Positions 1-64,000 of a stretch of DNA of 64,000 bases are shown here, one piece after another. Within the stretch, counting starts at the first letter, position 1, and each line of letters starts with the position of its first letter. This DNA is from a virus. Location: positions 1 through 64,000 of the IMG/VR virus record IMGVR_UViG_3300020469_000038; one strand, written 5' to 3'. Under the pieces are notes generated by a model. It was not told where the DNA came from and did not search any database. It saw only the letters and a program-made list of their open reading frames with translations. Made by a program: the position numbers and the translations under genes.

Positions 1-252
1 ATTTGGATTTGTCCAAACAGTTCCTTTTTTATGATAGTCAGCATCAATTAATTCGTTAACCATCTTAACGTCAACTGCTATCAAAAAGTGTGGATCAAAT
101 TCACGGTATTGTGCGTTACAACCATAGACTGTACCTTTGTTTACTAAACTAGGACAATCGATTGCAAGTCTACTGTTTCCGTTACCTAAAACGAAAGCAG
201 CGTCATTTTGAAATCTTTTACGGTTACTCTTGAGGTTCAACTGGTGCTGCAT
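1..252 (-). CDS. Conserved phage protein of unknown function, truncated by the window edge
   Basis: Only the first 84 codons are present; the gene runs off the left end. I chose ATG at 252-250, in a frame that opens after a stop just upstream; it overlaps the end of the 79-residue gene by 29 bases. The visible part has an LGNGNSR segment, then CPSLVNKGTVYGCNAQY and a hydrophobic strand FLIAVDVKM. This looks like the start of a Rossmann-type alpha/beta fold, and I recall similar hypothetical proteins from marine T4-like phages. The pattern loosely resembles DUF115/MptE-like proteins, but that is a guess. No function is assigned. Overlap with its neighbour suggests translational coupling downstream of the portal gene. 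Confidence 0.7.
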   Translation of the reverse strand, partial: MQHQLNLKSNRKRFQNDAAFVLGNGNSRLAIDCPSLVNKGTVYGCNAQYREFDPHFLIAVDVKMVNELIDADYHKKGTVWTNPN

Positions 253-463
253 ACATCTGCCTAATAAAGGTTAGTTCCGATTCTTTCTCGGCAGCGTGCG
301 CTTCAGCCTGCATTCTAATTTCATTAATCTGTCTAAGAGTTAATCTAATCTTTCTTGTATCGTCACGTTGCAATACAGAACTGTCTTTGCTGTTGTCGTA
401 TCTACGGTCAACTGCAAAGTCGTTTATCTCGTCGTTAAAATATAAAAATTCATTTAGAAGCAT
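224..463 (-). CDS. Small protein directly after the portal gene, possible prohead core protein
   Basis: A 79-residue charged protein without Cys or membrane segments. Its central part (about residues 37-68) is a predicted helix rich in Arg, Gln and Glu. It lies 14 bases downstream of the portal gene on the same strand. In T4 this position holds gene 67, an 80-residue prohead core protein, so size and place match, but the strongly acidic tail of T4 gp67 is missing and I see no clear sequence likeness. The start at 463 has no strong ribosome binding site, so it may be coupled to portal translation. The gene 3' to it starts inside its last codons. The prohead role is inferred from position only. 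Confidence 0.65.
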   Translation of the reverse strand: MLLNEFLYFNDEINDFAVDRRYDNSKDSSVLQRDDTRKIRLTLRQINEIRMQAEAHAAEKESELTFIRQMYAAPVEPQE

Positions 464-477
464 ACTACTATTTATGA

Positions 478-2184
478 CTAGACAGGAGTTTCTGTGCCGC
501 CTGCCGCATCTCCTTCTCCGCCTGCCGGTTCAGCCGCCGCTGCCATTTCATCAGGTGCTTCTGCAGTTTGGTTCCCCATATCTGCTTCCATACCACCCGG
601 TGTAATGCCTGCTCCTCTTAACTCACCTGCTGCATCAGTAGGTGGTTGTAAGTTACCAGCATTTTCTTCTTTCCACATTCTTTCGTTCTCAGCAATTTCT
701 TCTGCTGTTAAACCAAGATAACGTTTTAATGCAAAACGTTTTGACAAGTGTGGAACTTGTTGTATTGCACCAAAAATATTTGCTCTAGTAGTGTCAAGTT
801 CTGCTTGACGATATGCAGCAAAGTTTTGTGGTGGATTAAATTTAAGTTCAAACATACTAGGATCAATATTAATCCCTGATCCGTTTAACCACATTTTAAA
901 TTCCATATCAAGTGGTTCTACAATGTTTGCTTGAAGTCTTTCGCAGTATTTGTTAAAACGTAGTTCTTGAATGTAAGCAGTACCCACTTTACCGTCACTT
1001 ACTGTATTTGCTTGTTCGTCAATTGCTGTTGGCAAGTAACTTGCTGGAATACGTAAAGCACGGAATAGTTTATTAGTAAAGTATCGTAGGTCAGTAATCT
1101 CACCTAAGTTAGTACCGCCTGGTAATGTTTCTACTTTAGAACCACGCCCTTCTGCTGTTTGCGGAAAGAAGTAATCTTCGTTAGTTGATAAAGGATTGTA
1201 ACTAGCATCAATAACACTAGTTCCGCCGCCTGTTGCACTTGGAATACGTCTTTGTTGAATTTCGTTCTTAACTTTCTCAACAAAACTCATAGCCATATGT
1301 GCAGGCATATTACCTACATCAACATAGAAGATTCTACGTTCAGGTGCACGTTGGATACGATAGATAATAATCGCATCTTCAAGTAATTCTTTTTGTTTAT
1401 AAACTTTGAACACGCTTTCTAAAAGTGAATTACCAAAAGGATAATTTTGATCTAATCCTTCTGATAATGAAACGTGTACCATATGTTTTGCATCTACAGC
1501 AATCTCATTTGCTTCTCTTTGAAACCTAGTGCCTGATGGTGTTGGAACTTGTCCTGCCATTCCTCTACCAAAACCGCCGCCCGAAGTATATGAACTCGTT
1601 CCGCTAGGTGAAGTGTTAGAAGTGTTATGTGGTGTTGTTGCTACTAAATCTTTAAAGTTAAAATTAATATCTCTTACAACATACTGTTCAGGAATCTTTC
1701 CGTCGGATTCGTTTACAATAATTTTAGTAACTTTAGTTTGATCTACATATAAAAGTTTTTGTGTTTCCGGATCTCTAATAAAAAAGCAGTCTCCGTACTT
1801 GAATACATTACGTACTATTCTAAAAATTCGTTTGTCAATTTGATTAAGTTTTACCCATTTTTGTAATGCATCTTTTAGTAGTCTAGTTTCTACATTAGTT
1901 GCTTGTGATCTAAAATGGAAGTGAAACGGTGTTGTGTTTTCTCTATCTTTATCTGTACAAAATTCTGCTAAAATATCCAGTGCAGCATTTACTTCTGAAT
2001 CCATATCCATTGTATCGTACTGCATATAACGTTCAATACGGTTTGGTGCGCCCGCATATACATCCGGCAAGTACGAACTATAGTTTGCTCTTGCGGGGCC
2101 AGGACGTCCGCCGCCGCTAATCGGGCTATAACTTCCGCCTGTATTATCGACGTTAACTGGTGTAAAGTGTTTTTTCCAACTCAT
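478..2184 (-). CDS. 20: Portal vertex protein of the head (T4 gp20-like)
   Basis: This 568-residue protein matches T4-type portal proteins, which form the dodecameric ring at one head vertex for DNA packaging and tail attachment. Recognisable parts are the N-terminal SWKKHF start, the IERYMQYDTMDMDSEVNAAL stretch (about 51-70), the hinge with LPGGTNLGEITDLRYF (about 354-369), and the ALRIPASYL segment that follows. The length is close to T4 gp20 (524 residues). Residues about 185-220 form a Gly/Ser/Thr-rich insertion, and the C-terminus (about 515-568) is Ala/Gly/Glu-rich and probably disordered. It is the second gene of a minus-strand late block, 45 bases after the tape-measure-like gene. 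The T4 neighbours gp18 and gp19 are not beside it. Confidence 0.96.
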   Translation of the reverse strand: MSWKKHFTPVNVDNTGGSYSPISGGGRPGPARANYSSYLPDVYAGAPNRIERYMQYDTMDMDSEVNAALDILAEFCTDKDRENTTPFHFHFRSQATNVETRLLKDALQKWVKLNQIDKRIFRIVRNVFKYGDCFFIRDPETQKLLYVDQTKVTKIIVNESDGKIPEQYVVRDINFNFKDLVATTPHNTSNTSPSGTSSYTSGGGFGRGMAGQVPTPSGTRFQREANEIAVDAKHMVHVSLSEGLDQNYPFGNSLLESVFKVYKQKELLEDAIIIYRIQRAPERRIFYVDVGNMPAHMAMSFVEKVKNEIQQRRIPSATGGGTSVIDASYNPLSTNEDYFFPQTAEGRGSKVETLPGGTNLGEITDLRYFTNKLFRALRIPASYLPTAIDEQANTVSDGKVGTAYIQELRFNKYCERLQANIVEPLDMEFKMWLNGSGINIDPSMFELKFNPPQNFAAYRQAELDTTRANIFGAIQQVPHLSKRFALKRYLGLTAEEIAENERMWKEENAGNLQPPTDAAGELRGAGITPGGMEADMGNQTAEAPDEMAAAAEPAGGEGDAAGGTETPV

Positions 2185-2204
2185 ATCTTATATTATACAT
2201 CCTT

Positions 2205-2219
2205 TTGCTTGAAAAGCAA
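2205..2219. other. Short perfect hairpin between the 880-residue gene and the portal gene
   Basis: The arms TTGCTT (2205-2210) and AAGCAA (2214-2219) pair around a three-base loop in the 45-base gap. Read on the minus strand it is followed by AAGGATG, not a T run, so it does not look like a terminator. It could affect mRNA stability or portal translation; this is only inference. Confidence 0.35.
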
Positions 2220-2229
2220 GTTCTTATTA

Positions 2230-4872
2230 TTATACACTAGCATATAAATCTCCAATTTGCTCTCCACTAACACCAAGTTGTTTTTTGGCTATCATAGTTT
2301 GAGTGGTCGCTATTTGGACCAGTTGATTCATACTTGTATTTAAGTCTGCTAACAACTGATCAGGAGTTTTGTGAACAGTGTTACTAGACATAGGTGTACC
2401 ATCTGGGTTAAGTTTCTTCTCTTCTTCTAATTTTTTCTTCTCTTGTTCAATTTGTTTTTTCTTTAGTTCTGCTTCTTTGGCTTTACGTTCTTCTTCTGCT
2501 TTTAGTTCTAGTGCTTTTTGTTCTTCAGCAGTAGTTGTAGTAGGATTCTCTGGACTAACAACTACTTCGCCGTTAGCCTCTGCTTCTTTTCTTTTCTTTT
2601 CCTCTACAATTCTATTGTTCTCGTCAATCAGTGCAAGATCTTTTTTGTATTGTTCGATTTGAGCAAGAGACTCTTCTCTACCTTTTGATTCTCTACCCCA
2701 GTATTCGTTTACACCTTCTTCAGAACGTTTAATACGTTCTTCTTCTGCTTTAATTTTGGCTTCAATATCACTAACAGTTTCTGGACCAACAAGTGCTTCA
2801 CCTATTGTTTCGCCAATTGCTTCACCTGCGCTTGAGCCTGCCCAATAGCCAAATGCGCCGCCAATAACTCCGCCAATAAGTGTACCTACAACAGGAACAA
2901 CACTCCCGATTGCAGCACCTGCTGCTGCGCCTGCCATTGCACCACCAGTTCCTCCTGTGACACTACCTACTACTCCTGATTTTTCTACAGTCGCTTCGCC
3001 TGAAGTAATATTACCTGCGTCAAGATCTGCTTCAACTTGGCTATAATCACTATACCCTTCATACAATCCGTACAGTAGTCCTAACGGTCCTGCACGTTTC
3101 ATCATATTTTTTGCTGCGCCTTTTACTGCGCCGCCTGGACCAGCAGCGCCTGGTGTCCCTGGTTTTAAAGGTGCTCCTCCGCCGGGGCCGGGTTTTAAAC
3201 CTCTTGCGCCAACGCCTAATAATTGTGCTGCTGCCGCAGCGCCTGCTGCAAGTTCTAGTGCTTTGAGTGCACCATTTGCTAAACCAGCGGCTATCACAAA
3301 TTTGTCAAAATTGTTTGCTGCCATATTAAGAGCTGGTACTAGATAATCTTCAGCGGCTTTTAGTGCTTTATTAAATACTTTTTCTAACGGTGCAAGATCA
3401 ATGCTACCAAGCATTGTGGTAAATGCGGTACTTGCTTCTGCAATATTTTCTTTGAACGTTTTAATTGATGCTGGATCAATTACGCCTTCAACACCTTTCT
3501 TTAGGTCTTCTTTAAGTTTTTCTTGTTCCTTCTTTTGGTCGTCTATTACAGTAGCAAGATCTGTTGCACGTTTGCCTACATCATCTGCTGCGGTGTAGAA
3601 GTCATTCATTGAGTCGTCAAATTTACCTAATGTTTCACCAATGGGCGATTCAGCAAACTTCTTGGCTTCTGCTGCATAGGTATCATAGAAGTCACTAGCA
3701 AAGCCTGCTTCTAGTTGTTCACCGGATTCGATCTTCTTAAATAGTGCCTGTGCTTCGCCGCTAGACTCTCTTAAGAAAGCCATTGCTTTGACACCTTCCT
3801 CAGATGTTGCAGTACCTGTTGCTAGGATTTCTTTAATACCAGTTTGGTGTGCCGCAGGAATAGCATCCATAAGCATATCCATTTCAATTCTTTCCTCTTT
3901 GGAAAGTTTGGACATCATAATCCTAAACTGTGCATCTGCATTTCTAGCGTCTTGTTCTGATTGTAGAGCTTCTTTGGATTTACCTGTTAACTTGGATACA
4001 GCATCTAAGTTTTTCATATACGCTGTTGTTCCAGCAATTAGTTGCTTGTTAGTTAACTGTTCGTTTCTACCTAGTCGTTGAAGTCTAGCACCGTACTGTG
4101 CAAGTCCGTCATTAATGTCAACTGTACTGAAACCTAATCTTGCTAGTTCGTCGCCTACTCTGGACTTCCTAATGGATTTACCCATATCGGCTAAACGTTT
4201 AGCACCTTCTGCTGTGCCACCTGCTAAGAATATTAAATTTGCAGAATTCTTTTGAACAACACCGGCAAATTGTTCCATTGTCATACCAGCGCCGCCGGCT
4301 GCTTTACTAAATTCTGCTATGTTACCGCCAAAGTTAGCACCTACCGATGCTGCTGCTTGGAACTGTGTTTGTAGTGTTTCTACTGCACCTGCAACAGGTC
4401 CATAAACACCCTTAATTGCATCGCCAACTAATGGAATGTTACCTAGTGTATCTGTAGCACTTGTAATGCTATCTCCCATATTTGAGATACTAGATAACGA
4501 GCCGCCAATAAAGTCAATAGCCTTTTGAACTTGTTGACCCATTTTACCAACAAGTGTTAAACTGTCTTTAAGTCCTTGCCCCCAACTGTCTGTACTTTCT
4601 GCTGTCTCGTCAAGTGCATCACCAAGTTTTTCTGATGACTTAGTAGTTCCGTCCTGTGTTCGTTGGAATTTACGACCGCTTCTTACAGCATTTTCAGTTT
4701 GTTTACCTAGTTTGCCTAGATCTTTGTCTAGTCCTGCTGCATTCTTTATTTCGACACCTTGCGCTTTAGCAAGAGCTGTCATAGCAGCAAGCAGTTGCTT
4801 TAACGTGGCTTCAGTCGCAGCATTATTAAGTACTACTTCTTCATTACCAATTTGTCCTGTTACGTCGGCCAT
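2230..4872 (-). CDS. Large tape-measure-like virion protein
   Basis: An 880-residue protein with the layout of a tail tape measure or ejected virion protein. The N-terminus is polar and helical; residues about 110-180 contain IGGSL and GNIPLVGDAIKGVYGPVAGAV. Residues about 525-600 are Ala/Gly/Pro-rich. A glycine-zipper hydrophobic stretch lies near 635-700 (GAAAGAAIGSVVPVVGTLIGG), followed by a very charged coiled coil at about 700-840 rich in Lys, Glu and Ala. T4 gp29 is 590 residues, so this is longer. In T4 the tape measure gene is close to 26 and 51; here this gene is divergent from gp26. Family membership cannot be proven by eye; a generic virion structural protein is the alternative. 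A late-promoter-like site lies at 4940-4931. Confidence 0.6.
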   Translation of the reverse strand: MADVTGQIGNEEVVLNNAATEATLKQLLAAMTALAKAQGVEIKNAAGLDKDLGKLGKQTENAVRSGRKFQRTQDGTTKSSEKLGDALDETAESTDSWGQGLKDSLTLVGKMGQQVQKAIDFIGGSLSSISNMGDSITSATDTLGNIPLVGDAIKGVYGPVAGAVETLQTQFQAAASVGANFGGNIAEFSKAAGGAGMTMEQFAGVVQKNSANLIFLAGGTAEGAKRLADMGKSIRKSRVGDELARLGFSTVDINDGLAQYGARLQRLGRNEQLTNKQLIAGTTAYMKNLDAVSKLTGKSKEALQSEQDARNADAQFRIMMSKLSKEERIEMDMLMDAIPAAHQTGIKEILATGTATSEEGVKAMAFLRESSGEAQALFKKIESGEQLEAGFASDFYDTYAAEAKKFAESPIGETLGKFDDSMNDFYTAADDVGKRATDLATVIDDQKKEQEKLKEDLKKGVEGVIDPASIKTFKENIAEASTAFTTMLGSIDLAPLEKVFNKALKAAEDYLVPALNMAANNFDKFVIAAGLANGALKALELAAGAAAAAQLLGVGARGLKPGPGGGAPLKPGTPGAAGPGGAVKGAAKNMMKRAGPLGLLYGLYEGYSDYSQVEADLDAGNITSGEATVEKSGVVGSVTGGTGGAMAGAAAGAAIGSVVPVVGTLIGGVIGGAFGYWAGSSAGEAIGETIGEALVGPETVSDIEAKIKAEEERIKRSEEGVNEYWGRESKGREESLAQIEQYKKDLALIDENNRIVEEKKRKEAEANGEVVVSPENPTTTTAEEQKALELKAEEERKAKEAELKKKQIEQEKKKLEEEKKLNPDGTPMSSNTVHKTPDQLLADLNTSMNQLVQIATTQTMIAKKQLGVSGEQIGDLYASV

Positions 4873-4898
4873 TAATTATATTCCCAGAAATATGCGCA

Positions 4899-4907
4899 CA
4901 TAAATAC
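4899..4907 (+). promoter_or_regulatory. Late-promoter-like site upstream of gp26
   Basis: CATAAATAC matches the T4 late promoter TATAAATA in seven of eight positions and lies 44 bases before the gp26 start. Late promoters of this class are read by gp55-programmed RNA polymerase, and a gp55 gene is present in this window. Confidence 0.6.
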
Positions 4908-4930
4908 TTATTGTAAATATATACAACAAT

Positions 4931-4940
4931 GTTATTTATC
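4931..4940 (-). promoter_or_regulatory. Late-promoter-like site upstream of the 880-residue gene
   Basis: Read on the minus strand the sequence is GATAAATAAC, about 60 bases before the ATG at 4872. It faces the plus-strand late site at 4899-4907, so transcripts from the two would overlap at their 5' ends by about 30 bases. Confidence 0.5.
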
Positions 4941-4950
4941 GGAGAAAAAT

Positions 4951-5874
4951 ATGGATGAAAACACAGAAATGCCAAAGGTTGAAATTGCCGGGCAGCCTGC
5001 CACAAGTGGTGCACCCCAAGAGGCAGTAGCACCAGCGGCTCCTGTCAATCCGTTAGCCGGCTATTATAGACAACCTAAAGTTTACCTAAGATTGCCAAGC
5101 AGAGGCAAATGGTATGCACAAGGTACACTTGATGTAAGCACAGATGGGCAATATCCTGTCTATGCTATGACCGCAAAAGATGAACTAATGTATAAGACAC
5201 CAGATGCGTTAATGAATGGTGCAGCAACAACAGAAGTAATTAAAAGTTGTGTTCCAGCAATTAAAGAGCCGTGGAATATGCCTACACTTGATGTAGACGC
5301 TTGTTTAGTAGCAATTAGAATTGCAACTTACGGTGATAAAATGGAAATTACAACTCACTGTCCTAAGTGTAAGGAAGAACAAAATTACGATTACGTTCTA
5401 AATGATCACTTAGAAAGAATTAGTAGTTTCGAGTTTCCGGAACAGTATGCAATTGGCGACCTTACTTTTAGTTTGAAACCTTACACTTACAAAGAAGTAA
5501 CATCTAAACAATTACAACAAATGGAACAAGAAAGAATCTTCAACATCGTTAATAGTGAAACTATGACTGAAGAAGAAAAACTTGAAAAGTTTGGTTCTAG
5601 TTTTATTAAGTTAACTGAAATGACTGTTGCAGTTGTTATACACAGTATTTCTGCTATTACAACTCCGCAAGGAACAGTAAATGATAAACAGATGATTTCA
5701 GACTTTATTCAAAATGCTGATAAAGAAATTTTCAAAAAACTTAGTGAACACTTACAAGGTATTGCTAAAGGACTTGAACTTAAAACTAAAAAAGTCAAGT
5801 GTGGTGATTGCGAACACGAGTTCGAAGTTGCATTAACAATGGATCAAGCAAATTTTTTCGGAGCAAAGTCTTAA
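4951..5874 (+). CDS. 26: Baseplate hub protein (T4 gp26-like)
   Basis: A 307-residue protein with the hallmarks of marine T4-like gp26: a Pro/Ala-rich N-terminus (1-35), then YYRQPKVYLRLPSRGKWY (about 38-55), PVYAMTAKDELMYKTPDALMNG (69-90) and SCVPAIKEPWNMP (99-111). Two zinc-ribbon-like CxxC pairs are visible, C137/C140 (CPKC) and C284/C287 (CGDC), suggesting bound metal. gp26 acts in assembly of the baseplate hub. T4 gp26 is 208 residues, so this one is larger. The ribosome binding site CGGAGAA is 5-6 bases before the ATG. The last codons contain a slippery heptamer leading into the gp51 frame. Confidence 0.9.
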   Translation: MDENTEMPKVEIAGQPATSGAPQEAVAPAAPVNPLAGYYRQPKVYLRLPSRGKWYAQGTLDVSTDGQYPVYAMTAKDELMYKTPDALMNGAATTEVIKSCVPAIKEPWNMPTLDVDACLVAIRIATYGDKMEITTHCPKCKEEQNYDYVLNDHLERISSFEFPEQYAIGDLTFSLKPYTYKEVTSKQLQQMEQERIFNIVNSETMTEEEKLEKFGSSFIKLTEMTVAVVIHSISAITTPQGTVNDKQMISDFIQNADKEIFKKLSEHLQGIAKGLELKTKKVKCGDCEHEFEVALTMDQANFFGAKS

Positions 5875-6086
5875 CCCTTTCTCGTCCTGAGATTTTGCGT
5901 GAAGCCGAAAAACTAGATAAAGAGGCGAGAACTCTAAAGAGAGAACTTCTTAAAATGTGTTGGTATATGAGAGGTCTTTCTTACAGTGAACTTGCGACTA
6001 TGTCTTACGAAGAACGTTCTATAATAAATGAGATTATCAAAGATAATCTAGAAACTACCAAAAAAACTAAACTGCCGTTTTTCTAA
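5808..6086 (+). CDS. 51: Baseplate hub assembly protein (T4 gp51-like), start uncertain
   Basis: The frame overlaps the end of gp26 and encodes SRPEILREAEKLDKEARTLK, MCWYMRGLSYSEL and a C-terminus IINEIIKDNLETTKKTKLPFF. This matches small proteins that follow gp26 in marine T4-like phages and take the place of T4 gp51, a catalyst of hub assembly. The likeness begins near SRPEIL (codon about 5883), before any ATG in frame. The possible starts are TTG at 5808, inside gp26, TTG at 5895, which loses conserved residues, or a -1 frameshift from gp26 at 5850-5856. The gene order 26-51 is as in T4. Its end overlaps the convergent 811-residue gene by four bases. Confidence 0.7.
   Translation: MRTRVRSCINNGSSKFFRSKVLTLSRPEILREAEKLDKEARTLKRELLKMCWYMRGLSYSELATMSYEERSIINEIIKDNLETTKKTKLPFF
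5850..5856 (+). promoter_or_regulatory. Possible -1 ribosomal frameshift site at the gp26/gp51 junction
   Basis: The heptamer A AAT TTT is in phase with gp26 codons (AAT at 5851, TTT at 5854) and fits the X XXY YYZ pattern. Slipping back one base enters the gp51 frame, which stays open to 6086. gp51 has no ATG in this frame before its conserved region. No obvious stimulatory structure was found by eye. Confidence 0.35.
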
Positions 6087-8518
6087 GCAGATAATTCTTT
6101 CTTAATAATTGCTTGAACTTCTGGTTTTAGATTCTTAATACTTACAACTAAGTCGCCCATATTAACCGGTGCTGCCGGTGTCGTTTGGGTAGGTTTATAA
6201 TCCTTTTGACCTTGTGTTCTGTCTGGTCTTTGATATGGCTCTTCGGCCGAAGGTTCAGCGCCTGTAGTGTCTTTTACTGCTGGATTATCGTCTTGTGGTG
6301 TAGTTGTAGCATCAGCACCTTGATCACCGCTTGTTGACGCTGTATCCGCGTCTGTGGCACCATCTGTAGATGTTTTATCAGTTGCAGTTGATGTAGTTGA
6401 TGTAGTTGAAGTAGTAGATTGGCTATTCATTTTATCACGCAATTCTTCTGCTTCACCTGGCTGTAATGCAGCACCATTTTGAACAGGCTGATCTGTTTGC
6501 GTATCAAGAACATCATATGTTTTTGGATTTTGTGCATTTGGCTGCATAATAAATTTGTCGCCTTCAGCGCCTGCATACTTGCCTGCTTCTTTATTCATTT
6601 TATCGCTCATAGGTTCTGCTTTTTCAGGAGCAAGAGCAACGCCATTCTTAATAGGCTTACTAGTTTGCTTGTCAATAATATCTACTTTAGTTTCGTCTTT
6701 TGTATTTTTTTGTAGATAGTATCTTTCATCTTTACTTAATGTAGCATCACCTGTTGCTGGATCGGCACTAGATGTAGCAGTGTCCCCTGTTGGTGCTTCT
6801 GCATCACCTGTTGGTGCTTCTGCATCACCTGCTGGTGCTTCTGCATCACCTGCTGGTGTGTCAGTTGTTGTGTCTGCTGCTGTATCAGTTGCTGTGTCTG
6901 CGTCTGCTGCTGGTGCGTCTGCATCACCTGTTGGTGTGCTTGTAGAAGTAGGAACGTCAATCTTCATTGCATCATACGTGCCTTTAATAACATCATCTGC
7001 TACGCCTGCTGGCTTTAGAACTTTATCTGCAATTTCATTTGAATCTGTAGGTTCGCCTGCTTTAGTCCAGGCCTTCATTAGTTTGTCTGCTGTAACTTTA
7101 GCAGTTAAATTTCTACCTGCTTTTTTAAGAGCACCGACACCTTTACCTATAGCACCTGCTGCTTTCTTTAATATTCCTGGTGCTTCGTTAACAGTTTGTC
7201 TATTATAATAAGTCACTGCATCAAATATACTTTCAAACATTAATTTGTTTTCTAGCATATGATTGTTTACTTGTGTAATTTTATTGAACAGTAAATAAAT
7301 CTGTCCTTCTGACAGTTTTTGTCCTTTGATTGCAATACTTTCTTGATTGCTTGTCTTTCTTTCTATACCTGCTGTTGCAGCACCTTGTGCGGCTGCTGTT
7401 CCAACTTCAGCGGCTTGTTGCACTTGCTGAACTGTTTTTACTAAACTTTCTTTACTTGCGGCTATTACTTCTAGTTGTGCATCTGTTAGATCTTTAGCAT
7501 CTTTAAGATATTCAGCAGCCATATTCAAATCTCTATTTGTATCTGTTAGGCTTCTCATATATTCAACATACTTGACTGATGCAGTGTTTAGTTCGTTACT
7601 GAAAGTACCAAACTCTGCTTTAGCGGAGTTCATTCCTCTAATAAGTTCGTTTAACTGATCAACTTGATCTTGTTGTATAACACCACTGTATGATGCTCCG
7701 TATCCTGTTCCGAATGTTATATCTAAGTTAACCTTACTAGTGTATGCTTCTAAATTAGGATTTTTATCCCACACAGCGGCTACCTTATCTGGCATCTCTG
7801 CAAGACTGTCTTCTAGATTTGAATCTCTGACTAGTTCAACTTGATTAGCAATGTCTTCTGCGCCACCGCTTGCAATTGCTTCAATTTCATCTTTTGCAAT
7901 GTATTCACTTGCCATACCAATTAACGCACCAATTGCTGCTGTCTTGGCTGACTTGCCAACTGCTGTTGAAAGGTCTTCGCCTTGTAATAAATCTTTAGTT
8001 GCTCTAGCAAGGAAACCAGCAACTGCACCACCAAATGGTCCTGTTGTCATTGCAGCCGCTGTTGTTAAAACAGCAACAGCAAGTGTTGCTTTGCCTGGAT
8101 TTTCTTTTGCCCAGTCACTAACTGCTTTTACTGCACTTACAACTTTAGAATCTTTTTCGCCTATCTTTGTTTTTAGTTCAGCAAACTTAGCGTCTATGTT
8201 TTTTACTGGACCTGTTTCTTTTGCTGCTCTGCCAAGTTCGTTAATTTTGTTATTGATAAACTTAACTGCTTCAATAGGTAACGCTGCAATGTCTTTGCCT
8301 TTACCAATTGCTGTTCTGTTTCTTCCAGCGTCATCAGCACCTTTTTCAACAGTTGTAAACAGTTGTGTAATTTGTTCTTTTGATAAGTTTGCTTCTACAA
8401 CGTATTTTTCAATATCGGCTAACCAAGGCTGAATAGTTTTTTGCTCTAGCAGTAGAAATGCTGGATCGTTCCAACCTTCACTAATATATTTTTTCTTTTG
8501 TAGTTGGCTTAGTCTCAT
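6083..8518 (-). CDS. Ala/Thr-rich virion-type protein, candidate internal head protein
   Basis: An 811-residue protein without a recognised enzyme domain. The N-terminus MRLSQLQKKKYISEGWN resembles a T4 capsid-targeting sequence, with ISE before G matching the gp21 protease pattern (L/I-x-E, then G or A). Residues about 140-175 form a hydrophobic Ala/Gly-rich stretch, and residues about 265-375 are helical. Residues about 535-605 are a low-complexity linker of Asp, Ala, Pro, Thr and Gly with GDAEAP units. Residues about 605-715 hold two copies of a roughly 45-residue repeat. The gene overlaps the 313-residue gene by ATGA and shares its MRL start. It may be a head-internal or tail protein carried in the virion; this is inference. 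Confidence 0.6.
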   Translation of the reverse strand: MRLSQLQKKKYISEGWNDPAFLLLEQKTIQPWLADIEKYVVEANLSKEQITQLFTTVEKGADDAGRNRTAIGKGKDIAALPIEAVKFINNKINELGRAAKETGPVKNIDAKFAELKTKIGEKDSKVVSAVKAVSDWAKENPGKATLAVAVLTTAAAMTTGPFGGAVAGFLARATKDLLQGEDLSTAVGKSAKTAAIGALIGMASEYIAKDEIEAIASGGAEDIANQVELVRDSNLEDSLAEMPDKVAAVWDKNPNLEAYTSKVNLDITFGTGYGASYSGVIQQDQVDQLNELIRGMNSAKAEFGTFSNELNTASVKYVEYMRSLTDTNRDLNMAAEYLKDAKDLTDAQLEVIAASKESLVKTVQQVQQAAEVGTAAAQGAATAGIERKTSNQESIAIKGQKLSEGQIYLLFNKITQVNNHMLENKLMFESIFDAVTYYNRQTVNEAPGILKKAAGAIGKGVGALKKAGRNLTAKVTADKLMKAWTKAGEPTDSNEIADKVLKPAGVADDVIKGTYDAMKIDVPTSTSTPTGDADAPAADADTATDTAADTTTDTPAGDAEAPAGDAEAPTGDAEAPTGDTATSSADPATGDATLSKDERYYLQKNTKDETKVDIIDKQTSKPIKNGVALAPEKAEPMSDKMNKEAGKYAGAEGDKFIMQPNAQNPKTYDVLDTQTDQPVQNGAALQPGEAEELRDKMNSQSTTSTTSTTSTATDKTSTDGATDADTASTSGDQGADATTTPQDDNPAVKDTTGAEPSAEEPYQRPDRTQGQKDYKPTQTTPAAPVNMGDLVVSIKNLKPEVQAIIKKELSA
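6785..6859. repeat. 21-bp tandem repeat inside the 811-residue gene
   Basis: Three near-identical 21-base units beginning CCTG(T/C)TGGTGCTTCTG, plus a partial fourth, encode GDAEAP(A/T) units on the minus strand. The copies differ by one or two bases, which suggests recent slippage expansion of a linker. Confidence 0.8.
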
Positions 8519-9456
8519 AGCATTTTTCCAAGTTCAATTTTTTGTTTAGGTGTAAGCGAATCTAATTGTGCTTTAATATCTTTTGGAATTGCTTTATCAC
8601 CTAGCGCACCTGTATACATACCTTTTAGAGCACCGCCTATTCCGCCTGATGCTGCTTGTCCAGTAAAACTTGTGTCTGAAGTTTTTGCTTGTCCGCCTTG
8701 GTCACGTGCAATTGCATCTTGTACAGCAGCATAAAAAACATTATCAAGTTGTCCACCACTAAGTCCTTCTAGCAGTGTACCTACATTTGAAAAATCTATG
8801 CTTTGATTGACTGCAACTTTGTTACCACTTGGTGGTACAATTTTCTTTTTGCCCATACTTTTTACATTTACGGCGTCTTTAGGATCAGGTTCTGTTGTAG
8901 TTGGTGCAGTAGTTGTTGCACCCTGAGGCGCAGTTTTCTGTGCATTAGGATCATTATTAGGCGCAGTTTTCTGTGTATCTTGTGCTGTTGTTGGTGCTGG
9001 TGTTGTTGTCGCTGCAGGTTTAGGTGCGTTAGCATCTGCTGCTTTTTGAGCCATATCGTCATTTGCTTGTGATAGTTTATCGCCTGCTTGAGCAAGTTTG
9101 CCAACGGCTTTCGCTGCACCTTTTACTGTTCCGCCAACTACTTTACCTATTGCTCCGCCTACCTTAGCACCTGTTGTAATTTTTTTCATTGCTTCTTTAG
9201 CACCGTCTGTAGGATATCCGTTTTTAGCAAGCCAGTTAAGTACCATATCAGGTGTTGCACCTTCGCCCTTATCTTGAGTTCCTAAGAACTTCATAAATTC
9301 TTTTTTCATCAAGTTGGCTTCTTTACCAAGTTCAAGTCTACCTGCTGCTTTATCACTGCCAACTTTTGCAAGTGCTTTGTCTTTCATCTTAGACAAGAAA
9401 CCCATAGGTTTTTCATCTAGACGATCTGTTTCCACTAATATCTCATTAAGACGCAT
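8515..9456 (-). CDS. MRLNEI-type virion protein, candidate internal head protein
   Basis: A 313-residue protein beginning MRLNEILVETDRLDEKPMGF, similar to the start of the next gene. Residues about 70-135 are Gly/Ala/Lys-rich (GAKVGGAIGKVVGGTVKGAAKAV), typical of a membrane-active or flexible helix. Residues about 135-200 are a Thr/Pro/Ala/Gln linker, and the C-terminal 100 residues are a small globular region ending SLTPKQKIELGKML. Proteins starting M(R/K)LxE are common in marine T4-like phages, usually as virion or hypothetical proteins. No catalytic motif is seen. A late-promoter-like site lies about 41 bases upstream. Function is not assigned; packaging in the head is a hypothesis. Confidence 0.6.
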   Translation of the reverse strand: MRLNEILVETDRLDEKPMGFLSKMKDKALAKVGSDKAAGRLELGKEANLMKKEFMKFLGTQDKGEGATPDMVLNWLAKNGYPTDGAKEAMKKITTGAKVGGAIGKVVGGTVKGAAKAVGKLAQAGDKLSQANDDMAQKAADANAPKPAATTTPAPTTAQDTQKTAPNNDPNAQKTAPQGATTTAPTTTEPDPKDAVNVKSMGKKKIVPPSGNKVAVNQSIDFSNVGTLLEGLSGGQLDNVFYAAVQDAIARDQGGQAKTSDTSFTGQAASGGIGGALKGMYTGALGDKAIPKDIKAQLDSLTPKQKIELGKML

Positions 9457-9496
9457 TGTATAATTCTCTCGTATGTAATATACTTTTACTTATTGT

Positions 9497-9504
9497 TATT
9501 TATT
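9497..9504 (-). promoter_or_regulatory. Late-promoter-like site for the two MRL-type genes
   Basis: On the minus strand the sequence is GAAATAAATAAC, containing AATAAATA, about 41 bases before the ATG at 9456. It fits the T4-type late promoter seen elsewhere in the window. Confidence 0.5.
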
Positions 9505-9521
9505 TCTTATTGACTGTTTAA

Positions 9522-9566
9522 AGAGATCTAAAGATCTCTAGCGTTTTCGCTAAAGCTCAACGCTTT
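9522..9566. terminator. Cluster of three hairpins, possible terminator
   Basis: AGAGATC (9522-9528) pairs with GATCTCT (9533-9539); AGCG (9540-9543) pairs with CGCT (9548-9551) around TTTT; AAAGC (9552-9556) pairs with GCTTT (9562-9566) and is followed by T-rich sequence on the plus strand. On the minus strand the first hairpin is followed only by TTAAAC. Direction is therefore unclear. Confidence 0.4.
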
Positions 9567-9597
9567 TTCTTCTCTAATGTTTATTAAGTGGTATAAT

Positions 9598-9940
9598 ATA
9601 AATTACGAAGTAATTTTTTAGCATCATCTAGATATTTGAGCCACAATTCGCCCGTTGCCGGACGAATTAGTGTGGATAACATCATCTGAGTTATCGTCGC
9701 CACATCTGTTTAAGAAGATTGTAATAAATTACACGGAGGCGGCGTACCGCATACCCCCTACTTCAGCATTCGCATAATACGCGGAAAGCAGTTAATCCCA
9801 AACAGCGAAATCACTTACTCTGTGGTTGCTTTTTCTCAGAGCCACAATCTTTTTATACCTAAGTTAGTATTGTCCTTGCAACGCACCAGAATCCGAACAC
9901 ACACGTAATGTGCCCTCAAGGTGAGTCGAGCATACTCGAC
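9598..9940. ncRNA. Hairpin-rich non-coding region, candidate structured RNA
   Basis: No plausible gene is seen between 9457 and 9966. Inverted repeats are dense: AAATTAC/GTAATTT (9600-9616, then a T run on the plus strand); an 8-bp stem with one mismatch at 9646-9667; TGTGG-ATAAC/GTTAT-CCACA (9671-9704); GCGG/CCGC (9739-9750); TGTGG/CCACA (9821-9846), which overlaps an alternative CTCTG/CAGAG stem (9818-9841); and three consecutive hairpins at 9900-9912, 9915-9925 and 9925-9940. The decamer GAGCCACAAT occurs at 9638 and again at 9839. It does not fold into a tRNA by eye and no known RNA family was recognised. Strand is unknown. Confidence 0.45.
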
Positions 9941-9966
9941 CAAACTTTGTTGCTATGTAAATTAAG

Positions 9967-10419
9967 TTAAGCCTTGTTTTTGATGTGTCGTTCTAGGAGT
10001 GCCTGTCGCAGTTTGTCTGATCCGCCTACTCTAACATTAATAATACCGTTATAGTATTCGTTAGATTCTAGTACTCTGCGATCAAATTGTTCTCTAGCCT
10101 CAAGATAGGACATTTCGCCCCTGCCTGTACATAGGTAAAGTATTTCCCTTGTAAAGTTTTCTGACCCTAATGCGTCTACGTCTGCTTGAAGGTTATCAGA
10201 TGAACCCCAGTAGGATTTCCAATCACTTTCTTTATATCCGCGTCTCTTGTTTTTTCTGCCTTTGAGTGGTGGCTTTGTAGTTTTAAACTTGGCTAGTTTC
10301 TTGCCTATATATTTTTTATTGTTGGTCTTGTTGGTAATAAGGTAAACAAACCCTTCGTATTCACTAGGAATAGTCTCTACAGGTTTATTGTTAAATGTCC
10401 AACTAGGTGTCTCCATCAT
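9967..10419 (-). CDS. GIY-YIG family putative endonuclease (Seg-like)
   Basis: A 150-residue protein with a compact GIY-YIG nuclease signature: FVYLITN (about 24-30) followed by KKYIGKK (35-41), then an Arg/Lys-rich segment and a distal SYLEAREQF (about 104-112) that can supply the catalytic Glu. This is a known type in T4-like phages, often annotated as SegE-like. Such enzymes cut DNA and in T4 act as freestanding homing endonucleases, but this short form lacks a clear separate DNA-binding domain. It is the last gene of the gp47-gp46 operon and overlaps the gene before it by 17 bases. It lies next to the structured non-coding region. Confidence 0.8.
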   Translation of the reverse strand: MMETPSWTFNNKPVETIPSEYEGFVYLITNKTNNKKYIGKKLAKFKTTKPPLKGRKNKRRGYKESDWKSYWGSSDNLQADVDALGSENFTREILYLCTGRGEMSYLEAREQFDRRVLESNEYYNGIINVRVGGSDKLRQALLERHIKNKA

Positions 10420-10648
10420 TGTTACTTACTTTTGATGGTCTCCCTACCTTGCCTTTTCTGGCTTGTTTACGATTTTGCCTCTTATCTTGTATCTCTATTC
10501 GCCTTACACTTGCGTGTCGTCTAATTTCTGATAACCAAAATCTTGCTTTTATGCCTGCTTCGTCACTTCCTTTATATTCAAAACGATCTTGCCACTTAAA
10601 GTAGTTTTGAAACGCTTCGATCATTTCGTCGTGACTGTCTGTACTCAT
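10403..10648 (-). CDS. Small basic conserved phage protein
   Basis: An 81-residue protein: an acidic helical N-terminus (MSTDSHDEMIEAFQNYF), a middle with GIKARFWLSEIRRHASVRRIEIQ, and a very basic tail RQNRKQARKGKVGRPSKVS. The RKGKVGRPSK piece resembles an AT-hook, so DNA binding is possible. Related small proteins occur in marine T4-like phages without a known role. It overlaps the oxygenase gene by four bases and the GIY-YIG gene by 17, so it is translated within the same operon. Confidence 0.75.
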   Translation of the reverse strand: MSTDSHDEMIEAFQNYFKWQDRFEYKGSDEAGIKARFWLSEIRRHASVRRIEIQDKRQNRKQARKGKVGRPSKVSNNDGDT

Positions 10649-11193
10649 CTCAAATTTGGGCCTGTAAAAAATAATGCCATTGACTTCCTAATACCAGAAG
10701 TTACTGGAGTTACTTTATGCTGTATCCAACTAGGAAACACTAAAAGTGATCCTGGTTTGTTAAATTCTGGAATTGGCCATTCGCCGTTTATAAAAAGTTT
10801 GAACTCACCGCCTTCGTATTCTGTATCACTACAATTTAGTAGTGCGGTCAACTTGATATCATACTGTTCCTCTAGTACACCGTCGCCGTGCCAACTGTAT
10901 TCACCTTTGTAATATGCATCATATTCGTTATAAAGCATTGTTGTAAAGTTGTTTGGTTGATATAAATCAAATCCAAAGTTGTATTTGTTGATATCGTAAA
11001 CAATGTTTACAATTCTGTCTACATCTTGTTTCAATTCACCATATTGCATTACACCTACACGACTTGTTTTCTTAACATTGTCAGCAGGCTCGTCAAATCC
11101 ATCATTGACAATCTTGCTTTTAAATGTTTCAACTAGTTGTGGTAGTTGTTCCTGTGGGTGTGCATCTGGTGAACAAAAGTAACTTACCTTCAT
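10645..11193 (-). CDS. 2-oxoglutarate/Fe(II)-dependent oxygenase, prolyl-hydroxylase type
   Basis: A 182-residue protein with the full metal and cosubstrate set of this family: H102 and D104 (WHGD), H159 (QHKVTPV) and R169 (GIRKS) on a jelly-roll scaffold. The strands TALLNCSD, GGEFKLFING and GSLLVFPSW are in the expected order. These enzymes hydroxylate proteins, small molecules or nucleic acid bases using 2-oxoglutarate and O2. Similar proteins are common in marine T4-like phages but their substrates are unknown. Here the gene sits in the recombination operon, overlapping gp46 by ATGA, so a DNA- or host-protein-related role is possible but not shown. Confidence 0.9.
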   Translation of the reverse strand: MKVSYFCSPDAHPQEQLPQLVETFKSKIVNDGFDEPADNVKKTSRVGVMQYGELKQDVDRIVNIVYDINKYNFGFDLYQPNNFTTMLYNEYDAYYKGEYSWHGDGVLEEQYDIKLTALLNCSDTEYEGGEFKLFINGEWPIPEFNKPGSLLVFPSWIQHKVTPVTSGIRKSMALFFTGPNLR

Positions 11194-12968
11194 TGCACAA
11201 TCTCTACATCATTTGAGTAACTTGTAAAGCCATTCTCTTTAATAACTTTCAATACGTGATTAACACGACCTGCTAAATCATCTCTATGCGAGATCAAAAA
11301 TACATTTTTGTTACGTTCACGTGTCATTTTCTTAAGAATACTAATACTGCTTTCCACACCAGCACTATCCATACCACTATCTACAAGTTCATCAATAAAC
11401 AATAGATTGATACCGTGATATAGTGATTCCCATACATCTCTAAATGCCCAACTTAGACTTAATATGAGTCTATTTCGCTCACCTCTACTAAGGTTATCGA
11501 AGTCTAAGTCCTGTCCTAGTTGTGTAATAATCACTGTTAAATCGTTCTGAAACTCTACAATGTGCGGTAATCCTACCTTTGCCAAGTAGTAAGTTAAGCG
11601 TTGATTTAGATATGCTAAGTTCTGTTCAATAATTTTCTTACGTACAAAACTATCTTTGTTTGTAAGCAGTTTATACAAGAAATCCATATGATCTTTTACT
11701 TTGCTAAGTTCATTAAGTTCATCAAAACTTACTTCTTGCATTGCTGTTTCTTTTAAATCATCAATCTGTTCAAGATATGGATTTTCTTCTGCTTTCTTTT
11801 GTTCTAATTCTTTCTGCAAACTTTCTACAGTGTTACGATGGTTGTATGCTTCTTCAACACTATCATATTGTGTTGTAGGACACGCTTCTAATTCACCAAT
11901 GTCAGCAACAATCTTTGCGTGTTCTGCATATTTTGTTTCGTTTGTTACAATGTGTAGTGCTGCCTCTTGCAATAAACCTTCTTTGTCTTTAAGTATTACA
12001 TCTTGTTTGCTGTCGTGTAAGTCCTGTCCACACGCATAGCACTTGTGATCCTTTAGATCAGCAATCTCTTTGTCTAGTTTAGCAATAGTTTTTTCTTGTT
12101 TCTGATTGTCAGCAGTAATATTCGCCATCCAACGCTGTGCTTCTTCTAATGAACGCTTTTTGTCATTAAAGTTCTCCCAACATTTGTGTGCTTCAATCTC
12201 TGCTTCGATATCAATCTTCTCTAGTTTAGCAATACCGTTTTCTAGATCCGTAATTGTAGAAAGTTTAGTATCTTCCCACATCTTTTGTTTACGTTCTAGA
12301 CTTTCAATGTTTGCTTGTATTCTTTCATTAGATGCTTTTACAGTTTCTATACGAGTGTTCTCAGCATTTGTTGCATCACGGTTAATACGCATCTTCTCTT
12401 TAAGCCCATCTGCTTTCTCAGACAGCATAGTTATACCAAGTAACTGCTCAATAATGTTGCGTTGATCGTTATTCTTCATACTTAAGAACGGTTCAGTATA
12501 AGTGTTCAACGCAAGTATGTGTTTAAACATATCGTGACTCATTCCAAACAAGTCTTCGATTGCTTTCTGCGTTTCTCTACTATCACCTTGTGCTTCGTTA
12601 TGATCAGTCGGCTCTTCTTCTGTGCCGTTTACAACAAATTTAAGAATATTAGGCTTGCGTCCTCTATGAATAGAATATTCAATCCCATTCTTTTCAAACT
12701 CAATTGAAACTAGCATACCTTTGCCGTTAATCTTGTTGATAAGATTATCACGTTTAATATTAGTAAGTGCGTTACCGTAAATTGCATAACTTAATGCATT
12801 GACAATAGTAGTTTTACCAGTGCCGTTTCTGGAACCACTATCGTCTCCGCCTAAGTCTAAGTTTTCACCTAGTACAAGTGTCAGTTCTCCTTTGTCAAAA
12901 TCAATTGCTTGAGTTTGATTACCAACACTCATAAAGTTTTTTACTGTTATATTTTTAATTTTTATCAT
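11190..12968 (-). CDS. 46: Recombination endonuclease subunit, Rad50/SbcC-like ATPase (T4 gp46)
   Basis: A 592-residue SMC-like ATPase. The Walker A motif GSRNGTGKTT is at 45-54, a long coiled coil spans about 185-460, and a zinc hook C310-Y-A-C313 sits at its tip. The ABC signature LSRGERNR is at 493-500 and Walker B LLFIDELVDSGMD at 522-534, followed by LISHRDD (H-loop). With gp47 it forms the T4 Mre11/Rad50-type complex that resects DNA ends for recombination-dependent replication and helps degrade host DNA. Length is near T4 gp46 (560). It overlaps gp47 by ATGA and is followed by the oxygenase with the same overlap. Confidence 0.96.
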   Translation of the reverse strand: MIKIKNITVKNFMSVGNQTQAIDFDKGELTLVLGENLDLGGDDSGSRNGTGKTTIVNALSYAIYGNALTNIKRDNLINKINGKGMLVSIEFEKNGIEYSIHRGRKPNILKFVVNGTEEEPTDHNEAQGDSRETQKAIEDLFGMSHDMFKHILALNTYTEPFLSMKNNDQRNIIEQLLGITMLSEKADGLKEKMRINRDATNAENTRIETVKASNERIQANIESLERKQKMWEDTKLSTITDLENGIAKLEKIDIEAEIEAHKCWENFNDKKRSLEEAQRWMANITADNQKQEKTIAKLDKEIADLKDHKCYACGQDLHDSKQDVILKDKEGLLQEAALHIVTNETKYAEHAKIVADIGELEACPTTQYDSVEEAYNHRNTVESLQKELEQKKAEENPYLEQIDDLKETAMQEVSFDELNELSKVKDHMDFLYKLLTNKDSFVRKKIIEQNLAYLNQRLTYYLAKVGLPHIVEFQNDLTVIITQLGQDLDFDNLSRGERNRLILSLSWAFRDVWESLYHGINLLFIDELVDSGMDSAGVESSISILKKMTRERNKNVFLISHRDDLAGRVNHVLKVIKENGFTSYSNDVEIVQ

Positions 12969-13975
12969 AGGTCTCGATAAATCTCCGTAAGCATACGCTT
13001 GTCATAAGAGTCGCTGTCTAATTGTTCGATTTGATTCATTACAATAGTATCAACACTTTCAAATGACAAATCGATAGGATCAATATTTGATTCTACTTCT
13101 ACTTTCTCTGGAATCAACATAAGTTCACGAAGTTTAAACTGCGGAATAAACTGTTCCTTAATAAAGTTTGCTTCTTCAAAAGTAATTTGTACATCAATCG
13201 TAACACGACAATGCATATTTTCTTTTAGATGGTCTTCTGGTTTTTCTAAAAGTTGACTTAGTTTGAATGTTCTAAACACAGGTTGTGCAGGCCAAGTCTT
13301 ATATTCAGGCACCCCACCCCACTCTAAGAACATCATACCACGTTCATCATCCCACGCATCTGCATAGTTGTGCGGAAATGCATTACCCATATAGGTTACA
13401 TTGCCTTTTGTTTGACGTTTGTGGAAGTGTCCTGAGAACACGTATTCTTGATTAGTAAAATGATCTGGCTGTAATTCTCCGTGATCAGGCATTTCAACCA
13501 TTGCATTCATTTTAAAGTATGGTAATTCAAAGTGACCAAACACATATCTGCTTTTAATATTTTTAACAGCCTTCCATTCTTCTCCAACTAGCCAAGGCAA
13601 CAATGTAACATCGCCTTCTGTTAGTTGTTCTGTGATCGGAATAATGTTAGGAAACAATCTCATAAATTCAATACTATTGATTTCACGTTTGTCTTTATAA
13701 AACAAATCGTGATTACCAACCATAAAGTAAGTTTTCTCGAATGTTTCGTTGAGTCTTTCTAAATTACTCACTGTGTAGTTCATTGTGCTGACATCTGTAG
13801 TCGCACGATTGTGGTGCCAGTCTCCTAAAAAGATGCAAGTTTCTGCACCAGCGGCTTTTGCTTCCTTGCAAAACCACTTTAGGAACTCTTCACAATCCAT
13901 ATTGTGTGTCCTACTTCCACTTTTCATTCCAAAGTGAATGTCTGTGAAGCAGGCTGCTTTTTTAAATAACGGCAT
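12965..13975 (-). CDS. 47: Recombination endonuclease subunit, Mre11/SbcD-like nuclease (T4 gp47)
   Basis: A 336-residue calcineurin-like phosphoesterase with the full set of metal ligands: D12-x-H14 (TDIHFG), G51-D52 followed by H54-H55, N88-H89-D90 (VGNHD), H148 (FGHFE), and H183/H185 (SGHFHKR). It is the nuclease partner of gp46. Length equals T4 gp47 (339) closely. The ribosome binding site ATAGGAG is about seven bases before the start, and a sigma70-type promoter precedes it at 14022-13994. It is the first gene of the operon that continues with gp46, the oxygenase and two small genes. Confidence 0.96.
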   Translation of the reverse strand: MPLFKKAACFTDIHFGMKSGSRTHNMDCEEFLKWFCKEAKAAGAETCIFLGDWHHNRATTDVSTMNYTVSNLERLNETFEKTYFMVGNHDLFYKDKREINSIEFMRLFPNIIPITEQLTEGDVTLLPWLVGEEWKAVKNIKSRYVFGHFELPYFKMNAMVEMPDHGELQPDHFTNQEYVFSGHFHKRQTKGNVTYMGNAFPHNYADAWDDERGMMFLEWGGVPEYKTWPAQPVFRTFKLSQLLEKPEDHLKENMHCRVTIDVQITFEEANFIKEQFIPQFKLRELMLIPEKVEVESNIDPIDLSFESVDTIVMNQIEQLDSDSYDKRMLTEIYRDL

Positions 13976-13993
13976 TCTTTACTCCTATACTAC

Positions 13994-14022
13994 ATTTTAC
14001 AGTAGTTTTGTTCATAAGTCAA
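13994..14022 (-). promoter_or_regulatory. Sigma70-type promoter for the gp47-gp46 operon
   Basis: Minus-strand TTGACT (14022-14017) is separated by exactly 17 bases from TAAAAT (13999-13994), about 19 bases before the gp47 start. The -35 box overlaps the stop codon of gp55. This suggests host-polymerase (early or middle) transcription of the recombination genes. Confidence 0.65.
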
Positions 14023-14867
14023 GACTTTTTCTTAGTTTTTGTTGCAGGCGCAGCCGCAGGAGGCGTTTGACTGTCTCCTCGTCCTTGTTCCTGACGTGAC
14101 CAACTAGGATTCATACCATTCATTTCTAAAATATCATCTCTAATATTTTGGTTACGTTTTTCGATATTAATGATACGTACAAAACTATTAGTAACAGCAG
14201 CGGTATAATAAGCAAAAGGATTATTACTTTTAGATTCATCAAACTGTAGTCCTATCTGTGCCAACTGTAATATTGCTTGGCCTTTCATTTCGTCATTGTA
14301 TGTGTAACCTCTTACATTACCACGTGTTGCATATCGATCACACAACTTCATCCACATTCTTGCAAGGTCGTTAGTTGCTTTACCACATCTTCCGTCGAAG
14401 TATCCGTTTTCCATACCACCTACCCAATGACTTTTACCTACACAAATTAGGTTTCCTTTGTCATCGAACTTCCAATGCTGGAAAGGCGGAAAGTTTACTT
14501 TTGTATGATGGTCTGCTACTGTTTTCTTTGTTTTCTTTCGTGTTAAGTCTTCTGGTATATGTTCAAATGTCATTACCCTAAACACTACTTCTTCCTTGGT
14601 AATCTTTTTATAATCAATTTCAAACTGCTTTGCTGGTATCTTTTTCCCGGCTGCTTCAACTGCTTCAGCGTGTGCTTTCTTTGCTAATCTTGCTGCACGG
14701 TTGCGTTTTGCTTCGGCTGTAGTTCTAATGTTAATTTTTTCAAGACTTGGTACAATTAAGTCGTATTGATGGTGTTCAGAATCGACAAACGAACAGAAGG
14801 TACTCTTACTGCGGTGTATTTCAGCAAGTAGGTCCTTATTTGTCAAATAATTTGTTCTTTTTGCCAT
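14019..14867 (-). CDS. 55: RNA polymerase sigma factor for late transcription (T4 gp55-like)
   Basis: A 282-residue protein whose C-terminal half carries the gp55 core: ATNDLARMWMKLCDRYATRGNVRGYTYNDEM (about 165-195), then AILQLAQIGLQFDESKSNNPFAYYTAAVTNSFVRIINIEKRNQNIRDDILE. This region resembles sigma region 2 and binds core polymerase and late promoters. T4 gp55 is 185 residues; this one has about 90 extra N-terminal residues, including a basic Ala/Lys-rich helix, and a Pro/Ala/Lys tail. It is transcribed away from gp48. The ribosome binding site AGAGGAGAA is near the ATG. It should drive the AATAAATA-type promoters in this window. Confidence 0.9.
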   Translation of the reverse strand: MAKRTNYLTNKDLLAEIHRSKSTFCSFVDSEHHQYDLIVPSLEKINIRTTAEAKRNRAARLAKKAHAEAVEAAGKKIPAKQFEIDYKKITKEEVVFRVMTFEHIPEDLTRKKTKKTVADHHTKVNFPPFQHWKFDDKGNLICVGKSHWVGGMENGYFDGRCGKATNDLARMWMKLCDRYATRGNVRGYTYNDEMKGQAILQLAQIGLQFDESKSNNPFAYYTAAVTNSFVRIINIEKRNQNIRDDILEMNGMNPSWSRQEQGRGDSQTPPAAAPATKTKKKS

Positions 14868-14914
14868 ATTTCTATTCTCCTCTATGAATTAATATAATAG
14901 CACATTTCTCTTGA

Positions 14915-14922
14915 AATAAATA
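14915..14922 (+). promoter_or_regulatory. Late-promoter-like site upstream of gp48
   Basis: GAAATAAATAGAG contains AATAAATA 28 bases before the gp48 start, in the divergent gap with gp55. This fits late transcription of the baseplate block. Confidence 0.6.
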
Positions 14923-14949
14923 GAGTTATATATAGGAAATTTTACCAAA

Positions 14950-16113
14950 ATGTTAAATATAAATCCGTTAGCAAAATTAACCACACAAGTCAACAGTTCT
15001 GTCGCGGCCGATATAGCCGCTGCAACAGCAAAAGCAAATGCTGCAATTAACGTTGCAGGCAACTTACAAGATAAAATTGCACTCGATGGAAAGATCGACC
15101 AATTATCAGGTGGTTTAACAAGTGGTTTGAACCAAGCAGCAGCAGGTATGAACATTGCTGGTATGCTATCTGGTGCAAACTCTGCATTAGAAACAGGGGC
15201 AGGTAAAGTAATCCAATCGCCAGTAGGTTCAGGTTCAATTGATTCTGCTGCAGAATCTCTAGGTACTCTAGGAAGTGTGTTTGGCGGCGTAGCAAGCCAA
15301 CTTGAAAAAACAGCCGGAGATATTTCCGGTGCTCTTACAAAATTAACCGGCGGAGATTTAGCAGGTGGCTTCACAGACATTGCAGCGTCTATTGGACAAA
15401 CTGCTGGCAATCTCAATGATATTTTAAGTTTAAAACGTGGTGCCAACTTACCTCCGGGCGGTGAATTGTTTACTACAACAGGGGAAAAGATAAAACTTAA
15501 CCCTAGTGCCGACAATGACTGGCGTATCAAAATTAGTTGCAATTGGAGTAACTTTAACAGTGACTTGTTTTCAGTATTGCAGAAAACCGGCGGTGTTACT
15601 TGGCCAGTGTTACCTACAATGGAAATTAGAACAACTGCAAACTATTCAGAATTAGCACCAGTACATAATAATTATCCGTATCTTGCTTACAAGAACTCAC
15701 AAGTGGACGCAATCAATATTAGCGGAGACTTTATTTGTGAAACTGAATCAGATGCGGCATATTGGATTGCAGCAACAACATTCTTTAGAACTGTAACTAA
15801 AATGTTTTATGGTCAAGGAGCAAACGTTGGTAATCCTCCACCGGTTTGTATGTTAAACGGATACGGAAGTATGTTGTTTGAAAACACACCGATTGTAGTT
15901 AAAAGTTTTAGTGTTCAAATGCCTAACGATGTCAACTATATTAAAGTAAGTCCAAATCTTACAGGTAGTAATAAACCAACTTGGGTACCTATTAAAAGTA
16001 ATATTAGTTGTGAAGTACAGCCTATCTACAACAGATCAAGTATGAGAAAATTCAGTCTTACAGATTATGCCAATGGGCAGATGTCTAACAAAGGCGGAGT
16101 GGGGTACTTCTAA
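14950..16113 (+). CDS. 48: Baseplate tail tube cap protein (T4 gp48-like)
   Basis: A 387-residue protein. Residues 1-170 are Ala/Gly-rich and helical; the C-terminal 200 residues match T4-like gp48 with TWPVLPTMEIRTTANYSEL, PVHNNYPYLAYKNSQVD, a TTFFRTVTKMFYGQ helix and CMLNGYGSMLFENTPIVVKSFSV. gp48 caps the hub and starts tail tube growth with gp54. T4 gp48 (364 residues) is close in length. gp54 has a related fold and is the alternative. The ribosome binding site is weak (TATAGGAAA). The stop TAA shares its last base with the ATG of gp53. Confidence 0.85.
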   Translation: MLNINPLAKLTTQVNSSVAADIAAATAKANAAINVAGNLQDKIALDGKIDQLSGGLTSGLNQAAAGMNIAGMLSGANSALETGAGKVIQSPVGSGSIDSAAESLGTLGSVFGGVASQLEKTAGDISGALTKLTGGDLAGGFTDIAASIGQTAGNLNDILSLKRGANLPPGGELFTTTGEKIKLNPSADNDWRIKISCNWSNFNSDLFSVLQKTGGVTWPVLPTMEIRTTANYSELAPVHNNYPYLAYKNSQVDAINISGDFICETESDAAYWIAATTFFRTVTKMFYGQGANVGNPPPVCMLNGYGSMLFENTPIVVKSFSVQMPNDVNYIKVSPNLTGSNKPTWVPIKSNISCEVQPIYNRSSMRKFSLTDYANGQMSNKGGVGYF

Positions 16114-16412
16114 TGGCAAAATACGATCCATCATCACATTATAGTAGCACTCCTGTAACAAATTTTTATCTTGACTTATTAAAAGTCAGACCTGTACCAA
16201 AAGAGGCTGATGATTTTGTATATACTATTGAGAGCCAATATAATCATCGACCTGATTTATTAGCATATGATCTTTACGGTAATGAAAAACTTTGGTGGGT
16301 GTTTGTACAAAGAAATATGGATGTTCTAAAAGATCCAATATACGATTTTGAAACAGGAGTTACAATACAAATTCCTAAGGATTCAAATCTTAAAAAATAC
16401 TTAGGAGTCTAA
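16113..16412 (+). CDS. 53: Baseplate wedge protein (T4 gp53-like)
   Basis: A 99-residue protein with the gp53 core YNHRPDLLAYDLYGNEKLWWVFVQRNMDVLKDPIYDFETGVTIQIP (about 43-90). This is a LysM-like fold that links the wedge to the hub in the T4 baseplate. T4 gp53 is 196 residues; the short form is usual in marine relatives. The start overlaps the gp48 stop by one base. Its last codons TTAGGAGTC supply the ribosome binding site for the next gene, which starts with GTG two bases after the stop. Confidence 0.9.
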   Translation: MAKYDPSSHYSSTPVTNFYLDLLKVRPVPKEADDFVYTIESQYNHRPDLLAYDLYGNEKLWWVFVQRNMDVLKDPIYDFETGVTIQIPKDSNLKKYLGV

Positions 16413-16413
16413 C

Positions 16414-19182
16414 GTGGCTGCCGAATTCACTGAACGCAGAATACAAAGCAACGGTAATACTGTCAATTTTAATATTGACCGAAGCCAGCCATATGTTGAT
16501 GTTCAGAAGAACGGTCAAACCCAAAGAATTTACGGATCACAACAACAATTAGATGAGTATCAAAGTAAAAAACCAGACGGTACATCAAATTTAAACGGTC
16601 CTGCTAAAACTAAAATTAGTCAAGGAACAGCATTAAGAAAAGATGGCCTAATTAAAGTTAGCGAACTGGACAGACCTTCAAATTTTGTTGACAATATGAT
16701 GTCAGATTCAGATTTCCAGAAAAGTATTGATGCGTTAATAGAAGGATTTGATAATTCTAGAAGAAAAGCTCAACTAGGTAACAGTCCTAGTAAATTTCCT
16801 AATCCTCTTGAACAATTTGCATCAATGGTACCTTTGTGGACATTGGCAGTGCTTACTCCTAAACAGTTTAACAAGCCGTCAGAATACAGAACAGATGATT
16901 TAAGTTTTTCAAGCCAAACGGATATAAGATCAACTGGCAGCGGTGGCCCAGGCCAGCCAGAAGGTACTGTAACTTTATCAAGTTCTATCATACTTTCAAG
17001 TGGTGGCAGAAGCGACAAAACTCGTACAAAGATATTTGGTACAGCAGCACCTGAATATTTTATTGATAATTTTAAAATGAATGCAGTGGTTGCACCAAGT
17101 CCAAAAACAGGAAATACTAATGCAGTTGCTTTTGAATTTGATATCCTAGAGCCTTACAGTATGGGATTGCTTTTACAAAGTATGCAAGCCGCATCATTAA
17201 AAGCAGGCTATCCAGATTATTTGCTGGCTCCGTTTTTACTTAGATTAGATTTTAAAGGATACGATGAAAGAGGTCGTATTATTAAAAGTTTGAAACCTAA
17301 AAACTTTGTATTAAAGTTTAAAAAAGTTACTTTTAGTGTTTCAGAAGGCGGCAGCAAATATTCAGTTACAGCATACCCTTATAATCATCAAGGCTTTGCT
17401 GATACTGTAGATATGCTATGGCAAGATATTAGTATTGCTCCAGAACCTGATAAAGATGCAACAGTTTATAGTTTACTTGGAGATCCTGATAATCCTAAAA
17501 GTCTAGTTCGCACACTAAACGATAATGAACAATCATTAGTTGAGCAAGGAAAATATAAAATTAAAGAACAATACGAAATACAGTTTCCTGAAAGAACTTA
17601 TGATTTTATAGCGGTAGACAACTCAACATCATCGGATGAGCAAGGAACATCTTATAATCCTTACAATTACGAATCAGGCCGTACAGTAGGAGGCGGCCCA
17701 TCAGCAGGTACTACTACTGAAGCAGGAAAAAATCTAATAGGTGACAGTGGGTTTGATTATACTGCTCAAAAAGGCGGTAACTTTGCATTTAGAAAAGAAG
17801 ACGATGTTATAAACGAAGAGACTGGTAGAATTGAAAGAGGTAAGTTAACAATCAATCCTACAGAGCGTGTGTTTAACTTTTCTCAAAAAATGAAACTTAC
17901 TGATATCATTACACAAACTATTTTAAGTAGCCGACACAGTTCTAAAGCAGTAAATGGGGAATTACCACTTACCGCAGAAGGTTATGTTAATTGGTTTAGA
18001 ATTGATGTACAAGTAGAATTTATAGGGTACGATGATAGTGTAGGCGACTACGCTAAAAAATACACATACAGAGTTGTGCCGTACTTGGCCCACGCTAGTG
18101 TGTTCGGTAACGCTACTGCTAAACCACCCGGTCAAAAAGAACTTAAAAAACAAATTGTTAAAGAATACAATTACATTTATTCAGGACAAAATGCTGATGT
18201 AATTGACTTTGATATTAAAATTAACAACTTGTTTTATACAGGTATTAATCCAACAGTTGAAGGTAACACACAAAGTGATGCCAACAAAGATAGCGCCGGT
18301 ACAATTTATGATGGTACAAAAGATGTAACAGCAACTGAAGGTACAGATAAAAAAGCACAGGTTGCTAATTTAGGAAAATCAAGACTCAAAAAAGATCCTG
18401 ATGCATTTAGTGTTTTAAAAGGTGGTCCAGGAACACAATCTGTTGAACAACGAGTTGCAGAAAACTTTCATAATGCTCTTGTTAAAAATGCAAGTGCTGA
18501 TTTAATCAAAGTAGAATTACAAATATTAGGTGATACATTTTGGCTTGTAGAAAGCGGACTAAGCAATTATTTTGTACAGGCAGAAAAAGGGTCGCAGTAT
18601 ATGGCAGACGGAACCTGTAATTATGAAGGTAATGATGTTTTTATAAGAATTAATTTTAGAACTCCTGTTGATGTAAACGGATCAGGAGTATCTGGTCAAG
18701 ATGAACCTAACGGACTTTACTCATTTAGTAAAGCAACTACCCTAAGTCCATTTAGTGGTATATACAGAGTGTTTAAACTTGAAAGCGAATTTGCGAGCGG
18801 CCTGTTTACACAAACACTACATTGTGTTAGAATGCAAGGCCAAGAAGAAGACTTTGATGGCGAAGCAGTAAAAGAAGAAGCAGGCAGCAATGCACTTGCA
18901 ACTAAAATTGGCACAGAGAAACCACCAAAAACTAATGTATCTCAAAAACTTCCACTTGCTGATAAACTAGCAAATGTATTTGGATTTAACAGTATAGAAG
19001 AATTGCAGAAAAAATTTCCTGCAGGTCCTAAAGATAAACCTAAACAACCGGAAGGTCCTACTCTTACAGAAAGACGAAGACAGAGTAACGGTACATTGGT
19101 TAACTTTAACATTGATAGAACAAAACCATTTGTTGATGAAACAGACAAAGATGGAAATATATTAAGGGTATACGAAAGTTAG
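16414..19182 (+). CDS. Large baseplate protein between gp53 and gp5, possibly the hub gp27 equivalent
   Basis: A 922-residue protein starting with GTG directly after gp53, with AGGAG eight bases upstream. Segments such as MGLLLQSMQAASLKAGYPDYLLAPFLLRLDFKGYDERG (about 249-286) and FSGIYRVFKLESEFASGLFTQTLHCVRMQGQ (about 781-811) occur in large baseplate proteins of marine T4-like phages. Lying just before the spike gp5, it is the best local candidate for the gp27 hub that holds gp5, but I see no clear T4 gp27 sequence match. The same roughly 24-residue motif (TERRxQSNG..VNFNIDR) stands at both ends of the protein. The C-terminal 110 residues are Pro/Lys-rich. Confidence 0.75.
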   Translation: MAAEFTERRIQSNGNTVNFNIDRSQPYVDVQKNGQTQRIYGSQQQLDEYQSKKPDGTSNLNGPAKTKISQGTALRKDGLIKVSELDRPSNFVDNMMSDSDFQKSIDALIEGFDNSRRKAQLGNSPSKFPNPLEQFASMVPLWTLAVLTPKQFNKPSEYRTDDLSFSSQTDIRSTGSGGPGQPEGTVTLSSSIILSSGGRSDKTRTKIFGTAAPEYFIDNFKMNAVVAPSPKTGNTNAVAFEFDILEPYSMGLLLQSMQAASLKAGYPDYLLAPFLLRLDFKGYDERGRIIKSLKPKNFVLKFKKVTFSVSEGGSKYSVTAYPYNHQGFADTVDMLWQDISIAPEPDKDATVYSLLGDPDNPKSLVRTLNDNEQSLVEQGKYKIKEQYEIQFPERTYDFIAVDNSTSSDEQGTSYNPYNYESGRTVGGGPSAGTTTEAGKNLIGDSGFDYTAQKGGNFAFRKEDDVINEETGRIERGKLTINPTERVFNFSQKMKLTDIITQTILSSRHSSKAVNGELPLTAEGYVNWFRIDVQVEFIGYDDSVGDYAKKYTYRVVPYLAHASVFGNATAKPPGQKELKKQIVKEYNYIYSGQNADVIDFDIKINNLFYTGINPTVEGNTQSDANKDSAGTIYDGTKDVTATEGTDKKAQVANLGKSRLKKDPDAFSVLKGGPGTQSVEQRVAENFHNALVKNASADLIKVELQILGDTFWLVESGLSNYFVQAEKGSQYMADGTCNYEGNDVFIRINFRTPVDVNGSGVSGQDEPNGLYSFSKATTLSPFSGIYRVFKLESEFASGLFTQTLHCVRMQGQEEDFDGEAVKEEAGSNALATKIGTEKPPKTNVSQKLPLADKLANVFGFNSIEELQKKFPAGPKDKPKQPEGPTLTERRRQSNGTLVNFNIDRTKPFVDETDKDGNILRVYES

Positions 19183-20937
19183 ATGGCATACGATAAACGA
19201 ACTAGATATGATCAAACACGTAACATTGGATTAGGTTCTGGTGTTTATGTTGCTAAAGTTGTTAGCACAATGGATCCTACATTTAACGGTAGATTAAAAG
19301 TAACTTTGTTGAAAGCACACGGTAACGAACTAGGTTCAGAAAACCAAACATATCTTGTAAATTATGCTTCGCCGTTTTTTGGAATGACTCCGTTTGAAGG
19401 AATGGGTTACAATGAAAATGATTTTAATGACACCCAAAAGTCATACGGTATGTGGGCTATTCCACCTGACGTAGGCGTAACTGTACTTGTACTATTTGCA
19501 GACGGAGATCCTGGAAGAGGATATTGGTTTGCTTGTGTGCCTCCTGCATTTTCTAATAATATGGTGCCTGCAATTGGAGCAACAACAGAACTTGATATAT
19601 CAGAAGAAGATAAAAAACGATACAATACAAGTCAACCCTTACCTGTAGGGGAAATTAATAAACTTCTGAATGCAGAAAAAGACAAAGAGATTGATGCTGA
19701 AAAAATTAAAAAACCTGTTCATCCAATCGCAGATAGATTTTTAAGACAAGGTACAATTGAAGATGACGTAAGAGGACCAAGTGTAAGTAGTGCTAGACGT
19801 CAAGTACCAAACACAGTATTTGGTATTTCAACTCCTGGTCCGTTAGATTATGGTACTAATGCAAAGCGTATGGCTATCGGCCCTGCAGAATCACAATCAA
19901 GAACTGCTGTACCTATCAGTAGACTTGGTGGTACACAGTTTGTTATGGATGACGGCGATGATAGATTCCAGCGTAAGACATCACCAGGCGTAGGACCTGT
20001 AGAATATGCAGATGTAAATGCAGGCGAAAAAGGCATACCTGATCTTCCATACAACGAATACACAAGGCTTAGAACACGTACAGGACATCAATTATTACTA
20101 CATAATTCTGAGGACCTAATTTATCTTACAAATTCAGGCGGAACTGCTTGGATTGAAATGACCAGCAATGGTAAGATTGATATTTACGGTGCTGACAGTA
20201 TTAGTGTTCACAGCGAAAATGATTTAAACATAAGAGCAGATAGAGATGTAAACATCGAAGCAGGTAGAAATATTAATATGAAAGCCACTGCTGAATATGT
20301 TTCACCTGATGACCTACACCGCAGAGCAGAAGGCGACACAAAAACTATTTCTAAAATTGTTGATGGTGACGAAATTGAAAGCGGTAGAATACAAATTGAA
20401 AGTGCATTTAACACAAATATTTTAATAGGTGCTAACGGAAAAATTGAAACACGTCAATACACAAATCAAGATGATGTTTCTACAAACGGTGACTTAGATA
20501 TTAAGGTTGCAGGAAATCATAGACATACTGTAGGCGGCACTACTGACATTAACACAATAGGTGATAGGTCAGATACACAAGCCAATTGGGATATTAACAC
20601 AGGCGGATACAATTATCTAACATCAGGTGCAAATACCGAAGTTGCATCAGGCGCAGATATCTTAATGTCAGCAAGTCCTAACATACACTTTAACGGGCCA
20701 GCGGCAACTAGTGCAGCACTTGCAGATCCAGCTCAATCAATTACTGATTTAATTACACACGATAACATATTCACTAATACTGTGTCAAACTGGAACCCAA
20801 CAAAATATCAGCAAGGTGCCTTTAATAGTATTATGAAACGTATACCAATGCACGAACCTTGGGCATTGCACGAAAATCAAACCCCTAACTTCTTACAACC
20901 TTCTAACACAGATAGAGAAAGACCGAGCGAGGAATAA
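19183..20937 (+). CDS. 5: Baseplate hub spike protein (T4 gp5-like) without a lysozyme domain
   Basis: A 584-residue protein. Residues about 15-120 form the OB-fold of gp5/VgrG proteins (GVYVAKVVSTMDPTFNGRLKVTL and YGMWAIPPDVGVTVLVLFADGDPGRGYWFACV). After a linker with HPIADRFLRQGTIEDDVRGPSVSSARR, residues about 290-510 are a triple-stranded beta-helix spike with repeating NDLNIRADRDVNIEAGRNINMKA units. The T4 gp5 lysozyme domain between these parts is absent, as in many marine relatives. It should form the cell-puncturing needle under the hub. It starts directly after the stop of the previous gene and is followed by gp25 after three bases. Confidence 0.92.
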   Translation: MAYDKRTRYDQTRNIGLGSGVYVAKVVSTMDPTFNGRLKVTLLKAHGNELGSENQTYLVNYASPFFGMTPFEGMGYNENDFNDTQKSYGMWAIPPDVGVTVLVLFADGDPGRGYWFACVPPAFSNNMVPAIGATTELDISEEDKKRYNTSQPLPVGEINKLLNAEKDKEIDAEKIKKPVHPIADRFLRQGTIEDDVRGPSVSSARRQVPNTVFGISTPGPLDYGTNAKRMAIGPAESQSRTAVPISRLGGTQFVMDDGDDRFQRKTSPGVGPVEYADVNAGEKGIPDLPYNEYTRLRTRTGHQLLLHNSEDLIYLTNSGGTAWIEMTSNGKIDIYGADSISVHSENDLNIRADRDVNIEAGRNINMKATAEYVSPDDLHRRAEGDTKTISKIVDGDEIESGRIQIESAFNTNILIGANGKIETRQYTNQDDVSTNGDLDIKVAGNHRHTVGGTTDINTIGDRSDTQANWDINTGGYNYLTSGANTEVASGADILMSASPNIHFNGPAATSAALADPAQSITDLITHDNIFTNTVSNWNPTKYQQGAFNSIMKRIPMHEPWALHENQTPNFLQPSNTDRERPSEE

Positions 20938-20940
20938 ACA

Positions 20941-21378
20941 ATGGCAAACATATACAACAAAAAAACAGTAGCAGTAAACAAAGCGTCCGTCGGTGATCAA
21001 ACTTCTTCAACTTTTACATACAAAGGTTTTAGCAGTCAGAAACCTAAGGAAGGCTTTAAACTGTACGATATTGATCTAGTAAAACAAGATCTAATCAATC
21101 ATTTTTATATTAAAAAAGGTGAAAAGTTACAAAATCCTGAGTTTGGAACAATTATTTGGGATATGATTTTTGAACCATTTACTGAAGAAACTAAAAAACT
21201 AATAGCAGATGATGTGGAAACAATTGTAAATTACGATCCTAGAGTTGTAGTTAATGAAGTGTCCATTGATAGCACCGAAATGGGTATGAGAATCGAAGCA
21301 AGTGTAACATATCTTCCGTTCAACGTAAGCGATAGTATGAGTTTTAATTTTGATAGGACTACGTCAACAATTAAGTAA
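20941..21378 (+). CDS. 25: Baseplate wedge protein (T4 gp25-like)
   Basis: A 145-residue member of the gp25 / baseplate lysozyme-like fold family: KLYDIDLVKQDLINHFYIKKGEKLQNPEFGTIIWDMIFEPFTEE (about 40-82), including the GE and PEFG residues typical of gp25. It then has VETIVNYDPRVVVNEVSIDS. The protein is part of the inner baseplate that joins the wedge to the sheath. T4 gp25 is 132 residues. It lies three bases after gp5 and 44 bases before gp6. Confidence 0.94.
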   Translation: MANIYNKKTVAVNKASVGDQTSSTFTYKGFSSQKPKEGFKLYDIDLVKQDLINHFYIKKGEKLQNPEFGTIIWDMIFEPFTEETKKLIADDVETIVNYDPRVVVNEVSIDSTEMGMRIEASVTYLPFNVSDSMSFNFDRTTSTIK

Positions 21379-21422
21379 GCAGTTAATGATTAACGCTAAA
21401 TATTAGTAAGGAATAGGATGCA

Positions 21423-24400
21423 ATGAGTACTACAGCAAGACAAAATAATTTAATACTTAACGAGGACTGGACTCGTATATATCAGACGTTTCGTAACGCT
21501 GATTTCAAGTCTTATGACTTTGAAAACTTGCGTAGAGTTATTATTACATACCTACGTGAAAATTACCCAGAAGATTTTAATGATTACATTGAAAGTTCAG
21601 AATATCTTGCACTAATTGATGCAGTTGCATTCCTTGGACAGAGTCTTTCATTTAGACTTGACTTAGCAAGTAGAGAAAACTTTATTGAATTAGCAGAGCG
21701 TAAAGACAGTGTTTTACGTATTGCTAAAATGCTTTCGTACAACGCAAAGCGTAATATTCCAGCATCAGGATTAATGAAGTTTGTAAATGTTAGTACTACT
21801 GAAGATTTAACGGATAGTAACGGACGTAACCTTGCACAGCAATCAGTACGTTGGAATGATCCAACTAATACAAACTGGGCAGAGCAATTTATCCTTATTC
21901 TAAATGCTGCAATGAGCGACAACACAGAATTTGGTCGAAGCCAAGGAACTGCAAACATTCAAAACATTCCTACAGAGCAGTATAGATTTAGATCTTTTTC
22001 AGCAGATGTTCCAATTTACTCTTTTAGCAAATCTGTTGCAGGAAGGAATATGGCATTTGAACTGGTTAGTACAACATTTAAAGATGCAGAAGAAATTTAC
22101 GAAGAATCACCAACACCAGGTAACCAACTAGGTTTTGTTTACCGCCAAGATGGTCAAGGACCAGGCAGTGCAAACACAGGATTCTACTTACAGTTTAAAC
22201 AAGGTAGTTTAGAACTTGCAGACTTTAGTATTGATGTACCTACTACAAATGAAAAAGTAGCAGTTGAAAGTCAGAACATTAACAATGATGATGTTTGGTT
22301 ATACTCATTAGATGTTGATGGCGGCCAAGGTGCTGAATGGTTACAGGTATCAGACCTTGTAGGAAATAATATTGCTTATAATAGTATTGTAGGCGGCAGC
22401 AGAAATATCTATGCTGTAAACACAAAAGAAAATGATAAAGTTGATTTAGTATTTGCTGACGGAGTATACGGAAATTTACCTCGAGGTAACTTTAGAACTT
22501 ACTATAGAGTTAGTAATGGTTTAAGTTACAGCATTAGTCCTAATGAACTAAGAGGAATTAACATTACAGTTCCTTACTTAAACAAAGCAGGACAAAGACA
22601 CAGCATTACAATAGGACTTGCATTACAACAGACTGTAAGTAGTGCTACACCGTCTGAAGATATTGACAGCATTAGACAAAATGCACCTGCACAATACTAT
22701 ACACAAAACAGAATGATTACAGGAGAAGATTATAATCTTGCTCCACTATCAACATCACAAAATATTTTAAAAGTAAAAAGTGTAAACAGAACATCAAGTG
22801 GTATTTCACGTAACATTGATATTATTGATGCAAGCGGAAAGTACGGATCGTTAAATGTATTTGGCGACGATGGATATGTTTATAAACAAGAATCAGAAAA
22901 CACATTAAGTTTTAAATTTACAAGTAGAACTGATATTATTAACTTTATTAAAAACCGTGTTGAAAAAATCTTTTCTAACACAGATGTTTATAACTTTTAT
23001 ATTACAAGATTTGAAAAAATACTTTTTTCAGAAACTACAATTGAATGGAACAGTATAACAAACGATACTAATATTGGTACAGGTTACTTTGTTAACAACA
23101 TTGATTTAAGTTTACTTAAAGTAGGAACATATGCTACTAACAACTTGAAATTTGTATTAGCAGGTGCAAGTATCAAATTTACAGCACCAGACGGTAAAGC
23201 ATTTAAGAAAGGTGTTGTTGTAGATATAAATGACAATGACAGCGAGCAAACATCATACCTTTGGACCAAAGTACAAAGTGTTGTAGGTGACGGAACAAAT
23301 GCAGGACGTGGAGTGCTTTCCACAGGGTTAGGTCCTATAACATTTACAGATAATATTCCATCTGGCGCAATTGCAACTAGGATTGTTCCTAAGTTTGTTA
23401 CAGATATTAGTGATGCTATTGAAACACAAATGACAAACATTGCATTTGCTAATCTTAATTTTGGATTGCGTTATGATATTAATGCAGCACAGTGGAAAAT
23501 TATTCAAGCAGAAAACTTAGATTTAACCACTGCATTTAGTTTAGGTAAAGCAGGCGATGTTACAAGTGAAAATGTTGATGCATCTTGGATCATTGCATTT
23601 GTAAAAGATAACGATCAGTATAATGTTAGAGTAAGAAAACTTGATTATGTATTTGGTAGTATTGCACAGAATAGATTTTACTTTGATAAAAATGATAAAG
23701 CATATAACAATATTACAGGTAAACTTGAAAAAGATGCTATTAAAGTATTAGGTATTAATAAAACTAATACTGGAATAGGTTCATTAGTACAAGATTATAC
23801 GTTTGAAGTATCAGATACTATACAGTTTGATGACGGATACGAATCAAGTCAAGAAATTAAACTAGCGTTTAGCGATAAAGATAGCGACGGTGTTGTTGAC
23901 GATCCGCAATCATTTGAAAATATTGTTGGTACTGATTTAGATCTAAACTTCTTATTCTTTAAGCAAGAAACTGATTCATACGGAACTAATATTTTTAATC
24001 TTATTGATAACAGTAACGACACTATTTTAATAGCACAAAGAGAATCACAAGTCAATATAAATGATTACGTAGACGGACAGTTAATTTATTTTTATGATGC
24101 TAACGAAGACAGAGTAAAAAGTGTTAACAAAACAACAAATACATTTACTCTTGAAACTTCTTACAAAGCAGAAATTGGTAGAAGAGACCTTAAGTTTCAA
24201 TACACTCACGCTGCAAGCACAGACAGAAGAATTGATCCTAGCGTAACAAATATTGTTGATATCTTTATCTTAACAAGAGCGTACGATACTTCATTTAGAA
24301 ACTATCTTGCAGGTGTTGGTACAAAACCAGATGAACCAACAACAGAGGATTTAAGAATTGCATTCGGCGGCGGATTGAATCAAATCAAAGCAATTAGTGA

Positions 24401-24821
24401 TGAAATAATTTATCATCCTGTAAAATACAAAGTGTTGTTTGGTACTATAGCAGAGCAAAAAGTACAAGCACAATTTAAAGTAGTTAAGAATCCTAACAAA
24501 ACAATTAACGATAACAATTTAAAAGTAAGAATTGTAAATGCTATGAATACATTTTTTAGTATTAACAACTGGGACTTCGGAGATAGATTTTATCTAAGTG
24601 AATTAACAGCATATGTTATTAATTCAGTTTCACCGGATGTTACAAACTTTGTAATTTTACCAAGAGACCCAACACAAGTGTTTGGTAGTTTATTCGAGAT
24701 TCAAAGTAAGCCTGATGAAATTTTTGTAAGCGGAGCATCTGTCGATGATATAGAAATTGTATCTTCTATCACTGCTGCTGAAATTCGTGCAGGAAGCGGA
24801 ACAGTAGTGGATGATGCATAA
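21423..24821 (+). CDS. 6: Baseplate wedge protein (T4 gp6-like)
   Basis: A 1132-residue protein. The N-terminal 130 residues match gp6 (YLRENYPEDFNDYIESSEYLALIDAVAFLGQSLSFRLDLASRENF, then RKDSVLRIAKMLSYNAKR). gp6 forms the continuous ring of the T4 wedge. T4 gp6 has 660 residues, so about 470 are added in the middle, a beta-rich region around residues 480-900 with little similarity I can name. The C-terminus (about 955-1110), with DIFILTRAYDTSFRNYL and FRDPTQVFGSLFEIQ-like text, is conserved in marine forms. The ATG has GGAATAGGATGCA upstream. Its stop TAA shares a base with the next ATG. Confidence 0.9.
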   Translation: MSTTARQNNLILNEDWTRIYQTFRNADFKSYDFENLRRVIITYLRENYPEDFNDYIESSEYLALIDAVAFLGQSLSFRLDLASRENFIELAERKDSVLRIAKMLSYNAKRNIPASGLMKFVNVSTTEDLTDSNGRNLAQQSVRWNDPTNTNWAEQFILILNAAMSDNTEFGRSQGTANIQNIPTEQYRFRSFSADVPIYSFSKSVAGRNMAFELVSTTFKDAEEIYEESPTPGNQLGFVYRQDGQGPGSANTGFYLQFKQGSLELADFSIDVPTTNEKVAVESQNINNDDVWLYSLDVDGGQGAEWLQVSDLVGNNIAYNSIVGGSRNIYAVNTKENDKVDLVFADGVYGNLPRGNFRTYYRVSNGLSYSISPNELRGINITVPYLNKAGQRHSITIGLALQQTVSSATPSEDIDSIRQNAPAQYYTQNRMITGEDYNLAPLSTSQNILKVKSVNRTSSGISRNIDIIDASGKYGSLNVFGDDGYVYKQESENTLSFKFTSRTDIINFIKNRVEKIFSNTDVYNFYITRFEKILFSETTIEWNSITNDTNIGTGYFVNNIDLSLLKVGTYATNNLKFVLAGASIKFTAPDGKAFKKGVVVDINDNDSEQTSYLWTKVQSVVGDGTNAGRGVLSTGLGPITFTDNIPSGAIATRIVPKFVTDISDAIETQMTNIAFANLNFGLRYDINAAQWKIIQAENLDLTTAFSLGKAGDVTSENVDASWIIAFVKDNDQYNVRVRKLDYVFGSIAQNRFYFDKNDKAYNNITGKLEKDAIKVLGINKTNTGIGSLVQDYTFEVSDTIQFDDGYESSQEIKLAFSDKDSDGVVDDPQSFENIVGTDLDLNFLFFKQETDSYGTNIFNLIDNSNDTILIAQRESQVNINDYVDGQLIYFYDANEDRVKSVNKTTNTFTLETSYKAEIGRRDLKFQYTHAASTDRRIDPSVTNIVDIFILTRAYDTSFRNYLAGVGTKPDEPTTEDLRIAFGGGLNQIKAISDEIIYHPVKYKVLFGTIAEQKVQAQFKVVKNPNKTINDNNLKVRIVNAMNTFFSINNWDFGDRFYLSELTAYVINSVSPDVTNFVILPRDPTQVFGSLFEIQSKPDEIFVSGASVDDIEIVSSITAAEIRAGSGTVVDDA

Positions 24822-27800
24822 TGGCAGATAAAAAAGTTTTTCCTAACAGTAATATTCCAATCAGAAAAACTTCCGAGTTTTTACCTGATATCTTTAAAAC
24901 TGAGGCTAATGATAAATTTTTAGCAGGAGTATTTGACCCGTTAATACAACCGGGTGCAACTGACAAACTAGTTGGTTACATTGGTCGTAGATATGGTAAA
25001 ACATATAACAGTAAAGACATTTATCTCGATGATGATGATACTCTACGCAGTAGATATCAACTAGAACCTGGTGTTACAATTGAAAAAGATCGTAAGGTAG
25101 AAAACTTTCACGATTATATTGATTTAAAAAATATACTTAATTTCTTTGGCAACTATAATGAGCGTGATGATATTATCAACAAGCAAGAACATTATAGTTG
25201 GAACCCTGCAATTGACTGGGATAAATTTACAAACTACAGAGAGTATTTTTGGGCACCACAAGGACCACCGTCAGTTCCAGTATATGGACAAAGCAGTGCA
25301 GTTACTTCTACATACAAAGTAACAACAAGTGTTGGTAGCAGTTGGATATTCACACCAGACGGTGCAACAAACAATCCTAACGTTGTTTTGTACAGAGGTC
25401 AAACATATAGATTTGAAGTAAACAGTCCTACAGAAGGATTTGTTATTAGAACAAATTATGACACAGGTAGTTTAATTTACAATCCGCAAATCACTTACTT
25501 TGTAGGTGACTATGCAATTTTTGATGATAAGTTATGGCGTGCTAAAGTTGATGTATCGCCAGCAGACGGAAGTACTATTTCAGTTGATTCCCAAGATTGG
25601 GAATTAGTAGATAATAATGCAGTGCTTGACTCACTAACATACGGTGGCGGCATTGTTAACAATGGTGCTAAACGAGGTGTTATTGAATTTAAGGTTCCAC
25701 AAGATGCCCCTGATATTTTGTATTACCAAAGTGATACTGATCCTAACAGACTTGGACAATTCATTATTGGCAACATCGAAGATGCAACATTCATTGATCC
25801 AGAGTTAGAAATTGTAGGTAAAAAAGATTATGTAAGTTCTAACGGTGTGCAACTATCAAATGGCCTTGTAATTGAATTCAGAGGACAAGTTGCTCAAGAA
25901 AAATATGCAACAGGTACTTGGTTGGTTGAAGGTGTTGGTAAAGAAATTTCACTTACAGCATTTACAGATCTTATTGCGCCACCAGTAACTAGTAATGTTC
26001 CTGAGATACTTTTTGATAATGAAGGATTTGATAGTCAACCATACGATGATGCTACACAGTTTCCTGGTAGTAAAGACTACATTACAATTAACCGTACAAG
26101 TAGAGATTTAAATCCTTGGAGTAGATACAATAGATGGTTCCATAGAAGTGTTTTAGAATATGCACACACTCAAAGAGGTGTAGACTTCGAAGCAACAGAA
26201 GAGACTAGAGCAAAACGTCCTATTATTGAATTCCATCCTAACATTCAATTGTTTAATCACGGTGGTGTAAGTAAAGCAACTGTTGACTACATTGATGACT
26301 TTACAACTGATATCTTTTCTAAGATTGAAGGTAGTACAGGTTACAGTGTAGACGGAGAGTTTTTATTCGAAGGTGCAAGAGTACTTGTAACTTCTGATAC
26401 AGATAATTTAGCAAATAACAAAATTTACGAAGTAAAGTTTATTGTACACAACGGACGTAAACAACTTACTCTAAAAGAAACATTAGATACAAATAGTGTT
26501 GAAAATGAATGTGTGCTTGTAAGACGTGGTAGCGTTAACGCTGGCAAAATGTTTCATTATAATGGATACAAATGGGTAGCAAGTCAACCTAAAACTTCTG
26601 TAAACCAATATCCGCTGTTTGATCTTTATGACGAACAAGGTTATAGTTTTGGTGATGCTACAGTTTATCCAGTAACTTCATTCACAGGTACTCCAATTTT
26701 AAGTTACGCTCAAGGAACTGGTAGAACAGATACTGAACTAGGATTTAAAATTAAATATCAAAACATTAATAATGTTGGCGATATTACATTTGATTTTAAC
26801 CTAGACAAAGATTCATTCCAATACACACAATTACAGTCTACAGTTACAGTACCAATTAACAAAGGTTATCTTAAGATTGAAGGTGCGTATGACAATGGTT
26901 GGACAAAAACTGATGATGCTTACTTACAGCCAATTGTTAACACAGTCAAGATTACAGAAGACGATGTTTCAATACTTGACTGGTCAAACACTATTGACTG
27001 GGGCATAGTAACAGATAAATTAAAAGTTGTTTTTTATAAAAATGGACTTAAATTTAATGATACGTTTACAAGAACTGGTGCAACGTTTACCTTTGAAACT
27101 AAGTTTGCAGCAGGCGATATTGTAACAATTAAAATTATTGATGATGTAGTTCCTGTAACAGGATACTATGAATTTCCTGCAGGACTAGAAAAGAATCCAC
27201 TTAACACACAGGTTAAGGAATTCACACTCGGACAAGCAACTGATCATTTAACAACTTCATTAGAATTTAATGACGAGTTTGAAGGTGTAATACCTGGAGT
27301 TTCAAATCTAAGAGATTTGTCAGGATTTCAAAAGTTTACAAAAAGATTTTTAAAACACAGTGGTGTTGCAGCAGCAGCAGTTACATTGCTTAATGATAAA
27401 AATTATAACTTAATTAAATCAATTCAATATTCTAAAAAAGCATATAGTGTTTTTAAAGATAACTTTATTAAGAAAGCAAGCGAAATAGATTTTGAAGACG
27501 TACCAGCAGACTTTGTAGATAACATTATCGACGAATTAACTAGAACTAAAAGTGTAGCAAGTCCTTTTGCTGACACAGATGTAATTGGTTCTGGTGCGTT
27601 TACAAGTATTGATTACGAAGTTGATGATGTAGGTATTACTACATTTGCATTATCTACAGCATTTGATATTAATGCACTTAATAGAAAAGCAGTATACGTT
27701 TATATTAACAACAGACAGTTATTACTAAACAGCGAATATACAGTTGACTCGGCATTCGCATTTGTTAGAATTAGCAAAGCATTAGTGCGTGGCGATCAAA

Positions 27801-30800
27801 TACAAATTAGAGAATATGTATCAACATCATTTAGTTACATACCACCTACACCAACTTCATTAGGAATATACAAAAAATATACACCTAAAAAGTTTTTAGA
27901 CGATACTTACTTAGAGCCAAGAGAAGTAATCCAAGGACACGACGGAAGCATCACACAAGCATACGGAGACTTCCGAGATGATCTTATCCTTGAACTTGAA
28001 TATAGAATTTATAACAATATAAAAAATAACTATGATGAAAAAGTTTTTGATATCGATAGCGTTATCGGAAGTTACTATTATAGAACAGACTTTACAAAAT
28101 CTAACATAGATGATATTGTTAACCAAGAATTTTTAAAGTGGGTAGCAGATACAAATCTAGGATACACATTAAACACTTTCTTTGATAGTGAAACTCCATT
28201 TACATACACTTACAATCAAATGGCAAGTCCAGATGGTAAAGAAGACTTACCAGGTTGGTGGAGAGGTGTATACAAATATTATTACGACACTGACCGCCCT
28301 CATTCTCATCCTTGGGAATGTTTAGGATTTACTGAAAAGCCAACTTGGTGGGATAGTGAGTATGGTGAAGCACCATATACAAATGGTAACTTACTGCTAT
28401 GGGAAGATATTAGAGATGGTAAAATTGTTCAAGGTGACAAAGCAGGAATATATCCACGCTATGCTAGGACAACAATTATATCACATATTCCATCGGATGC
28501 TGACGGAAACCTTGTTGATCCGTTAACAAGCGGATTAGCACAAAACTTTGTGTTGTTTAACAACGCAGGAAGTTTTAAAATTGGTGACATAGGACCTGTA
28601 GAATATGCTTGGCGTTCTAGTTCAGAATTTCCGTTTGCGATTGCAATGGCAATGTGTTTACTTAAACCGTTTGAATTTATTACAAGCAACTTTGATAGAG
28701 CACAAACAAAGCGTAATCTGTCAAATCAAATTGTAGATAAAACAACAGAAACATTTATTACACCAGCAGACTTACAATTACCTGTTGCTGGTGGACAACA
28801 AACTAGCGGTCTTGCAAACTATATTAGTTGCTATGTTAAAAGTAGAGGACTTGATGTAGCAGATGTACAAGAAGATATTACACACATTAATGTAAGACTT
28901 TCTTCAAGACTTAGCGGCTTTGTTGATCAAGATCAACAGCGATATTCAGTAGATAGTAAAAATCCTAAGTCGACATCAAGTAATGCGCTAATACCAAATG
29001 AAAACTTTAACATTATATTTGATGTAAGTTCTCCAATTGCAACATTAACATACAGTGGTATGATTTTTGAAAAAACTGCAAACGGTTGGACAGTATCAGG
29101 TTACGATGATGTAAAACCTTATTTTGAATATTACCAAGTTGTTCCTAACCAGAAAGATCCTGTAATTAGTATAGGCGGGTTGAGTGAAGCATTTACTTTA
29201 TGGGAACCTAGCAAGTTATATCCTAATGGTAGCATTGTTGAAAACAGAGGTGTATATTACAGAGCAAAAGAAACTCATACAGCAGAAGATAAGTTTGATG
29301 AATTGTTTTGGACTAAATTACCTGCACTTCCTATAACAGGAGCAACTACAGCACAAAGACGTAGAAACTTTAACACAACAGCAATTAAAAGATTATCGTA
29401 TGGTGAGCAATTTACTACAATACAATCAGTTGCAGACTTTATTATTGGACACCAAGAATATCTAAAAGCAGCAGGGTTTGTGTTTGATAATTATGACGGT
29501 ACAACACAATCAGTTCAAGACTGGGCAACTGCATTAAAAGAATTTATGTTCTGGACACAGCACAACTGGTCTCAAGGATCATTACTAACTGTAAGTCCAG
29601 GCGCACAAAAACTTACAATTACTGTGCCAGTTGGCGTTGCAGATAATCTACTAGACGGCTTCTACGAATATAATGTATTAGGAAGCGATGGTGTTCCGTT
29701 AGACGTTAAGAATATTAATGTTAACAGACAGTTCCAAGAATTTACAATTACAACTTCTGGCACTGAAGATGGATTATACTACTTAAAAGTAAATCTTGTT
29801 CTTAAAGAACACGTTACAATCTTTGACGACAAAACAGTGTTCAATGATGTTATATTTGACAAGCCAAGCGGATATAGACAAGAAAGAATTAGATCACAAG
29901 GCTTTAGAACAGTTGACTGGGACGGTGATTATACATCGCCAGGATTTATATTTGACAATGTTAATATTGTTGCGTGGCAACCATTTAGAAATTATAAACT
30001 AGGTGACATTGTACAATATAGATCAGTAAACTATACAAGTTTAATTTCACATACTAGTGAACAAGAATTTGTACCTAATAACTGGACAGTGCTTGATAGT
30101 GATCCACAGAAGCAATTAATACCTAACTTTGATTATAGAATTAATCAAATTGAAGATTACTTTGAAGTAGATAGCGAAGGACTAGGCAAAAGCCAACGAG
30201 ATCTTGCTAGACACACTGTAGGATATCAAACAAGAACATATTTAGAATCAATTGCTGAAGATCCAGTTACACAGTTTCAATTGTACCAAGGCTTTATTAG
30301 AGAAAAAGGAAGTAAAAATCCTATTACAAAAGTTTTCAATAAAGCAACAAATAATAGTAATGGTGTACAGTTAGACGAGCAATGGGCATTTAAAGTTGGA
30401 ACACTTGGCGGCGAAGCACAGTCTTACAATGTTGAATTATCTTTAGACACAGATAAGTTTAGAATTAATCCTCAGCCTGTTGTAATAACACCAGAAACAG
30501 GAGACTTCTTAGATAGGTATTATAGAGTAAATCAAAGCAACTTTGATTATGCTCCTATTCCTTATACAGATAATATTAATCCTGTATCAGATACTGTAAA
30601 GCCTACACAAACAGCAGGGTATGTTAAACTAGGACAAACAGAATATGTAATTAAACATTTTTCAGATATTAGTTCTGAATTAAACGTTAATACAGTTAGT
30701 AACAATGAGCATATATGGATTACATTTAGTGGTCCTAGTTGGACTGTTAAACGTATTAATGTAGCATTTGAATTACCTATTATTTCAGTAATTCAAGCAG

Positions 30801-33800
30801 CAACAACAATAACTATTGACTTTGGTAAGCGTCACACATTCGCTGTTGACGAATTTATTGGTATTAAGAATCTTGATGATATCTCAGGATTTTATCAAAT
30901 TACAGCAGTTACTAACAATACAATTACATACGAACTGCCACAGAAAGCACCTAATAAAACTTTTAATACAACTTCAGCAATATATCCTATATACTTTTCA
31001 GATGTTAGGTACAATGATTTTAATGATATAGGCGAAGAAGAAATTGCACTGCTTCAAAATAAATCTAAATTATGGATTGATCATAATGGAGAGTTGAAGT
31101 GGGAAGTAGTAGAAAAAAATAAAGTTTATACAGATAAACAAATTACTAACTACGGGTTATCAGAACCTGTTAGGGTTGGAGAGAAAGTTGTTTATAATCC
31201 TACACTTAAACAAGTAATTGCAAGTGCAACAGCAGCACCTCGTGTTATGGTATACTTAGAAACAACACAAGGACTGTCAATTAAACAAATTTTACAGCCA
31301 CCAGATGCATTTATTGATGGTAACATCAATTCGTTTGGTTTAGAAATTGCTATCAGTCCTGACAGCAAATGGTTAGCAGTTGGCTCGCCTAAAGCAACAG
31401 GAATTAGTAGCAATTATAGAGGCGAATATAATCCTTATGTAAGTTACGGTACAAATCAAATTGTACTATTTGCAGGAAGATTATATAAATCAAAAGTCGA
31501 TATTGCACCAGACGGAAGCAGTATCAACATTTACTCACAAGATTGGGAAGAAGTTAAATCAATAGAAGCGGTTGCATTTGGCTCCAATGACGGTGAAACA
31601 CAAATGGGTAGTGTTACATTATACGAATGGACACTGAATCAATGGAATTATAGAACAACGTTGCTCAGCCCACGTTTAGATGCGTTTGAAGAATTTGGAC
31701 ACGCAATAGCGATGAGTAAAACTGCTACCGGTTACGGTATGGCAGTAAGTGCTCCAGGATCTTTACACACTAAAGGTAGGGTATGGTTATACCATTACAC
31801 TGAAGCAACAGGTTGGGAAACTATTCAAAACACAAATTATGTCGGTGAATATAATCCAGGCGAGATTTTTTACGAAGGTACAATTACAGATGACGTATTA
31901 ACTGTAGCATCTACAGGTGATAGTACAGCTCTCGCAGGAAAATTAAAATCCGGAGCCAGTGTTACTGGCGAAGGCGTATTAGACGGAACATATATTCTGG
32001 AACAGCTCGATTGGCCTGTTTCAGATGATGGAACTGTCCATACCGAAAAGGGTGGAGTCGGAACTTATAGAGTTTCAAAAAATCATACACCTCCTACTGA
32101 AAGTGTTAGAATGCAATCCAACTATTTTTATCCGTCGGGTTCAGTTGTAACATACAATGGAGAGTTTTGGCAAGCGCAGTATGATACCTATGGGGATGGC
32201 AGTACAATTAGTATAGACTCAAATGAGTGGGCCAAACTTGATGCAGTTGCCACTCAAGCATCGCTGCCGCAGTCAATTGCATTAGAAGATGATGGTTCTA
32301 GTTTATTTACTGGATTGCTAACCGACGGACAAGTTAGTGAACTAGTAATGAATGGCACAAGATTCGGCCAGTCATTGTCAATGAGTTATGATGGTAATGT
32401 ATTAGTTGTCGGCGCACCCGACGCTGATAATCAGTTCTTCCCCAACTACAAAGGTGTGTGGAGACCAGATTATGAATACATTCAAGGTGATGTTGTAAAA
32501 TATCAAAATGCATTTCACAGACTATCTAACATTGGCCCATCTCAAGTACCGCAAGACAGTACCATAAGAAGTTATAACGAAGATCCAAGTAACGGTTATC
32601 CCTGGGTAGATGCAGGTGATAGTTCTGCAAGCATTACAGGTAAAATGTTTGTTTACAGAAAAAATACCGCAGGCAACTATGTGTTATCACAAACGGTTGC
32701 TGCTAATAATCTTAATGATTATAACGATCTGGATCAAGGACACCCGGATGTAATGGCAGCAGGCGATAAGTTTGGTTATGCTGTTGCAGTTGATTATTCA
32801 GGTAATAACATTGTTGTAAGTAGTCCTCAAGCAGATATTAACTATCAGAATCAAGGTAGTGCATACATTTTTGAATACAAAAATGATTCTAGTGTGTTTG
32901 AGTATCGTATTGTACAGAAACTTGAAAGTTATGAAAAGTTTCCAAATGAATTCTTTGGACAATCTATATGTATTAGTCCTAACACTAGTGTAATTGCAAT
33001 CGGCGCAAACAATAGTCCGTATGTACAATCTACAATTTTTGATAATTCAGAATCATCATTTGATGAGAAACGTACTACATTTAAAAACTTTGACGGATTT
33101 ACAGGTAGTGTTTATGTGTTTGAAAAGAAAGAACACAGTTACTATCTTACAGAAAAACTTGATGCTGATTTATCATTGAACGAATCATTTGGTACATCTA
33201 TAAGTTGTGAAGAAAATGTAGTTGTAGTAGGATCACCAGACTTTATTGAACCAATAAGTGAAGATAATAACATTGTGTTTACAGGTACTAAAGTTGGTAT
33301 GGTAAGAATGTTTAAGAAACCAGATGGTGTAAGTCCGCTTACAGTTATTGCATCGCAACCTCAGCATACTGATCTCGAACAAATAAAACGTATTGCACTT
33401 TATAAAAAAGATGATGATGTAAAAATACAGGATTTAGAGTTTTTTGATCCTGCAAAATTAAAAATACTAAACCGCGCTGAAAGAGAACTTACTTATAAAG
33501 TACCATTTGATCCAGCAGTTTATACTATCGGAACTGAAAGTGTAACTGTTGATGAGCAGATTGCTTGGAACAACGGTAAGAATATTGGTAAACTATGGTG
33601 GAACATTGCTAATGCTAAATGGATTGATTATGAGCAAGGTGATATTTCATATAGAACATCTAATTGGGGCGCACAAGCAGTAGGAAGTTCAATTGATATT
33701 TACGAATGGGTAGAATCTAAGTTACTACCGAGTGAATGGTCATTAATTGCAGATACTACAGAAGGCCTTAACCTTAATGTATCAGGACAGCCACTATATC

Positions 33801-36800
33801 CGGATGATACAGTAATGGCAGTCAAGACTGTGCTTAACACAAATACAGGCGCAGCAACAGAAACACGTTATGGATATTGGGTAAGAAACAAAACTACTAC
33901 ACCTAAAGACGTGTTAGGTAGAACAATTAGTGCTTCCACAGTATCTAGTTTAATTGCATCACCAGGAACAGTAGGAAATGCAATTATTGCACTCATAGAT
34001 AAAAACAAATTCTTGTTCTATAATCTTAAAAGCATTGTAAATGCAGATCAAAGCATTTTAAATATTGAATATTATGCAGATAAAGATAGAAAAAATGCTG
34101 TACATAACGAATACCAACTATTAACAGAAGGTGTTGAGGAAAGTTTACCTACAGATAAGTTAGAAACTAAATGGCTAGACAGTTTAATTGGATATGACGT
34201 CATTGGTAACAGAGTACCAGACACTGCGTTGCCGGCTAAACAAAGATATGGTATTAGTTTCCGTCCAAGACAAAGTATGTTTGTAAACAAAAGAAAAATT
34301 TTACAAATATTAATAGGTAACATTAATACAATTCTTAAAACAAATGCATTTGCAGATACTATTTCTTACAACAGATTAGATAGTGTTGACCCAGCACCTA
34401 GTGATTTGTTAAAATTGTATGATACTAAAGTTGCATTTTATGATGATCTAGAAACAGTAGGTACAATTAGAGTTAAAAAAGCAGAATTATCAGTTAATAT
34501 TATTGATAGTGAAATTAATAGCATAACAATTATTGAACCTGGGTACGGATACAAAGTTGCACCTAACATTGAGTTTGAAGGTGACGGCACAGGCGCAATT
34601 GCAACTACTACAATTGATTCACAAGGTAGACTCAGTAGTGTGACAGTTGTAGCAAGTGGTAAAAAATACGGATATGCTATTGCAAAAGTAAGAAACTTTA
34701 GTGTACTTGTTGAAAGCGACAGCACAGCAAATGATTATTGGAGTGTTTACGCTTGGGATGATATAAGACAGATATTCTTTAGAAGTAGATCACAAGCATT
34801 TGATACTACAAACTACTGGTCAAAAATTGATTGGTGGAAAGAAGGATACGGCGAAACATCTAGAGTTGTTAAAGAAATTTTAAGTGTGTATCAAGAACCA
34901 ACACTGTCTCTAAGAGAAGGCGACTTGTTAAGAATTAACGAATACGGTGCTGGCGGTTGGGCAGTATTTGAAAGACAAGCAGGCGAACCTAATGGTATAA
35001 TACTTTCTAACTATGTGTTAGTAGGTAGAGAACGAGGTACTATTGAACTTTCAGATACATTATGGAATACAAAAACAAGCGGTATTGGTTTTGATATTGT
35101 AGACAGTTTTGATGCAGGGTTATATGACAAAGAAGTTGCTATTGAACTTAGAAATATCTTCAATGCAATTAAAGAAGAAATATTTGTAGGCGACTTTGCA
35201 GTAGAATGGAATAAACTATTCTTTACAAGTATTAGATATTTGTTTAATGAACAAACTTACGTTGATTGGGCATTCAAAACAAGTTTCATTAATGCTATAC
35301 ATAATGTTGGAGCATTTAAAACTACTCCTACATACAAGAATGACAGTTTAACTGCATACTTAGATTATATTAATGAGATTAAACCTTATAGAACTACAGT
35401 TAAAGAGTTTGTTAGTAAGTACGATCAACTAGAAAACAGTTATACTTCAACAACAGATTTTGACTTGCCACCAGTTTATAGTGTAGCAGAAGGTAAAATT
35501 ATTAATGTTGATGAACAGAACGAATTAATTAATACGTATCCTTACAATCAGTGGCGTGATAATAAAGGCTTTGGTATTACAAGCATAGAACTTAGCAATA
35601 CAGGCGCAGGTTATACAAGTGTTCCTAGTGTGCTTATTACAGGTAATGGATCAGGTGCCAAAGCAACCGCTTACATTTCAAATGGCAAAGTTAGCGGTAT
35701 TGTTGTTAATGAACAAGGTAGTGGTTATACACAAACACCAGTTGTAACTGTTGTAGGTGGTAACGGCAGCAACATTAGTGATGCAAAAGCAGTTGCAATT
35801 TTAGGCAACGGTAAAATTAGAACAAACAATGTTACAGTTAAGTTTGATAGATTATCTAAAGAAGGTAAATTTACAAACTTTGATTTTACACAAACATTTA
35901 CTTCATCAGGCGCAAGCGCAGTATTTGAATTATTATACCCTGCAACTATTAACAAGAACAATATTGATATATTACTAGATGGACAAGTTGTATTAGATGA
36001 TGAATATACTGTATCATTGTATAAACAGAAAAATGATTTAGAAAATGTATTACGTTGCAGAATTATATTCAATACAAATCCTGCAGCAGGAAGCATTATT
36101 AAAATTACATATGCTAAGAATGACGAGATACTTGATAGTGTAAACAGAATTACAAAATATTACAATCCGGGTGTAGGTATGCCAGGCAAAGAACTGCATC
36201 AGTTAATGACAGGTATGGACTTTGGCGGTGTACTTGTACAAGGTACAACGTTTGATGTTACAGGTGGCTGGGACGCTTTACCGTGGTTTACAGATAGTTG
36301 GGATAGTGTTGAAGCAGCAGCAGATCACTATGTAGTATGTGATGGTAGTACAGGCTTTATAACATTACCATATGCTCCTACAGACGGACAAATTATTAAC
36401 ATTTACTTAAAGCGTGCAGGTGTTGAACGTTTACCAACAATTGATAACTTACAGTATTCAGAAGAAGTTGCTGAACCGCCAACACACAGAATTGACGATC
36501 CTAATTATAACGATGAATGGGATAGTTCTAGTGTTATTAATCCTCACGCTCAAATGCCAACATTTGTAGGTGATGGTAGTACTAAAGTTATTGAAATAGG
36601 CGAATATGTACAAACTAATGATGGTGATATATTAATATTCCGCCCATCAACTTCAGATGGTTCTGTAACTATTAATGATCCAAACCTTGTTGATACAAAC
36701 ATATCAGGCGGATCACTATCATACATTCCAGCACCATACGGCGGCGGAGCATATGCTACTGCTACAGGAATTACATCAGAAGAAATTACTATAGACGGAA

Positions 36801-38857
36801 GTGCATTTACTACTCCGGATAACGTACCAGCACCAGAGGAAAACATTCCAGGACAAGTACTTGACAGTTTAAGTATTAAAGTATTCCAAGAAACAGGAAG
36901 TGGAGCAGCAACACTAAACAGTAAAATTGCTATTAGTGATGGTTCCACAGTGCTTTATGAGATTGGACAAAACGTACTAGAAAGATCTAGTGTAATTGTT
37001 TATGTAGATGGTGTAAAACAAAACTTAGGTGATTATGCAATTAATATTGCTAACAACACTGTAGAATTTGTAAGTGCGCCAGTAGTGGATGCACCAATTG
37101 AAATACTATCATTTGGTATTGGCGGCGTAGAGATTTTAGATTATCAACAGTTTATTGCAGACGGCGAAACTGGTTTATTCTTAACACAAGCAGACTTTGA
37201 TAGAACTGCAATTGTTTATGTTACTGTAAATGGCGAACAGTTTGATGCAGGATTTATTGAAAGCACAGATGTTGTTGACACTACAGATAAAACACTTGTG
37301 CAGTTTGGTACAGTACCAAATAAAAATGATGTAATTAAAATTGTTGTACTAGGCGCTTCAACTGATTTAGATAGCACACTTTCAAGTGTTGTTAGAGTTA
37401 ACCAACAACAAATTATACACGATGGTAGCACAAGAAGTTATGACTTAGATAATTTTGTGCAATTAACCAGAGAAAGTTCAGCAGCAAGTACTATTGTAGA
37501 ATTGAATAATAGTAAATTGCGTGGTGTTGATACTGTATATTATGTGTACGACGGAATTACTAACAAATTTACAGTTGGTTCAGATCCTATTGAATCAGCA
37601 GGTTCAGTTCTACCACAGAACGTCAAAGTTTATATTAATGGTGTGCAGGCAAATTATATTGATGACTGGGTTTACAGTTCTACACAAAAAGAATTAACTT
37701 ATGTTTCAGCACTTAATGTTGGCGATACAATAAAAATTGAAAATGATCTAAGAGCAGAATACTTCTTAGACAATAATAATATAAGAATAAAAGATAGTGT
37801 AGCATTAACAACAGGCGATTCAATTAACGTTACTTGGTTTGGTGAATATCCTTCAATGTCAGTTGTAAGCGATGATTATACAGGCGGAAAGATTAAGTAC
37901 AGACTGCCATTTAAACCTGTGAATATTAGTTATGTATGGGTATATCTAAATGGAACTAGACTGAAGCGTGATATAGATTATACTATTGATATTGACAGAC
38001 AAAGTTTGTATATAAAAAATAATACAACAGATGCTGACATTGTTTCGATTGTTGCATTTGGTAATAAGACTTACAAATTGCCAAGTGCATATGAAATCAA
38101 TAAAGATATGTTAAACATTACACGTTATAGTAGATACGCTGCTGATGCAGATGTAATTCTTACAAAAGATTTACAATACTATGACAAAACTATAACAGTA
38201 ACAGATGCTTCAGGATTATCAGATCCTATTGTAAGCAAAAATATTCCAGGCATTGTCATCATTAACAACGAAAGAATTGAATATTTGGTTAAAGATGGTA
38301 ATGTACTGAAACAACTACGTAGAGGTGCTTATGGTACAGGTATTGCAGATGTACACAGTAAAGATTCACTTGTAATTGATGCTGGTACAAACAATATTAT
38401 TTCATATGCAGACGAGCAAGTAAGATACGATTTTGTCAGCGATGGCAGTTCAAACTTAATTGGTCCACTAGACTTTACTCCTAGTAAACAACTTGACAGT
38501 AACTGGTATGCAGGTACTATTCCAAGCGACTTTGGTAGATGTGATAGTTTAGAAGTGTTTGCCGGCGGCACACGTTTACGTAAAACTAGCCTGAAAATAT
38601 ACGATGAAACGCTTGGTTCTTACAGTCCTTTAGCAGATAAAACTCTTGAAGCGGAGTTTGCGGTTGACGGATCAACTAAGTACATACGTATAACGAATCC
38701 TTTGCCAGCAGGAACAAGGATTAGCATTATAAAAAGGATAGGTAATACTTGGTACGATAGGGGCGAAACAACCGCTACTACAGGCGTTACACTGCTTGAA
38801 AACACTACACCAATTAGTGTATTCATTGCAGAGAAGAGTACGAGATTACCTGAATAA
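24821..38857 (+). CDS. Giant modular baseplate/tail protein at the gp7 position
   Basis: At 4678 residues this fills 22% of the window and is one unbroken frame. It follows gp6, where T4 has gene 7 (1032 residues), and starts MADKKVFPNSNIPIRKTSEFLPDIFKTE, like large wedge-region proteins of marine phages. Modules seen: carbohydrate-binding-like segments with W/Y..GD.V...Y (near residues 226, 1462, 1719, 2204, 2435, 2548); six FG-GAP-like repeats at about 2165-2830 that should form a beta-propeller; and GxGY..xP..t repeats near 3240 and 3590. The rest is beta-rich. The C-terminus ends SVFIAEKSTRLPE. A transferred-looking insert lies at about 31855-32460. It probably joins wedge and fibre functions. 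Confidence 0.85.
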   Translation: MADKKVFPNSNIPIRKTSEFLPDIFKTEANDKFLAGVFDPLIQPGATDKLVGYIGRRYGKTYNSKDIYLDDDDTLRSRYQLEPGVTIEKDRKVENFHDYIDLKNILNFFGNYNERDDIINKQEHYSWNPAIDWDKFTNYREYFWAPQGPPSVPVYGQSSAVTSTYKVTTSVGSSWIFTPDGATNNPNVVLYRGQTYRFEVNSPTEGFVIRTNYDTGSLIYNPQITYFVGDYAIFDDKLWRAKVDVSPADGSTISVDSQDWELVDNNAVLDSLTYGGGIVNNGAKRGVIEFKVPQDAPDILYYQSDTDPNRLGQFIIGNIEDATFIDPELEIVGKKDYVSSNGVQLSNGLVIEFRGQVAQEKYATGTWLVEGVGKEISLTAFTDLIAPPVTSNVPEILFDNEGFDSQPYDDATQFPGSKDYITINRTSRDLNPWSRYNRWFHRSVLEYAHTQRGVDFEATEETRAKRPIIEFHPNIQLFNHGGVSKATVDYIDDFTTDIFSKIEGSTGYSVDGEFLFEGARVLVTSDTDNLANNKIYEVKFIVHNGRKQLTLKETLDTNSVENECVLVRRGSVNAGKMFHYNGYKWVASQPKTSVNQYPLFDLYDEQGYSFGDATVYPVTSFTGTPILSYAQGTGRTDTELGFKIKYQNINNVGDITFDFNLDKDSFQYTQLQSTVTVPINKGYLKIEGAYDNGWTKTDDAYLQPIVNTVKITEDDVSILDWSNTIDWGIVTDKLKVVFYKNGLKFNDTFTRTGATFTFETKFAAGDIVTIKIIDDVVPVTGYYEFPAGLEKNPLNTQVKEFTLGQATDHLTTSLEFNDEFEGVIPGVSNLRDLSGFQKFTKRFLKHSGVAAAAVTLLNDKNYNLIKSIQYSKKAYSVFKDNFIKKASEIDFEDVPADFVDNIIDELTRTKSVASPFADTDVIGSGAFTSIDYEVDDVGITTFALSTAFDINALNRKAVYVYINNRQLLLNSEYTVDSAFAFVRISKALVRGDQIQIREYVSTSFSYIPPTPTSLGIYKKYTPKKFLDDTYLEPREVIQGHDGSITQAYGDFRDDLILELEYRIYNNIKNNYDEKVFDIDSVIGSYYYRTDFTKSNIDDIVNQEFLKWVADTNLGYTLNTFFDSETPFTYTYNQMASPDGKEDLPGWWRGVYKYYYDTDRPHSHPWECLGFTEKPTWWDSEYGEAPYTNGNLLLWEDIRDGKIVQGDKAGIYPRYARTTIISHIPSDADGNLVDPLTSGLAQNFVLFNNAGSFKIGDIGPVEYAWRSSSEFPFAIAMAMCLLKPFEFITSNFDRAQTKRNLSNQIVDKTTETFITPADLQLPVAGGQQTSGLANYISCYVKSRGLDVADVQEDITHINVRLSSRLSGFVDQDQQRYSVDSKNPKSTSSNALIPNENFNIIFDVSSPIATLTYSGMIFEKTANGWTVSGYDDVKPYFEYYQVVPNQKDPVISIGGLSEAFTLWEPSKLYPNGSIVENRGVYYRAKETHTAEDKFDELFWTKLPALPITGATTAQRRRNFNTTAIKRLSYGEQFTTIQSVADFIIGHQEYLKAAGFVFDNYDGTTQSVQDWATALKEFMFWTQHNWSQGSLLTVSPGAQKLTITVPVGVADNLLDGFYEYNVLGSDGVPLDVKNINVNRQFQEFTITTSGTEDGLYYLKVNLVLKEHVTIFDDKTVFNDVIFDKPSGYRQERIRSQGFRTVDWDGDYTSPGFIFDNVNIVAWQPFRNYKLGDIVQYRSVNYTSLISHTSEQEFVPNNWTVLDSDPQKQLIPNFDYRINQIEDYFEVDSEGLGKSQRDLARHTVGYQTRTYLESIAEDPVTQFQLYQGFIREKGSKNPITKVFNKATNNSNGVQLDEQWAFKVGTLGGEAQSYNVELSLDTDKFRINPQPVVITPETGDFLDRYYRVNQSNFDYAPIPYTDNINPVSDTVKPTQTAGYVKLGQTEYVIKHFSDISSELNVNTVSNNEHIWITFSGPSWTVKRINVAFELPIISVIQAATTITIDFGKRHTFAVDEFIGIKNLDDISGFYQITAVTNNTITYELPQKAPNKTFNTTSAIYPIYFSDVRYNDFNDIGEEEIALLQNKSKLWIDHNGELKWEVVEKNKVYTDKQITNYGLSEPVRVGEKVVYNPTLKQVIASATAAPRVMVYLETTQGLSIKQILQPPDAFIDGNINSFGLEIAISPDSKWLAVGSPKATGISSNYRGEYNPYVSYGTNQIVLFAGRLYKSKVDIAPDGSSINIYSQDWEEVKSIEAVAFGSNDGETQMGSVTLYEWTLNQWNYRTTLLSPRLDAFEEFGHAIAMSKTATGYGMAVSAPGSLHTKGRVWLYHYTEATGWETIQNTNYVGEYNPGEIFYEGTITDDVLTVASTGDSTALAGKLKSGASVTGEGVLDGTYILEQLDWPVSDDGTVHTEKGGVGTYRVSKNHTPPTESVRMQSNYFYPSGSVVTYNGEFWQAQYDTYGDGSTISIDSNEWAKLDAVATQASLPQSIALEDDGSSLFTGLLTDGQVSELVMNGTRFGQSLSMSYDGNVLVVGAPDADNQFFPNYKGVWRPDYEYIQGDVVKYQNAFHRLSNIGPSQVPQDSTIRSYNEDPSNGYPWVDAGDSSASITGKMFVYRKNTAGNYVLSQTVAANNLNDYNDLDQGHPDVMAAGDKFGYAVAVDYSGNNIVVSSPQADINYQNQGSAYIFEYKNDSSVFEYRIVQKLESYEKFPNEFFGQSICISPNTSVIAIGANNSPYVQSTIFDNSESSFDEKRTTFKNFDGFTGSVYVFEKKEHSYYLTEKLDADLSLNESFGTSISCEENVVVVGSPDFIEPISEDNNIVFTGTKVGMVRMFKKPDGVSPLTVIASQPQHTDLEQIKRIALYKKDDDVKIQDLEFFDPAKLKILNRAERELTYKVPFDPAVYTIGTESVTVDEQIAWNNGKNIGKLWWNIANAKWIDYEQGDISYRTSNWGAQAVGSSIDIYEWVESKLLPSEWSLIADTTEGLNLNVSGQPLYPDDTVMAVKTVLNTNTGAATETRYGYWVRNKTTTPKDVLGRTISASTVSSLIASPGTVGNAIIALIDKNKFLFYNLKSIVNADQSILNIEYYADKDRKNAVHNEYQLLTEGVEESLPTDKLETKWLDSLIGYDVIGNRVPDTALPAKQRYGISFRPRQSMFVNKRKILQILIGNINTILKTNAFADTISYNRLDSVDPAPSDLLKLYDTKVAFYDDLETVGTIRVKKAELSVNIIDSEINSITIIEPGYGYKVAPNIEFEGDGTGAIATTTIDSQGRLSSVTVVASGKKYGYAIAKVRNFSVLVESDSTANDYWSVYAWDDIRQIFFRSRSQAFDTTNYWSKIDWWKEGYGETSRVVKEILSVYQEPTLSLREGDLLRINEYGAGGWAVFERQAGEPNGIILSNYVLVGRERGTIELSDTLWNTKTSGIGFDIVDSFDAGLYDKEVAIELRNIFNAIKEEIFVGDFAVEWNKLFFTSIRYLFNEQTYVDWAFKTSFINAIHNVGAFKTTPTYKNDSLTAYLDYINEIKPYRTTVKEFVSKYDQLENSYTSTTDFDLPPVYSVAEGKIINVDEQNELINTYPYNQWRDNKGFGITSIELSNTGAGYTSVPSVLITGNGSGAKATAYISNGKVSGIVVNEQGSGYTQTPVVTVVGGNGSNISDAKAVAILGNGKIRTNNVTVKFDRLSKEGKFTNFDFTQTFTSSGASAVFELLYPATINKNNIDILLDGQVVLDDEYTVSLYKQKNDLENVLRCRIIFNTNPAAGSIIKITYAKNDEILDSVNRITKYYNPGVGMPGKELHQLMTGMDFGGVLVQGTTFDVTGGWDALPWFTDSWDSVEAAADHYVVCDGSTGFITLPYAPTDGQIINIYLKRAGVERLPTIDNLQYSEEVAEPPTHRIDDPNYNDEWDSSSVINPHAQMPTFVGDGSTKVIEIGEYVQTNDGDILIFRPSTSDGSVTINDPNLVDTNISGGSLSYIPAPYGGGAYATATGITSEEITIDGSAFTTPDNVPAPEENIPGQVLDSLSIKVFQETGSGAATLNSKIAISDGSTVLYEIGQNVLERSSVIVYVDGVKQNLGDYAINIANNTVEFVSAPVVDAPIEILSFGIGGVEILDYQQFIADGETGLFLTQADFDRTAIVYVTVNGEQFDAGFIESTDVVDTTDKTLVQFGTVPNKNDVIKIVVLGASTDLDSTLSSVVRVNQQQIIHDGSTRSYDLDNFVQLTRESSAASTIVELNNSKLRGVDTVYYVYDGITNKFTVGSDPIESAGSVLPQNVKVYINGVQANYIDDWVYSSTQKELTYVSALNVGDTIKIENDLRAEYFLDNNNIRIKDSVALTTGDSINVTWFGEYPSMSVVSDDYTGGKIKYRLPFKPVNISYVWVYLNGTRLKRDIDYTIDIDRQSLYIKNNTTDADIVSIVAFGNKTYKLPSAYEINKDMLNITRYSRYAADADVILTKDLQYYDKTITVTDASGLSDPIVSKNIPGIVIINNERIEYLVKDGNVLKQLRRGAYGTGIADVHSKDSLVIDAGTNNIISYADEQVRYDFVSDGSSNLIGPLDFTPSKQLDSNWYAGTIPSDFGRCDSLEVFAGGTRLRKTSLKIYDETLGSYSPLADKTLEAEFAVDGSTKYIRITNPLPAGTRISIIKRIGNTWYDRGETTATTGVTLLENTTPISVFIAEKSTRLPE

Positions 38858-38860
38858 ATA
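38853..38860 (+). promoter_or_regulatory. Late-promoter-like site overlapping the giant gene's stop codon
   Basis: GAATAAATAC contains the stop codon TAA of the giant gene (38855-38857) within AATAAATA, 26 bases before the preferred start of the next gene. The same decamer recurs at 46191. Confidence 0.55.
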
Positions 38861-38885
38861 CACTATGAAACACGAAGAGACTGAT

Positions 38886-39527
38886 ATGCCAAAACAAACG
38901 GAAAATACTAAAGACCCTAAAAACCCTAATGAAGTAGGAGGGTTTAATTTCGAAGGTCACATTAAGATTTTTGATCCAGAAACTGGCGAAGTTTTTGAAG
39001 ATAAAAGGAATGCGATCCATTACGAAAATATGAGTATTGCTATGGTTAATGCGTTATCTAACCAAGGGCAAGGAACGATTTATGAAATGGCTTTTGGTAG
39101 TGGTGGTACTACAGTTGATCCAACTGGATTGATTACATACTTAACACCTAACACCGTTGGCACAAATTCAAGTCTATACAACCAAACATTTGTAAAAACT
39201 GTTGATCAGAATGCAATTGCAAACAGCGATCCAGTAAGAAACAAAATGGAAGTTAGACATATTAGTGGTGCTACTTATAGTGACATTATTGTAAGTTGTT
39301 TATTAGACTATGGTGAGCCAGACGAGCAACAAGCATTTGATAACAGTGTTGATATGGACGGCGATTTTGTATTTGATGAGCTAGGACTGAAATGGTATAA
39401 CCCAGCAGGAACAGGCAAGTTACTTACACACGTTGTATTCCACCCTATTCAAAAGTCATTAAACAGACTACTACAAATTGATTATACAATTAGAGTACAG
39501 AGTTTAACTGGCTTTACGGAGGTTTAA
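38886..39527 (+). CDS. Conserved virion structural protein
   Basis: A 213-residue protein from ATG 38886, chosen because AAGAGA lies just before it; another ATG at 38865 adds seven residues. Recognisable parts are GHIKIFDPETGEVFEDKRNAIHYENMS (about 23-49), IYEMAFGSGGT, SDIIVSCLLDYGEPDEQQAFDNS and THVVFHPIQKSLNRLLQIDYTIRVQSLT. These are found in a conserved structural protein of marine T4-like phages that sits beside the fibre genes. Its exact place in the baseplate is not known to me. It follows the giant gene with a late-promoter-like site between and is three bases before the first fibre gene. Confidence 0.8.
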   Translation: MPKQTENTKDPKNPNEVGGFNFEGHIKIFDPETGEVFEDKRNAIHYENMSIAMVNALSNQGQGTIYEMAFGSGGTTVDPTGLITYLTPNTVGTNSSLYNQTFVKTVDQNAIANSDPVRNKMEVRHISGATYSDIIVSCLLDYGEPDEQQAFDNSVDMDGDFVFDELGLKWYNPAGTGKLLTHVVFHPIQKSLNRLLQIDYTIRVQSLTGFTEV

Positions 39528-39530
39528 TAG

Positions 39531-41669
39531 ATGCCATATATTGTAAATTTTACAGATAGCGAAAATAAAACTCCAATTACAGTATTTGATAATACATCAA
39601 GTCAAGACACAAGTTTAACTTTTCCAGGACGTAATGTAACAGGCTACGGACAAATTATTGCAGAGAACTTTCTAAACTTATTAGAAAACTTTGCAAGTGC
39701 TAACCAACCAGTTAATCCAACTGAAGGACAACTGTGGTATGATACAACTAACGGTGTTTTACAGTTATGGGATAACACAAACTGGAAAGCAGCATCAAAC
39801 ATTCAAAAGTCACCAGTTGCACCTAGTGTAGAAACATCTAAAGTAGGTGAACTTTGGGTTGACACAACTAACCAGCAGTTAAGAATTTATACAGGTACAA
39901 GATGGCTACTTGTAGGACCACAAGAAAGTTCAATTGACGGACTACGTTATGGACCAGCAGTTGAAACAATTTCTGATAGTACAAACGCTGACAGAAGTAT
40001 ATTAATATTATACATTGGCGACAAACCAGTCGTTATTATTAGTAAAGATTCATTTACTCCTAAAATTAGTATTGCGGGCTTTGATGAAATTAAATCAGGT
40101 ATCAATATTAGTACACCAGCCAATGATCAAGAAGCAAGTGAATTTGCAAGTATTTTCTTAGGCGGTAACCTTCCAAGATTAGTAGGTACAGCAGCAAATG
40201 CTGATGCACTTAACATTGGTGGATTAGAAATTGCCGCAGGTAAATTTTTAAGATCAGATCAAGTTAATACAACAGACTTTGGAATCAACGTTAGAAACAA
40301 CAGTGGTTTAACAATTGGTATTGATGGTAACTTTAATATTAATACTTCTGCTACTGCTGCTAAGATTTATAACAGTGCTTCAGGAAGTTCAGTAGATTTA
40401 CAAACAAACAGAAACGGTGTACCAACAACAATTTTACGTGTTGCTGATAACAAAGTAGGTATTAACGTTGCTTCACCAGATCAAGAATTAGACGTTGACG
40501 GTAATGCACAAATTACAGGTACAATTAGTGTCACTAACGACCAAGAAACAATTAACTTAGAGACAGGTGCAATTGTTACAGCAGGTGGTATTGCTGTAGG
40601 TAAGAACCTACTTGTTGGTAATGCTTTAAGTGTTGTAGGAAATACGTTTACTAAAAACATTGAACCATCTACAACAGATACACATATCTTAGGTAGTTTA
40701 ACAAAACGTTGGAGTAACGTTTATGCTAAGAAAGTTATTGCAGACGAAATTGAAGGAACTATTAACGGTAACATTACAGGTAATGCTAACACAGCAACTA
40801 ACTTAAAAAATGTTACAAGTTTCCAACTTGCTGGAGACGTTATTTCAGATACAATTCAGTTTGATGGACAAGTTGGCGCAACAAATAAAATTTTTACAAC
40901 TGAACTAACATCAAATATTATTCAAGGTAAGGATACTCCTACTCCTAACGTATCAGAAATACGTGACGAAATATTAGTTTTTAGAGCAGTTTCAGACACA
41001 GGTGCAAGTACAGGTCTTTTAAGACAAAGTAGAAATACATTTATTGGCGACTTAGGTGTTCCAATAGGATCAATTATGCCATTTGCAGGAAACAATGTAC
41101 CATACGGTTATTTGTTATGTGACGGCGGCGAAGTTGAAAGAGCTAAGTTTCCGGATTTATTTGATGTTATCGGAACAAGATACAACGGTGTATCATCACT
41201 TAATGGTGCAGGAACATATAGACTTCCAGACTTTAGAGGACGCTTTGGTTTAGGTAAACACAATATGGATAATAATATTGATGTACCTAACGGCACAGGT
41301 GGATTTGTTGATAACGGTGGCGGCGAACCTGATACTGCTAGAGTAGAAGGTGTTGCGGCACAAACACTTGGTAGTACTAGTGGACAGAGTACTGTAACAC
41401 TAGATAAGAACAATCTTCCAGAACACGAACACACATTTGTTAAAGACCGTATTCAATATGCATCAGTTGCAGTTGGTGGAGCAGCGGTTGGAGATGCTGA
41501 CTTTGGACTTGGACCATCTATATCAAACGGCGCAGTGTATCAACCAAATACAGGTGGTATTGATGTTGACGGTACGGTTGCATTTAGTCAACCAATTGGT
41601 GTTATGAATCCGTTCTTAACAGTAAATTATATAATTAGATCGGGACCACCGAAATTTACAACAACTTAA
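39531..41669 (+). CDS. Tail fibre paralog 1 with a phage tail collar domain
   Basis: A 712-residue fibre. Residues 1-135 are the shared N-terminal module found in four genes here (GYGQIIAENFLNLLENFAS, GQLWYDTTNGVLQLWD, GELWVDTTNQQLRIY, WLLVGPQ). The middle is beta-rich with NITGNANTATNLK-type repeats. The C-terminus from about residue 510 is a tail collar domain (PF07484 type): GSIMPFAGNNVPYGYLLCDGGEV, FPDLFDVIGTRYNG, GTYRLPDFRGRFGLGKH and an LPEHEHTF His pair, as in T4 gp12 and similar short fibres. Such domains bind host receptors. Only this paralog carries the collar domain. Confidence 0.9.
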   Translation: MPYIVNFTDSENKTPITVFDNTSSQDTSLTFPGRNVTGYGQIIAENFLNLLENFASANQPVNPTEGQLWYDTTNGVLQLWDNTNWKAASNIQKSPVAPSVETSKVGELWVDTTNQQLRIYTGTRWLLVGPQESSIDGLRYGPAVETISDSTNADRSILILYIGDKPVVIISKDSFTPKISIAGFDEIKSGINISTPANDQEASEFASIFLGGNLPRLVGTAANADALNIGGLEIAAGKFLRSDQVNTTDFGINVRNNSGLTIGIDGNFNINTSATAAKIYNSASGSSVDLQTNRNGVPTTILRVADNKVGINVASPDQELDVDGNAQITGTISVTNDQETINLETGAIVTAGGIAVGKNLLVGNALSVVGNTFTKNIEPSTTDTHILGSLTKRWSNVYAKKVIADEIEGTINGNITGNANTATNLKNVTSFQLAGDVISDTIQFDGQVGATNKIFTTELTSNIIQGKDTPTPNVSEIRDEILVFRAVSDTGASTGLLRQSRNTFIGDLGVPIGSIMPFAGNNVPYGYLLCDGGEVERAKFPDLFDVIGTRYNGVSSLNGAGTYRLPDFRGRFGLGKHNMDNNIDVPNGTGGFVDNGGGEPDTARVEGVAAQTLGSTSGQSTVTLDKNNLPEHEHTFVKDRIQYASVAVGGAAVGDADFGLGPSISNGAVYQPNTGGIDVDGTVAFSQPIGVMNPFLTVNYIIRSGPPKFTTT

Positions 41670-41683
41670 GGTAGAGAGACTAG

Positions 41684-43555
41684 ATGGCATATCAAATTAA
41701 TAAAACAGACGGATCGATTGTAGCAACTGTTGCCGATGGTCAGATTGACAATATATCGACTGATATAACTCTTATTGGTAAAAACTATAGTGGGTTTGGC
41801 GAATCACTTAACGAAAACTTTATTAAAATACTTGAAAACTTTTCAAGCATTGCACAACCAACACAGCCTGTTAGAGGACAGATTTGGTATGACGCATCGG
41901 AAGCAAAACTAAAAGTTTATTCTGGTACAGCATTTGTTCCTGTAAGTTCAGCAACTATTGCAGGTACACAACCTGAAACACTAGGTGTTGGTGACTTATG
42001 GTTTAACGACAGTGACAAGCAGTTATACTTCTTTGACGGTACTAACACTATTTTGCTAGGACCAGACTATTCAGATAGTCAGGGTGTATCAGGATTACGT
42101 GTAACAAGCATACTTGATACATTGAACCAAACTCGTGTTATTACAAGTTTGTTTAATAACGGTGTGCTATTAGGTATATTTTCTAAAGATACATTTACAC
42201 CTAAAAATAATATTGAAGGGTACGAAGGAAGTATTATTCCAGGCTTTAATGCAAGTACACTTTCAGGTATTAAGTTTGATGTTACAACTACAAACTCAGA
42301 AAAACTTAACAATGTTGATGCTAGTTTATATGTTAGATCAGATACAGCAAACAGTTTACAAAATGCGTTACAAATTGAAAGTGATTTAGGCTTACAGTTT
42401 GGTGCAGGTGGACAGGGTGTTATTCAAGTTAGTAACGGTAACGTTCGTATGTCAAACCAGGCTACTGGTAAACAAATTATCTTTGACGTTAGATCAGATG
42501 CTACTACACAGGAAGAAGCAATTTCAATTAATCCAGAAACTAGAACTATTAAGTTGTATGACGGTCAACCTACAAGTACTGTTGAAATTGATGGTAGTGC
42601 AGAAATTGGTGGCGACCTAACTATTAAAGGTAGACTTACAATTAATGATGGCGACATTGCTGTTATTAGAGAAACAGAATTAGAAATCGAAGACAAATAC
42701 ATTGTACTTGCACAAACAGGCGACAGTGCAAGTAACTCAAACACTATTGCAGACGGTGGCGGTATTGTTCTTAAAGGAACAACAGATCACGTATTGATGT
42801 GGTCCGACTTAGGACTACCTGGCACTCCAGAATATCCTGCACTTGCTGCTCAATCTTGGACAAGCTCAGAAAACTTTAACGTAGCATCAGGCAAAGTGTT
42901 TATGATTGATGGTATTCCTGTACTAACTGGAAACAGTTTAGGTGCTGGTATTACAAGTATTCCAGGTGTTACAGCCTTTGGTACACAGAACGTTATTAAC
43001 GTTGGACCAGGCGTACCTCCAACAGCACAACTTAGAATTGAAAACACAAGACTTAGTACACTATCAGGCGCATTAGATCTTGAATTAGAACCACATACTG
43101 GAGGTAATGTTGCACTAGTTGGCGCTCCTAAAATTACAGGAGTAGCAGATCCTACTACAGCACAAGATGCTTCTACAAAAGAATATGTAGATAACACAAT
43201 TGAAACAAGAACAATACATTTTAGTATGGACTTATCAGATGGTAAACCAAACAGTTACATTGCAACAAACGTACTTGCAAACTTAGCACCACCAAGCGAA
43301 TACAGAGATGGTACTAATGCAAGAATCCTTTGTACACTATTAAGTAACTCAACAACAAGTTTAGATATTAATCCGTTGGTAAATCAATCAACAGCAACAT
43401 TTAATACTCCGTCAGGAACAGCGGCAGCGGTTACTAACGTTTCGGTATCACAGGCAACAGTTGATGCGCCAAGTGTTACAACTACAAGAATTATTAAAGT
43501 GTTCCAACTACTTGCAGGAGTTTGGACACACGTATCAGACACGGTGTTACCATAA
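41684..43555 (+). CDS. Tail fibre paralog 2
   Basis: A 623-residue fibre with the shared N-terminal module at about 1-130: ITLIGKNYSGFGESLNENFIKILENFSS, RGQIWYDASEAKLKVY, VGDLWFNDSDKQLYFF. The middle has beta-repeats such as EIGGDLTIKGRLTINDGDIAV and a segment EIEDKYIVLAQTGDSASNS. Near residue 500 it has TGVADPTTAQDASTKEYVDN, a motif common in trimeric fibres just before the tip. The C-terminal 120 residues form the likely tip and differ from the other paralogs. RBS-like GGTAGAGAGA precedes the ATG. It lies 14 bases after paralog 1 and 17 before paralog 3. Confidence 0.88.
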   Translation: MAYQINKTDGSIVATVADGQIDNISTDITLIGKNYSGFGESLNENFIKILENFSSIAQPTQPVRGQIWYDASEAKLKVYSGTAFVPVSSATIAGTQPETLGVGDLWFNDSDKQLYFFDGTNTILLGPDYSDSQGVSGLRVTSILDTLNQTRVITSLFNNGVLLGIFSKDTFTPKNNIEGYEGSIIPGFNASTLSGIKFDVTTTNSEKLNNVDASLYVRSDTANSLQNALQIESDLGLQFGAGGQGVIQVSNGNVRMSNQATGKQIIFDVRSDATTQEEAISINPETRTIKLYDGQPTSTVEIDGSAEIGGDLTIKGRLTINDGDIAVIRETELEIEDKYIVLAQTGDSASNSNTIADGGGIVLKGTTDHVLMWSDLGLPGTPEYPALAAQSWTSSENFNVASGKVFMIDGIPVLTGNSLGAGITSIPGVTAFGTQNVINVGPGVPPTAQLRIENTRLSTLSGALDLELEPHTGGNVALVGAPKITGVADPTTAQDASTKEYVDNTIETRTIHFSMDLSDGKPNSYIATNVLANLAPPSEYRDGTNARILCTLLSNSTTSLDINPLVNQSTATFNTPSGTAAAVTNVSVSQATVDAPSVTTTRIIKVFQLLAGVWTHVSDTVLP

Positions 43556-43572
43556 AGAATCAGGAGCGATAG

Positions 43573-45831
43573 ATGGCATATACAATTAATAAAAGTGATG
43601 GAACAGAATTAGCGGTATTACAAGATGCTACTGTTGATACTTCAACAAGTATTACACTTGTAGGTAAAAATTATATTGGCTACGGTGAAATACAAAACGA
43701 AAACTTCTTGTTCCTATTAGAAAACTTTGCAAACACTGCTGCACCTAGCACTCCTATCGCAGGACAGATTTGGTTTGATACAACAACTAATCAAGCAAAA
43801 ATTTATGATGGTGATAAATGGGTAGAAGCAGGTACTGCTAGTGTATCCGATGATGCTCCATTAAATCCGCCACTTGGCTCTTTTTGGTTTAAAACTCCTT
43901 ACAAAACATTATATGTTTATACAGGAACAGACTGGCAATTAATTGGACCACAAGTTGCAGAAGGCTTTGGAAGAACAGAAGCAGTTTCAGATTCAGTATT
44001 TGCAACCAATGATGTTGAATACCCAATTATCAAGGTATTTGTAAATGATTTAATTATTGGAGTTATTGCAAGTAATACATTTAATATTAGACCAGATAAT
44101 GCTATTACAGGTTTTAGTGCTATTAGAGCAGGTTTCAATATCAATAGCAACAATATTTTTGCTGGAAACCTAGTTGGCAGTGCAACAGAAGCAGATAGAT
44201 TATCAACAATAAGATTAATTAACGGCGTAGGATTTGATGGTAGTCAAGATGTTACAATTACATCATCAACTACAAATGCACTTGAATCAGGACCATACAT
44301 TGTAGGAAGCAACTTTGATGGTAGCAATCCTACTACTTGGACTATTGATGCAACATCATCTAACACTATTGGTAAAATTGTAGTAAGAGATAGCGGCGGC
44401 GACTTTGCTGCTGGAACTATTACAGCAAACTTAGTTGGTGATGTAACAGGTAATGTTACAGCAGCATCAGGCACAAGTACATTTGACACTGTAACAGCAA
44501 ATCAATTTATTGGAGCGCAACTTACAGGTAATTCATCTACAAGCACTAGATTAGTAACACCACGTGATATTAATGGAGTTGCATTTGACGGAACAGCAGA
44601 TATTACTGTACCAGCAGACGGATCAACACTTACTGGTGTTTCTATTGCAAACAATATTAAAACTAGTGACTTAGAAAGAGTTGGAACACTTACAGATCTT
44701 GACGTTGGAAGTAAAATTGAAATTAATAATAAAATTTTATTAAATGCAGTAACAGATCCTATTATTAGTGCAACAGCAGAACTAACAATTCAAGTACAAG
44801 ATCCAAGTGATAATTTTGCTTTAAAACTTATTAGTAACGATACAGCAGTTACAGACGGCATTGGTCCTTTAGGCGGACTTGTTCCAGTTACTGACTTAGA
44901 TGGTGACTTAGGTAAAACAACTTTACGTTTTAAAAATGCTTATGCTGAAACTTTTACAGGAAACTTAACAGGTACAGCAACTAATGCTACTGCTGCTGTC
45001 GCAGCAGATAACTTGTCAGGTGGAGTTGCAGGCGGCTTTGTATATCAAAGCGGTCCAGGAGCAACTGTAATTACAGCCGCAGGTATACCAGGACAAACAA
45101 TTATTTCAAATGGATCAGGCGCTCCGTATTGGGGTTCACCAAGTTTCCAACCATTGACATTTGGCAACTACTTAGACGGTAATGGTAGAACAGAATATCC
45201 AGGTGCATATGCTGTAACACTTGATGTCGATGCAGATACTGCAAACACAGCAAACAAAGTTGTTGCTAGAGACGGCAGTGGTAATTTTAGTGCAGGAACA
45301 ATTAGTGCATCACTTAATGGTAATGCAAGCACAGCAACATCTGCTTCAACATTATCAGGCAACAGAACAATTAATGGTACAGTGTTTGATAACACAGGTA
45401 ACATTACTATTACAGCAGAAGATCCTAATTCAGTTGATAGAGCAGGCGATACAATGTCAGGCTTTTTATCACTGCACGCTGACCCTACAGCAAACTTACA
45501 CGCTGCAACAAAACGTTATGTTGACAATGTAGCACAAAGTTATACGTTTGTATACAAAGATCAACAAGCAGTTGGAAGTTTTACTAACCAAGTAGGCAGT
45601 TTTAACGATAGTAGAAACTGGTTTGATGTTTATCCGCCAAGCGGAAAGACAATGAGTAACCTTACTGCATTTATTGCAAGTATAGGTAGAATCCACTATG
45701 CAGGTGGAGTTGATGGAAACGACAGCATACGCTGTGAATGGGATATTAGATCAGATAGAATCCGTGTGTGGGTACAAGGCACAGAACAACGTGCTAAACC
45801 TAAAGGCAACTATTTGGCAATTTGGAGTTAA
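43573..45831 (+). CDS. Tail fibre paralog 3
   Basis: A 752-residue fibre with the shared N-terminus (ITLVGKNYIGYGEIQNENFLFLLENFAN, AGQIWFDTTTNQAKIYD, GSFWFKTPYKTLYVYTG). Three copies of an R-x-ING-x-x-FD-x-x-x-x-ITI motif are seen near 44210, 44560 and 45360, each after a GNLVG- or GNST-type beta-repeat. DPTANLHAATKRYVDN (about 634-649) marks the usual junction to the C-terminal tip of about 100 residues, which has SFNDSRNWFDVYPPSGKTM and IRCEWDIRSDRIRVWVQGTEQRA. The tip is likely to contact the host surface. The next gene, a possible fibre chaperone, starts two bases after it. Confidence 0.88.
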   Translation: MAYTINKSDGTELAVLQDATVDTSTSITLVGKNYIGYGEIQNENFLFLLENFANTAAPSTPIAGQIWFDTTTNQAKIYDGDKWVEAGTASVSDDAPLNPPLGSFWFKTPYKTLYVYTGTDWQLIGPQVAEGFGRTEAVSDSVFATNDVEYPIIKVFVNDLIIGVIASNTFNIRPDNAITGFSAIRAGFNINSNNIFAGNLVGSATEADRLSTIRLINGVGFDGSQDVTITSSTTNALESGPYIVGSNFDGSNPTTWTIDATSSNTIGKIVVRDSGGDFAAGTITANLVGDVTGNVTAASGTSTFDTVTANQFIGAQLTGNSSTSTRLVTPRDINGVAFDGTADITVPADGSTLTGVSIANNIKTSDLERVGTLTDLDVGSKIEINNKILLNAVTDPIISATAELTIQVQDPSDNFALKLISNDTAVTDGIGPLGGLVPVTDLDGDLGKTTLRFKNAYAETFTGNLTGTATNATAAVAADNLSGGVAGGFVYQSGPGATVITAAGIPGQTIISNGSGAPYWGSPSFQPLTFGNYLDGNGRTEYPGAYAVTLDVDADTANTANKVVARDGSGNFSAGTISASLNGNASTATSASTLSGNRTINGTVFDNTGNITITAEDPNSVDRAGDTMSGFLSLHADPTANLHAATKRYVDNVAQSYTFVYKDQQAVGSFTNQVGSFNDSRNWFDVYPPSGKTMSNLTAFIASIGRIHYAGGVDGNDSIRCEWDIRSDRIRVWVQGTEQRAKPKGNYLAIWS

Positions 45832-45833
45832 TT

Positions 45834-46196
45834 ATGGCAGGATATGTATGTATAGAAAATAATGAAGTAACAGCGTTACTAGATTACGAGCCTAATGCTC
45901 CAGCAACAGTGCGTGTTGTTACAATTACAGACGCACAATACGATCAATTGCGTGCAGGAACACATATCTTTAATACTAGTAATGACAGTATTACTCCTGT
46001 ATCTGCGGAAGAACAAGCAGCAGAAGCACAAGCGGATGCTAATGGTTTAGAGCGTGAATTTTTAAATAACACAGATTGGAAAGTATTAAGACACATTAGA
46101 GAGCAGCATTTAGGACTATCAACTACACTTACTGCTGAAGAGTATACTGCTCTAGAGCAACAGCGCCAAGATGCGTCAGATAGAATAATTGAATAA
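45834..46196 (+). CDS. Candidate tail fibre assembly chaperone
   Basis: A 120-residue protein from ATG 45834; a TTG/ATG start further upstream would overlap the fibre gene. The C-terminal part FLNNTDWKVLRHIREQ, TLTAEEYTALEQQRQDASDRI is the pattern of tail fibre assembly proteins, which have a short domain with TDW followed by a helix that ends with repeated R-Q-A/D-A. The N-terminal part is a small beta domain. Proteins of this kind usually sit directly after the fibre gene they help fold, as here between fibre paralogs 3 and 4. The class is inferred from motif and position. Its stop codon lies within a late-promoter-like site. Confidence 0.65.
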   Translation: MAGYVCIENNEVTALLDYEPNAPATVRVVTITDAQYDQLRAGTHIFNTSNDSITPVSAEEQAAEAQADANGLEREFLNNTDWKVLRHIREQHLGLSTTLTAEEYTALEQQRQDASDRIIE

Positions 46197-46199
46197 ATA
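46192..46199 (+). promoter_or_regulatory. Late-promoter-like site upstream of fibre paralog 4
   Basis: GAATAAATAC again embeds the stop codon TAA (46194-46196) of the upstream gene within AATAAATA, 24 bases before the next ATG. It is identical over ten bases to the site at 38851-38860. Confidence 0.55.
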
Positions 46200-46222
46200 C
46201 AGTAGTAAACTAGGAAAACAAT

Positions 46223-48004
46223 ATGGCTTATCAAGTAGACAAATTTAATGGACAGTTTTTAACTTCCGTAGAAGACGGTACAATCGACACAACTACGGAT
46301 TTACGATTTGTAGGTAAAAACTACGCTGGATACGGCGAAGTTCAGAACGAAAACTTCCTACACTTACTTGAAAACTTTGCTAATACTACACAACCACCCA
46401 AGGCTGTAAAAGGACAAGTATGGTTTGATAGTGCAAATGCAAAACTAAAATTTTATGACGGTGGCAAATGGAAAGCAGCAGGCGGCGCAGAAGTAAGTGC
46501 AACTGCACCTTCAGGACTAGCACAAGGTGACTTTTGGTGGGATTCTTCCGCTAAACAGTTATATGCTTGGGCAGGATCAGAATTTATTTTAGTAGGACCT
46601 GAAGCATCACCAGACTTAGGAAGTTCAGGTGTTACTGCGCAGGTTGTTAAAGACTCAGGTAATACTAACCACAGTATTTTAAGAATTACTGCTGGTGGTA
46701 AAGTAATGGCGATTGTATCGCAAACAGAATTCACACTTAATACATCAGTTAATCCAATTGACGGATTTACATTAATTAAGAAAGGCCTAACACTTGTAAA
46801 CACAAGTTCAACAGGTATTACATCAAGTGACCATTATTATTGGGGAACAAGTAGTTCTTCATTAGGTTTAATTATTGATGGATCGTTTATCCAAGCATCA
46901 GAATTTTTAAGAGGCGATAATGTTACTTTTGAAAACTTAATTAGTTTCTTAGATAGCGGTTTAAAAATTGGTGACCAAAGCGACTTAAAATTATTTGTTG
47001 AAAACGAAAACCAAATCCGAGTAGTATCACAACTAGGTAATCCAATTAACTTTAGAATTGTTGAAGATGGATTAACAAATAGAGAAGTTGCAAACATTAA
47101 TGTTGACGGTATATATCCTGGAGACGATAATGTTTATACACTAGGTAGACCTTCTAACAAATGGAAAGAAGTATACGGTGTAGACATTTTTGGTAACTTA
47201 ACAGGAAATGTAACAGGTAACTTAACAGGTAATACTAACGGTAGTATAATTAGTACAGACGGTAGTAACGCTATCTTAGTTAACGGTAGTACAAAACAAA
47301 TTGGTTATGCTGGCGCAAATATTTTAGGTACATTAGTAGGTAACGTACAAGGTTCACTTACAGGTACTGCTACTAATGCTAGTGCTTTAAACAGTATTCA
47401 ACCTTCTGCGAGTGTTCCTGCATCAGGAACGAGTATTCCAGTAAGAGATTCAAACGGTGATATTTACGCAACCACTTTCCAAGGTGTAGCAACTAGAGCA
47501 GACAGAATTAAAATTGATGACAGTGCAACTGACAGCGATCCTAACTACAAAACAGCAAAGACAACTGCCACTGCAAACACAATTACTGCTAGAGATGGCT
47601 CAGGAAACATTCTTGCAAACTTATTCCAAGGTACTGCAACCGCAGCACGTTATGCTGACTTAGCAGAAAAATATTTAACAGATGCAGAATACGAAGTTGG
47701 TACTGTAGTAGCAGTAGGCGGAGCAGCCGAAGTTACGAAATGCCAAGAAGGTAATAGAGCATTAGGTGTTATATCTGAGAGCCCTGCTTTTATGATGAAT
47801 ACCATCTTAGAAGGCGGACAGTATATTGCACTGAAAGGTAGAGTACCAGTTAAAATTTCAGGCAGTGTTAGCAAAGGCGACAGACTTGTTGCAGCAGCAG
47901 ACGGAACTGCTAAAGTATCAGCAGCAAAAGATGCTGATGTATTTGCTATTGCACTTGAAGCATCTACAGAAGGTGTTGATTATATTGAAGCGGTGGTTCT
48001 TTAA
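46223..48004 (+). CDS. Tail fibre paralog 4 with a distinct C-terminal domain
   Basis: A 593-residue fibre with the shared N-terminus (LRFVGKNYAGYGEVQNENFLHLLENFAN, KGQVWFDSANAKLKFYD, QGDFWWDSSAKQLYAW). The middle has NLTGNVTGNLTGNTNGS and similar repeats. The C-terminal 120 residues start ARYADLAEKYLTDAEYEVGTVVAVGG and contain ALGVISESPAFMMN, YIALKGRVPVKISGSVSKGDRLV and IEAVVL. This resembles C-terminal domains of many phage fibres, sometimes annotated as Peptidase_G2-like, but no protease residues can be claimed. The stop codon TAA shares its last base with the ATG of the next gene. Confidence 0.88.
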   Translation: MAYQVDKFNGQFLTSVEDGTIDTTTDLRFVGKNYAGYGEVQNENFLHLLENFANTTQPPKAVKGQVWFDSANAKLKFYDGGKWKAAGGAEVSATAPSGLAQGDFWWDSSAKQLYAWAGSEFILVGPEASPDLGSSGVTAQVVKDSGNTNHSILRITAGGKVMAIVSQTEFTLNTSVNPIDGFTLIKKGLTLVNTSSTGITSSDHYYWGTSSSSLGLIIDGSFIQASEFLRGDNVTFENLISFLDSGLKIGDQSDLKLFVENENQIRVVSQLGNPINFRIVEDGLTNREVANINVDGIYPGDDNVYTLGRPSNKWKEVYGVDIFGNLTGNVTGNLTGNTNGSIISTDGSNAILVNGSTKQIGYAGANILGTLVGNVQGSLTGTATNASALNSIQPSASVPASGTSIPVRDSNGDIYATTFQGVATRADRIKIDDSATDSDPNYKTAKTTATANTITARDGSGNILANLFQGTATAARYADLAEKYLTDAEYEVGTVVAVGGAAEVTKCQEGNRALGVISESPAFMMNTILEGGQYIALKGRVPVKISGSVSKGDRLVAAADGTAKVSAAKDADVFAIALEASTEGVDYIEAVVL

Positions 48005-48930
48005 TGCCAGTATCATCCGGAAATCAAATACTTGCCGCAGACTTTAATGATCTAAGTACTCTAATCACAACTACATTAGGTACTGGAGCAGGCCAGTATG
48101 GTTACGGACAAGCAATTGTAAGCGGAACAGTTACAGCAGGCCAAAGAATTGAAAAGCAAGAGTTTGATAAATTAAGATTTGACTTAATGAGTGTGCTTAT
48201 ACATCAAACAGGTGTGTTACCTAGTCCTGTATTTGCAAATATTACAAATCCTATCCTTGCTACAGCATCAGAACCTTTTCAAAGTTATACAAATTTAATA
48301 CAAGCAGCAAGAGGTGATAGATTTGTTGTATCACAAAAGAACCAATCTGTTGATACTATTGATACAAAAACGTGTGGTACTTGGTCCAATTTAGCAGTTA
48401 GTGAATTAGAAATGACTTTTGCATCTGCAAATGATGCAAGATACTTTTGGAATTCAGGTAGTAGAATTAGGATTGATACTAATCTATTAGATGGTTATCC
48501 TTCAACACAACAAAACAATGATTGGAATACTATACTTGACAGTTCAGGTAATGTAGAATTTGGTGCAAACGCACAGACTACTGGTCCTGGTGGCGGAGTA
48601 CCAATTAACGCATACGACTTAACAAACTCATATCAAACATTTTATGAATTTACTTCATCGGCACCATATGCTGCTAATAGGTATAAACTTTCAGCAAAAT
48701 GCAATCAACCATCAAACTTAACAGGTGTAGCAACGGTTTTCACATTAAAAATTGAATTGATTGACGATTATACAGACGATCCACAACCTGGTCCACTACC
48801 AGACGATGAAGTGTTTGGAGTTGAAATAGAATGTCAGCACGTTAAAGTTACCGGTACTTTACAACCTGACTTAGATCCGTGGGTTTTACCTGTGCCAACT
48901 TTCAATATGTCCAACATCACAGCGGCTTAA
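48004..48930 (+). CDS. Virion structural protein, paralog A
   Basis: A 308-residue protein that shares a layout with the next gene: an N-terminal helical part (GYGQAIVSGTVTAGQRIEKQEFDKLRFDLMSVLIHQTG), then a beta-rich part with ARYFWNSGSRIRI, NDWNTILDSSG, YEFTSSAPYAANRYKLSAK and FTLKIELIDDYTD. It ends in a Pro/Asp-rich loop and TGTLQPDLDPW. Pairs like this are found among structural genes near the fibre block in marine T4-like phages. A role as a baseplate or fibre-associated protein is likely but not proven. It follows fibre paralog 4 with a one-base overlap. Confidence 0.75.
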   Translation: MPVSSGNQILAADFNDLSTLITTTLGTGAGQYGYGQAIVSGTVTAGQRIEKQEFDKLRFDLMSVLIHQTGVLPSPVFANITNPILATASEPFQSYTNLIQAARGDRFVVSQKNQSVDTIDTKTCGTWSNLAVSELEMTFASANDARYFWNSGSRIRIDTNLLDGYPSTQQNNDWNTILDSSGNVEFGANAQTTGPGGGVPINAYDLTNSYQTFYEFTSSAPYAANRYKLSAKCNQPSNLTGVATVFTLKIELIDDYTDDPQPGPLPDDEVFGVEIECQHVKVTGTLQPDLDPWVLPVPTFNMSNITAA

Positions 48931-48950
48931 ATAGTGTAAGAGGTAACTGA

Positions 48951-49997
48951 ATGCCAGCAACGCACGACTTAATAGATCCAGATTATTACAACGATATGCA
49001 ACTTAAGATACGCCGTGTCTTAGGCGACGGTAAGTCTGATGGATTTGGTTGGCTAGGATACGGACAGACTGTGCTAAGTTCACAAGTTAGTACTAGTGAT
49101 AAAGTTAGTGTCCAGCAGTATAGTGATTTACGATACGATATTTGGAACGCTTATAATCATCTTAACAATGCATTACCAAGCGGATCAAGTCAAGTTAATA
49201 TGCTTGAAGTTACAGAACGTAAAAAAATTAGGTATATGGATCCGACATCATCTACTACTCCAACAATGCCTGTTGATAAGTGGGGTGCTTTTGTAAACAC
49301 CATTTATGCTAATGCAAGAAATTTAGCAGTAGCAGGACAACGTAGAACTGTAAATCACGGATCATCGTTTCAAACTTGGCCAAATGCAACATATGGAGAT
49401 AATTGGAGCGATTCAGTTATTTGTATTGTACAGGTACAGTTTAGCGATTTAGATGAGAGTAGACATTTTTTTAACAGCGGTAGCAGTATTGATATTACGT
49501 CGACACGCACAGGCGGATCTAGTACAAATCAAAATGCATCTTGGACATCTATTTTAACATCTGCAGGAACACAAAAATTTAGCGGTAATCATCCAGGCAC
49601 TGGAGCAGGCCCTACATTTAACGGATCTAACTTTTACAAAACTACAAGCACATTTACAAATCCATTTGTTGATGTAGTAGGCAGTAGTCCTTATTCATTA
49701 AATAGATATAGAATATTTGCAAGAACACCCAACCAAGCAAATCCATATCTTACAGGCGCAGACACAATTGAATTCCGCATTGAGTTTGTTGATGATCACG
49801 AAGAACAAGGCGGACCACCGGTTGGCGGACCACTTAATCCAGGTGATGGCGGTTATGGCCCTGACGTTGTAGACGGACAACTTACGGTTACTGTACAAAC
49901 AACTGAAGCAACAGGTACTTTACAACCAGCAACATCAGGTAATTTTAACATTGCTACACCTACAGTGAACATTGGCGCAGTAATAGAAATTAGTTAA
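48951..49997 (+). CDS. Virion structural protein, paralog B
   Basis: A 348-residue paralog of the gene before it. Matching parts are GYGQTVLSSQVSTSDKVSVQQYSDLRYDIWNAYNHLN, SRHFFNSGSSIDI, NASWTSILTSAG, VGSSPYSLNRYRIFAR and FRIEFVDDHEEQ, followed by a Gly/Pro-rich loop and TGTLQPATSGN. The helical part is longer and includes VTERKKIRYMDP. The order of shared motifs makes tandem duplication the simplest origin. A weak TTAAATAG motif lies upstream, with AGAGGTAACTG as ribosome binding site. This gene ends the structural block. Confidence 0.75.
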   Translation: MPATHDLIDPDYYNDMQLKIRRVLGDGKSDGFGWLGYGQTVLSSQVSTSDKVSVQQYSDLRYDIWNAYNHLNNALPSGSSQVNMLEVTERKKIRYMDPTSSTTPTMPVDKWGAFVNTIYANARNLAVAGQRRTVNHGSSFQTWPNATYGDNWSDSVICIVQVQFSDLDESRHFFNSGSSIDITSTRTGGSSTNQNASWTSILTSAGTQKFSGNHPGTGAGPTFNGSNFYKTTSTFTNPFVDVVGSSPYSLNRYRIFARTPNQANPYLTGADTIEFRIEFVDDHEEQGGPPVGGPLNPGDGGYGPDVVDGQLTVTVQTTEATGTLQPATSGNFNIATPTVNIGAVIEIS

Positions 49998-50030
49998 AAC
50001 CTTCCTACCACAAATAGCACTTACACTCCT

Positions 50031-50058
50031 AATGTACCAATAAATATATGCGTACATT
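50031..50058 (+). promoter_or_regulatory. Late-promoter-like site enclosed by an inverted repeat
   Basis: AATGTAC (50031-50037) and GTACATT (50052-50058) are perfect inverted arms around AATAAATATA (50039-50048), 30 bases before the ATG at 50076. Either the arms form an operator-like site or a hairpin at the 5' end of the accessory operon mRNA. AAGGAG precedes the ATG. Confidence 0.5.
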
Positions 50059-50075
50059 ATAAACAAGGAGTTATT

Positions 50076-50423
50076 ATGCAAAATGAATACAAAGATGCTT
50101 TAGAATTTTCAAAGTATCGTCAAACACTTGCTGTTCAGCGCAAAACACTAAAAGAAAAGATTGAAGCCAGACTTACATATGGTAAAAACGGCGGAATCTT
50201 TAAGATTGACAGAACTTTATTAAACTTTGTTGAAATGCTAATCTACAAAGATAGATCTGAAAACATTGTAATTTTAGATGAAAATGAAAATCCAATTTTA
50301 GTTGAAAACTTAGTTGAATTTAGAGATGAAATTTTTGATAGATATTTTAGTGCTACATTTGAGTATCACGAAGAATATACAAAAATTAAAAAAAGCAGAT
50401 CAGTAGAGTCATTAGTATCGTGA
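50076..50423 (+). CDS. Hypothetical small protein at the head of the accessory operon
   Basis: A 115-residue, highly charged protein. Residues 1-40 are helical (YRQTLAVQRKTLKEKIEARL); the middle has GGIFKIDRTLLNFVEMLI, and then DENENPILVENLVEFRDEIFDRY. No catalytic motif is visible. Similar small proteins occur in marine T4-like genomes and I know no role. It has a strong AAGGAG ribosome binding site and its own late-promoter-like site. The next gene starts with GTG in a four-base overlap with its stop. Confidence 0.75.
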   Translation: MQNEYKDALEFSKYRQTLAVQRKTLKEKIEARLTYGKNGGIFKIDRTLLNFVEMLIYKDRSENIVILDENENPILVENLVEFRDEIFDRYFSATFEYHEEYTKIKKSRSVESLVS

Positions 50424-51271
50424 AAAAAGGCGTAGTAATATTTGCACACAATAATAGGCAGATAGATTATGCAAAGATGGCACTAGTCTCAGGCGGCCTT
50501 GCTAAAAAACATCTAGGTGTTCCTGTTAGTTTAGTAACAGACCAGTCAACAATTGATTGGTTACGTGAATCTAACTTATGGGATAAAGCAGAAGAAACTT
50601 TTGAACACATTATTGATGTAGAACGTCCTACAGATTTACAACAACGCAAATTTAAAGACGGTAAAGAATCTGTAACAGCACCATTTAAAAATAGTAATAG
50701 ATCCAGTGTTTGGGATCTTACTCCTTACGATCGAACATTAATGATTGATTGTGATTACTTTATTTTCTCAGATTCACTAAATGAATATTGGGACTGTGAC
50801 AGTGATATCCTTATTAGTACAAAGTACAATGATGTTCAAGGAGATAGAATAGGTTACCTTGATAGGTACATCAGTGATACAGGTGTAAGGCTGTTATGGG
50901 CGACAACAGTAATGTTTACAAAAAATGAAGATACGAAAGTATTTTTTGAATTAGTAAAACATATTAAAGATAATTACAAAAAGTTTGCTGACATTTTTAG
51001 ATTCGATAGTCGAATGTATAGAAATGACATTTCATTTGGTATTGCAAGACATATACTTTATGGTTTTGAAACAGACAATGATTATGCAATGCCTCCGGTA
51101 TTATCAGTACCGGATATGGATCTTGTTTATGATGTTAACGAAAATGGAATACAAGTTCTCACAGCAAATTTAAATGATTACACTTTATGTAATGTTAAAG
51201 ATAGAGATATTCACATAATGAATAAACAATCTATTACAAGAAACATTGATAAGTTTATGGAGTTAGTATGA
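50420..51271 (+). CDS. Glycosyltransferase-like protein, GT-A type (first)
   Basis: A 283-residue protein that starts KKGVVIFAHNNRQIDYAKMALVSGGLAKKHLGVPVSLVTD, a nucleotide-sugar-like Rossmann start. It has D110-C-D112 in LMIDCDYFIF, the DxD metal motif of GT-A enzymes. The region after it (ATTVMFTKNEDTKVFF) and HIMNKQS near the end are in the order seen in GT8-like enzymes. Substrate is unknown. GTG start in overlap with the upstream stop; its own stop overlaps the next ATG by four bases. It belongs to a run of sugar genes. Confidence 0.75.
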   Translation: MKKGVVIFAHNNRQIDYAKMALVSGGLAKKHLGVPVSLVTDQSTIDWLRESNLWDKAEETFEHIIDVERPTDLQQRKFKDGKESVTAPFKNSNRSSVWDLTPYDRTLMIDCDYFIFSDSLNEYWDCDSDILISTKYNDVQGDRIGYLDRYISDTGVRLLWATTVMFTKNEDTKVFFELVKHIKDNYKKFADIFRFDSRMYRNDISFGIARHILYGFETDNDYAMPPVLSVPDMDLVYDVNENGIQVLTANLNDYTLCNVKDRDIHIMNKQSITRNIDKFMELV

Positions 51272-52113
51272 TAGACTTTGGTTATTTAATTATTGTCAAC
51301 GAAGGTAATGATACAAACTATACTCGGCTTGCTTATGCACTTGCATTAAGCATTAAGAATACACAAAAAGAAGGGTATGATAAAGTTGCTCTTGTGATTA
51401 ATGACAAACAGCACATTAAAAACTTTACATCAACTTGGGTATTTGACCACGTAATAGAATATCAAGGACCAGAAGGTTGGGATAGTAGATCCTATATGGA
51501 TACTGTAACTCCTTTTGCAAATACAGTTTGCTTAGATGCAGATATGTTGTTTTTTAGAGATTACAGTCACTGGGCAGAATACTTTATTAAACATAGCGAA
51601 CTATATGTTGCAAACAATTCGTATACATATAGAGGAGACCTTGTAACAAGTGATCATTATAGAAAAACGTTTACAGCAAATCAACTACCTAACCTGTATA
51701 GTTTTTACACTTTCTTTAAAAAGGATAGTGATCTAGCAAAAGAATTTTTTAATTTACAACGTCATATTATTAAAGACCCGCATAAATTTAGCAATGAATT
51801 TTTACCTACTCACAAACCTAAAGTAGTAGGCACAGACGAAGCATTTGCACTAGCAGCAAACATATTAGATATAGCAGATGATATTGCATATCCTTTAGAG
51901 TTTCCCCGTGTTGTACATATGAAAGGTATGATACAAAATTGGCCTTATCCTGCAGACACAGTAAGTGATCACGTAGGCTTTTACTTTGATAGAAATGCAC
52001 AAGTAAAGATAGGCAACTTTCAGCAAACAGATATTTTACATTATGTAGAAAAAGATAAAATAACACTAGAAACAATTAACATATTGGAGGAAATAGCGTG
52101 GAAGAAAAGATAA
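51268..52113 (+). CDS. Glycosyltransferase-like protein, GT-A type (second)
   Basis: A 281-residue protein with a layout like its neighbour: FGYLIIVNEGNDTNYTRLAYALALSIKNTQ, then NTVCLDADMLFFRD with D90-A-D92 as the DxD motif, NLYSFYTFFKKDSDLAKEFF, VGTDEAFALAANIL and VVHMKGMIQNWP. This is the order of GT-A enzymes with a DxD and later acceptor-site residues. It is probably a distant paralog of the gene before it. The next gene starts inside its last five codons (GTG at 52098), after AGGAGG. Confidence 0.75.
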   Translation: MIDFGYLIIVNEGNDTNYTRLAYALALSIKNTQKEGYDKVALVINDKQHIKNFTSTWVFDHVIEYQGPEGWDSRSYMDTVTPFANTVCLDADMLFFRDYSHWAEYFIKHSELYVANNSYTYRGDLVTSDHYRKTFTANQLPNLYSFYTFFKKDSDLAKEFFNLQRHIIKDPHKFSNEFLPTHKPKVVGTDEAFALAANILDIADDIAYPLEFPRVVHMKGMIQNWPYPADTVSDHVGFYFDRNAQVKIGNFQQTDILHYVEKDKITLETINILEEIAWKKR

Positions 52114-52742
52114 GAAATATTCCAGACCTTCCAGACTTTGATGAATGGATTGCTAATTGGAAGCCACCTGAATTAAATTACTTGGCAGCATTTGATCCTG
52201 AAACAGGAAAGGTAATGTGCGTAGGTCCTGACTATTCTATTGACAGAGATCGTTATAAGAAAACTATTGATATTGATACTGAAACTGCAATGGCAATCAT
52301 TGAAGGTGAAATCAAAATGAATAAATGTTTTGTAGATGTACAGTCAGGTAGTTTAGAAATTACTGAAGTACAAAATTTATTTAAAATAGATGATGTATTA
52401 CATAGAATTGTTAATATCAAGTGGGCTGAAATCGATGAGCCAGATATTGTTGTATCACGTAAAGGCGATATGTTTACAGTTCAATTATCAGAAAAGTACG
52501 GTGGCACATATAAACTAAACAGCGACACTCCAGTAGCAATCAGAAAAATATTCTGGGACGGCGTAACACTATTGAATTTTGATGTTTGCGAGTACAACGA
52601 TCCACATACAAGTCATCATACTGCAACTGTAGCACTAGATGATCTAGTAGGAAAAAGTTTTGAATTTACTTGCGAGTGTCCAGAAGATGCAAGTGTGTTT
52701 ACACGCAGATTATTTAAAAATTATGTATTCGAGGAACTATGA
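52098..52742 (+). CDS. Hypothetical protein between glycosyltransferase genes
   Basis: A 214-residue acidic protein starting with GTG (52098), preceded by GGAGGAAATA. The N-terminus is helical and acidic (EEKIRNIPDLPDFDEWIANWKPPELNY), followed by a beta-rich part with FDPETGKVMCVGPDYSID and IDTETAMAIIEGEI. The C-terminal half has VVSRKGDMFTVQLSEKYGG and THHTATVALDDLVGKSFEFTC-like strands. I do not recognise a family. Its TGA overlaps the ATG of a 53-residue gene. It may assist the enzymes around it, but nothing in the sequence shows how. Confidence 0.65.
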   Translation: MEEKIRNIPDLPDFDEWIANWKPPELNYLAAFDPETGKVMCVGPDYSIDRDRYKKTIDIDTETAMAIIEGEIKMNKCFVDVQSGSLEITEVQNLFKIDDVLHRIVNIKWAEIDEPDIVVSRKGDMFTVQLSEKYGGTYKLNSDTPVAIRKIFWDGVTLLNFDVCEYNDPHTSHHTATVALDDLVGKSFEFTCECPEDASVFTRRLFKNYVFEEL

Positions 52743-52900
52743 CAGAAGAAGAAGTTGGTAAGCGACTAACAGAACAGTTTCCAAAGATGATGGCCGTTGT
52801 AAACGGTGATACAACACAAGAGGAAAAACTAAAAGCCGCTTTAGATTATACAGAAATATTAAAAGATTTAGAAAAGGTATTAAATGACAAAAGTAGTTGA
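52739..52900 (+). CDS. Small acidic protein of 53 residues
   Basis: A short frame MTEEEVGKRLTEQFPKMMAV...LEKVLNDKSS fills the gap between two genes. Its ATG overlaps the upstream TGA (ATGA at 52739), and its TGA at 52898 is inside the next gene. It is likely two helices. Overlap at both ends and exact fit in the gap support a real gene. No function recognised. Confidence 0.65.
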   Translation: MTEEEVGKRLTEQFPKMMAVVNGDTTQEEKLKAALDYTEILKDLEKVLNDKSS

Positions 52901-53789
52901 GTTTGATGTTTTCTTTTTAAGTTACGATGAACCTAATGCAGATTTACATTATGCTGATCTTTGTAATAAAGTTCCGTGGGCACAACGCATACACGGAGTA
53001 AAAGGATCTGACCACGCACACAAAGCAGCAGCAGAAGCATCAGAGACAGACTGGGTGTTAACTGTAGATGCAGATAATATTGTAGATCCTAAGTTCTTTG
53101 ATTTAGACTTAGATATGACAGATGAAAAAATACGTGCATACAGTTGGTGCGGAAGAAATAATGTTAACGGATTGCGTTACGGAAACGGCGGTTTGAAGTT
53201 ATGGCATCGTCAGCATATTCTTGATATGAAAACACACGAAAATGCAGACAGTGAAAGAGCGCAAGTTGACTTTTGTTGGGAAGAAGGTTATAGAAACTTT
53301 CCTGTAACATTTAGCGATACAATTATTAACGACACACCTTTTATGGCGTGGCGTGCAGGCTTTCGTGAAGGAGTCAAGATGACACTAGACGGTGGACTAC
53401 AAGTTCCACCTATGGAAATTGAAGAACGCATTTGGTGGCACAACCTACATAGATTACGAGTATGGAGTACAGTTGGTTCTCATATTGAAAACGGATTGTG
53501 GGCTATCTACGGTGCAAGACTAGGAACATATCTTACAAATTGTACAGACTGGGATCATATACAAGTAAGAGATTTTGAAAAGTTACGTGACCTTTATGAC
53601 AATACTTGTAAAAAATATGAAAAACAAGACGGGCTAGAACAAGAAGTAGCACGTTTAGGAACAGAGATAAGAAGTGAACTAGGATTAGAATGGCCTGACT
53701 TTGATAAACAACAAAGTCGATACATTATGGCTCTATATGAAGAAACTATTAGATTAGGTACAACCTATTATAGTAAAAAGTATGTATGA
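52884..53789 (+). CDS. Glycosyltransferase-like protein (HGVKG/VDAD type)
   Basis: A 301-residue protein with FDVFFLSYDEPNADLHYADL (about 7-26), RIHGVKGSDHAHKAAAEAS (about 35-53) and D62-A-D64 in LTVDADNIVD, the order of GT2-like GT-A enzymes. Then RAYSWCGRNNVNGLRYGNGGLKLW gives the acceptor loop found in many phage glycosyltransferases of this kind. The C-terminus is helical. It is paralogous to the second domain of the next gene. The sugar and acceptor are unknown. It starts inside the 53-residue gene and overlaps its follower by eight bases. Confidence 0.8.
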   Translation: MTKVVEFDVFFLSYDEPNADLHYADLCNKVPWAQRIHGVKGSDHAHKAAAEASETDWVLTVDADNIVDPKFFDLDLDMTDEKIRAYSWCGRNNVNGLRYGNGGLKLWHRQHILDMKTHENADSERAQVDFCWEEGYRNFPVTFSDTIINDTPFMAWRAGFREGVKMTLDGGLQVPPMEIEERIWWHNLHRLRVWSTVGSHIENGLWAIYGARLGTYLTNCTDWDHIQVRDFEKLRDLYDNTCKKYEKQDGLEQEVARLGTEIRSELGLEWPDFDKQQSRYIMALYEETIRLGTTYYSKKYV

Positions 53790-54837
53790 TATCTTTTTTG
53801 TTAGCAATGGAGAGTGTGATAGTAATGCTTGGACAAGATTCAAGCAAAAGTTTTCTAATGCACAAAAAATAGAAAACTGTAAATCGTTCGAGCAAGTTGC
53901 TAGTAAAAGTTTAACAAAACACTTTTGGGTTGTATGGGATAATTTAGAACTTGCACAAGACTTTCAATTAGATTATCGTGTTCCTGAATGGGACGCTGAC
54001 TATGTACACGTTTTCCGCAATGGAGAATATTACGATGGAATATGTATTTTTTCTAAAAAAGCACGCATACTACAACGTGAGTGGGATTACAGATTCTTTA
54101 CAAGTAAAAAAGAAATAGATATACAAGCAAGCAGTCCTAGGTTATATGATGTTGCATTTATTTCCTATCACGAACCTAATGCACAAGTAAATTATAACAA
54201 GTTACTAGAAAAAGCACCTAATGCAGTATGGATTAAAGATGTTAAAGGTATACATCAGGCCCATATACAAGCAGCAAAGCAATGCACTACTGAACTATTT
54301 TATATTGTAGACGCAGACGCAGAGATTTTAGATAGTTTTACGTTTGATATGCAAATACCATACTATGATTTCAACGCTAGAAAAAGTGTTTATGTATGGA
54401 GAGGCCGAAATCCAATTACAGATTTAGAATACGGATACGGCGGTGTTAAATTATTTCCAAGACAAGCAGCAATTGATATGGATGTGAACAGTCCAGATAT
54501 GACTACAAGCCTTTCTGACAGTTTTAAAGCAATGCAAGAAGTAAGTAATGTTACAGCATTCAATACAGACGGCTATAGTACTTGGAAAAGTGCATTTAGA
54601 GAATGTTGTAAGTTAGCAAGTAGAACTATTAAAGGTCAAAAAAATGATGAAACAGATGAAAGACTTAGTAAATGGTGTAGCGATTACGGTAGGGACAGGC
54701 CCTTTGGGGACTATGCTATACAAGGCGCCAGAGCCGGTAGGAAATATGGTGTTAGCAATAGTGCTGAACCTGATGCACTACTCAAGATAAACGATTTCGA
54801 ATGGTTAAAGGAACAGTTTGATGCACGACAAGGATAG
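53782..54837 (+). CDS. Two-domain glycosyltransferase-like protein with a degenerate first domain
   Basis: A 351-residue protein. Residues 122-351 repeat the family of the gene before: YDVAFISYHEPNAQVNYNKLLEKAPNA, DVKGIHQAHIQAAKQC, D177-A-D179 in YIVDADAEI, and VWRGRNPITDLEYGYGGVKLF. Residues 1-110 look like a decayed copy, with YDIFFVSNGECDSNAWTRF, SFEQVASKSLTKHFWVVWDN in place of VDAD, and YVHVFRNGEYYDGICIF. The first copy has lost the metal-binding DxD and is probably non-catalytic. The start at 53782 overlaps the gene before by eight bases. Confidence 0.75.
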   Translation: MYDIFFVSNGECDSNAWTRFKQKFSNAQKIENCKSFEQVASKSLTKHFWVVWDNLELAQDFQLDYRVPEWDADYVHVFRNGEYYDGICIFSKKARILQREWDYRFFTSKKEIDIQASSPRLYDVAFISYHEPNAQVNYNKLLEKAPNAVWIKDVKGIHQAHIQAAKQCTTELFYIVDADAEILDSFTFDMQIPYYDFNARKSVYVWRGRNPITDLEYGYGGVKLFPRQAAIDMDVNSPDMTTSLSDSFKAMQEVSNVTAFNTDGYSTWKSAFRECCKLASRTIKGQKNDETDERLSKWCSDYGRDRPFGDYAIQGARAGRKYGVSNSAEPDALLKINDFEWLKEQFDARQG

Positions 54838-56188
54838 AATAGAGAAGTTTATTCCTATAATGGATGAAATATCTCCAACTTTCTGTATGGCTAAGTGGCA
54901 TCATACTACTATCTACTTGCAAACAGGCGAAACACATAGTTGTTATCATCCTGCTCCGCACAAGATTCCATTAGAAGGCCTAAAAGAAAATCCAAGCCAA
55001 CTACATAACACACCGCAAAAGAAACAAGAACGTCAACAAATGTTAAATGGCGAAAAGCCTAGTGGATGTCAGTATTGTTGGAACATTGAATGTATGGGTA
55101 AAGATTACATTTCAGATAGAAAAGAGCGTAATGCTAGTATTCATACCGAAGAAAGATTTGCTGCAATAAAACAAGACCCGTTGGCAGATGTAAATCCGCA
55201 GTATGTAGAAATTAGTTTTGGTAACGAGTGTAATTTTAAGTGCGGGTATTGCCATCCTAAACATAGTAGTTCATATCACAAAGAAATTAGAGACCACGGA
55301 CCATACACGATGGTAAAAAATCATCGTAACGATATTGATTGGTTTAAGATCCATAAAGAAGAAGACAATCCCTACGTTACAGCATTTTGGGAATGGTGGC
55401 CTGAACTGCGTAAGACTCTTACAATCCTACGTATTACAGGAGGCGAACCACTGTTACAACAAAGTACTTGGCGTATGTTTGATGAACTAGAAAAGAATCC
55501 AATGCCTAATCTAGAATTAAACATCAATAGTAACTTTGGTGTAAAGAGTATACTGATTGAACGTTTTGCAGACAAAGTAAACAGTCTTATTGCAAAAGGG
55601 TGTATTAAAGATTTCAAAGTTTTCACAAGTATGGACACTTGGGGTAAACAAGCGGAATATATTCGTACAGGATTAGATTTAGAGTTATGGGAAAAGAACT
55701 TTGATATCTATATGAACAAAACAAATCATCCGTTAACCTTTATGGTAACATTTAATATTCTTACAGTAACAAACTTTGATAAGTTTTTACATAAAGTATT
55801 AGAGTGGCGTAAAAAATATAATACAGATAATCAAACAAAATGGCAACGTATTAGATTTGATACTCCATACCTTAAAGAGCCATTACAGTATGATATGAAT
55901 ATTCTTCCTAAAGAAGAATTTATGCCGTATATGAAAAAACACTTACAGTTTATTGCAGACCAAGTAGACGATGCAGACAGATACAAATTTAGTATAATGG
56001 AATATGAAAAGTTTAGACGTGTTGTTGATTATATGGCAAGCACAGAGTATACTGCACAAAAAATAACAGAAGGTCGCAGAGATTTTGCTGCTTGGTTTAG
56101 AGAATACGACAGAAGAAGAAATGTAAACTTTAGTGAAACTTTTCCAGACCTTGTAAATTTTTATGAGGACTGTTGTGGCTTGGTATAA
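54821..56188 (+). CDS. Radical SAM protein (twitch type), first copy
   Basis: A 455-residue protein from ATG 54821, chosen over a TTG three bases upstream. The radical SAM cluster motif C137-x3-C141-x2-C144 (CNFKCGYC) is preceded by VEISFGNE. ITGGEPLL (about 205-212) is the GGE motif that binds SAM, and TSMDTWGKQAEYIRTG comes after it. The N-terminus has C22 in TFCMAKWHH, C41, and C83/C86/C91 (GCQYCWNIEC), cysteines that can hold an auxiliary cluster or metal. Such proteins are common in marine phages but their substrate is unknown. It starts inside the last codons of the glycosyltransferase. Confidence 0.85.
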   Translation: MHDKDRIEKFIPIMDEISPTFCMAKWHHTTIYLQTGETHSCYHPAPHKIPLEGLKENPSQLHNTPQKKQERQQMLNGEKPSGCQYCWNIECMGKDYISDRKERNASIHTEERFAAIKQDPLADVNPQYVEISFGNECNFKCGYCHPKHSSSYHKEIRDHGPYTMVKNHRNDIDWFKIHKEEDNPYVTAFWEWWPELRKTLTILRITGGEPLLQQSTWRMFDELEKNPMPNLELNINSNFGVKSILIERFADKVNSLIAKGCIKDFKVFTSMDTWGKQAEYIRTGLDLELWEKNFDIYMNKTNHPLTFMVTFNILTVTNFDKFLHKVLEWRKKYNTDNQTKWQRIRFDTPYLKEPLQYDMNILPKEEFMPYMKKHLQFIADQVDDADRYKFSIMEYEKFRRVVDYMASTEYTAQKITEGRRDFAAWFREYDRRRNVNFSETFPDLVNFYEDCCGLV

Positions 56189-57107
56189 TTCAAAACTACA
56201 ATCTGATCCATCACACGGCTTTATGCACGACATCTATAGAGTAGATCTTCGCGATGACGGCATAAGACCTGCTCACATAAAAATACCAGCACAAAATATA
56301 GAAATATTTGCAAAGAGACACAAAAAGAACTTGCTAATCAACATAGGTGAAAGTTGGACATATGGAGAAGGATTATACGGTGTTGCAACAGCAAAAGCAG
56401 AATTTGATTTAGGTAGTATGTTAAGGTTTAGTTATGGCGCAAAACTAGCAACTATGTTAGATACAGATCTTTATCAATACGCTGTACCAGGCAACAGTAA
56501 TCTTACAATGTCGTACACACTTAAACGTATAATGAAAGAACTTGATACAAGCAAGTACAACAAGATATATTTGAGCTTTCAGGTTACAGAACCTAGTAGG
56601 GAAATGCAGCAACTACAAGATCTTGTAAACTGGAATCATCCACTTAAAAACTTGTATGATAAGAGTTATCTAAGAAGCAAAGAGTTGTCTTTACAAGGTT
56701 GGTTAGAAAAATATGACTCTTATTTGTTCAGTTACATTGATGACATAGTAAGCAAGTATAGCAATGTAAGCACCGTAGTATGGAAAAACTTCTGTAGTAC
56801 TAACACACAAAACAATTATAGTTTTAATAACATTGATCAATCTTGGATACAGTTTAGTGCTGAAGTAAATGGACACAAACTTAAAATGCCAAGTTTTTAT
56901 AATGCAGGTTGGCTTGACGATTTAATGCGGTATGAAGAAATTAATTTTAGCAAACACAAATATATTCAAAAGCAATTACAAGCAATAGAAGAGTCTAACA
57001 AATACTTAGGCAAATGTCCAGATCATAGACCTCACCCTAATGAGGTGCAGCATAATTTATGGGCATTGAATGTGTATTTTAAATCAGGATGGGCTAATGA
57101 ACAATAA
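56163..57107 (+). CDS. SGNH-hydrolase-like protein, first copy
   Basis: A 314-residue protein. LLINIGESWTYGEGL (about 57-71) supplies block I with S64 in GES (GDS in classic enzymes), VPGNSN gives the Asn block, and DHRPHPNEVQH (287-297) fits the C-terminal Asp/His block. This suggests an esterase or acetyltransferase of the SGNH fold acting on sugars. Similar proteins occur in phage surface-sugar clusters. The middle is helical and divergent. The ATG overlaps the end of the radical SAM gene by 26 bases; GTG at 56175 is another possible start. Confidence 0.7.
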   Translation: MRTVVAWYNSKLQSDPSHGFMHDIYRVDLRDDGIRPAHIKIPAQNIEIFAKRHKKNLLINIGESWTYGEGLYGVATAKAEFDLGSMLRFSYGAKLATMLDTDLYQYAVPGNSNLTMSYTLKRIMKELDTSKYNKIYLSFQVTEPSREMQQLQDLVNWNHPLKNLYDKSYLRSKELSLQGWLEKYDSYLFSYIDDIVSKYSNVSTVVWKNFCSTNTQNNYSFNNIDQSWIQFSAEVNGHKLKMPSFYNAGWLDDLMRYEEINFSKHKYIQKQLQAIEESNKYLGKCPDHRPHPNEVQHNLWALNVYFKSGWANEQ

Positions 57108-58284
57108 AACATTTTGCATTTATCCTTGGATCCATATGTATGTAAATCCAGACGGCAGTGTTTTACCCTGTTGTGTAGGCGAATATGACAAACACCTAGG
57201 CAACGTTAGAGAAAACACAATCGAAGAAATTTGGAATAATGACAAATACAAAACTCTAAGACGTAATATGTTAGAGGGTAAAAAATGTGCAGAGTGTAAG
57301 GCGTGCTATCAACAAGAAGATAGCGGTAACGAAAGTACACGCATAAGCAAGAATAAAGAATTTGCACATCTAGTACCACTAGTACAAGATACACTAGAAG
57401 ATGGAACATATCCGGAAATGACACTGCGACACTTTGATGTAAGGTGGAGTAACATTTGTAACTTTAAATGTAGAAGTTGTTCTAGTACGTATTCAAGCAC
57501 GTGGGCTCAAGAAGATAGTCGTAATGGTAAGCATAAAGAAATATTCATAATGGCAGATGGCGATGATAACAGTCGTTTATATAAACAGTTTGAGCCGTAC
57601 TTTAAAGATATAGAAAGTTTTTATTTTGCAGGCGGCGAGCCGTTAATGACTGACAAGCATTATGCAATACTAGAACATTTAATTGCAACTAATAACACAG
57701 ATGTTAAGATTAGTTATAACACTAACATTAGTAATTTGCATTATAAAAATAAAAGTGTAATTGAGTTATGGAAACAGTTTCCTAATATACAAGTATTTGC
57801 AAGTCTTGATCACTATGGCGATAAAGCAGAATATATTAGAGAAGGAACAAACTGGAGCAAGATTGAAAAAAATATTAGATTAATTAAACAAGAAACACCG
57901 CACGTTAGATTAAACTTTAGTGCTGTGATAAGTGCTTTCAATGTTTTTTCAATTACAGACTTTTTAGATTATGTGCTTAGAGAAGGCTTATTTGACACTA
58001 ATGTTTCCCCTACTTTTTATAATATTGTACATCCTGAATATTACAGTACTAGTATTATAAATGATAGACTGAAGTGGAGTGTAATTAATAAAATAAAAGC
58101 AAAGTCGCACAAGTATAATGCACACGTACAAGGACTATTACGAGATGTAGTTAGACATTTAGAAAGTAGTGTATATGATGAAAGTCTTCAGGAACAGTTT
58201 ATAGTACACACTGATTACTATGATAAAATACGCAATAGAAACTTTTTGAAAACTTTTCCTGAACTAAAGGAAATAATGGAATGA
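57097..58284 (+). CDS. Radical SAM protein (twitch type), second copy
   Basis: A 395-residue protein from ATG 57097, in which the conserved text begins at once (MNNKTFCIYPW). The N-terminal part CIYPWIHMYVNPDGSVLPCCVGEY and GKKCAECKACYQQEDSG carries cysteines for an extra cluster. C121-x3-C125-x2-C128 (CNFKCRSC) is the radical SAM motif, and FAGGEPLM the GGE motif. This is the common twitch-domain architecture. It is a distant paralog of the gene at 54821. The start overlaps the SGNH-like gene by 11 bases and the stop overlaps the next gene by four. Confidence 0.87.
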   Translation: MNNKTFCIYPWIHMYVNPDGSVLPCCVGEYDKHLGNVRENTIEEIWNNDKYKTLRRNMLEGKKCAECKACYQQEDSGNESTRISKNKEFAHLVPLVQDTLEDGTYPEMTLRHFDVRWSNICNFKCRSCSSTYSSTWAQEDSRNGKHKEIFIMADGDDNSRLYKQFEPYFKDIESFYFAGGEPLMTDKHYAILEHLIATNNTDVKISYNTNISNLHYKNKSVIELWKQFPNIQVFASLDHYGDKAEYIREGTNWSKIEKNIRLIKQETPHVRLNFSAVISAFNVFSITDFLDYVLREGLFDTNVSPTFYNIVHPEYYSTSIINDRLKWSVINKIKAKSHKYNAHVQGLLRDVVRHLESSVYDESLQEQFIVHTDYYDKIRNRNFLKTFPELKEIME

Positions 58285-59519
58285 AAATATACTTTGACAA
58301 CTTAGAACTAGATCAATCCAACTTACCTCAGTTTGAAACACACGGAAATAACAATTGGTGGCTAACAAGTCCAGGTAGTATTCTTAAAAGAGAACTACGT
58401 AATATGGAAGTTGAATATCATAAACTGCTAGACTGGAATGAGTGCGGGTTATATTTCATTGATGTAAATGGAGATCCTAATTGGTGGTCAGGTGAAAATA
58501 AAGGTACAGGTCCAAAGCACATACTACATATGGTACCAAGCGGTATTTTAGAATTAGTAAAAGCAAAGAAACTTAGACTTGTTATACTTGCAGACAAAGA
58601 AGGTGGCCCAATGGTCACTAATCATTATGATGTGTTTAGAGCAACAACTAACATAATGCGTGAACGTAAGTATCCGGCGAATAGTGTTTTAATATTACAA
58701 GGTAATACTAAAATTGAAGCAGACTATACTGCTTGGTTAGAAAAGAATATGGAAGACCGTTTGTTTGATGTACAGTATAGCAATCATTTTGGTAAGATAT
58801 TTTTTGATAACAAAATGCCAGAGCGTCCTTGTATATATGATGCAATGCATAATCCAGAATCAAATGACTTTAACAGTTTAAACAGAGTATACAGGCCGCA
58901 TCGTGGTGCACACTTACATTACCTTGCAAAAAACAATTTGCTTGATAAAGGTCGTGTAAGTTGTAATCAACTTAAAGATAATGATATTTTGTCTGCAAGG
59001 CTTGCGGGCGTTACTCCTAGTGAATTTACAGAATTAATGACACAGCATTATCCTTTATACCTTGATGGTAACTGGGAAAATACAAATGCTGCGTGGAACT
59101 ATAATGCAGAACTATATCAAAATACATTGCTAACTGTAATTACAGAAACTATCTTTATAGATAATTCTAGTTTTGTAACTGAAAAAATATTTAAACCTAT
59201 TGCACTAGGACATCCTTTCTTGTTAATTGCAGGCAGCGGCACACTTAACGGTCTTGAAGAATTAGGCTTCAAGTGTGACTTTTTAGGGTTCGGCACAGAG
59301 TATGATAGTATAGAAGATCCTAAAACAAGGTTAGATGAAATACATAATATATTAGAAACTTGGATATCTCTTGACAGAGATGAAAAACTAAAACGTGTCG
59401 GTGATAGTTTTGAAAATATAATTCATAACTGGGAACATCTACGTAAGTCAAATTTTTATCACGATGCTTTACACAAAGCAATTTTAAGAGGTAAGGAATA
59501 TTTCAATGAAGCAGTTTAA
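58281..59519 (+). CDS. Glycosyltransferase-like protein with a TEKIFKPIALGHPF motif, first copy
   Basis: A 412-residue protein. The C-terminal third has TVITETIFIDNSSFVTEKIFKPIALGHPFLLIAGSG, NGLEELGFK and YDSIEDPKTRLDEIHNI. This resembles the donor-binding end of GT-B enzymes such as GT10 fucosyltransferases (SEK-x5-G-x-P). The N-terminal part has no clear motif but includes a Trp-rich NNNWWLTSPGS and PNWWSGENKGTG. Paralog: the gene at 60285. Substrate unknown. Overlaps the radical SAM gene by four bases and the SGNH-like gene by 14. Confidence 0.7.
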   Translation: MKIYFDNLELDQSNLPQFETHGNNNWWLTSPGSILKRELRNMEVEYHKLLDWNECGLYFIDVNGDPNWWSGENKGTGPKHILHMVPSGILELVKAKKLRLVILADKEGGPMVTNHYDVFRATTNIMRERKYPANSVLILQGNTKIEADYTAWLEKNMEDRLFDVQYSNHFGKIFFDNKMPERPCIYDAMHNPESNDFNSLNRVYRPHRGAHLHYLAKNNLLDKGRVSCNQLKDNDILSARLAGVTPSEFTELMTQHYPLYLDGNWENTNAAWNYNAELYQNTLLTVITETIFIDNSSFVTEKIFKPIALGHPFLLIAGSGTLNGLEELGFKCDFLGFGTEYDSIEDPKTRLDEIHNILETWISLDRDEKLKRVGDSFENIIHNWEHLRKSNFYHDALHKAILRGKEYFNEAV

Positions 59520-60285
59520 AGACTACAAAAGATTTTTTGCATTTGGTTGCAGTATGACAAACTATTTTTGGCCTACTTGGGCAGATATAATTGGTACCGA
59601 AGTACCTAACTACTACAACTACGGTAAAAGCGGTGCAGGTAATATGTTTATTAGTAATGCACTAGTAGAAGCAAACAAGAAGCATAAGTTTACACAAGAT
59701 GATTTAGTTGTTGTTATGTGGAGCAGTATTTCACGTGAAGATAGATACAGAAAACGCAACTGGGTTACACCCGGAAACATTTATACACAAAATGAAATTG
59801 ATCCCAAGTTTGTATATGAATGGGCAGACAGTAGATATTACTTGTTAAGAGATTTAGCAATCATTGAAATGGCAACAGCATATTTAGATGCACTACCTTG
59901 TGATACAAAAATGTTAAGTATGAGTCCTATGATCGAATTACAAATAAGTGGCGAATACACAAGACCTTCAGAAGAATGGCATACAGGTGTAATTGATACA
60001 TATCAAGATACAATAGACAAAATTAATGAACCTATTGTTAGTAATGTATATAATGGCCGCTGGCCGCAAACACCAATCCGTGGACATAACGGTAAAGGAC
60101 AAACAGCGGACTATCATCCTACTCCATTAGGACACGCAGAGTATGTAAGTAATATGTTTAAGGATTTTGAATTTACAGAGAAGATGAGAAACTTTTCTGT
60201 AGAGATGGATGAAAAAGTTCATCTTTGTAAAACACTAGATGATACTAATAAGTTTTGGCAGCAAAGGCATCAGACTAGATTATAA
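59506..60285 (+). CDS. SGNH-hydrolase-like protein, second copy
   Basis: A 259-residue protein. FFAFGCSMTNYFWPTWADIIG (about 10-30) is block I with S16 in GCS, NYGKSGAGNMFISNAL holds the Gly/Asn block, VVVMWSSISREDRY the next strand, and ADYHPTPLGHAEYV the C-terminal Asp-x-His-Pro block. The fold and residue order are those of GDSL/SGNH esterases, so it may add or remove acetyl groups on sugars. It is more typical than the first copy. ATG lies inside the end of the glycosyltransferase-like gene. Confidence 0.78.
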   Translation: MKQFKDYKRFFAFGCSMTNYFWPTWADIIGTEVPNYYNYGKSGAGNMFISNALVEANKKHKFTQDDLVVVMWSSISREDRYRKRNWVTPGNIYTQNEIDPKFVYEWADSRYYLLRDLAIIEMATAYLDALPCDTKMLSMSPMIELQISGEYTRPSEEWHTGVIDTYQDTIDKINEPIVSNVYNGRWPQTPIRGHNGKGQTADYHPTPLGHAEYVSNMFKDFEFTEKMRNFSVEMDEKVHLCKTLDDTNKFWQQRHQTRL

Positions 60286-61442
60286 TGGCGTGTTTGAATT
60301 CAACAAATCTAATATATTTGCAAACGTATAATCCACGTGAGCCACAAAAGATTAAGATCAATAGTAGTGTAGGTTCTCAAATTAAAACAAATGAGAAACT
60401 AGACTTTTATTATATTCAGTTTTCAGACAAAGAAAGTTTTAAAATTTACGACATTATTGATATTGTACCTGCTGCTGACTTAGATAAAATTAAACAAGGT
60501 AAAGCATTTTTAGTTTTAGATAACGCATTAGAATATTTTACTGATACAGTAGATAGCATTTATAGAAATATTATTCTTAAACATAATGTACCAGCAGAAC
60601 AAATTATATTTTTAAGTGCTGTACCTAATATGATTGACACTATTAAAAGTGTAGCAGCAAAATACAAATTACCGCAAATCAAAGTAGATTATTTTAATGT
60701 ATTTGAAGCAACTGGTATCGATGCAATACATAAAAATAAAAACATAATTGGTATTACAAAAACAAAGAAATGGCCCAAGAAGTTTTTATGTCTTAATAGA
60801 AGATGGAGAGCTCATCGTCCGTTAATGATGTTAATGTTATATGAACGTAATCTAATTGATAAAGGACACATAAGTTTTGGTAAGAGCGATAGAGGTGATA
60901 ATTGGAATAGTTCATTTAGAGAGTTACGACACATATACAATGACAGCGATTTTATAAATCAATTAATACAGAGTAATAAACAAATTGTAGATATGCCAAA
61001 CCTTTACTTGGACACAAATGATCTTGTTACAAATAGAGCAGAGTACGAATCTAGTATTATAAAGTATTACAAAGAAACGTATTTTAGTGTTGTAAATGAA
61101 ACAACATATCACGAAGGCATTCCGTTCTTTAGCGAAAAAATATTTAAAGTTATGGCAATAGGACATCCGTTTGTGTTAGCAACAGTACCAAACAGTTTGC
61201 CTATTTTAAGAGGTTTAGGATACAAAACATTTAGCCCTTACATTAATGAAACATACGATAGTATACAAGATGACGGTGACCGTATGACAGCAATAATAGA
61301 TGAAATTGAACGCTTGTGTAATATGGATAAAACCCAAACACTTGAGTTTATTGCTAGTGTAAGACCTATTTTGGCACACAATTATAGTGTGCTTGTAGCA
61401 AAGAAAAACAAGTGGAATATTAGTACTAGAGTTAATTATTAA
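60285..61442 (+). CDS. Glycosyltransferase-like protein with a SEKIFK motif, second copy
   Basis: A 385-residue paralog of the gene at 58281. Shared parts are FSVVNETTYHEGIPFFSEKIFKVMAIGHPFVLA, RGLGYKTFSPYINETYDSIQDD and RMTAIIDEIERL. The N-terminal half is an alpha/beta domain with FLSAVPNMIDTIK. KKWPKKFLCLNRRWRAHRPLMMLMLYERNLIDKGHISF (about 162-199) is typical of this phage protein family. GT-B-like activity is inferred from the C-terminal motif. It shares one base with the SGNH-like gene and is the last gene of the accessory run before a 143-base gap. Confidence 0.7.
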   Translation: MACLNSTNLIYLQTYNPREPQKIKINSSVGSQIKTNEKLDFYYIQFSDKESFKIYDIIDIVPAADLDKIKQGKAFLVLDNALEYFTDTVDSIYRNIILKHNVPAEQIIFLSAVPNMIDTIKSVAAKYKLPQIKVDYFNVFEATGIDAIHKNKNIIGITKTKKWPKKFLCLNRRWRAHRPLMMLMLYERNLIDKGHISFGKSDRGDNWNSSFRELRHIYNDSDFINQLIQSNKQIVDMPNLYLDTNDLVTNRAEYESSIIKYYKETYFSVVNETTYHEGIPFFSEKIFKVMAIGHPFVLATVPNSLPILRGLGYKTFSPYINETYDSIQDDGDRMTAIIDEIERLCNMDKTQTLEFIASVRPILAHNYSVLVAKKNKWNISTRVNY

Positions 61443-61514
61443 GGCGCCTTAAACGCATTTTAAGCGTCATACAGCAGTGTTATACACTAAGAGCTACAGT
61501 TACGCTATACTGCT
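61441..61514 (+). other. Palindrome and hairpins after the accessory operon
   Basis: The 143-base gap to the next gene has the perfect palindrome AAGGCGCCTT (61441-61450), which overlaps the stop codon. It also has ACGC/GCGT (61453-61467), AGTGT/ACACT around TAT (61476-61488), and a wider AGCAGT/ACTGCT pair (61473-61514). None is followed by a clear T run, so a terminator is uncertain; a leader for the dehydrogenase gene is the alternative. Confidence 0.4.
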
Positions 61515-61585
61515 ATAAACCACGTTTAAATGCACTGTAAGACGGAGATTGTAAATATGTTTATACCGAATTTGGGGGAAGTAAC

Positions 61586-62773
61586 GTGAAGATAGGATTT
61601 ATTGGATTAGGAAAATTAGGTCTGCCTTGCGCAGAAGTAATTGCCAAAAAAGGGCATAGTGTGCTAGGATATGATGTTAACAAAAACATCGATAGCGACT
61701 ATGTAATTGTAGAAGACACAATTCAAGAAACAGTTAAAGATAGAGACATTGTGTTTATTGCAGTGCCAACACCGCACGATCCTTCCTATGACGGTAGAGC
61801 ACCTACAGCACATTTAGAACCAAAAGATTTTTCATATGATATTGTAAAAGAAGTTATGACTGAAGCAAACAAGCATATGAACAACGATCAGTTACTTGTT
61901 CTTATTAGTACAGTATTACCAGGCACAGTACGTAGAGAGTTTGTACAGTTAGTTACAAATCCACGTTTTGTTTATAATCCATATTTAATTGCAATGGGAA
62001 CAGTTGCTTGGGATATGGTCAATCCAGAGATGGTAATGATTGGTACAGAAGATGGAACTGAAACAGGTGATGCAAAACAACTGGTTGATTTTTACAAGTC
62101 CATAATGGATAACTTTCCACGTTATGTAATTGGTACGTGGGACGAATGTGAATGTATTAAAGTTTTCTATAACACCTTTATCAGCACAAAAATAGGACTT
62201 GTTAATATGATACAAGATGTTGCACAACGTCAAGGTAATATTAATACAGATGTAGTTACTACTGCTTTAGCAGAAAGCACGCAACGTATTATGGGGCCAA
62301 GTTATATGAAAGCAGGTATGGGCGATGGCGGAGCGTGTCATCCAAGAGATAATATTGCACTGCGTTATATGGCAAAGAAACTAGATCTTGGTTATGATAT
62401 TTTTGATGCAATTATGAATGCACGTGAAGTACAGGCAAAAAACATTGCACAAAAATTATGTGATATTGCAAAAGAAAAAGAACTTCCTATTCTTATTAAC
62501 GGTATTGCTTATAAACCAGGTGTACCTTATGTTGACGGAAGTTATGCTTTACTAGTTGCACAATATTGTACAGAGTATGGCTATAATCCTATGCAGGTAG
62601 ATCCATTAGTATATGGACCTGACAAAGGACCTTTCAGAGCAGTTGTTCTTCTTGCTCATCCAGAGATGTATGTAGATGTTACTGATGATAGTGTTGTAGT
62701 TGATCCGTGGAGAGAACATTCTTCAAGTAAGTATGAAGTTGTTCATTACGGTAATACTAGAGAATTGATTTAG
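61586..62773 (+). CDS. UDP-glucose/GDP-mannose dehydrogenase family protein
   Basis: A 395-residue NAD-dependent dehydrogenase. GFIGLGKLGLP (4-14) is the NAD-binding glycine motif, STVLPGTVRREF (108-119) the STVxPGT motif, and GMGDGGACHPRDN (244-256) has C251, the expected catalytic Cys (usually GGxCxPKD). Enzymes of this family oxidise UDP-glucose to UDP-glucuronate or related sugars in two steps. The final domain (about 300-395) is shorter and more divergent than in UDP-glucose dehydrogenase. It starts with GTG at 61586 after GGGGGAAG. It could feed the glycosyltransferases upstream. Its end overlaps the convergent gene by 17 bases. Confidence 0.88.
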   Translation: MKIGFIGLGKLGLPCAEVIAKKGHSVLGYDVNKNIDSDYVIVEDTIQETVKDRDIVFIAVPTPHDPSYDGRAPTAHLEPKDFSYDIVKEVMTEANKHMNNDQLLVLISTVLPGTVRREFVQLVTNPRFVYNPYLIAMGTVAWDMVNPEMVMIGTEDGTETGDAKQLVDFYKSIMDNFPRYVIGTWDECECIKVFYNTFISTKIGLVNMIQDVAQRQGNINTDVVTTALAESTQRIMGPSYMKAGMGDGGACHPRDNIALRYMAKKLDLGYDIFDAIMNAREVQAKNIAQKLCDIAKEKELPILINGIAYKPGVPYVDGSYALLVAQYCTEYGYNPMQVDPLVYGPDKGPFRAVVLLAHPEMYVDVTDDSVVVDPWREHSSSKYEVVHYGNTRELI

Positions 62774-63062
62774 TTCTTTTACTAATATCGTGTTTTAACA
62801 ACTCAATATTAATTTTAAAATCTAATTTAGCGATTGTATCTTTATACTCAGATAGAGTATCTAATAATTTTTTAGCAACTTCATCTGGATCAGTTTTGGC
62901 AGTTTGGGCTTTAACGTCTATTTCCCATATTCTGCCATCACTGAATTCCAGAATCATTGTGTCCACATAAGCAATGGGCATCGTATTGATATACAAGTCC
63001 TCAAATACTTCAGGCCATTCCTTTACAATATGTGATGGAGGTCTAAAATATTTCTTATGCAC
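62757..63062 (-). CDS. Conserved T4-like hypothetical protein
   Basis: A 101-residue protein starting HKKYFRPPSHIVKEWPEVFEDLYINTMPIAYVDTMILEFSDGRIWEID, text I associate with a small conserved protein of marine T4-like phages with no known role. The second half is helical, with DFKINIELLKHDISKRT. It overlaps the convergent dehydrogenase gene by 17 bases and the upstream gene by eight, and is read from the right. Confidence 0.78.
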   Translation of the reverse strand: MHKKYFRPPSHIVKEWPEVFEDLYINTMPIAYVDTMILEFSDGRIWEIDVKAQTAKTDPDEVAKKLLDTLSEYKDTIAKLDFKINIELLKHDISKRTKSIL

Positions 63063-63672
63063 TTTCAGCGACTTTAGCCTTCTTAGTGGTCTTCTTCGCT
63101 GGTGGATCTAGTTCGTCTGCTTGTCTACGTAATTGAGCTGCTTCTTTATACATAGCATCTGCTTGACTACGATATGATTTTGCAAGATCCGAATCACTTA
63201 ATGCGCCTTCAGTTACTTGTGGAGCCTCTGGTGCTGGTGTTGGAGTATCTGCTACTGCCTGACCTGCTTGAGGTGCACCACTAACAAATGTATACAGTTG
63301 ATCTACTGCTACATTTCTTTGTTCTGCGATTAGTGCATTAAGTTCTGATAGTACAACACTTTCATTAGTTGTTGGTGTCATTACTACGTCACTAGTTGCA
63401 ACTTTATGCATTCTTCCTGATTGCTGCATTGCTTCTAGCATATTCTTTCCATCTGGAAATCTGCCTCGGAACATATACTCGCCAAGTTCAAAACTTTGTT
63501 GTGCTTGGTCTGTTTCGATTGCTGTCATAAGCGAATCGTGGTACATATCAGGTAAAGTTGCAGAATCAATTACTAAACATTTATCTGACTCACCTGGTAC
63601 TGTTCTAAACACAACAGCAACTCTGTTGCCTGTGTTTTTCATCTTTCCAGTGTGTTTAATTGGTTTTGCCAT
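63055..63672 (-). CDS. Conserved T4-like hypothetical protein, probably virion-related
   Basis: A 205-residue protein. The N-terminal 90 residues (KPIKHTGKMKNTGNRVAVVFRTVPGESDKCLVIDSATLPDMYHDSLMTAIETDQAQQSFELGEYMF) are conserved in marine T4-like phages. The rest is a Pro/Ala/Thr linker (about 143-160) and a basic tail PAKKTTKKAKVAES. No enzyme motif is visible. GGAGACC precedes the ATG. The tail suggests nucleic acid contact or disorder. Its role is unknown. Confidence 0.78.
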   Translation of the reverse strand: MAKPIKHTGKMKNTGNRVAVVFRTVPGESDKCLVIDSATLPDMYHDSLMTAIETDQAQQSFELGEYMFRGRFPDGKNMLEAMQQSGRMHKVATSDVVMTPTTNESVVLSELNALIAEQRNVAVDQLYTFVSGAPQAGQAVADTPTPAPEAPQVTEGALSDSDLAKSYRSQADAMYKEAAQLRRQADELDPPAKKTTKKAKVAESA

Positions 63673-63683
63673 AATGGTCTCCT

Positions 63684-63971
63684 TTAGTCCGTTGCCGGTG
63701 CATCTGATTGTGCTTGTTGTGCTTCTGCATTTGCAGATTGCGTTTTAGCAACGTGTTCTAAAAATGTATTCAACTTGTTGTAAAGTTTGCCTACTGCTTC
63801 TAGTTCATTTGCTTTGAATGCACCACGTTGTGTGGCGATATCAATGATACTTTTTACCCCAGTCAGATCAGATACATTAAGATCTGGTGCTGCCGGTGCT
63901 TGTTCTACACCTGGTGTAGGCACAGGACCACTTTGTGCGGCTACTGCGTCTTGTTTAACTTCTTCAGTCAT
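63684..63971 (-). CDS. Small conserved T4-like hypothetical protein
   Basis: A 95-residue acidic protein. The core DLNVSDLTGVKSIIDIATQRGAFKANELEAVGKLYNKLNTFLEHV (about 30-74) is a helical conserved block found in small proteins of marine T4-like phages. The ends are Ala/Pro/Gln-rich. AAGGAGAA lies before the ATG. It is 11 bases upstream of the 205-residue gene, so the two are likely co-transcribed with the gene at 62757. Function unknown. Confidence 0.75.
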   Translation of the reverse strand: MTEEVKQDAVAAQSGPVPTPGVEQAPAAPDLNVSDLTGVKSIIDIATQRGAFKANELEAVGKLYNKLNTFLEHVAKTQSANAEAQQAQSDAPATD

Positions 63972-64000
63972 ATTTTAGTTTCTCCTTAAGTGTGGACAGG

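Follow-up and report, generated by a model that had tools for sequence, protein, structure and literature searches.

In the window, the whole 64,000-nucleotide stretch of DNA that was analysed, about a dozen tightly packed genes lie 3' of tail-fibre genes in the order x0-A-A-x3-G-G-R-(S)-R-B-S-B-DH (Table 1). The ORFs named in an earlier note on this DNA are all present and all lie on the plus strand. Comparison with the related locus L004 favours the start given there for the second radical SAM gene (57097, in an ORF that opens at 57070), whereas 54821 has to be replaced by 54818, where the R1 ORF opens. Neighbouring genes overlap in 10 of 12 pairs, as "almost all" in that note implied, and the remaining two pairs are separated by 141 bp and 143 bp. 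The order rSAM, SGNH, rSAM, GT, SGNH, GT had been read correctly and is kept in relatives, and the dehydrogenase said to follow the cluster is, by its domains, an NDP-sugar dehydrogenase at 61586.

Table 1. Genes of the module and its upstream neighbours, with coordinates in the window.
Feature	Coordinates	Strand	Description
46223, 48004, 48951	46223..49997	+	Tail-fibre gene 46223 and virion-type genes 48004 and 48951; directly upstream; candidate acceptors
x0	50076..50423	+	115-aa conserved protein, first gene of module; kept in many relatives
A1	50420..51271	+	GT8-like glycosyltransferase; D110-x-D112 and C-terminal H265 invariant
A2	51268..52113	+	Paralogue of A1
x3	52098..52742	+	214-aa conserved protein; alignment A12, 36 members, 36-86% identical
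53-aa ORF	52739..52900	+	Covers the 141-bp gap between x3 and G1
G1	52884..53789	+	GT-A-like glycosyltransferase, VDAD motif; weak GT2 Pfam matches
G2	53782..54837	+	Paralogue of G1; one degenerate half-GT repeat N-terminal to catalytic domain
R1	54818..56188	+	NF033640 radical SAM protein, N-terminal twitch domain; 321.7 bits
S7	56163..57107	+	SGNH/GDSL-fold protein; GESWTYGE, C-terminal H...HP motif
R2	57097..58284	+	NF033640 radical SAM protein; 392.3 bits; SPASM and Radical_SAM Pfam over cut-off
B1	58281..59519	+	Predicted GT-B-fold glycosyltransferase family, VTEKIFK; member of alignment A7
S10	59506..60285	+	SGNH-like protein; FGCSMT ... GAGN ... DYHP
B2	60285..61442	+	Predicted GT-B-fold glycosyltransferase, SEKIFK; AF2 pLDDT 92
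DH	61586..62773	+	UDP-glucose/GDP-mannose-type dehydrogenase; GGACHPRD catalytic-Cys motif visible

The genome is that of a phage, as had been supposed, with portal, late sigma factor, baseplate and tail-fibre genes; the portal and a 4678-aa structural protein are nearest to those of jumbo myoviruses of the PA5oct group. The 4678-aa gene, upstream of the module, is VrlC-like by position and size only. The 46223 product has PHROG tail-fibre matches, and 48004 and 48951 are paralogous (29%, E 3e-31); in 93 of 96 loci, homologues of these two directly precede the module. Instead of an enzyme-substrate relation, such linkage could stem from common ancestry or from joint exchange of these genes as a host-range cassette. 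Past the end of the window, the next 6 kb hold exonuclease, QueE, HIT-like and phosphoribosyltransferase genes; among the ORFs scanned, gp14 had no match downstream in the record, these 6 kb included. The T4 late-promoter octamer is absent, and co-transcription with the fibre genes is therefore not demonstrable via a late promoter.

Enzyme families of the module

Blastp comparison of the paralogues bears out four of the five paired families described in the earlier note: A1 and A2 (50420/51268; 22% identity, E 2e-6), G1 and G2 (52884/53782; 32%, E 1e-26), R1 and R2 (54818/57070; 24%, E 9e-22), and the "SEKIFK" pair B1 and B2 (58281/60285; 26%, E 2e-20). The fifth pair, 56163/59506, gave no blastp match, and its members are alike only at the superfamily level.

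A1 and A2 are GT8-like, with profile A10 matching glycogenin over profile residues 12-122 (E 2e-6). G1 and G2 can be called GT-A-like only, from weak matches and the DxD motif: the best Pfam score for a GT-A/GT2 family is 16.1 bits against a cut-off of 27.5, and their profile found no relative among PDB sequences. The DxD is near-invariant in the G family, being retained in 249 of 264 terminal domains. In the degenerate half-GT repeat of G2, at about residues 1-117, it is replaced by WDN, and homologues of 53782 carry up to eight such repeats. The AF2 model of B2 matches Gap1 and OtsA in Foldseek (prob 1.00, TM about 0.4), which places B2 in the GT-B fold by prediction, and B1 by homology to B2; the profile of this family found no relative among PDB sequences. 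Relatives of B2 in BFVD include a dehydrogenase-annotated 788-aa protein, and a protein of Mimivirus LCMiAC02 is structurally related to this GT-B family. A scan of the genome collection with a narrower GT-B alignment found four loci; L291 and L292 are from phages, whereas the nature of L289 is ambiguous.

Both radical SAM proteins score well above the curated cut-off of 170 bits for NF033640 (N_Twi_rSAM), R1 over profile positions 1-398 and R2 over 1-397. In an alignment of 44 members C16, C35, C76, C79, C130, C134, C137 and the GGE motif are invariant, so that the family has both the CxxxCxxC radical SAM motif and the N-terminal auxiliary-cluster cysteines. By profile comparison the N-terminal domain matches the auxiliary-cluster domain of BtrN, a twitch radical SAM dehydrogenase acting on an aminocyclitol; the domain order is permuted relative to BtrN, with the auxiliary domain N-terminal in R1 and R2.

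The AF2 model of S7 (pLDDT 92) has the SGNH fold and matches GDSL/CE2 esterases and SsfX3 in Foldseek (prob 0.99-1.00, with modest TM of 0.3-0.55). The GES of block I, GN-x-N and H...HP are conserved, and block III GxND has no clear match, so S7 and S10 may not be canonical hydrolases. The S10 family conserves GCS, G-x-G-N and DxHP (alignments A1/A8), and its profile found no relative among PDB sequences. Hhalign on small alignments of the two families gave no match; their larger profiles cross-match at E 3e-6 and 7e-6, and it is these profiles and the predicted S7 fold that point to superfamily-level kinship. In DH, PF03721 and PF00984 are over the Pfam cut-off and PF03720 is below it; the match to TIGR03026 (E 3e-49) reaches 168 bits, with a cut-off of 190. 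No family match was found for x0, and x3 has no PDB, PHROG or cut-off Pfam match.

Conservation and rearrangement in relatives

The module order recurs across many uncultured viral contigs in non-identical layouts, and 89% of labelled neighbour pairs in these contigs overlap. Between the window and L004, omega ranges from 0.02 to 0.19 (R1 0.024, R2 0.028), indicating purifying selection on 13 of 13 window genes. Synteny in so many non-identical layouts, together with these omega values, shows that the module is beyond chance. Tblastn of 52884, 56163, 59506, 60285 and x3 against named phages matched nothing, so this search brought up no cultured phage carrying the complete module; Vibrio phage K566 interleaves rSAM, GT8, rSAM, rSAM and GT4-like genes.

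The paralogues are old, as judged from their trees, and have been maintained side by side. A copies sort by position with one misplaced tip over 109 loci, the GT8-like and GT-A-like copies alike show a near-perfect split by position over about 100 loci, and the R and B copies mostly split in the same way (tips off: 14 of 136 and 10 of 108, respectively). The "duplicated cluster" of the earlier note thus stands as a set of paired paralogues but not as one recent block duplication, which is ruled out by the split by position, clean for A and G and less so for R and B.

Fusions in relatives tie the radical SAM enzymes to sugar chemistry. DH is fused to B in L101, L108 and L138, and single contigs carry a B-R fusion (L207) and a fusion of a B12-binding radical SAM protein to B (L174). 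Genes between the homologues in relatives encode epimerase/GDP-mannose dehydratase, Polysacc_synt_2, RmlD, RmlC and DegT proteins, as well as FkbM, carbamoyltransferase and B12 radical SAM proteins.

A proposed pathway for a phage-made glycan

The locus is probably a phage glycan module. Good support for the earlier suggestion, that an unusual sugar is made and attached, comes from three glycosyltransferase families, the dehydrogenase, the fusions, and the epimerase, DegT, RmlC and FkbM neighbours. For a complete proposal, in which a modified sugar is synthesised and tailored by a cytosolic module and then transferred to virion fibres, we see about an even chance. DH, judging from its family, would oxidise an NDP-hexose to a uronic acid. 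R1 and R2, with a [4Fe-4S] cluster and the N-terminal auxiliary-cluster domain, could remodel unactivated sugar C-H positions by oxidation, epimerisation, deoxygenation or similar chemistry, on a nucleotide sugar or the growing glycan. The three pairs of glycosyltransferases, GT8-like, GT-A-like and GT-B, would assemble a short glycan, the GT-B pair taking the sugar tailored by DH and the radical SAM proteins, as the fusions suggest. The SGNH proteins may add an acyl group to the sugar or remove one, as expected from their fold. In the cytoplasm, late in infection, the glycan would be placed on a protein encoded just upstream, likeliest a fibre or fibre-like virion protein. Among the acceptors named in the earlier note, which were fibres, capsid and host surface, virion fibres are favoured because of the near-invariable linkage to fibre-region genes.

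The same enzymes might instead alter LPS, its O-chain or another host surface glycan and so block superinfection, a reading that is possible but well short of an even chance. Nucleotide-sugar genes like those among the neighbours typically belong to surface-glycan synthesis, and soluble glycosyltransferases, which can act on the LPS core at the inner membrane, would suit this role. Host O-chain modification is the published preference for related phages, having been proposed for the GT8 genes of the pelagimyophage host recognition cluster (PMC7029224) and for jumbo phage and cyanophage sugar clusters (PMC7824862). The tight fibre-gene linkage speaks against it and, as weak evidence, so does the module itself, in which no flippase, polymerase, lipid-carrier transferase or membrane glycosyltransferase was seen. 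No Wzy-type O-antigen or capsule system was recognised, with no membrane protein in the module and none among the 25 of 57 neighbour Pfam families listed; no window protein has a membrane segment, and essentially none occurs across the module families. Membrane content fails to separate the virion and host-surface models, since a membrane-like segment is found in 2 of 130 interspersed ORFs and 8 of 591 yardstick ORFs, which is no difference.

Modification of a peptide or protein backbone by the radical SAM proteins, as in RiPP pathways and with the glycosyltransferases secondary, is very unlikely. Peptides are often the substrates of SPASM/twitch enzymes, and R1 and R2 resemble peptide maturases in NCBIfam below cut-off. 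The "modified peptide" of the earlier note is nevertheless not borne out: no precursor-like small gene is conserved within the cluster gaps, the sole small ORF (53 aa) lies in a gap between x3 and G1 that L004 lacks, and the fusions join radical SAM, GT-B and dehydrogenase domains, which points to sugar and not to a peptide partner. Glycosylation of modified bases in the phage genome is equally improbable; phage glycosyltransferases act on DNA in other phages (work cited in PMC12619734) and the QueE-like gene of the same record would allow a 7-deazaguanine-type modification, but the module sits in the virion-gene region away from nucleotide-metabolism genes, no base hydroxymethylase is among its families or the neighbour families listed, and sugar dehydrogenase and epimerase neighbours suit glycan decoration better. 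A loose gathering of host-metabolism genes near fibre genes, sharing no pathway, has as little likelihood: the halves of the module are separable (front and R only in 57 layouts, rear and R only in 44) and in Campylobacter phages radical SAM modules can be swapped (PMC2853527), but the fixed order in many contigs, the overlapping pairs, the fusions and purifying selection argue against it.

As to the preferred virion-fibre acceptor, glycans on mimivirus fibrils are attached by virus-encoded enzymes. Virion glycosylation is also known for the capsid and tail tube of mycobacteriophages (cited in PMC12619734). The present set likewise would glycosylate virion proteins by virus-encoded enzymes, but it is far larger and radical-SAM-based. 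The pelagimyophage host recognition cluster, which follows VrlC, is similarly a large fibre-linked region, with tail fibres, GT8-type glycosyltransferases, UDP-glucose 6-dehydrogenase and radical SAM cassettes (PMC7029224). Glycosyltransferase and radical SAM cassettes near tail fibres have thus already been reported; that cluster was described as non-syntenic and gp14-bounded, whereas a fixed paired order across many contigs is found here. This paired layout, the fusions and the degenerate half-GT repeats in 53782 homologues are new. Radical SAM arrays are likewise large in T4-like phages, with 12 genes in one marine genome (PMC5332604) and 11-12, in partly exchangeable blocks, in Campylobacter phages CP220/CPt10 (PMC2853527). 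Fe-S or redox metabolism was suggested as their role in both papers; here, in contrast, the radical SAM genes lie interspersed among genes for sugar enzymes and, in relatives, form fusions with them. The jumbo phage and cyanophage sugar and capsule-modification clusters share paralogous glycosyltransferases and sugar-modifying enzymes with the present locus, but radical SAM and SGNH proteins are absent from the text of that paper (PMC7824862).

Radical SAM genes recur in large marine phages with a role so far unassigned. The fusions of GT-B to radical SAM and sugar dehydrogenase proteins offer a direct and testable sequence argument for placing the NF033640 class in sugar chemistry. More tentatively, and at rather low probability, we suggest that large aquatic phages, as a widespread group, build their own radical-SAM-tailored glycan and carry it on tail fibres or adjacent fibre-like proteins, that host recognition depends on this sugar, and that the variable tandem array of degenerate glycosyltransferase repeats sets acceptor or glycan specificity. 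If the fibre is the acceptor, receptor binding in a large group of aquatic phages would depend on a glycan made by the phage itself.

Genomic setting and gene families of the module

The virus record comprises 70,168 bases, 64 kb of which are covered by the window. The window encodes a portal, baseplate proteins, tail fibres, a 4678-aa structural protein and a late sigma factor. The portal shares 49-50% identity with its counterparts in the jumbo myoviruses PA5oct and Phosso, and PA5oct-group phages likewise provide matches to the 4678-aa protein; thus, the term T4-like used in the earlier note holds in a wide sense, although among cultured phages the closest relatives are jumbo phages. A QueE-like radical SAM gene past the window end suggests 7-deazaguanine chemistry in this phage.

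The thirteen-gene module is placed after the fibre genes, and the gene overlaps noticed earlier are present in ten of twelve neighbour pairs. Four of the five enzyme families that had been proposed to be paired are represented by plain homologues; the fifth, SGNH-like pair shows no likeness in pairwise comparison but is alike at the profile level, where each family's profile matches members of the other (E 3e-6 and 7e-6). The predicted fold of 56163 is SGNH/GDSL with high confidence (pLDDT 92), and the closest structural matches of its model are GDSL lipases, CE2 esterases, acetyl-xylan esterases and the acyltransferase SsfX3, with modest TM-scores to solved structures (0.3-0.55). Four cysteines of the N-terminal auxiliary cluster, together with CxxxCxxC and GGE, are invariant among 44 NF033640 members; the N-terminal domain of the R1/R2 family matches the auxiliary domain that BtrN has at its C-terminus. 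Viral relatives of B1/B2 include a protein of Mimivirus LCMiAC02 and one of 788 aa that carries a sugar dehydrogenase annotation. The dehydrogenase noted after the cluster is an NDP-sugar dehydrogenase.

Features of the window, the record and related contigs (L, locus or contig of a relative unless stated)
Feature	Position	Strand	Description
4678-aa structural protein	24821-38857		Related to virion proteins of PA5oct-group jumbo phages; size and position like those of VrlC
Virion-type genes	48004-48930, 48951-49997		Paralogous, 29% identical; upstream of the module in nearly all relatives
Module	50076-62773	+	Thirteen genes
A1/A2	50420/51268	+	GT8-like; glycogenin match E 2e-6, DxD in common
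G1/G2	52884/53782 (G2, 53782-54837)	+	GT-A-like, from weak GT2 matches and near-invariant DxD
R1/R2	54818/57097	+	NF033640 radical SAM proteins; 322 and 392 bits, cut-off 170
S7/S10	56163/59506	+	SGNH-like
B1/B2	58281/60285	+	GT-B fold; nearest Gap1, trehalose-6-phosphate synthase
DH	61586	+	NDP-sugar dehydrogenase
QueE-like gene	L293:4553-5527 (record about 67052-68026)	-	Radical SAM
Radical SAM array	L013:3-13751		Eleven consecutive genes, single viral contig
Half-GT copies	L169:14508-17681		Eight
Half-GT copies	L202:4949-7867		Seven

Conserved layout in relatives

Scans of viral contigs with five families yielded about 280 loci. Since this sample was gathered by searching for module families, and some contigs were counted via more than one locus, the counts describe layout and not frequency in nature: among 252 non-identical layouts, R is found in 215, G in 186, B in 182 and A in 157. 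The typical gene order is x0-A-A-x3-G-G-R-(S7)-R-B-S10-B-DH with S7 optional, and 89% of labelled same-strand neighbours overlap. The front half (A, G) and the rear half (B with S10 or DH) are also found separately. The A and G copies sort by position almost perfectly (about 100 loci), the R and B copies mostly. Purifying selection acts on all thirteen genes, with omega of 0.02-0.19 between the window and the relative L004, the lowest values being those of the radical SAM pair.

In 93 of the 96 loci with upstream room, the gene directly upstream of the module is a homologue of 48004 or 48951, usually preceded by fibre gene 46223. Two contigs (L291, L292) of a MAG titled Rickettsiales MED657 bear phage fibre genes and the module, and the MAG has 30 NF033640 matches; therefore, it is at least partly phage. 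Contig L289 of a Pelagibacterales MAG, of either phage or host origin, contains two GT-B homologues along with SGNH-like, RmlC-like and epimerase genes and a weak match to radical SAM proteins; that MAG also has one strong NF033640 match.

Fusions, repeats and the proposed pathway

The GT-B protein is fused to a sugar dehydrogenase in L101, L108 and L138 (the first two look near-identical), and to an NF033640 protein in L207; in L174 its fusion partner is a B12-binding radical SAM protein. Genes interspersed in relatives encode NAD epimerases/GDP-mannose dehydratase-like proteins, RmlD, RmlC, DegT, FkbM, a carbamoyltransferase and more B12 radical SAM proteins. The strongest indication that sugars would be the substrates of the radical SAM proteins comes from these fusions and sugar genes. 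In Vibrio phage K566, GT8 and GT4-like genes are interleaved with radical SAM genes.

G2 starts with a degenerate half-GT-domain copy having WDN instead of DxD, and relatives have up to eight such copies in tandem ahead of the catalytic domain. DxD is present in 249 of 264 terminal copies versus 1 of 193 upstream copies; the repeats likely play a role in binding or spacing.

Cassettes of glycosyltransferases and radical SAM proteins beside tail fibres are already known from pelagimyophages (PMC7029224), and T4-like (PMC5332604) and Campylobacter phages (PMC2853527) are known to carry radical SAM genes in large sets. A limited search of open-licence literature found no description of the fixed paired layout, GT-B fusions or degenerate GT repeats.

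The module enzymes could modify the host surface, as favoured in published readings of related clusters (PMC7029224; PMC7824862); the module has no membrane proteins, yet is compatible with this role. The enzyme families, gene order, fusions, selection and association with fibre genes are all observed directly. In the pathway that we propose, DH would form a uronic acid, R1 and R2 would remodel the sugar, the glycosyltransferases would assemble the glycan, and the SGNH proteins would edit acyl groups. The acceptor, the weakest link, would be a virion protein that is a fibre or resembles one, and the 48004 and 48951 products are possible acceptors.
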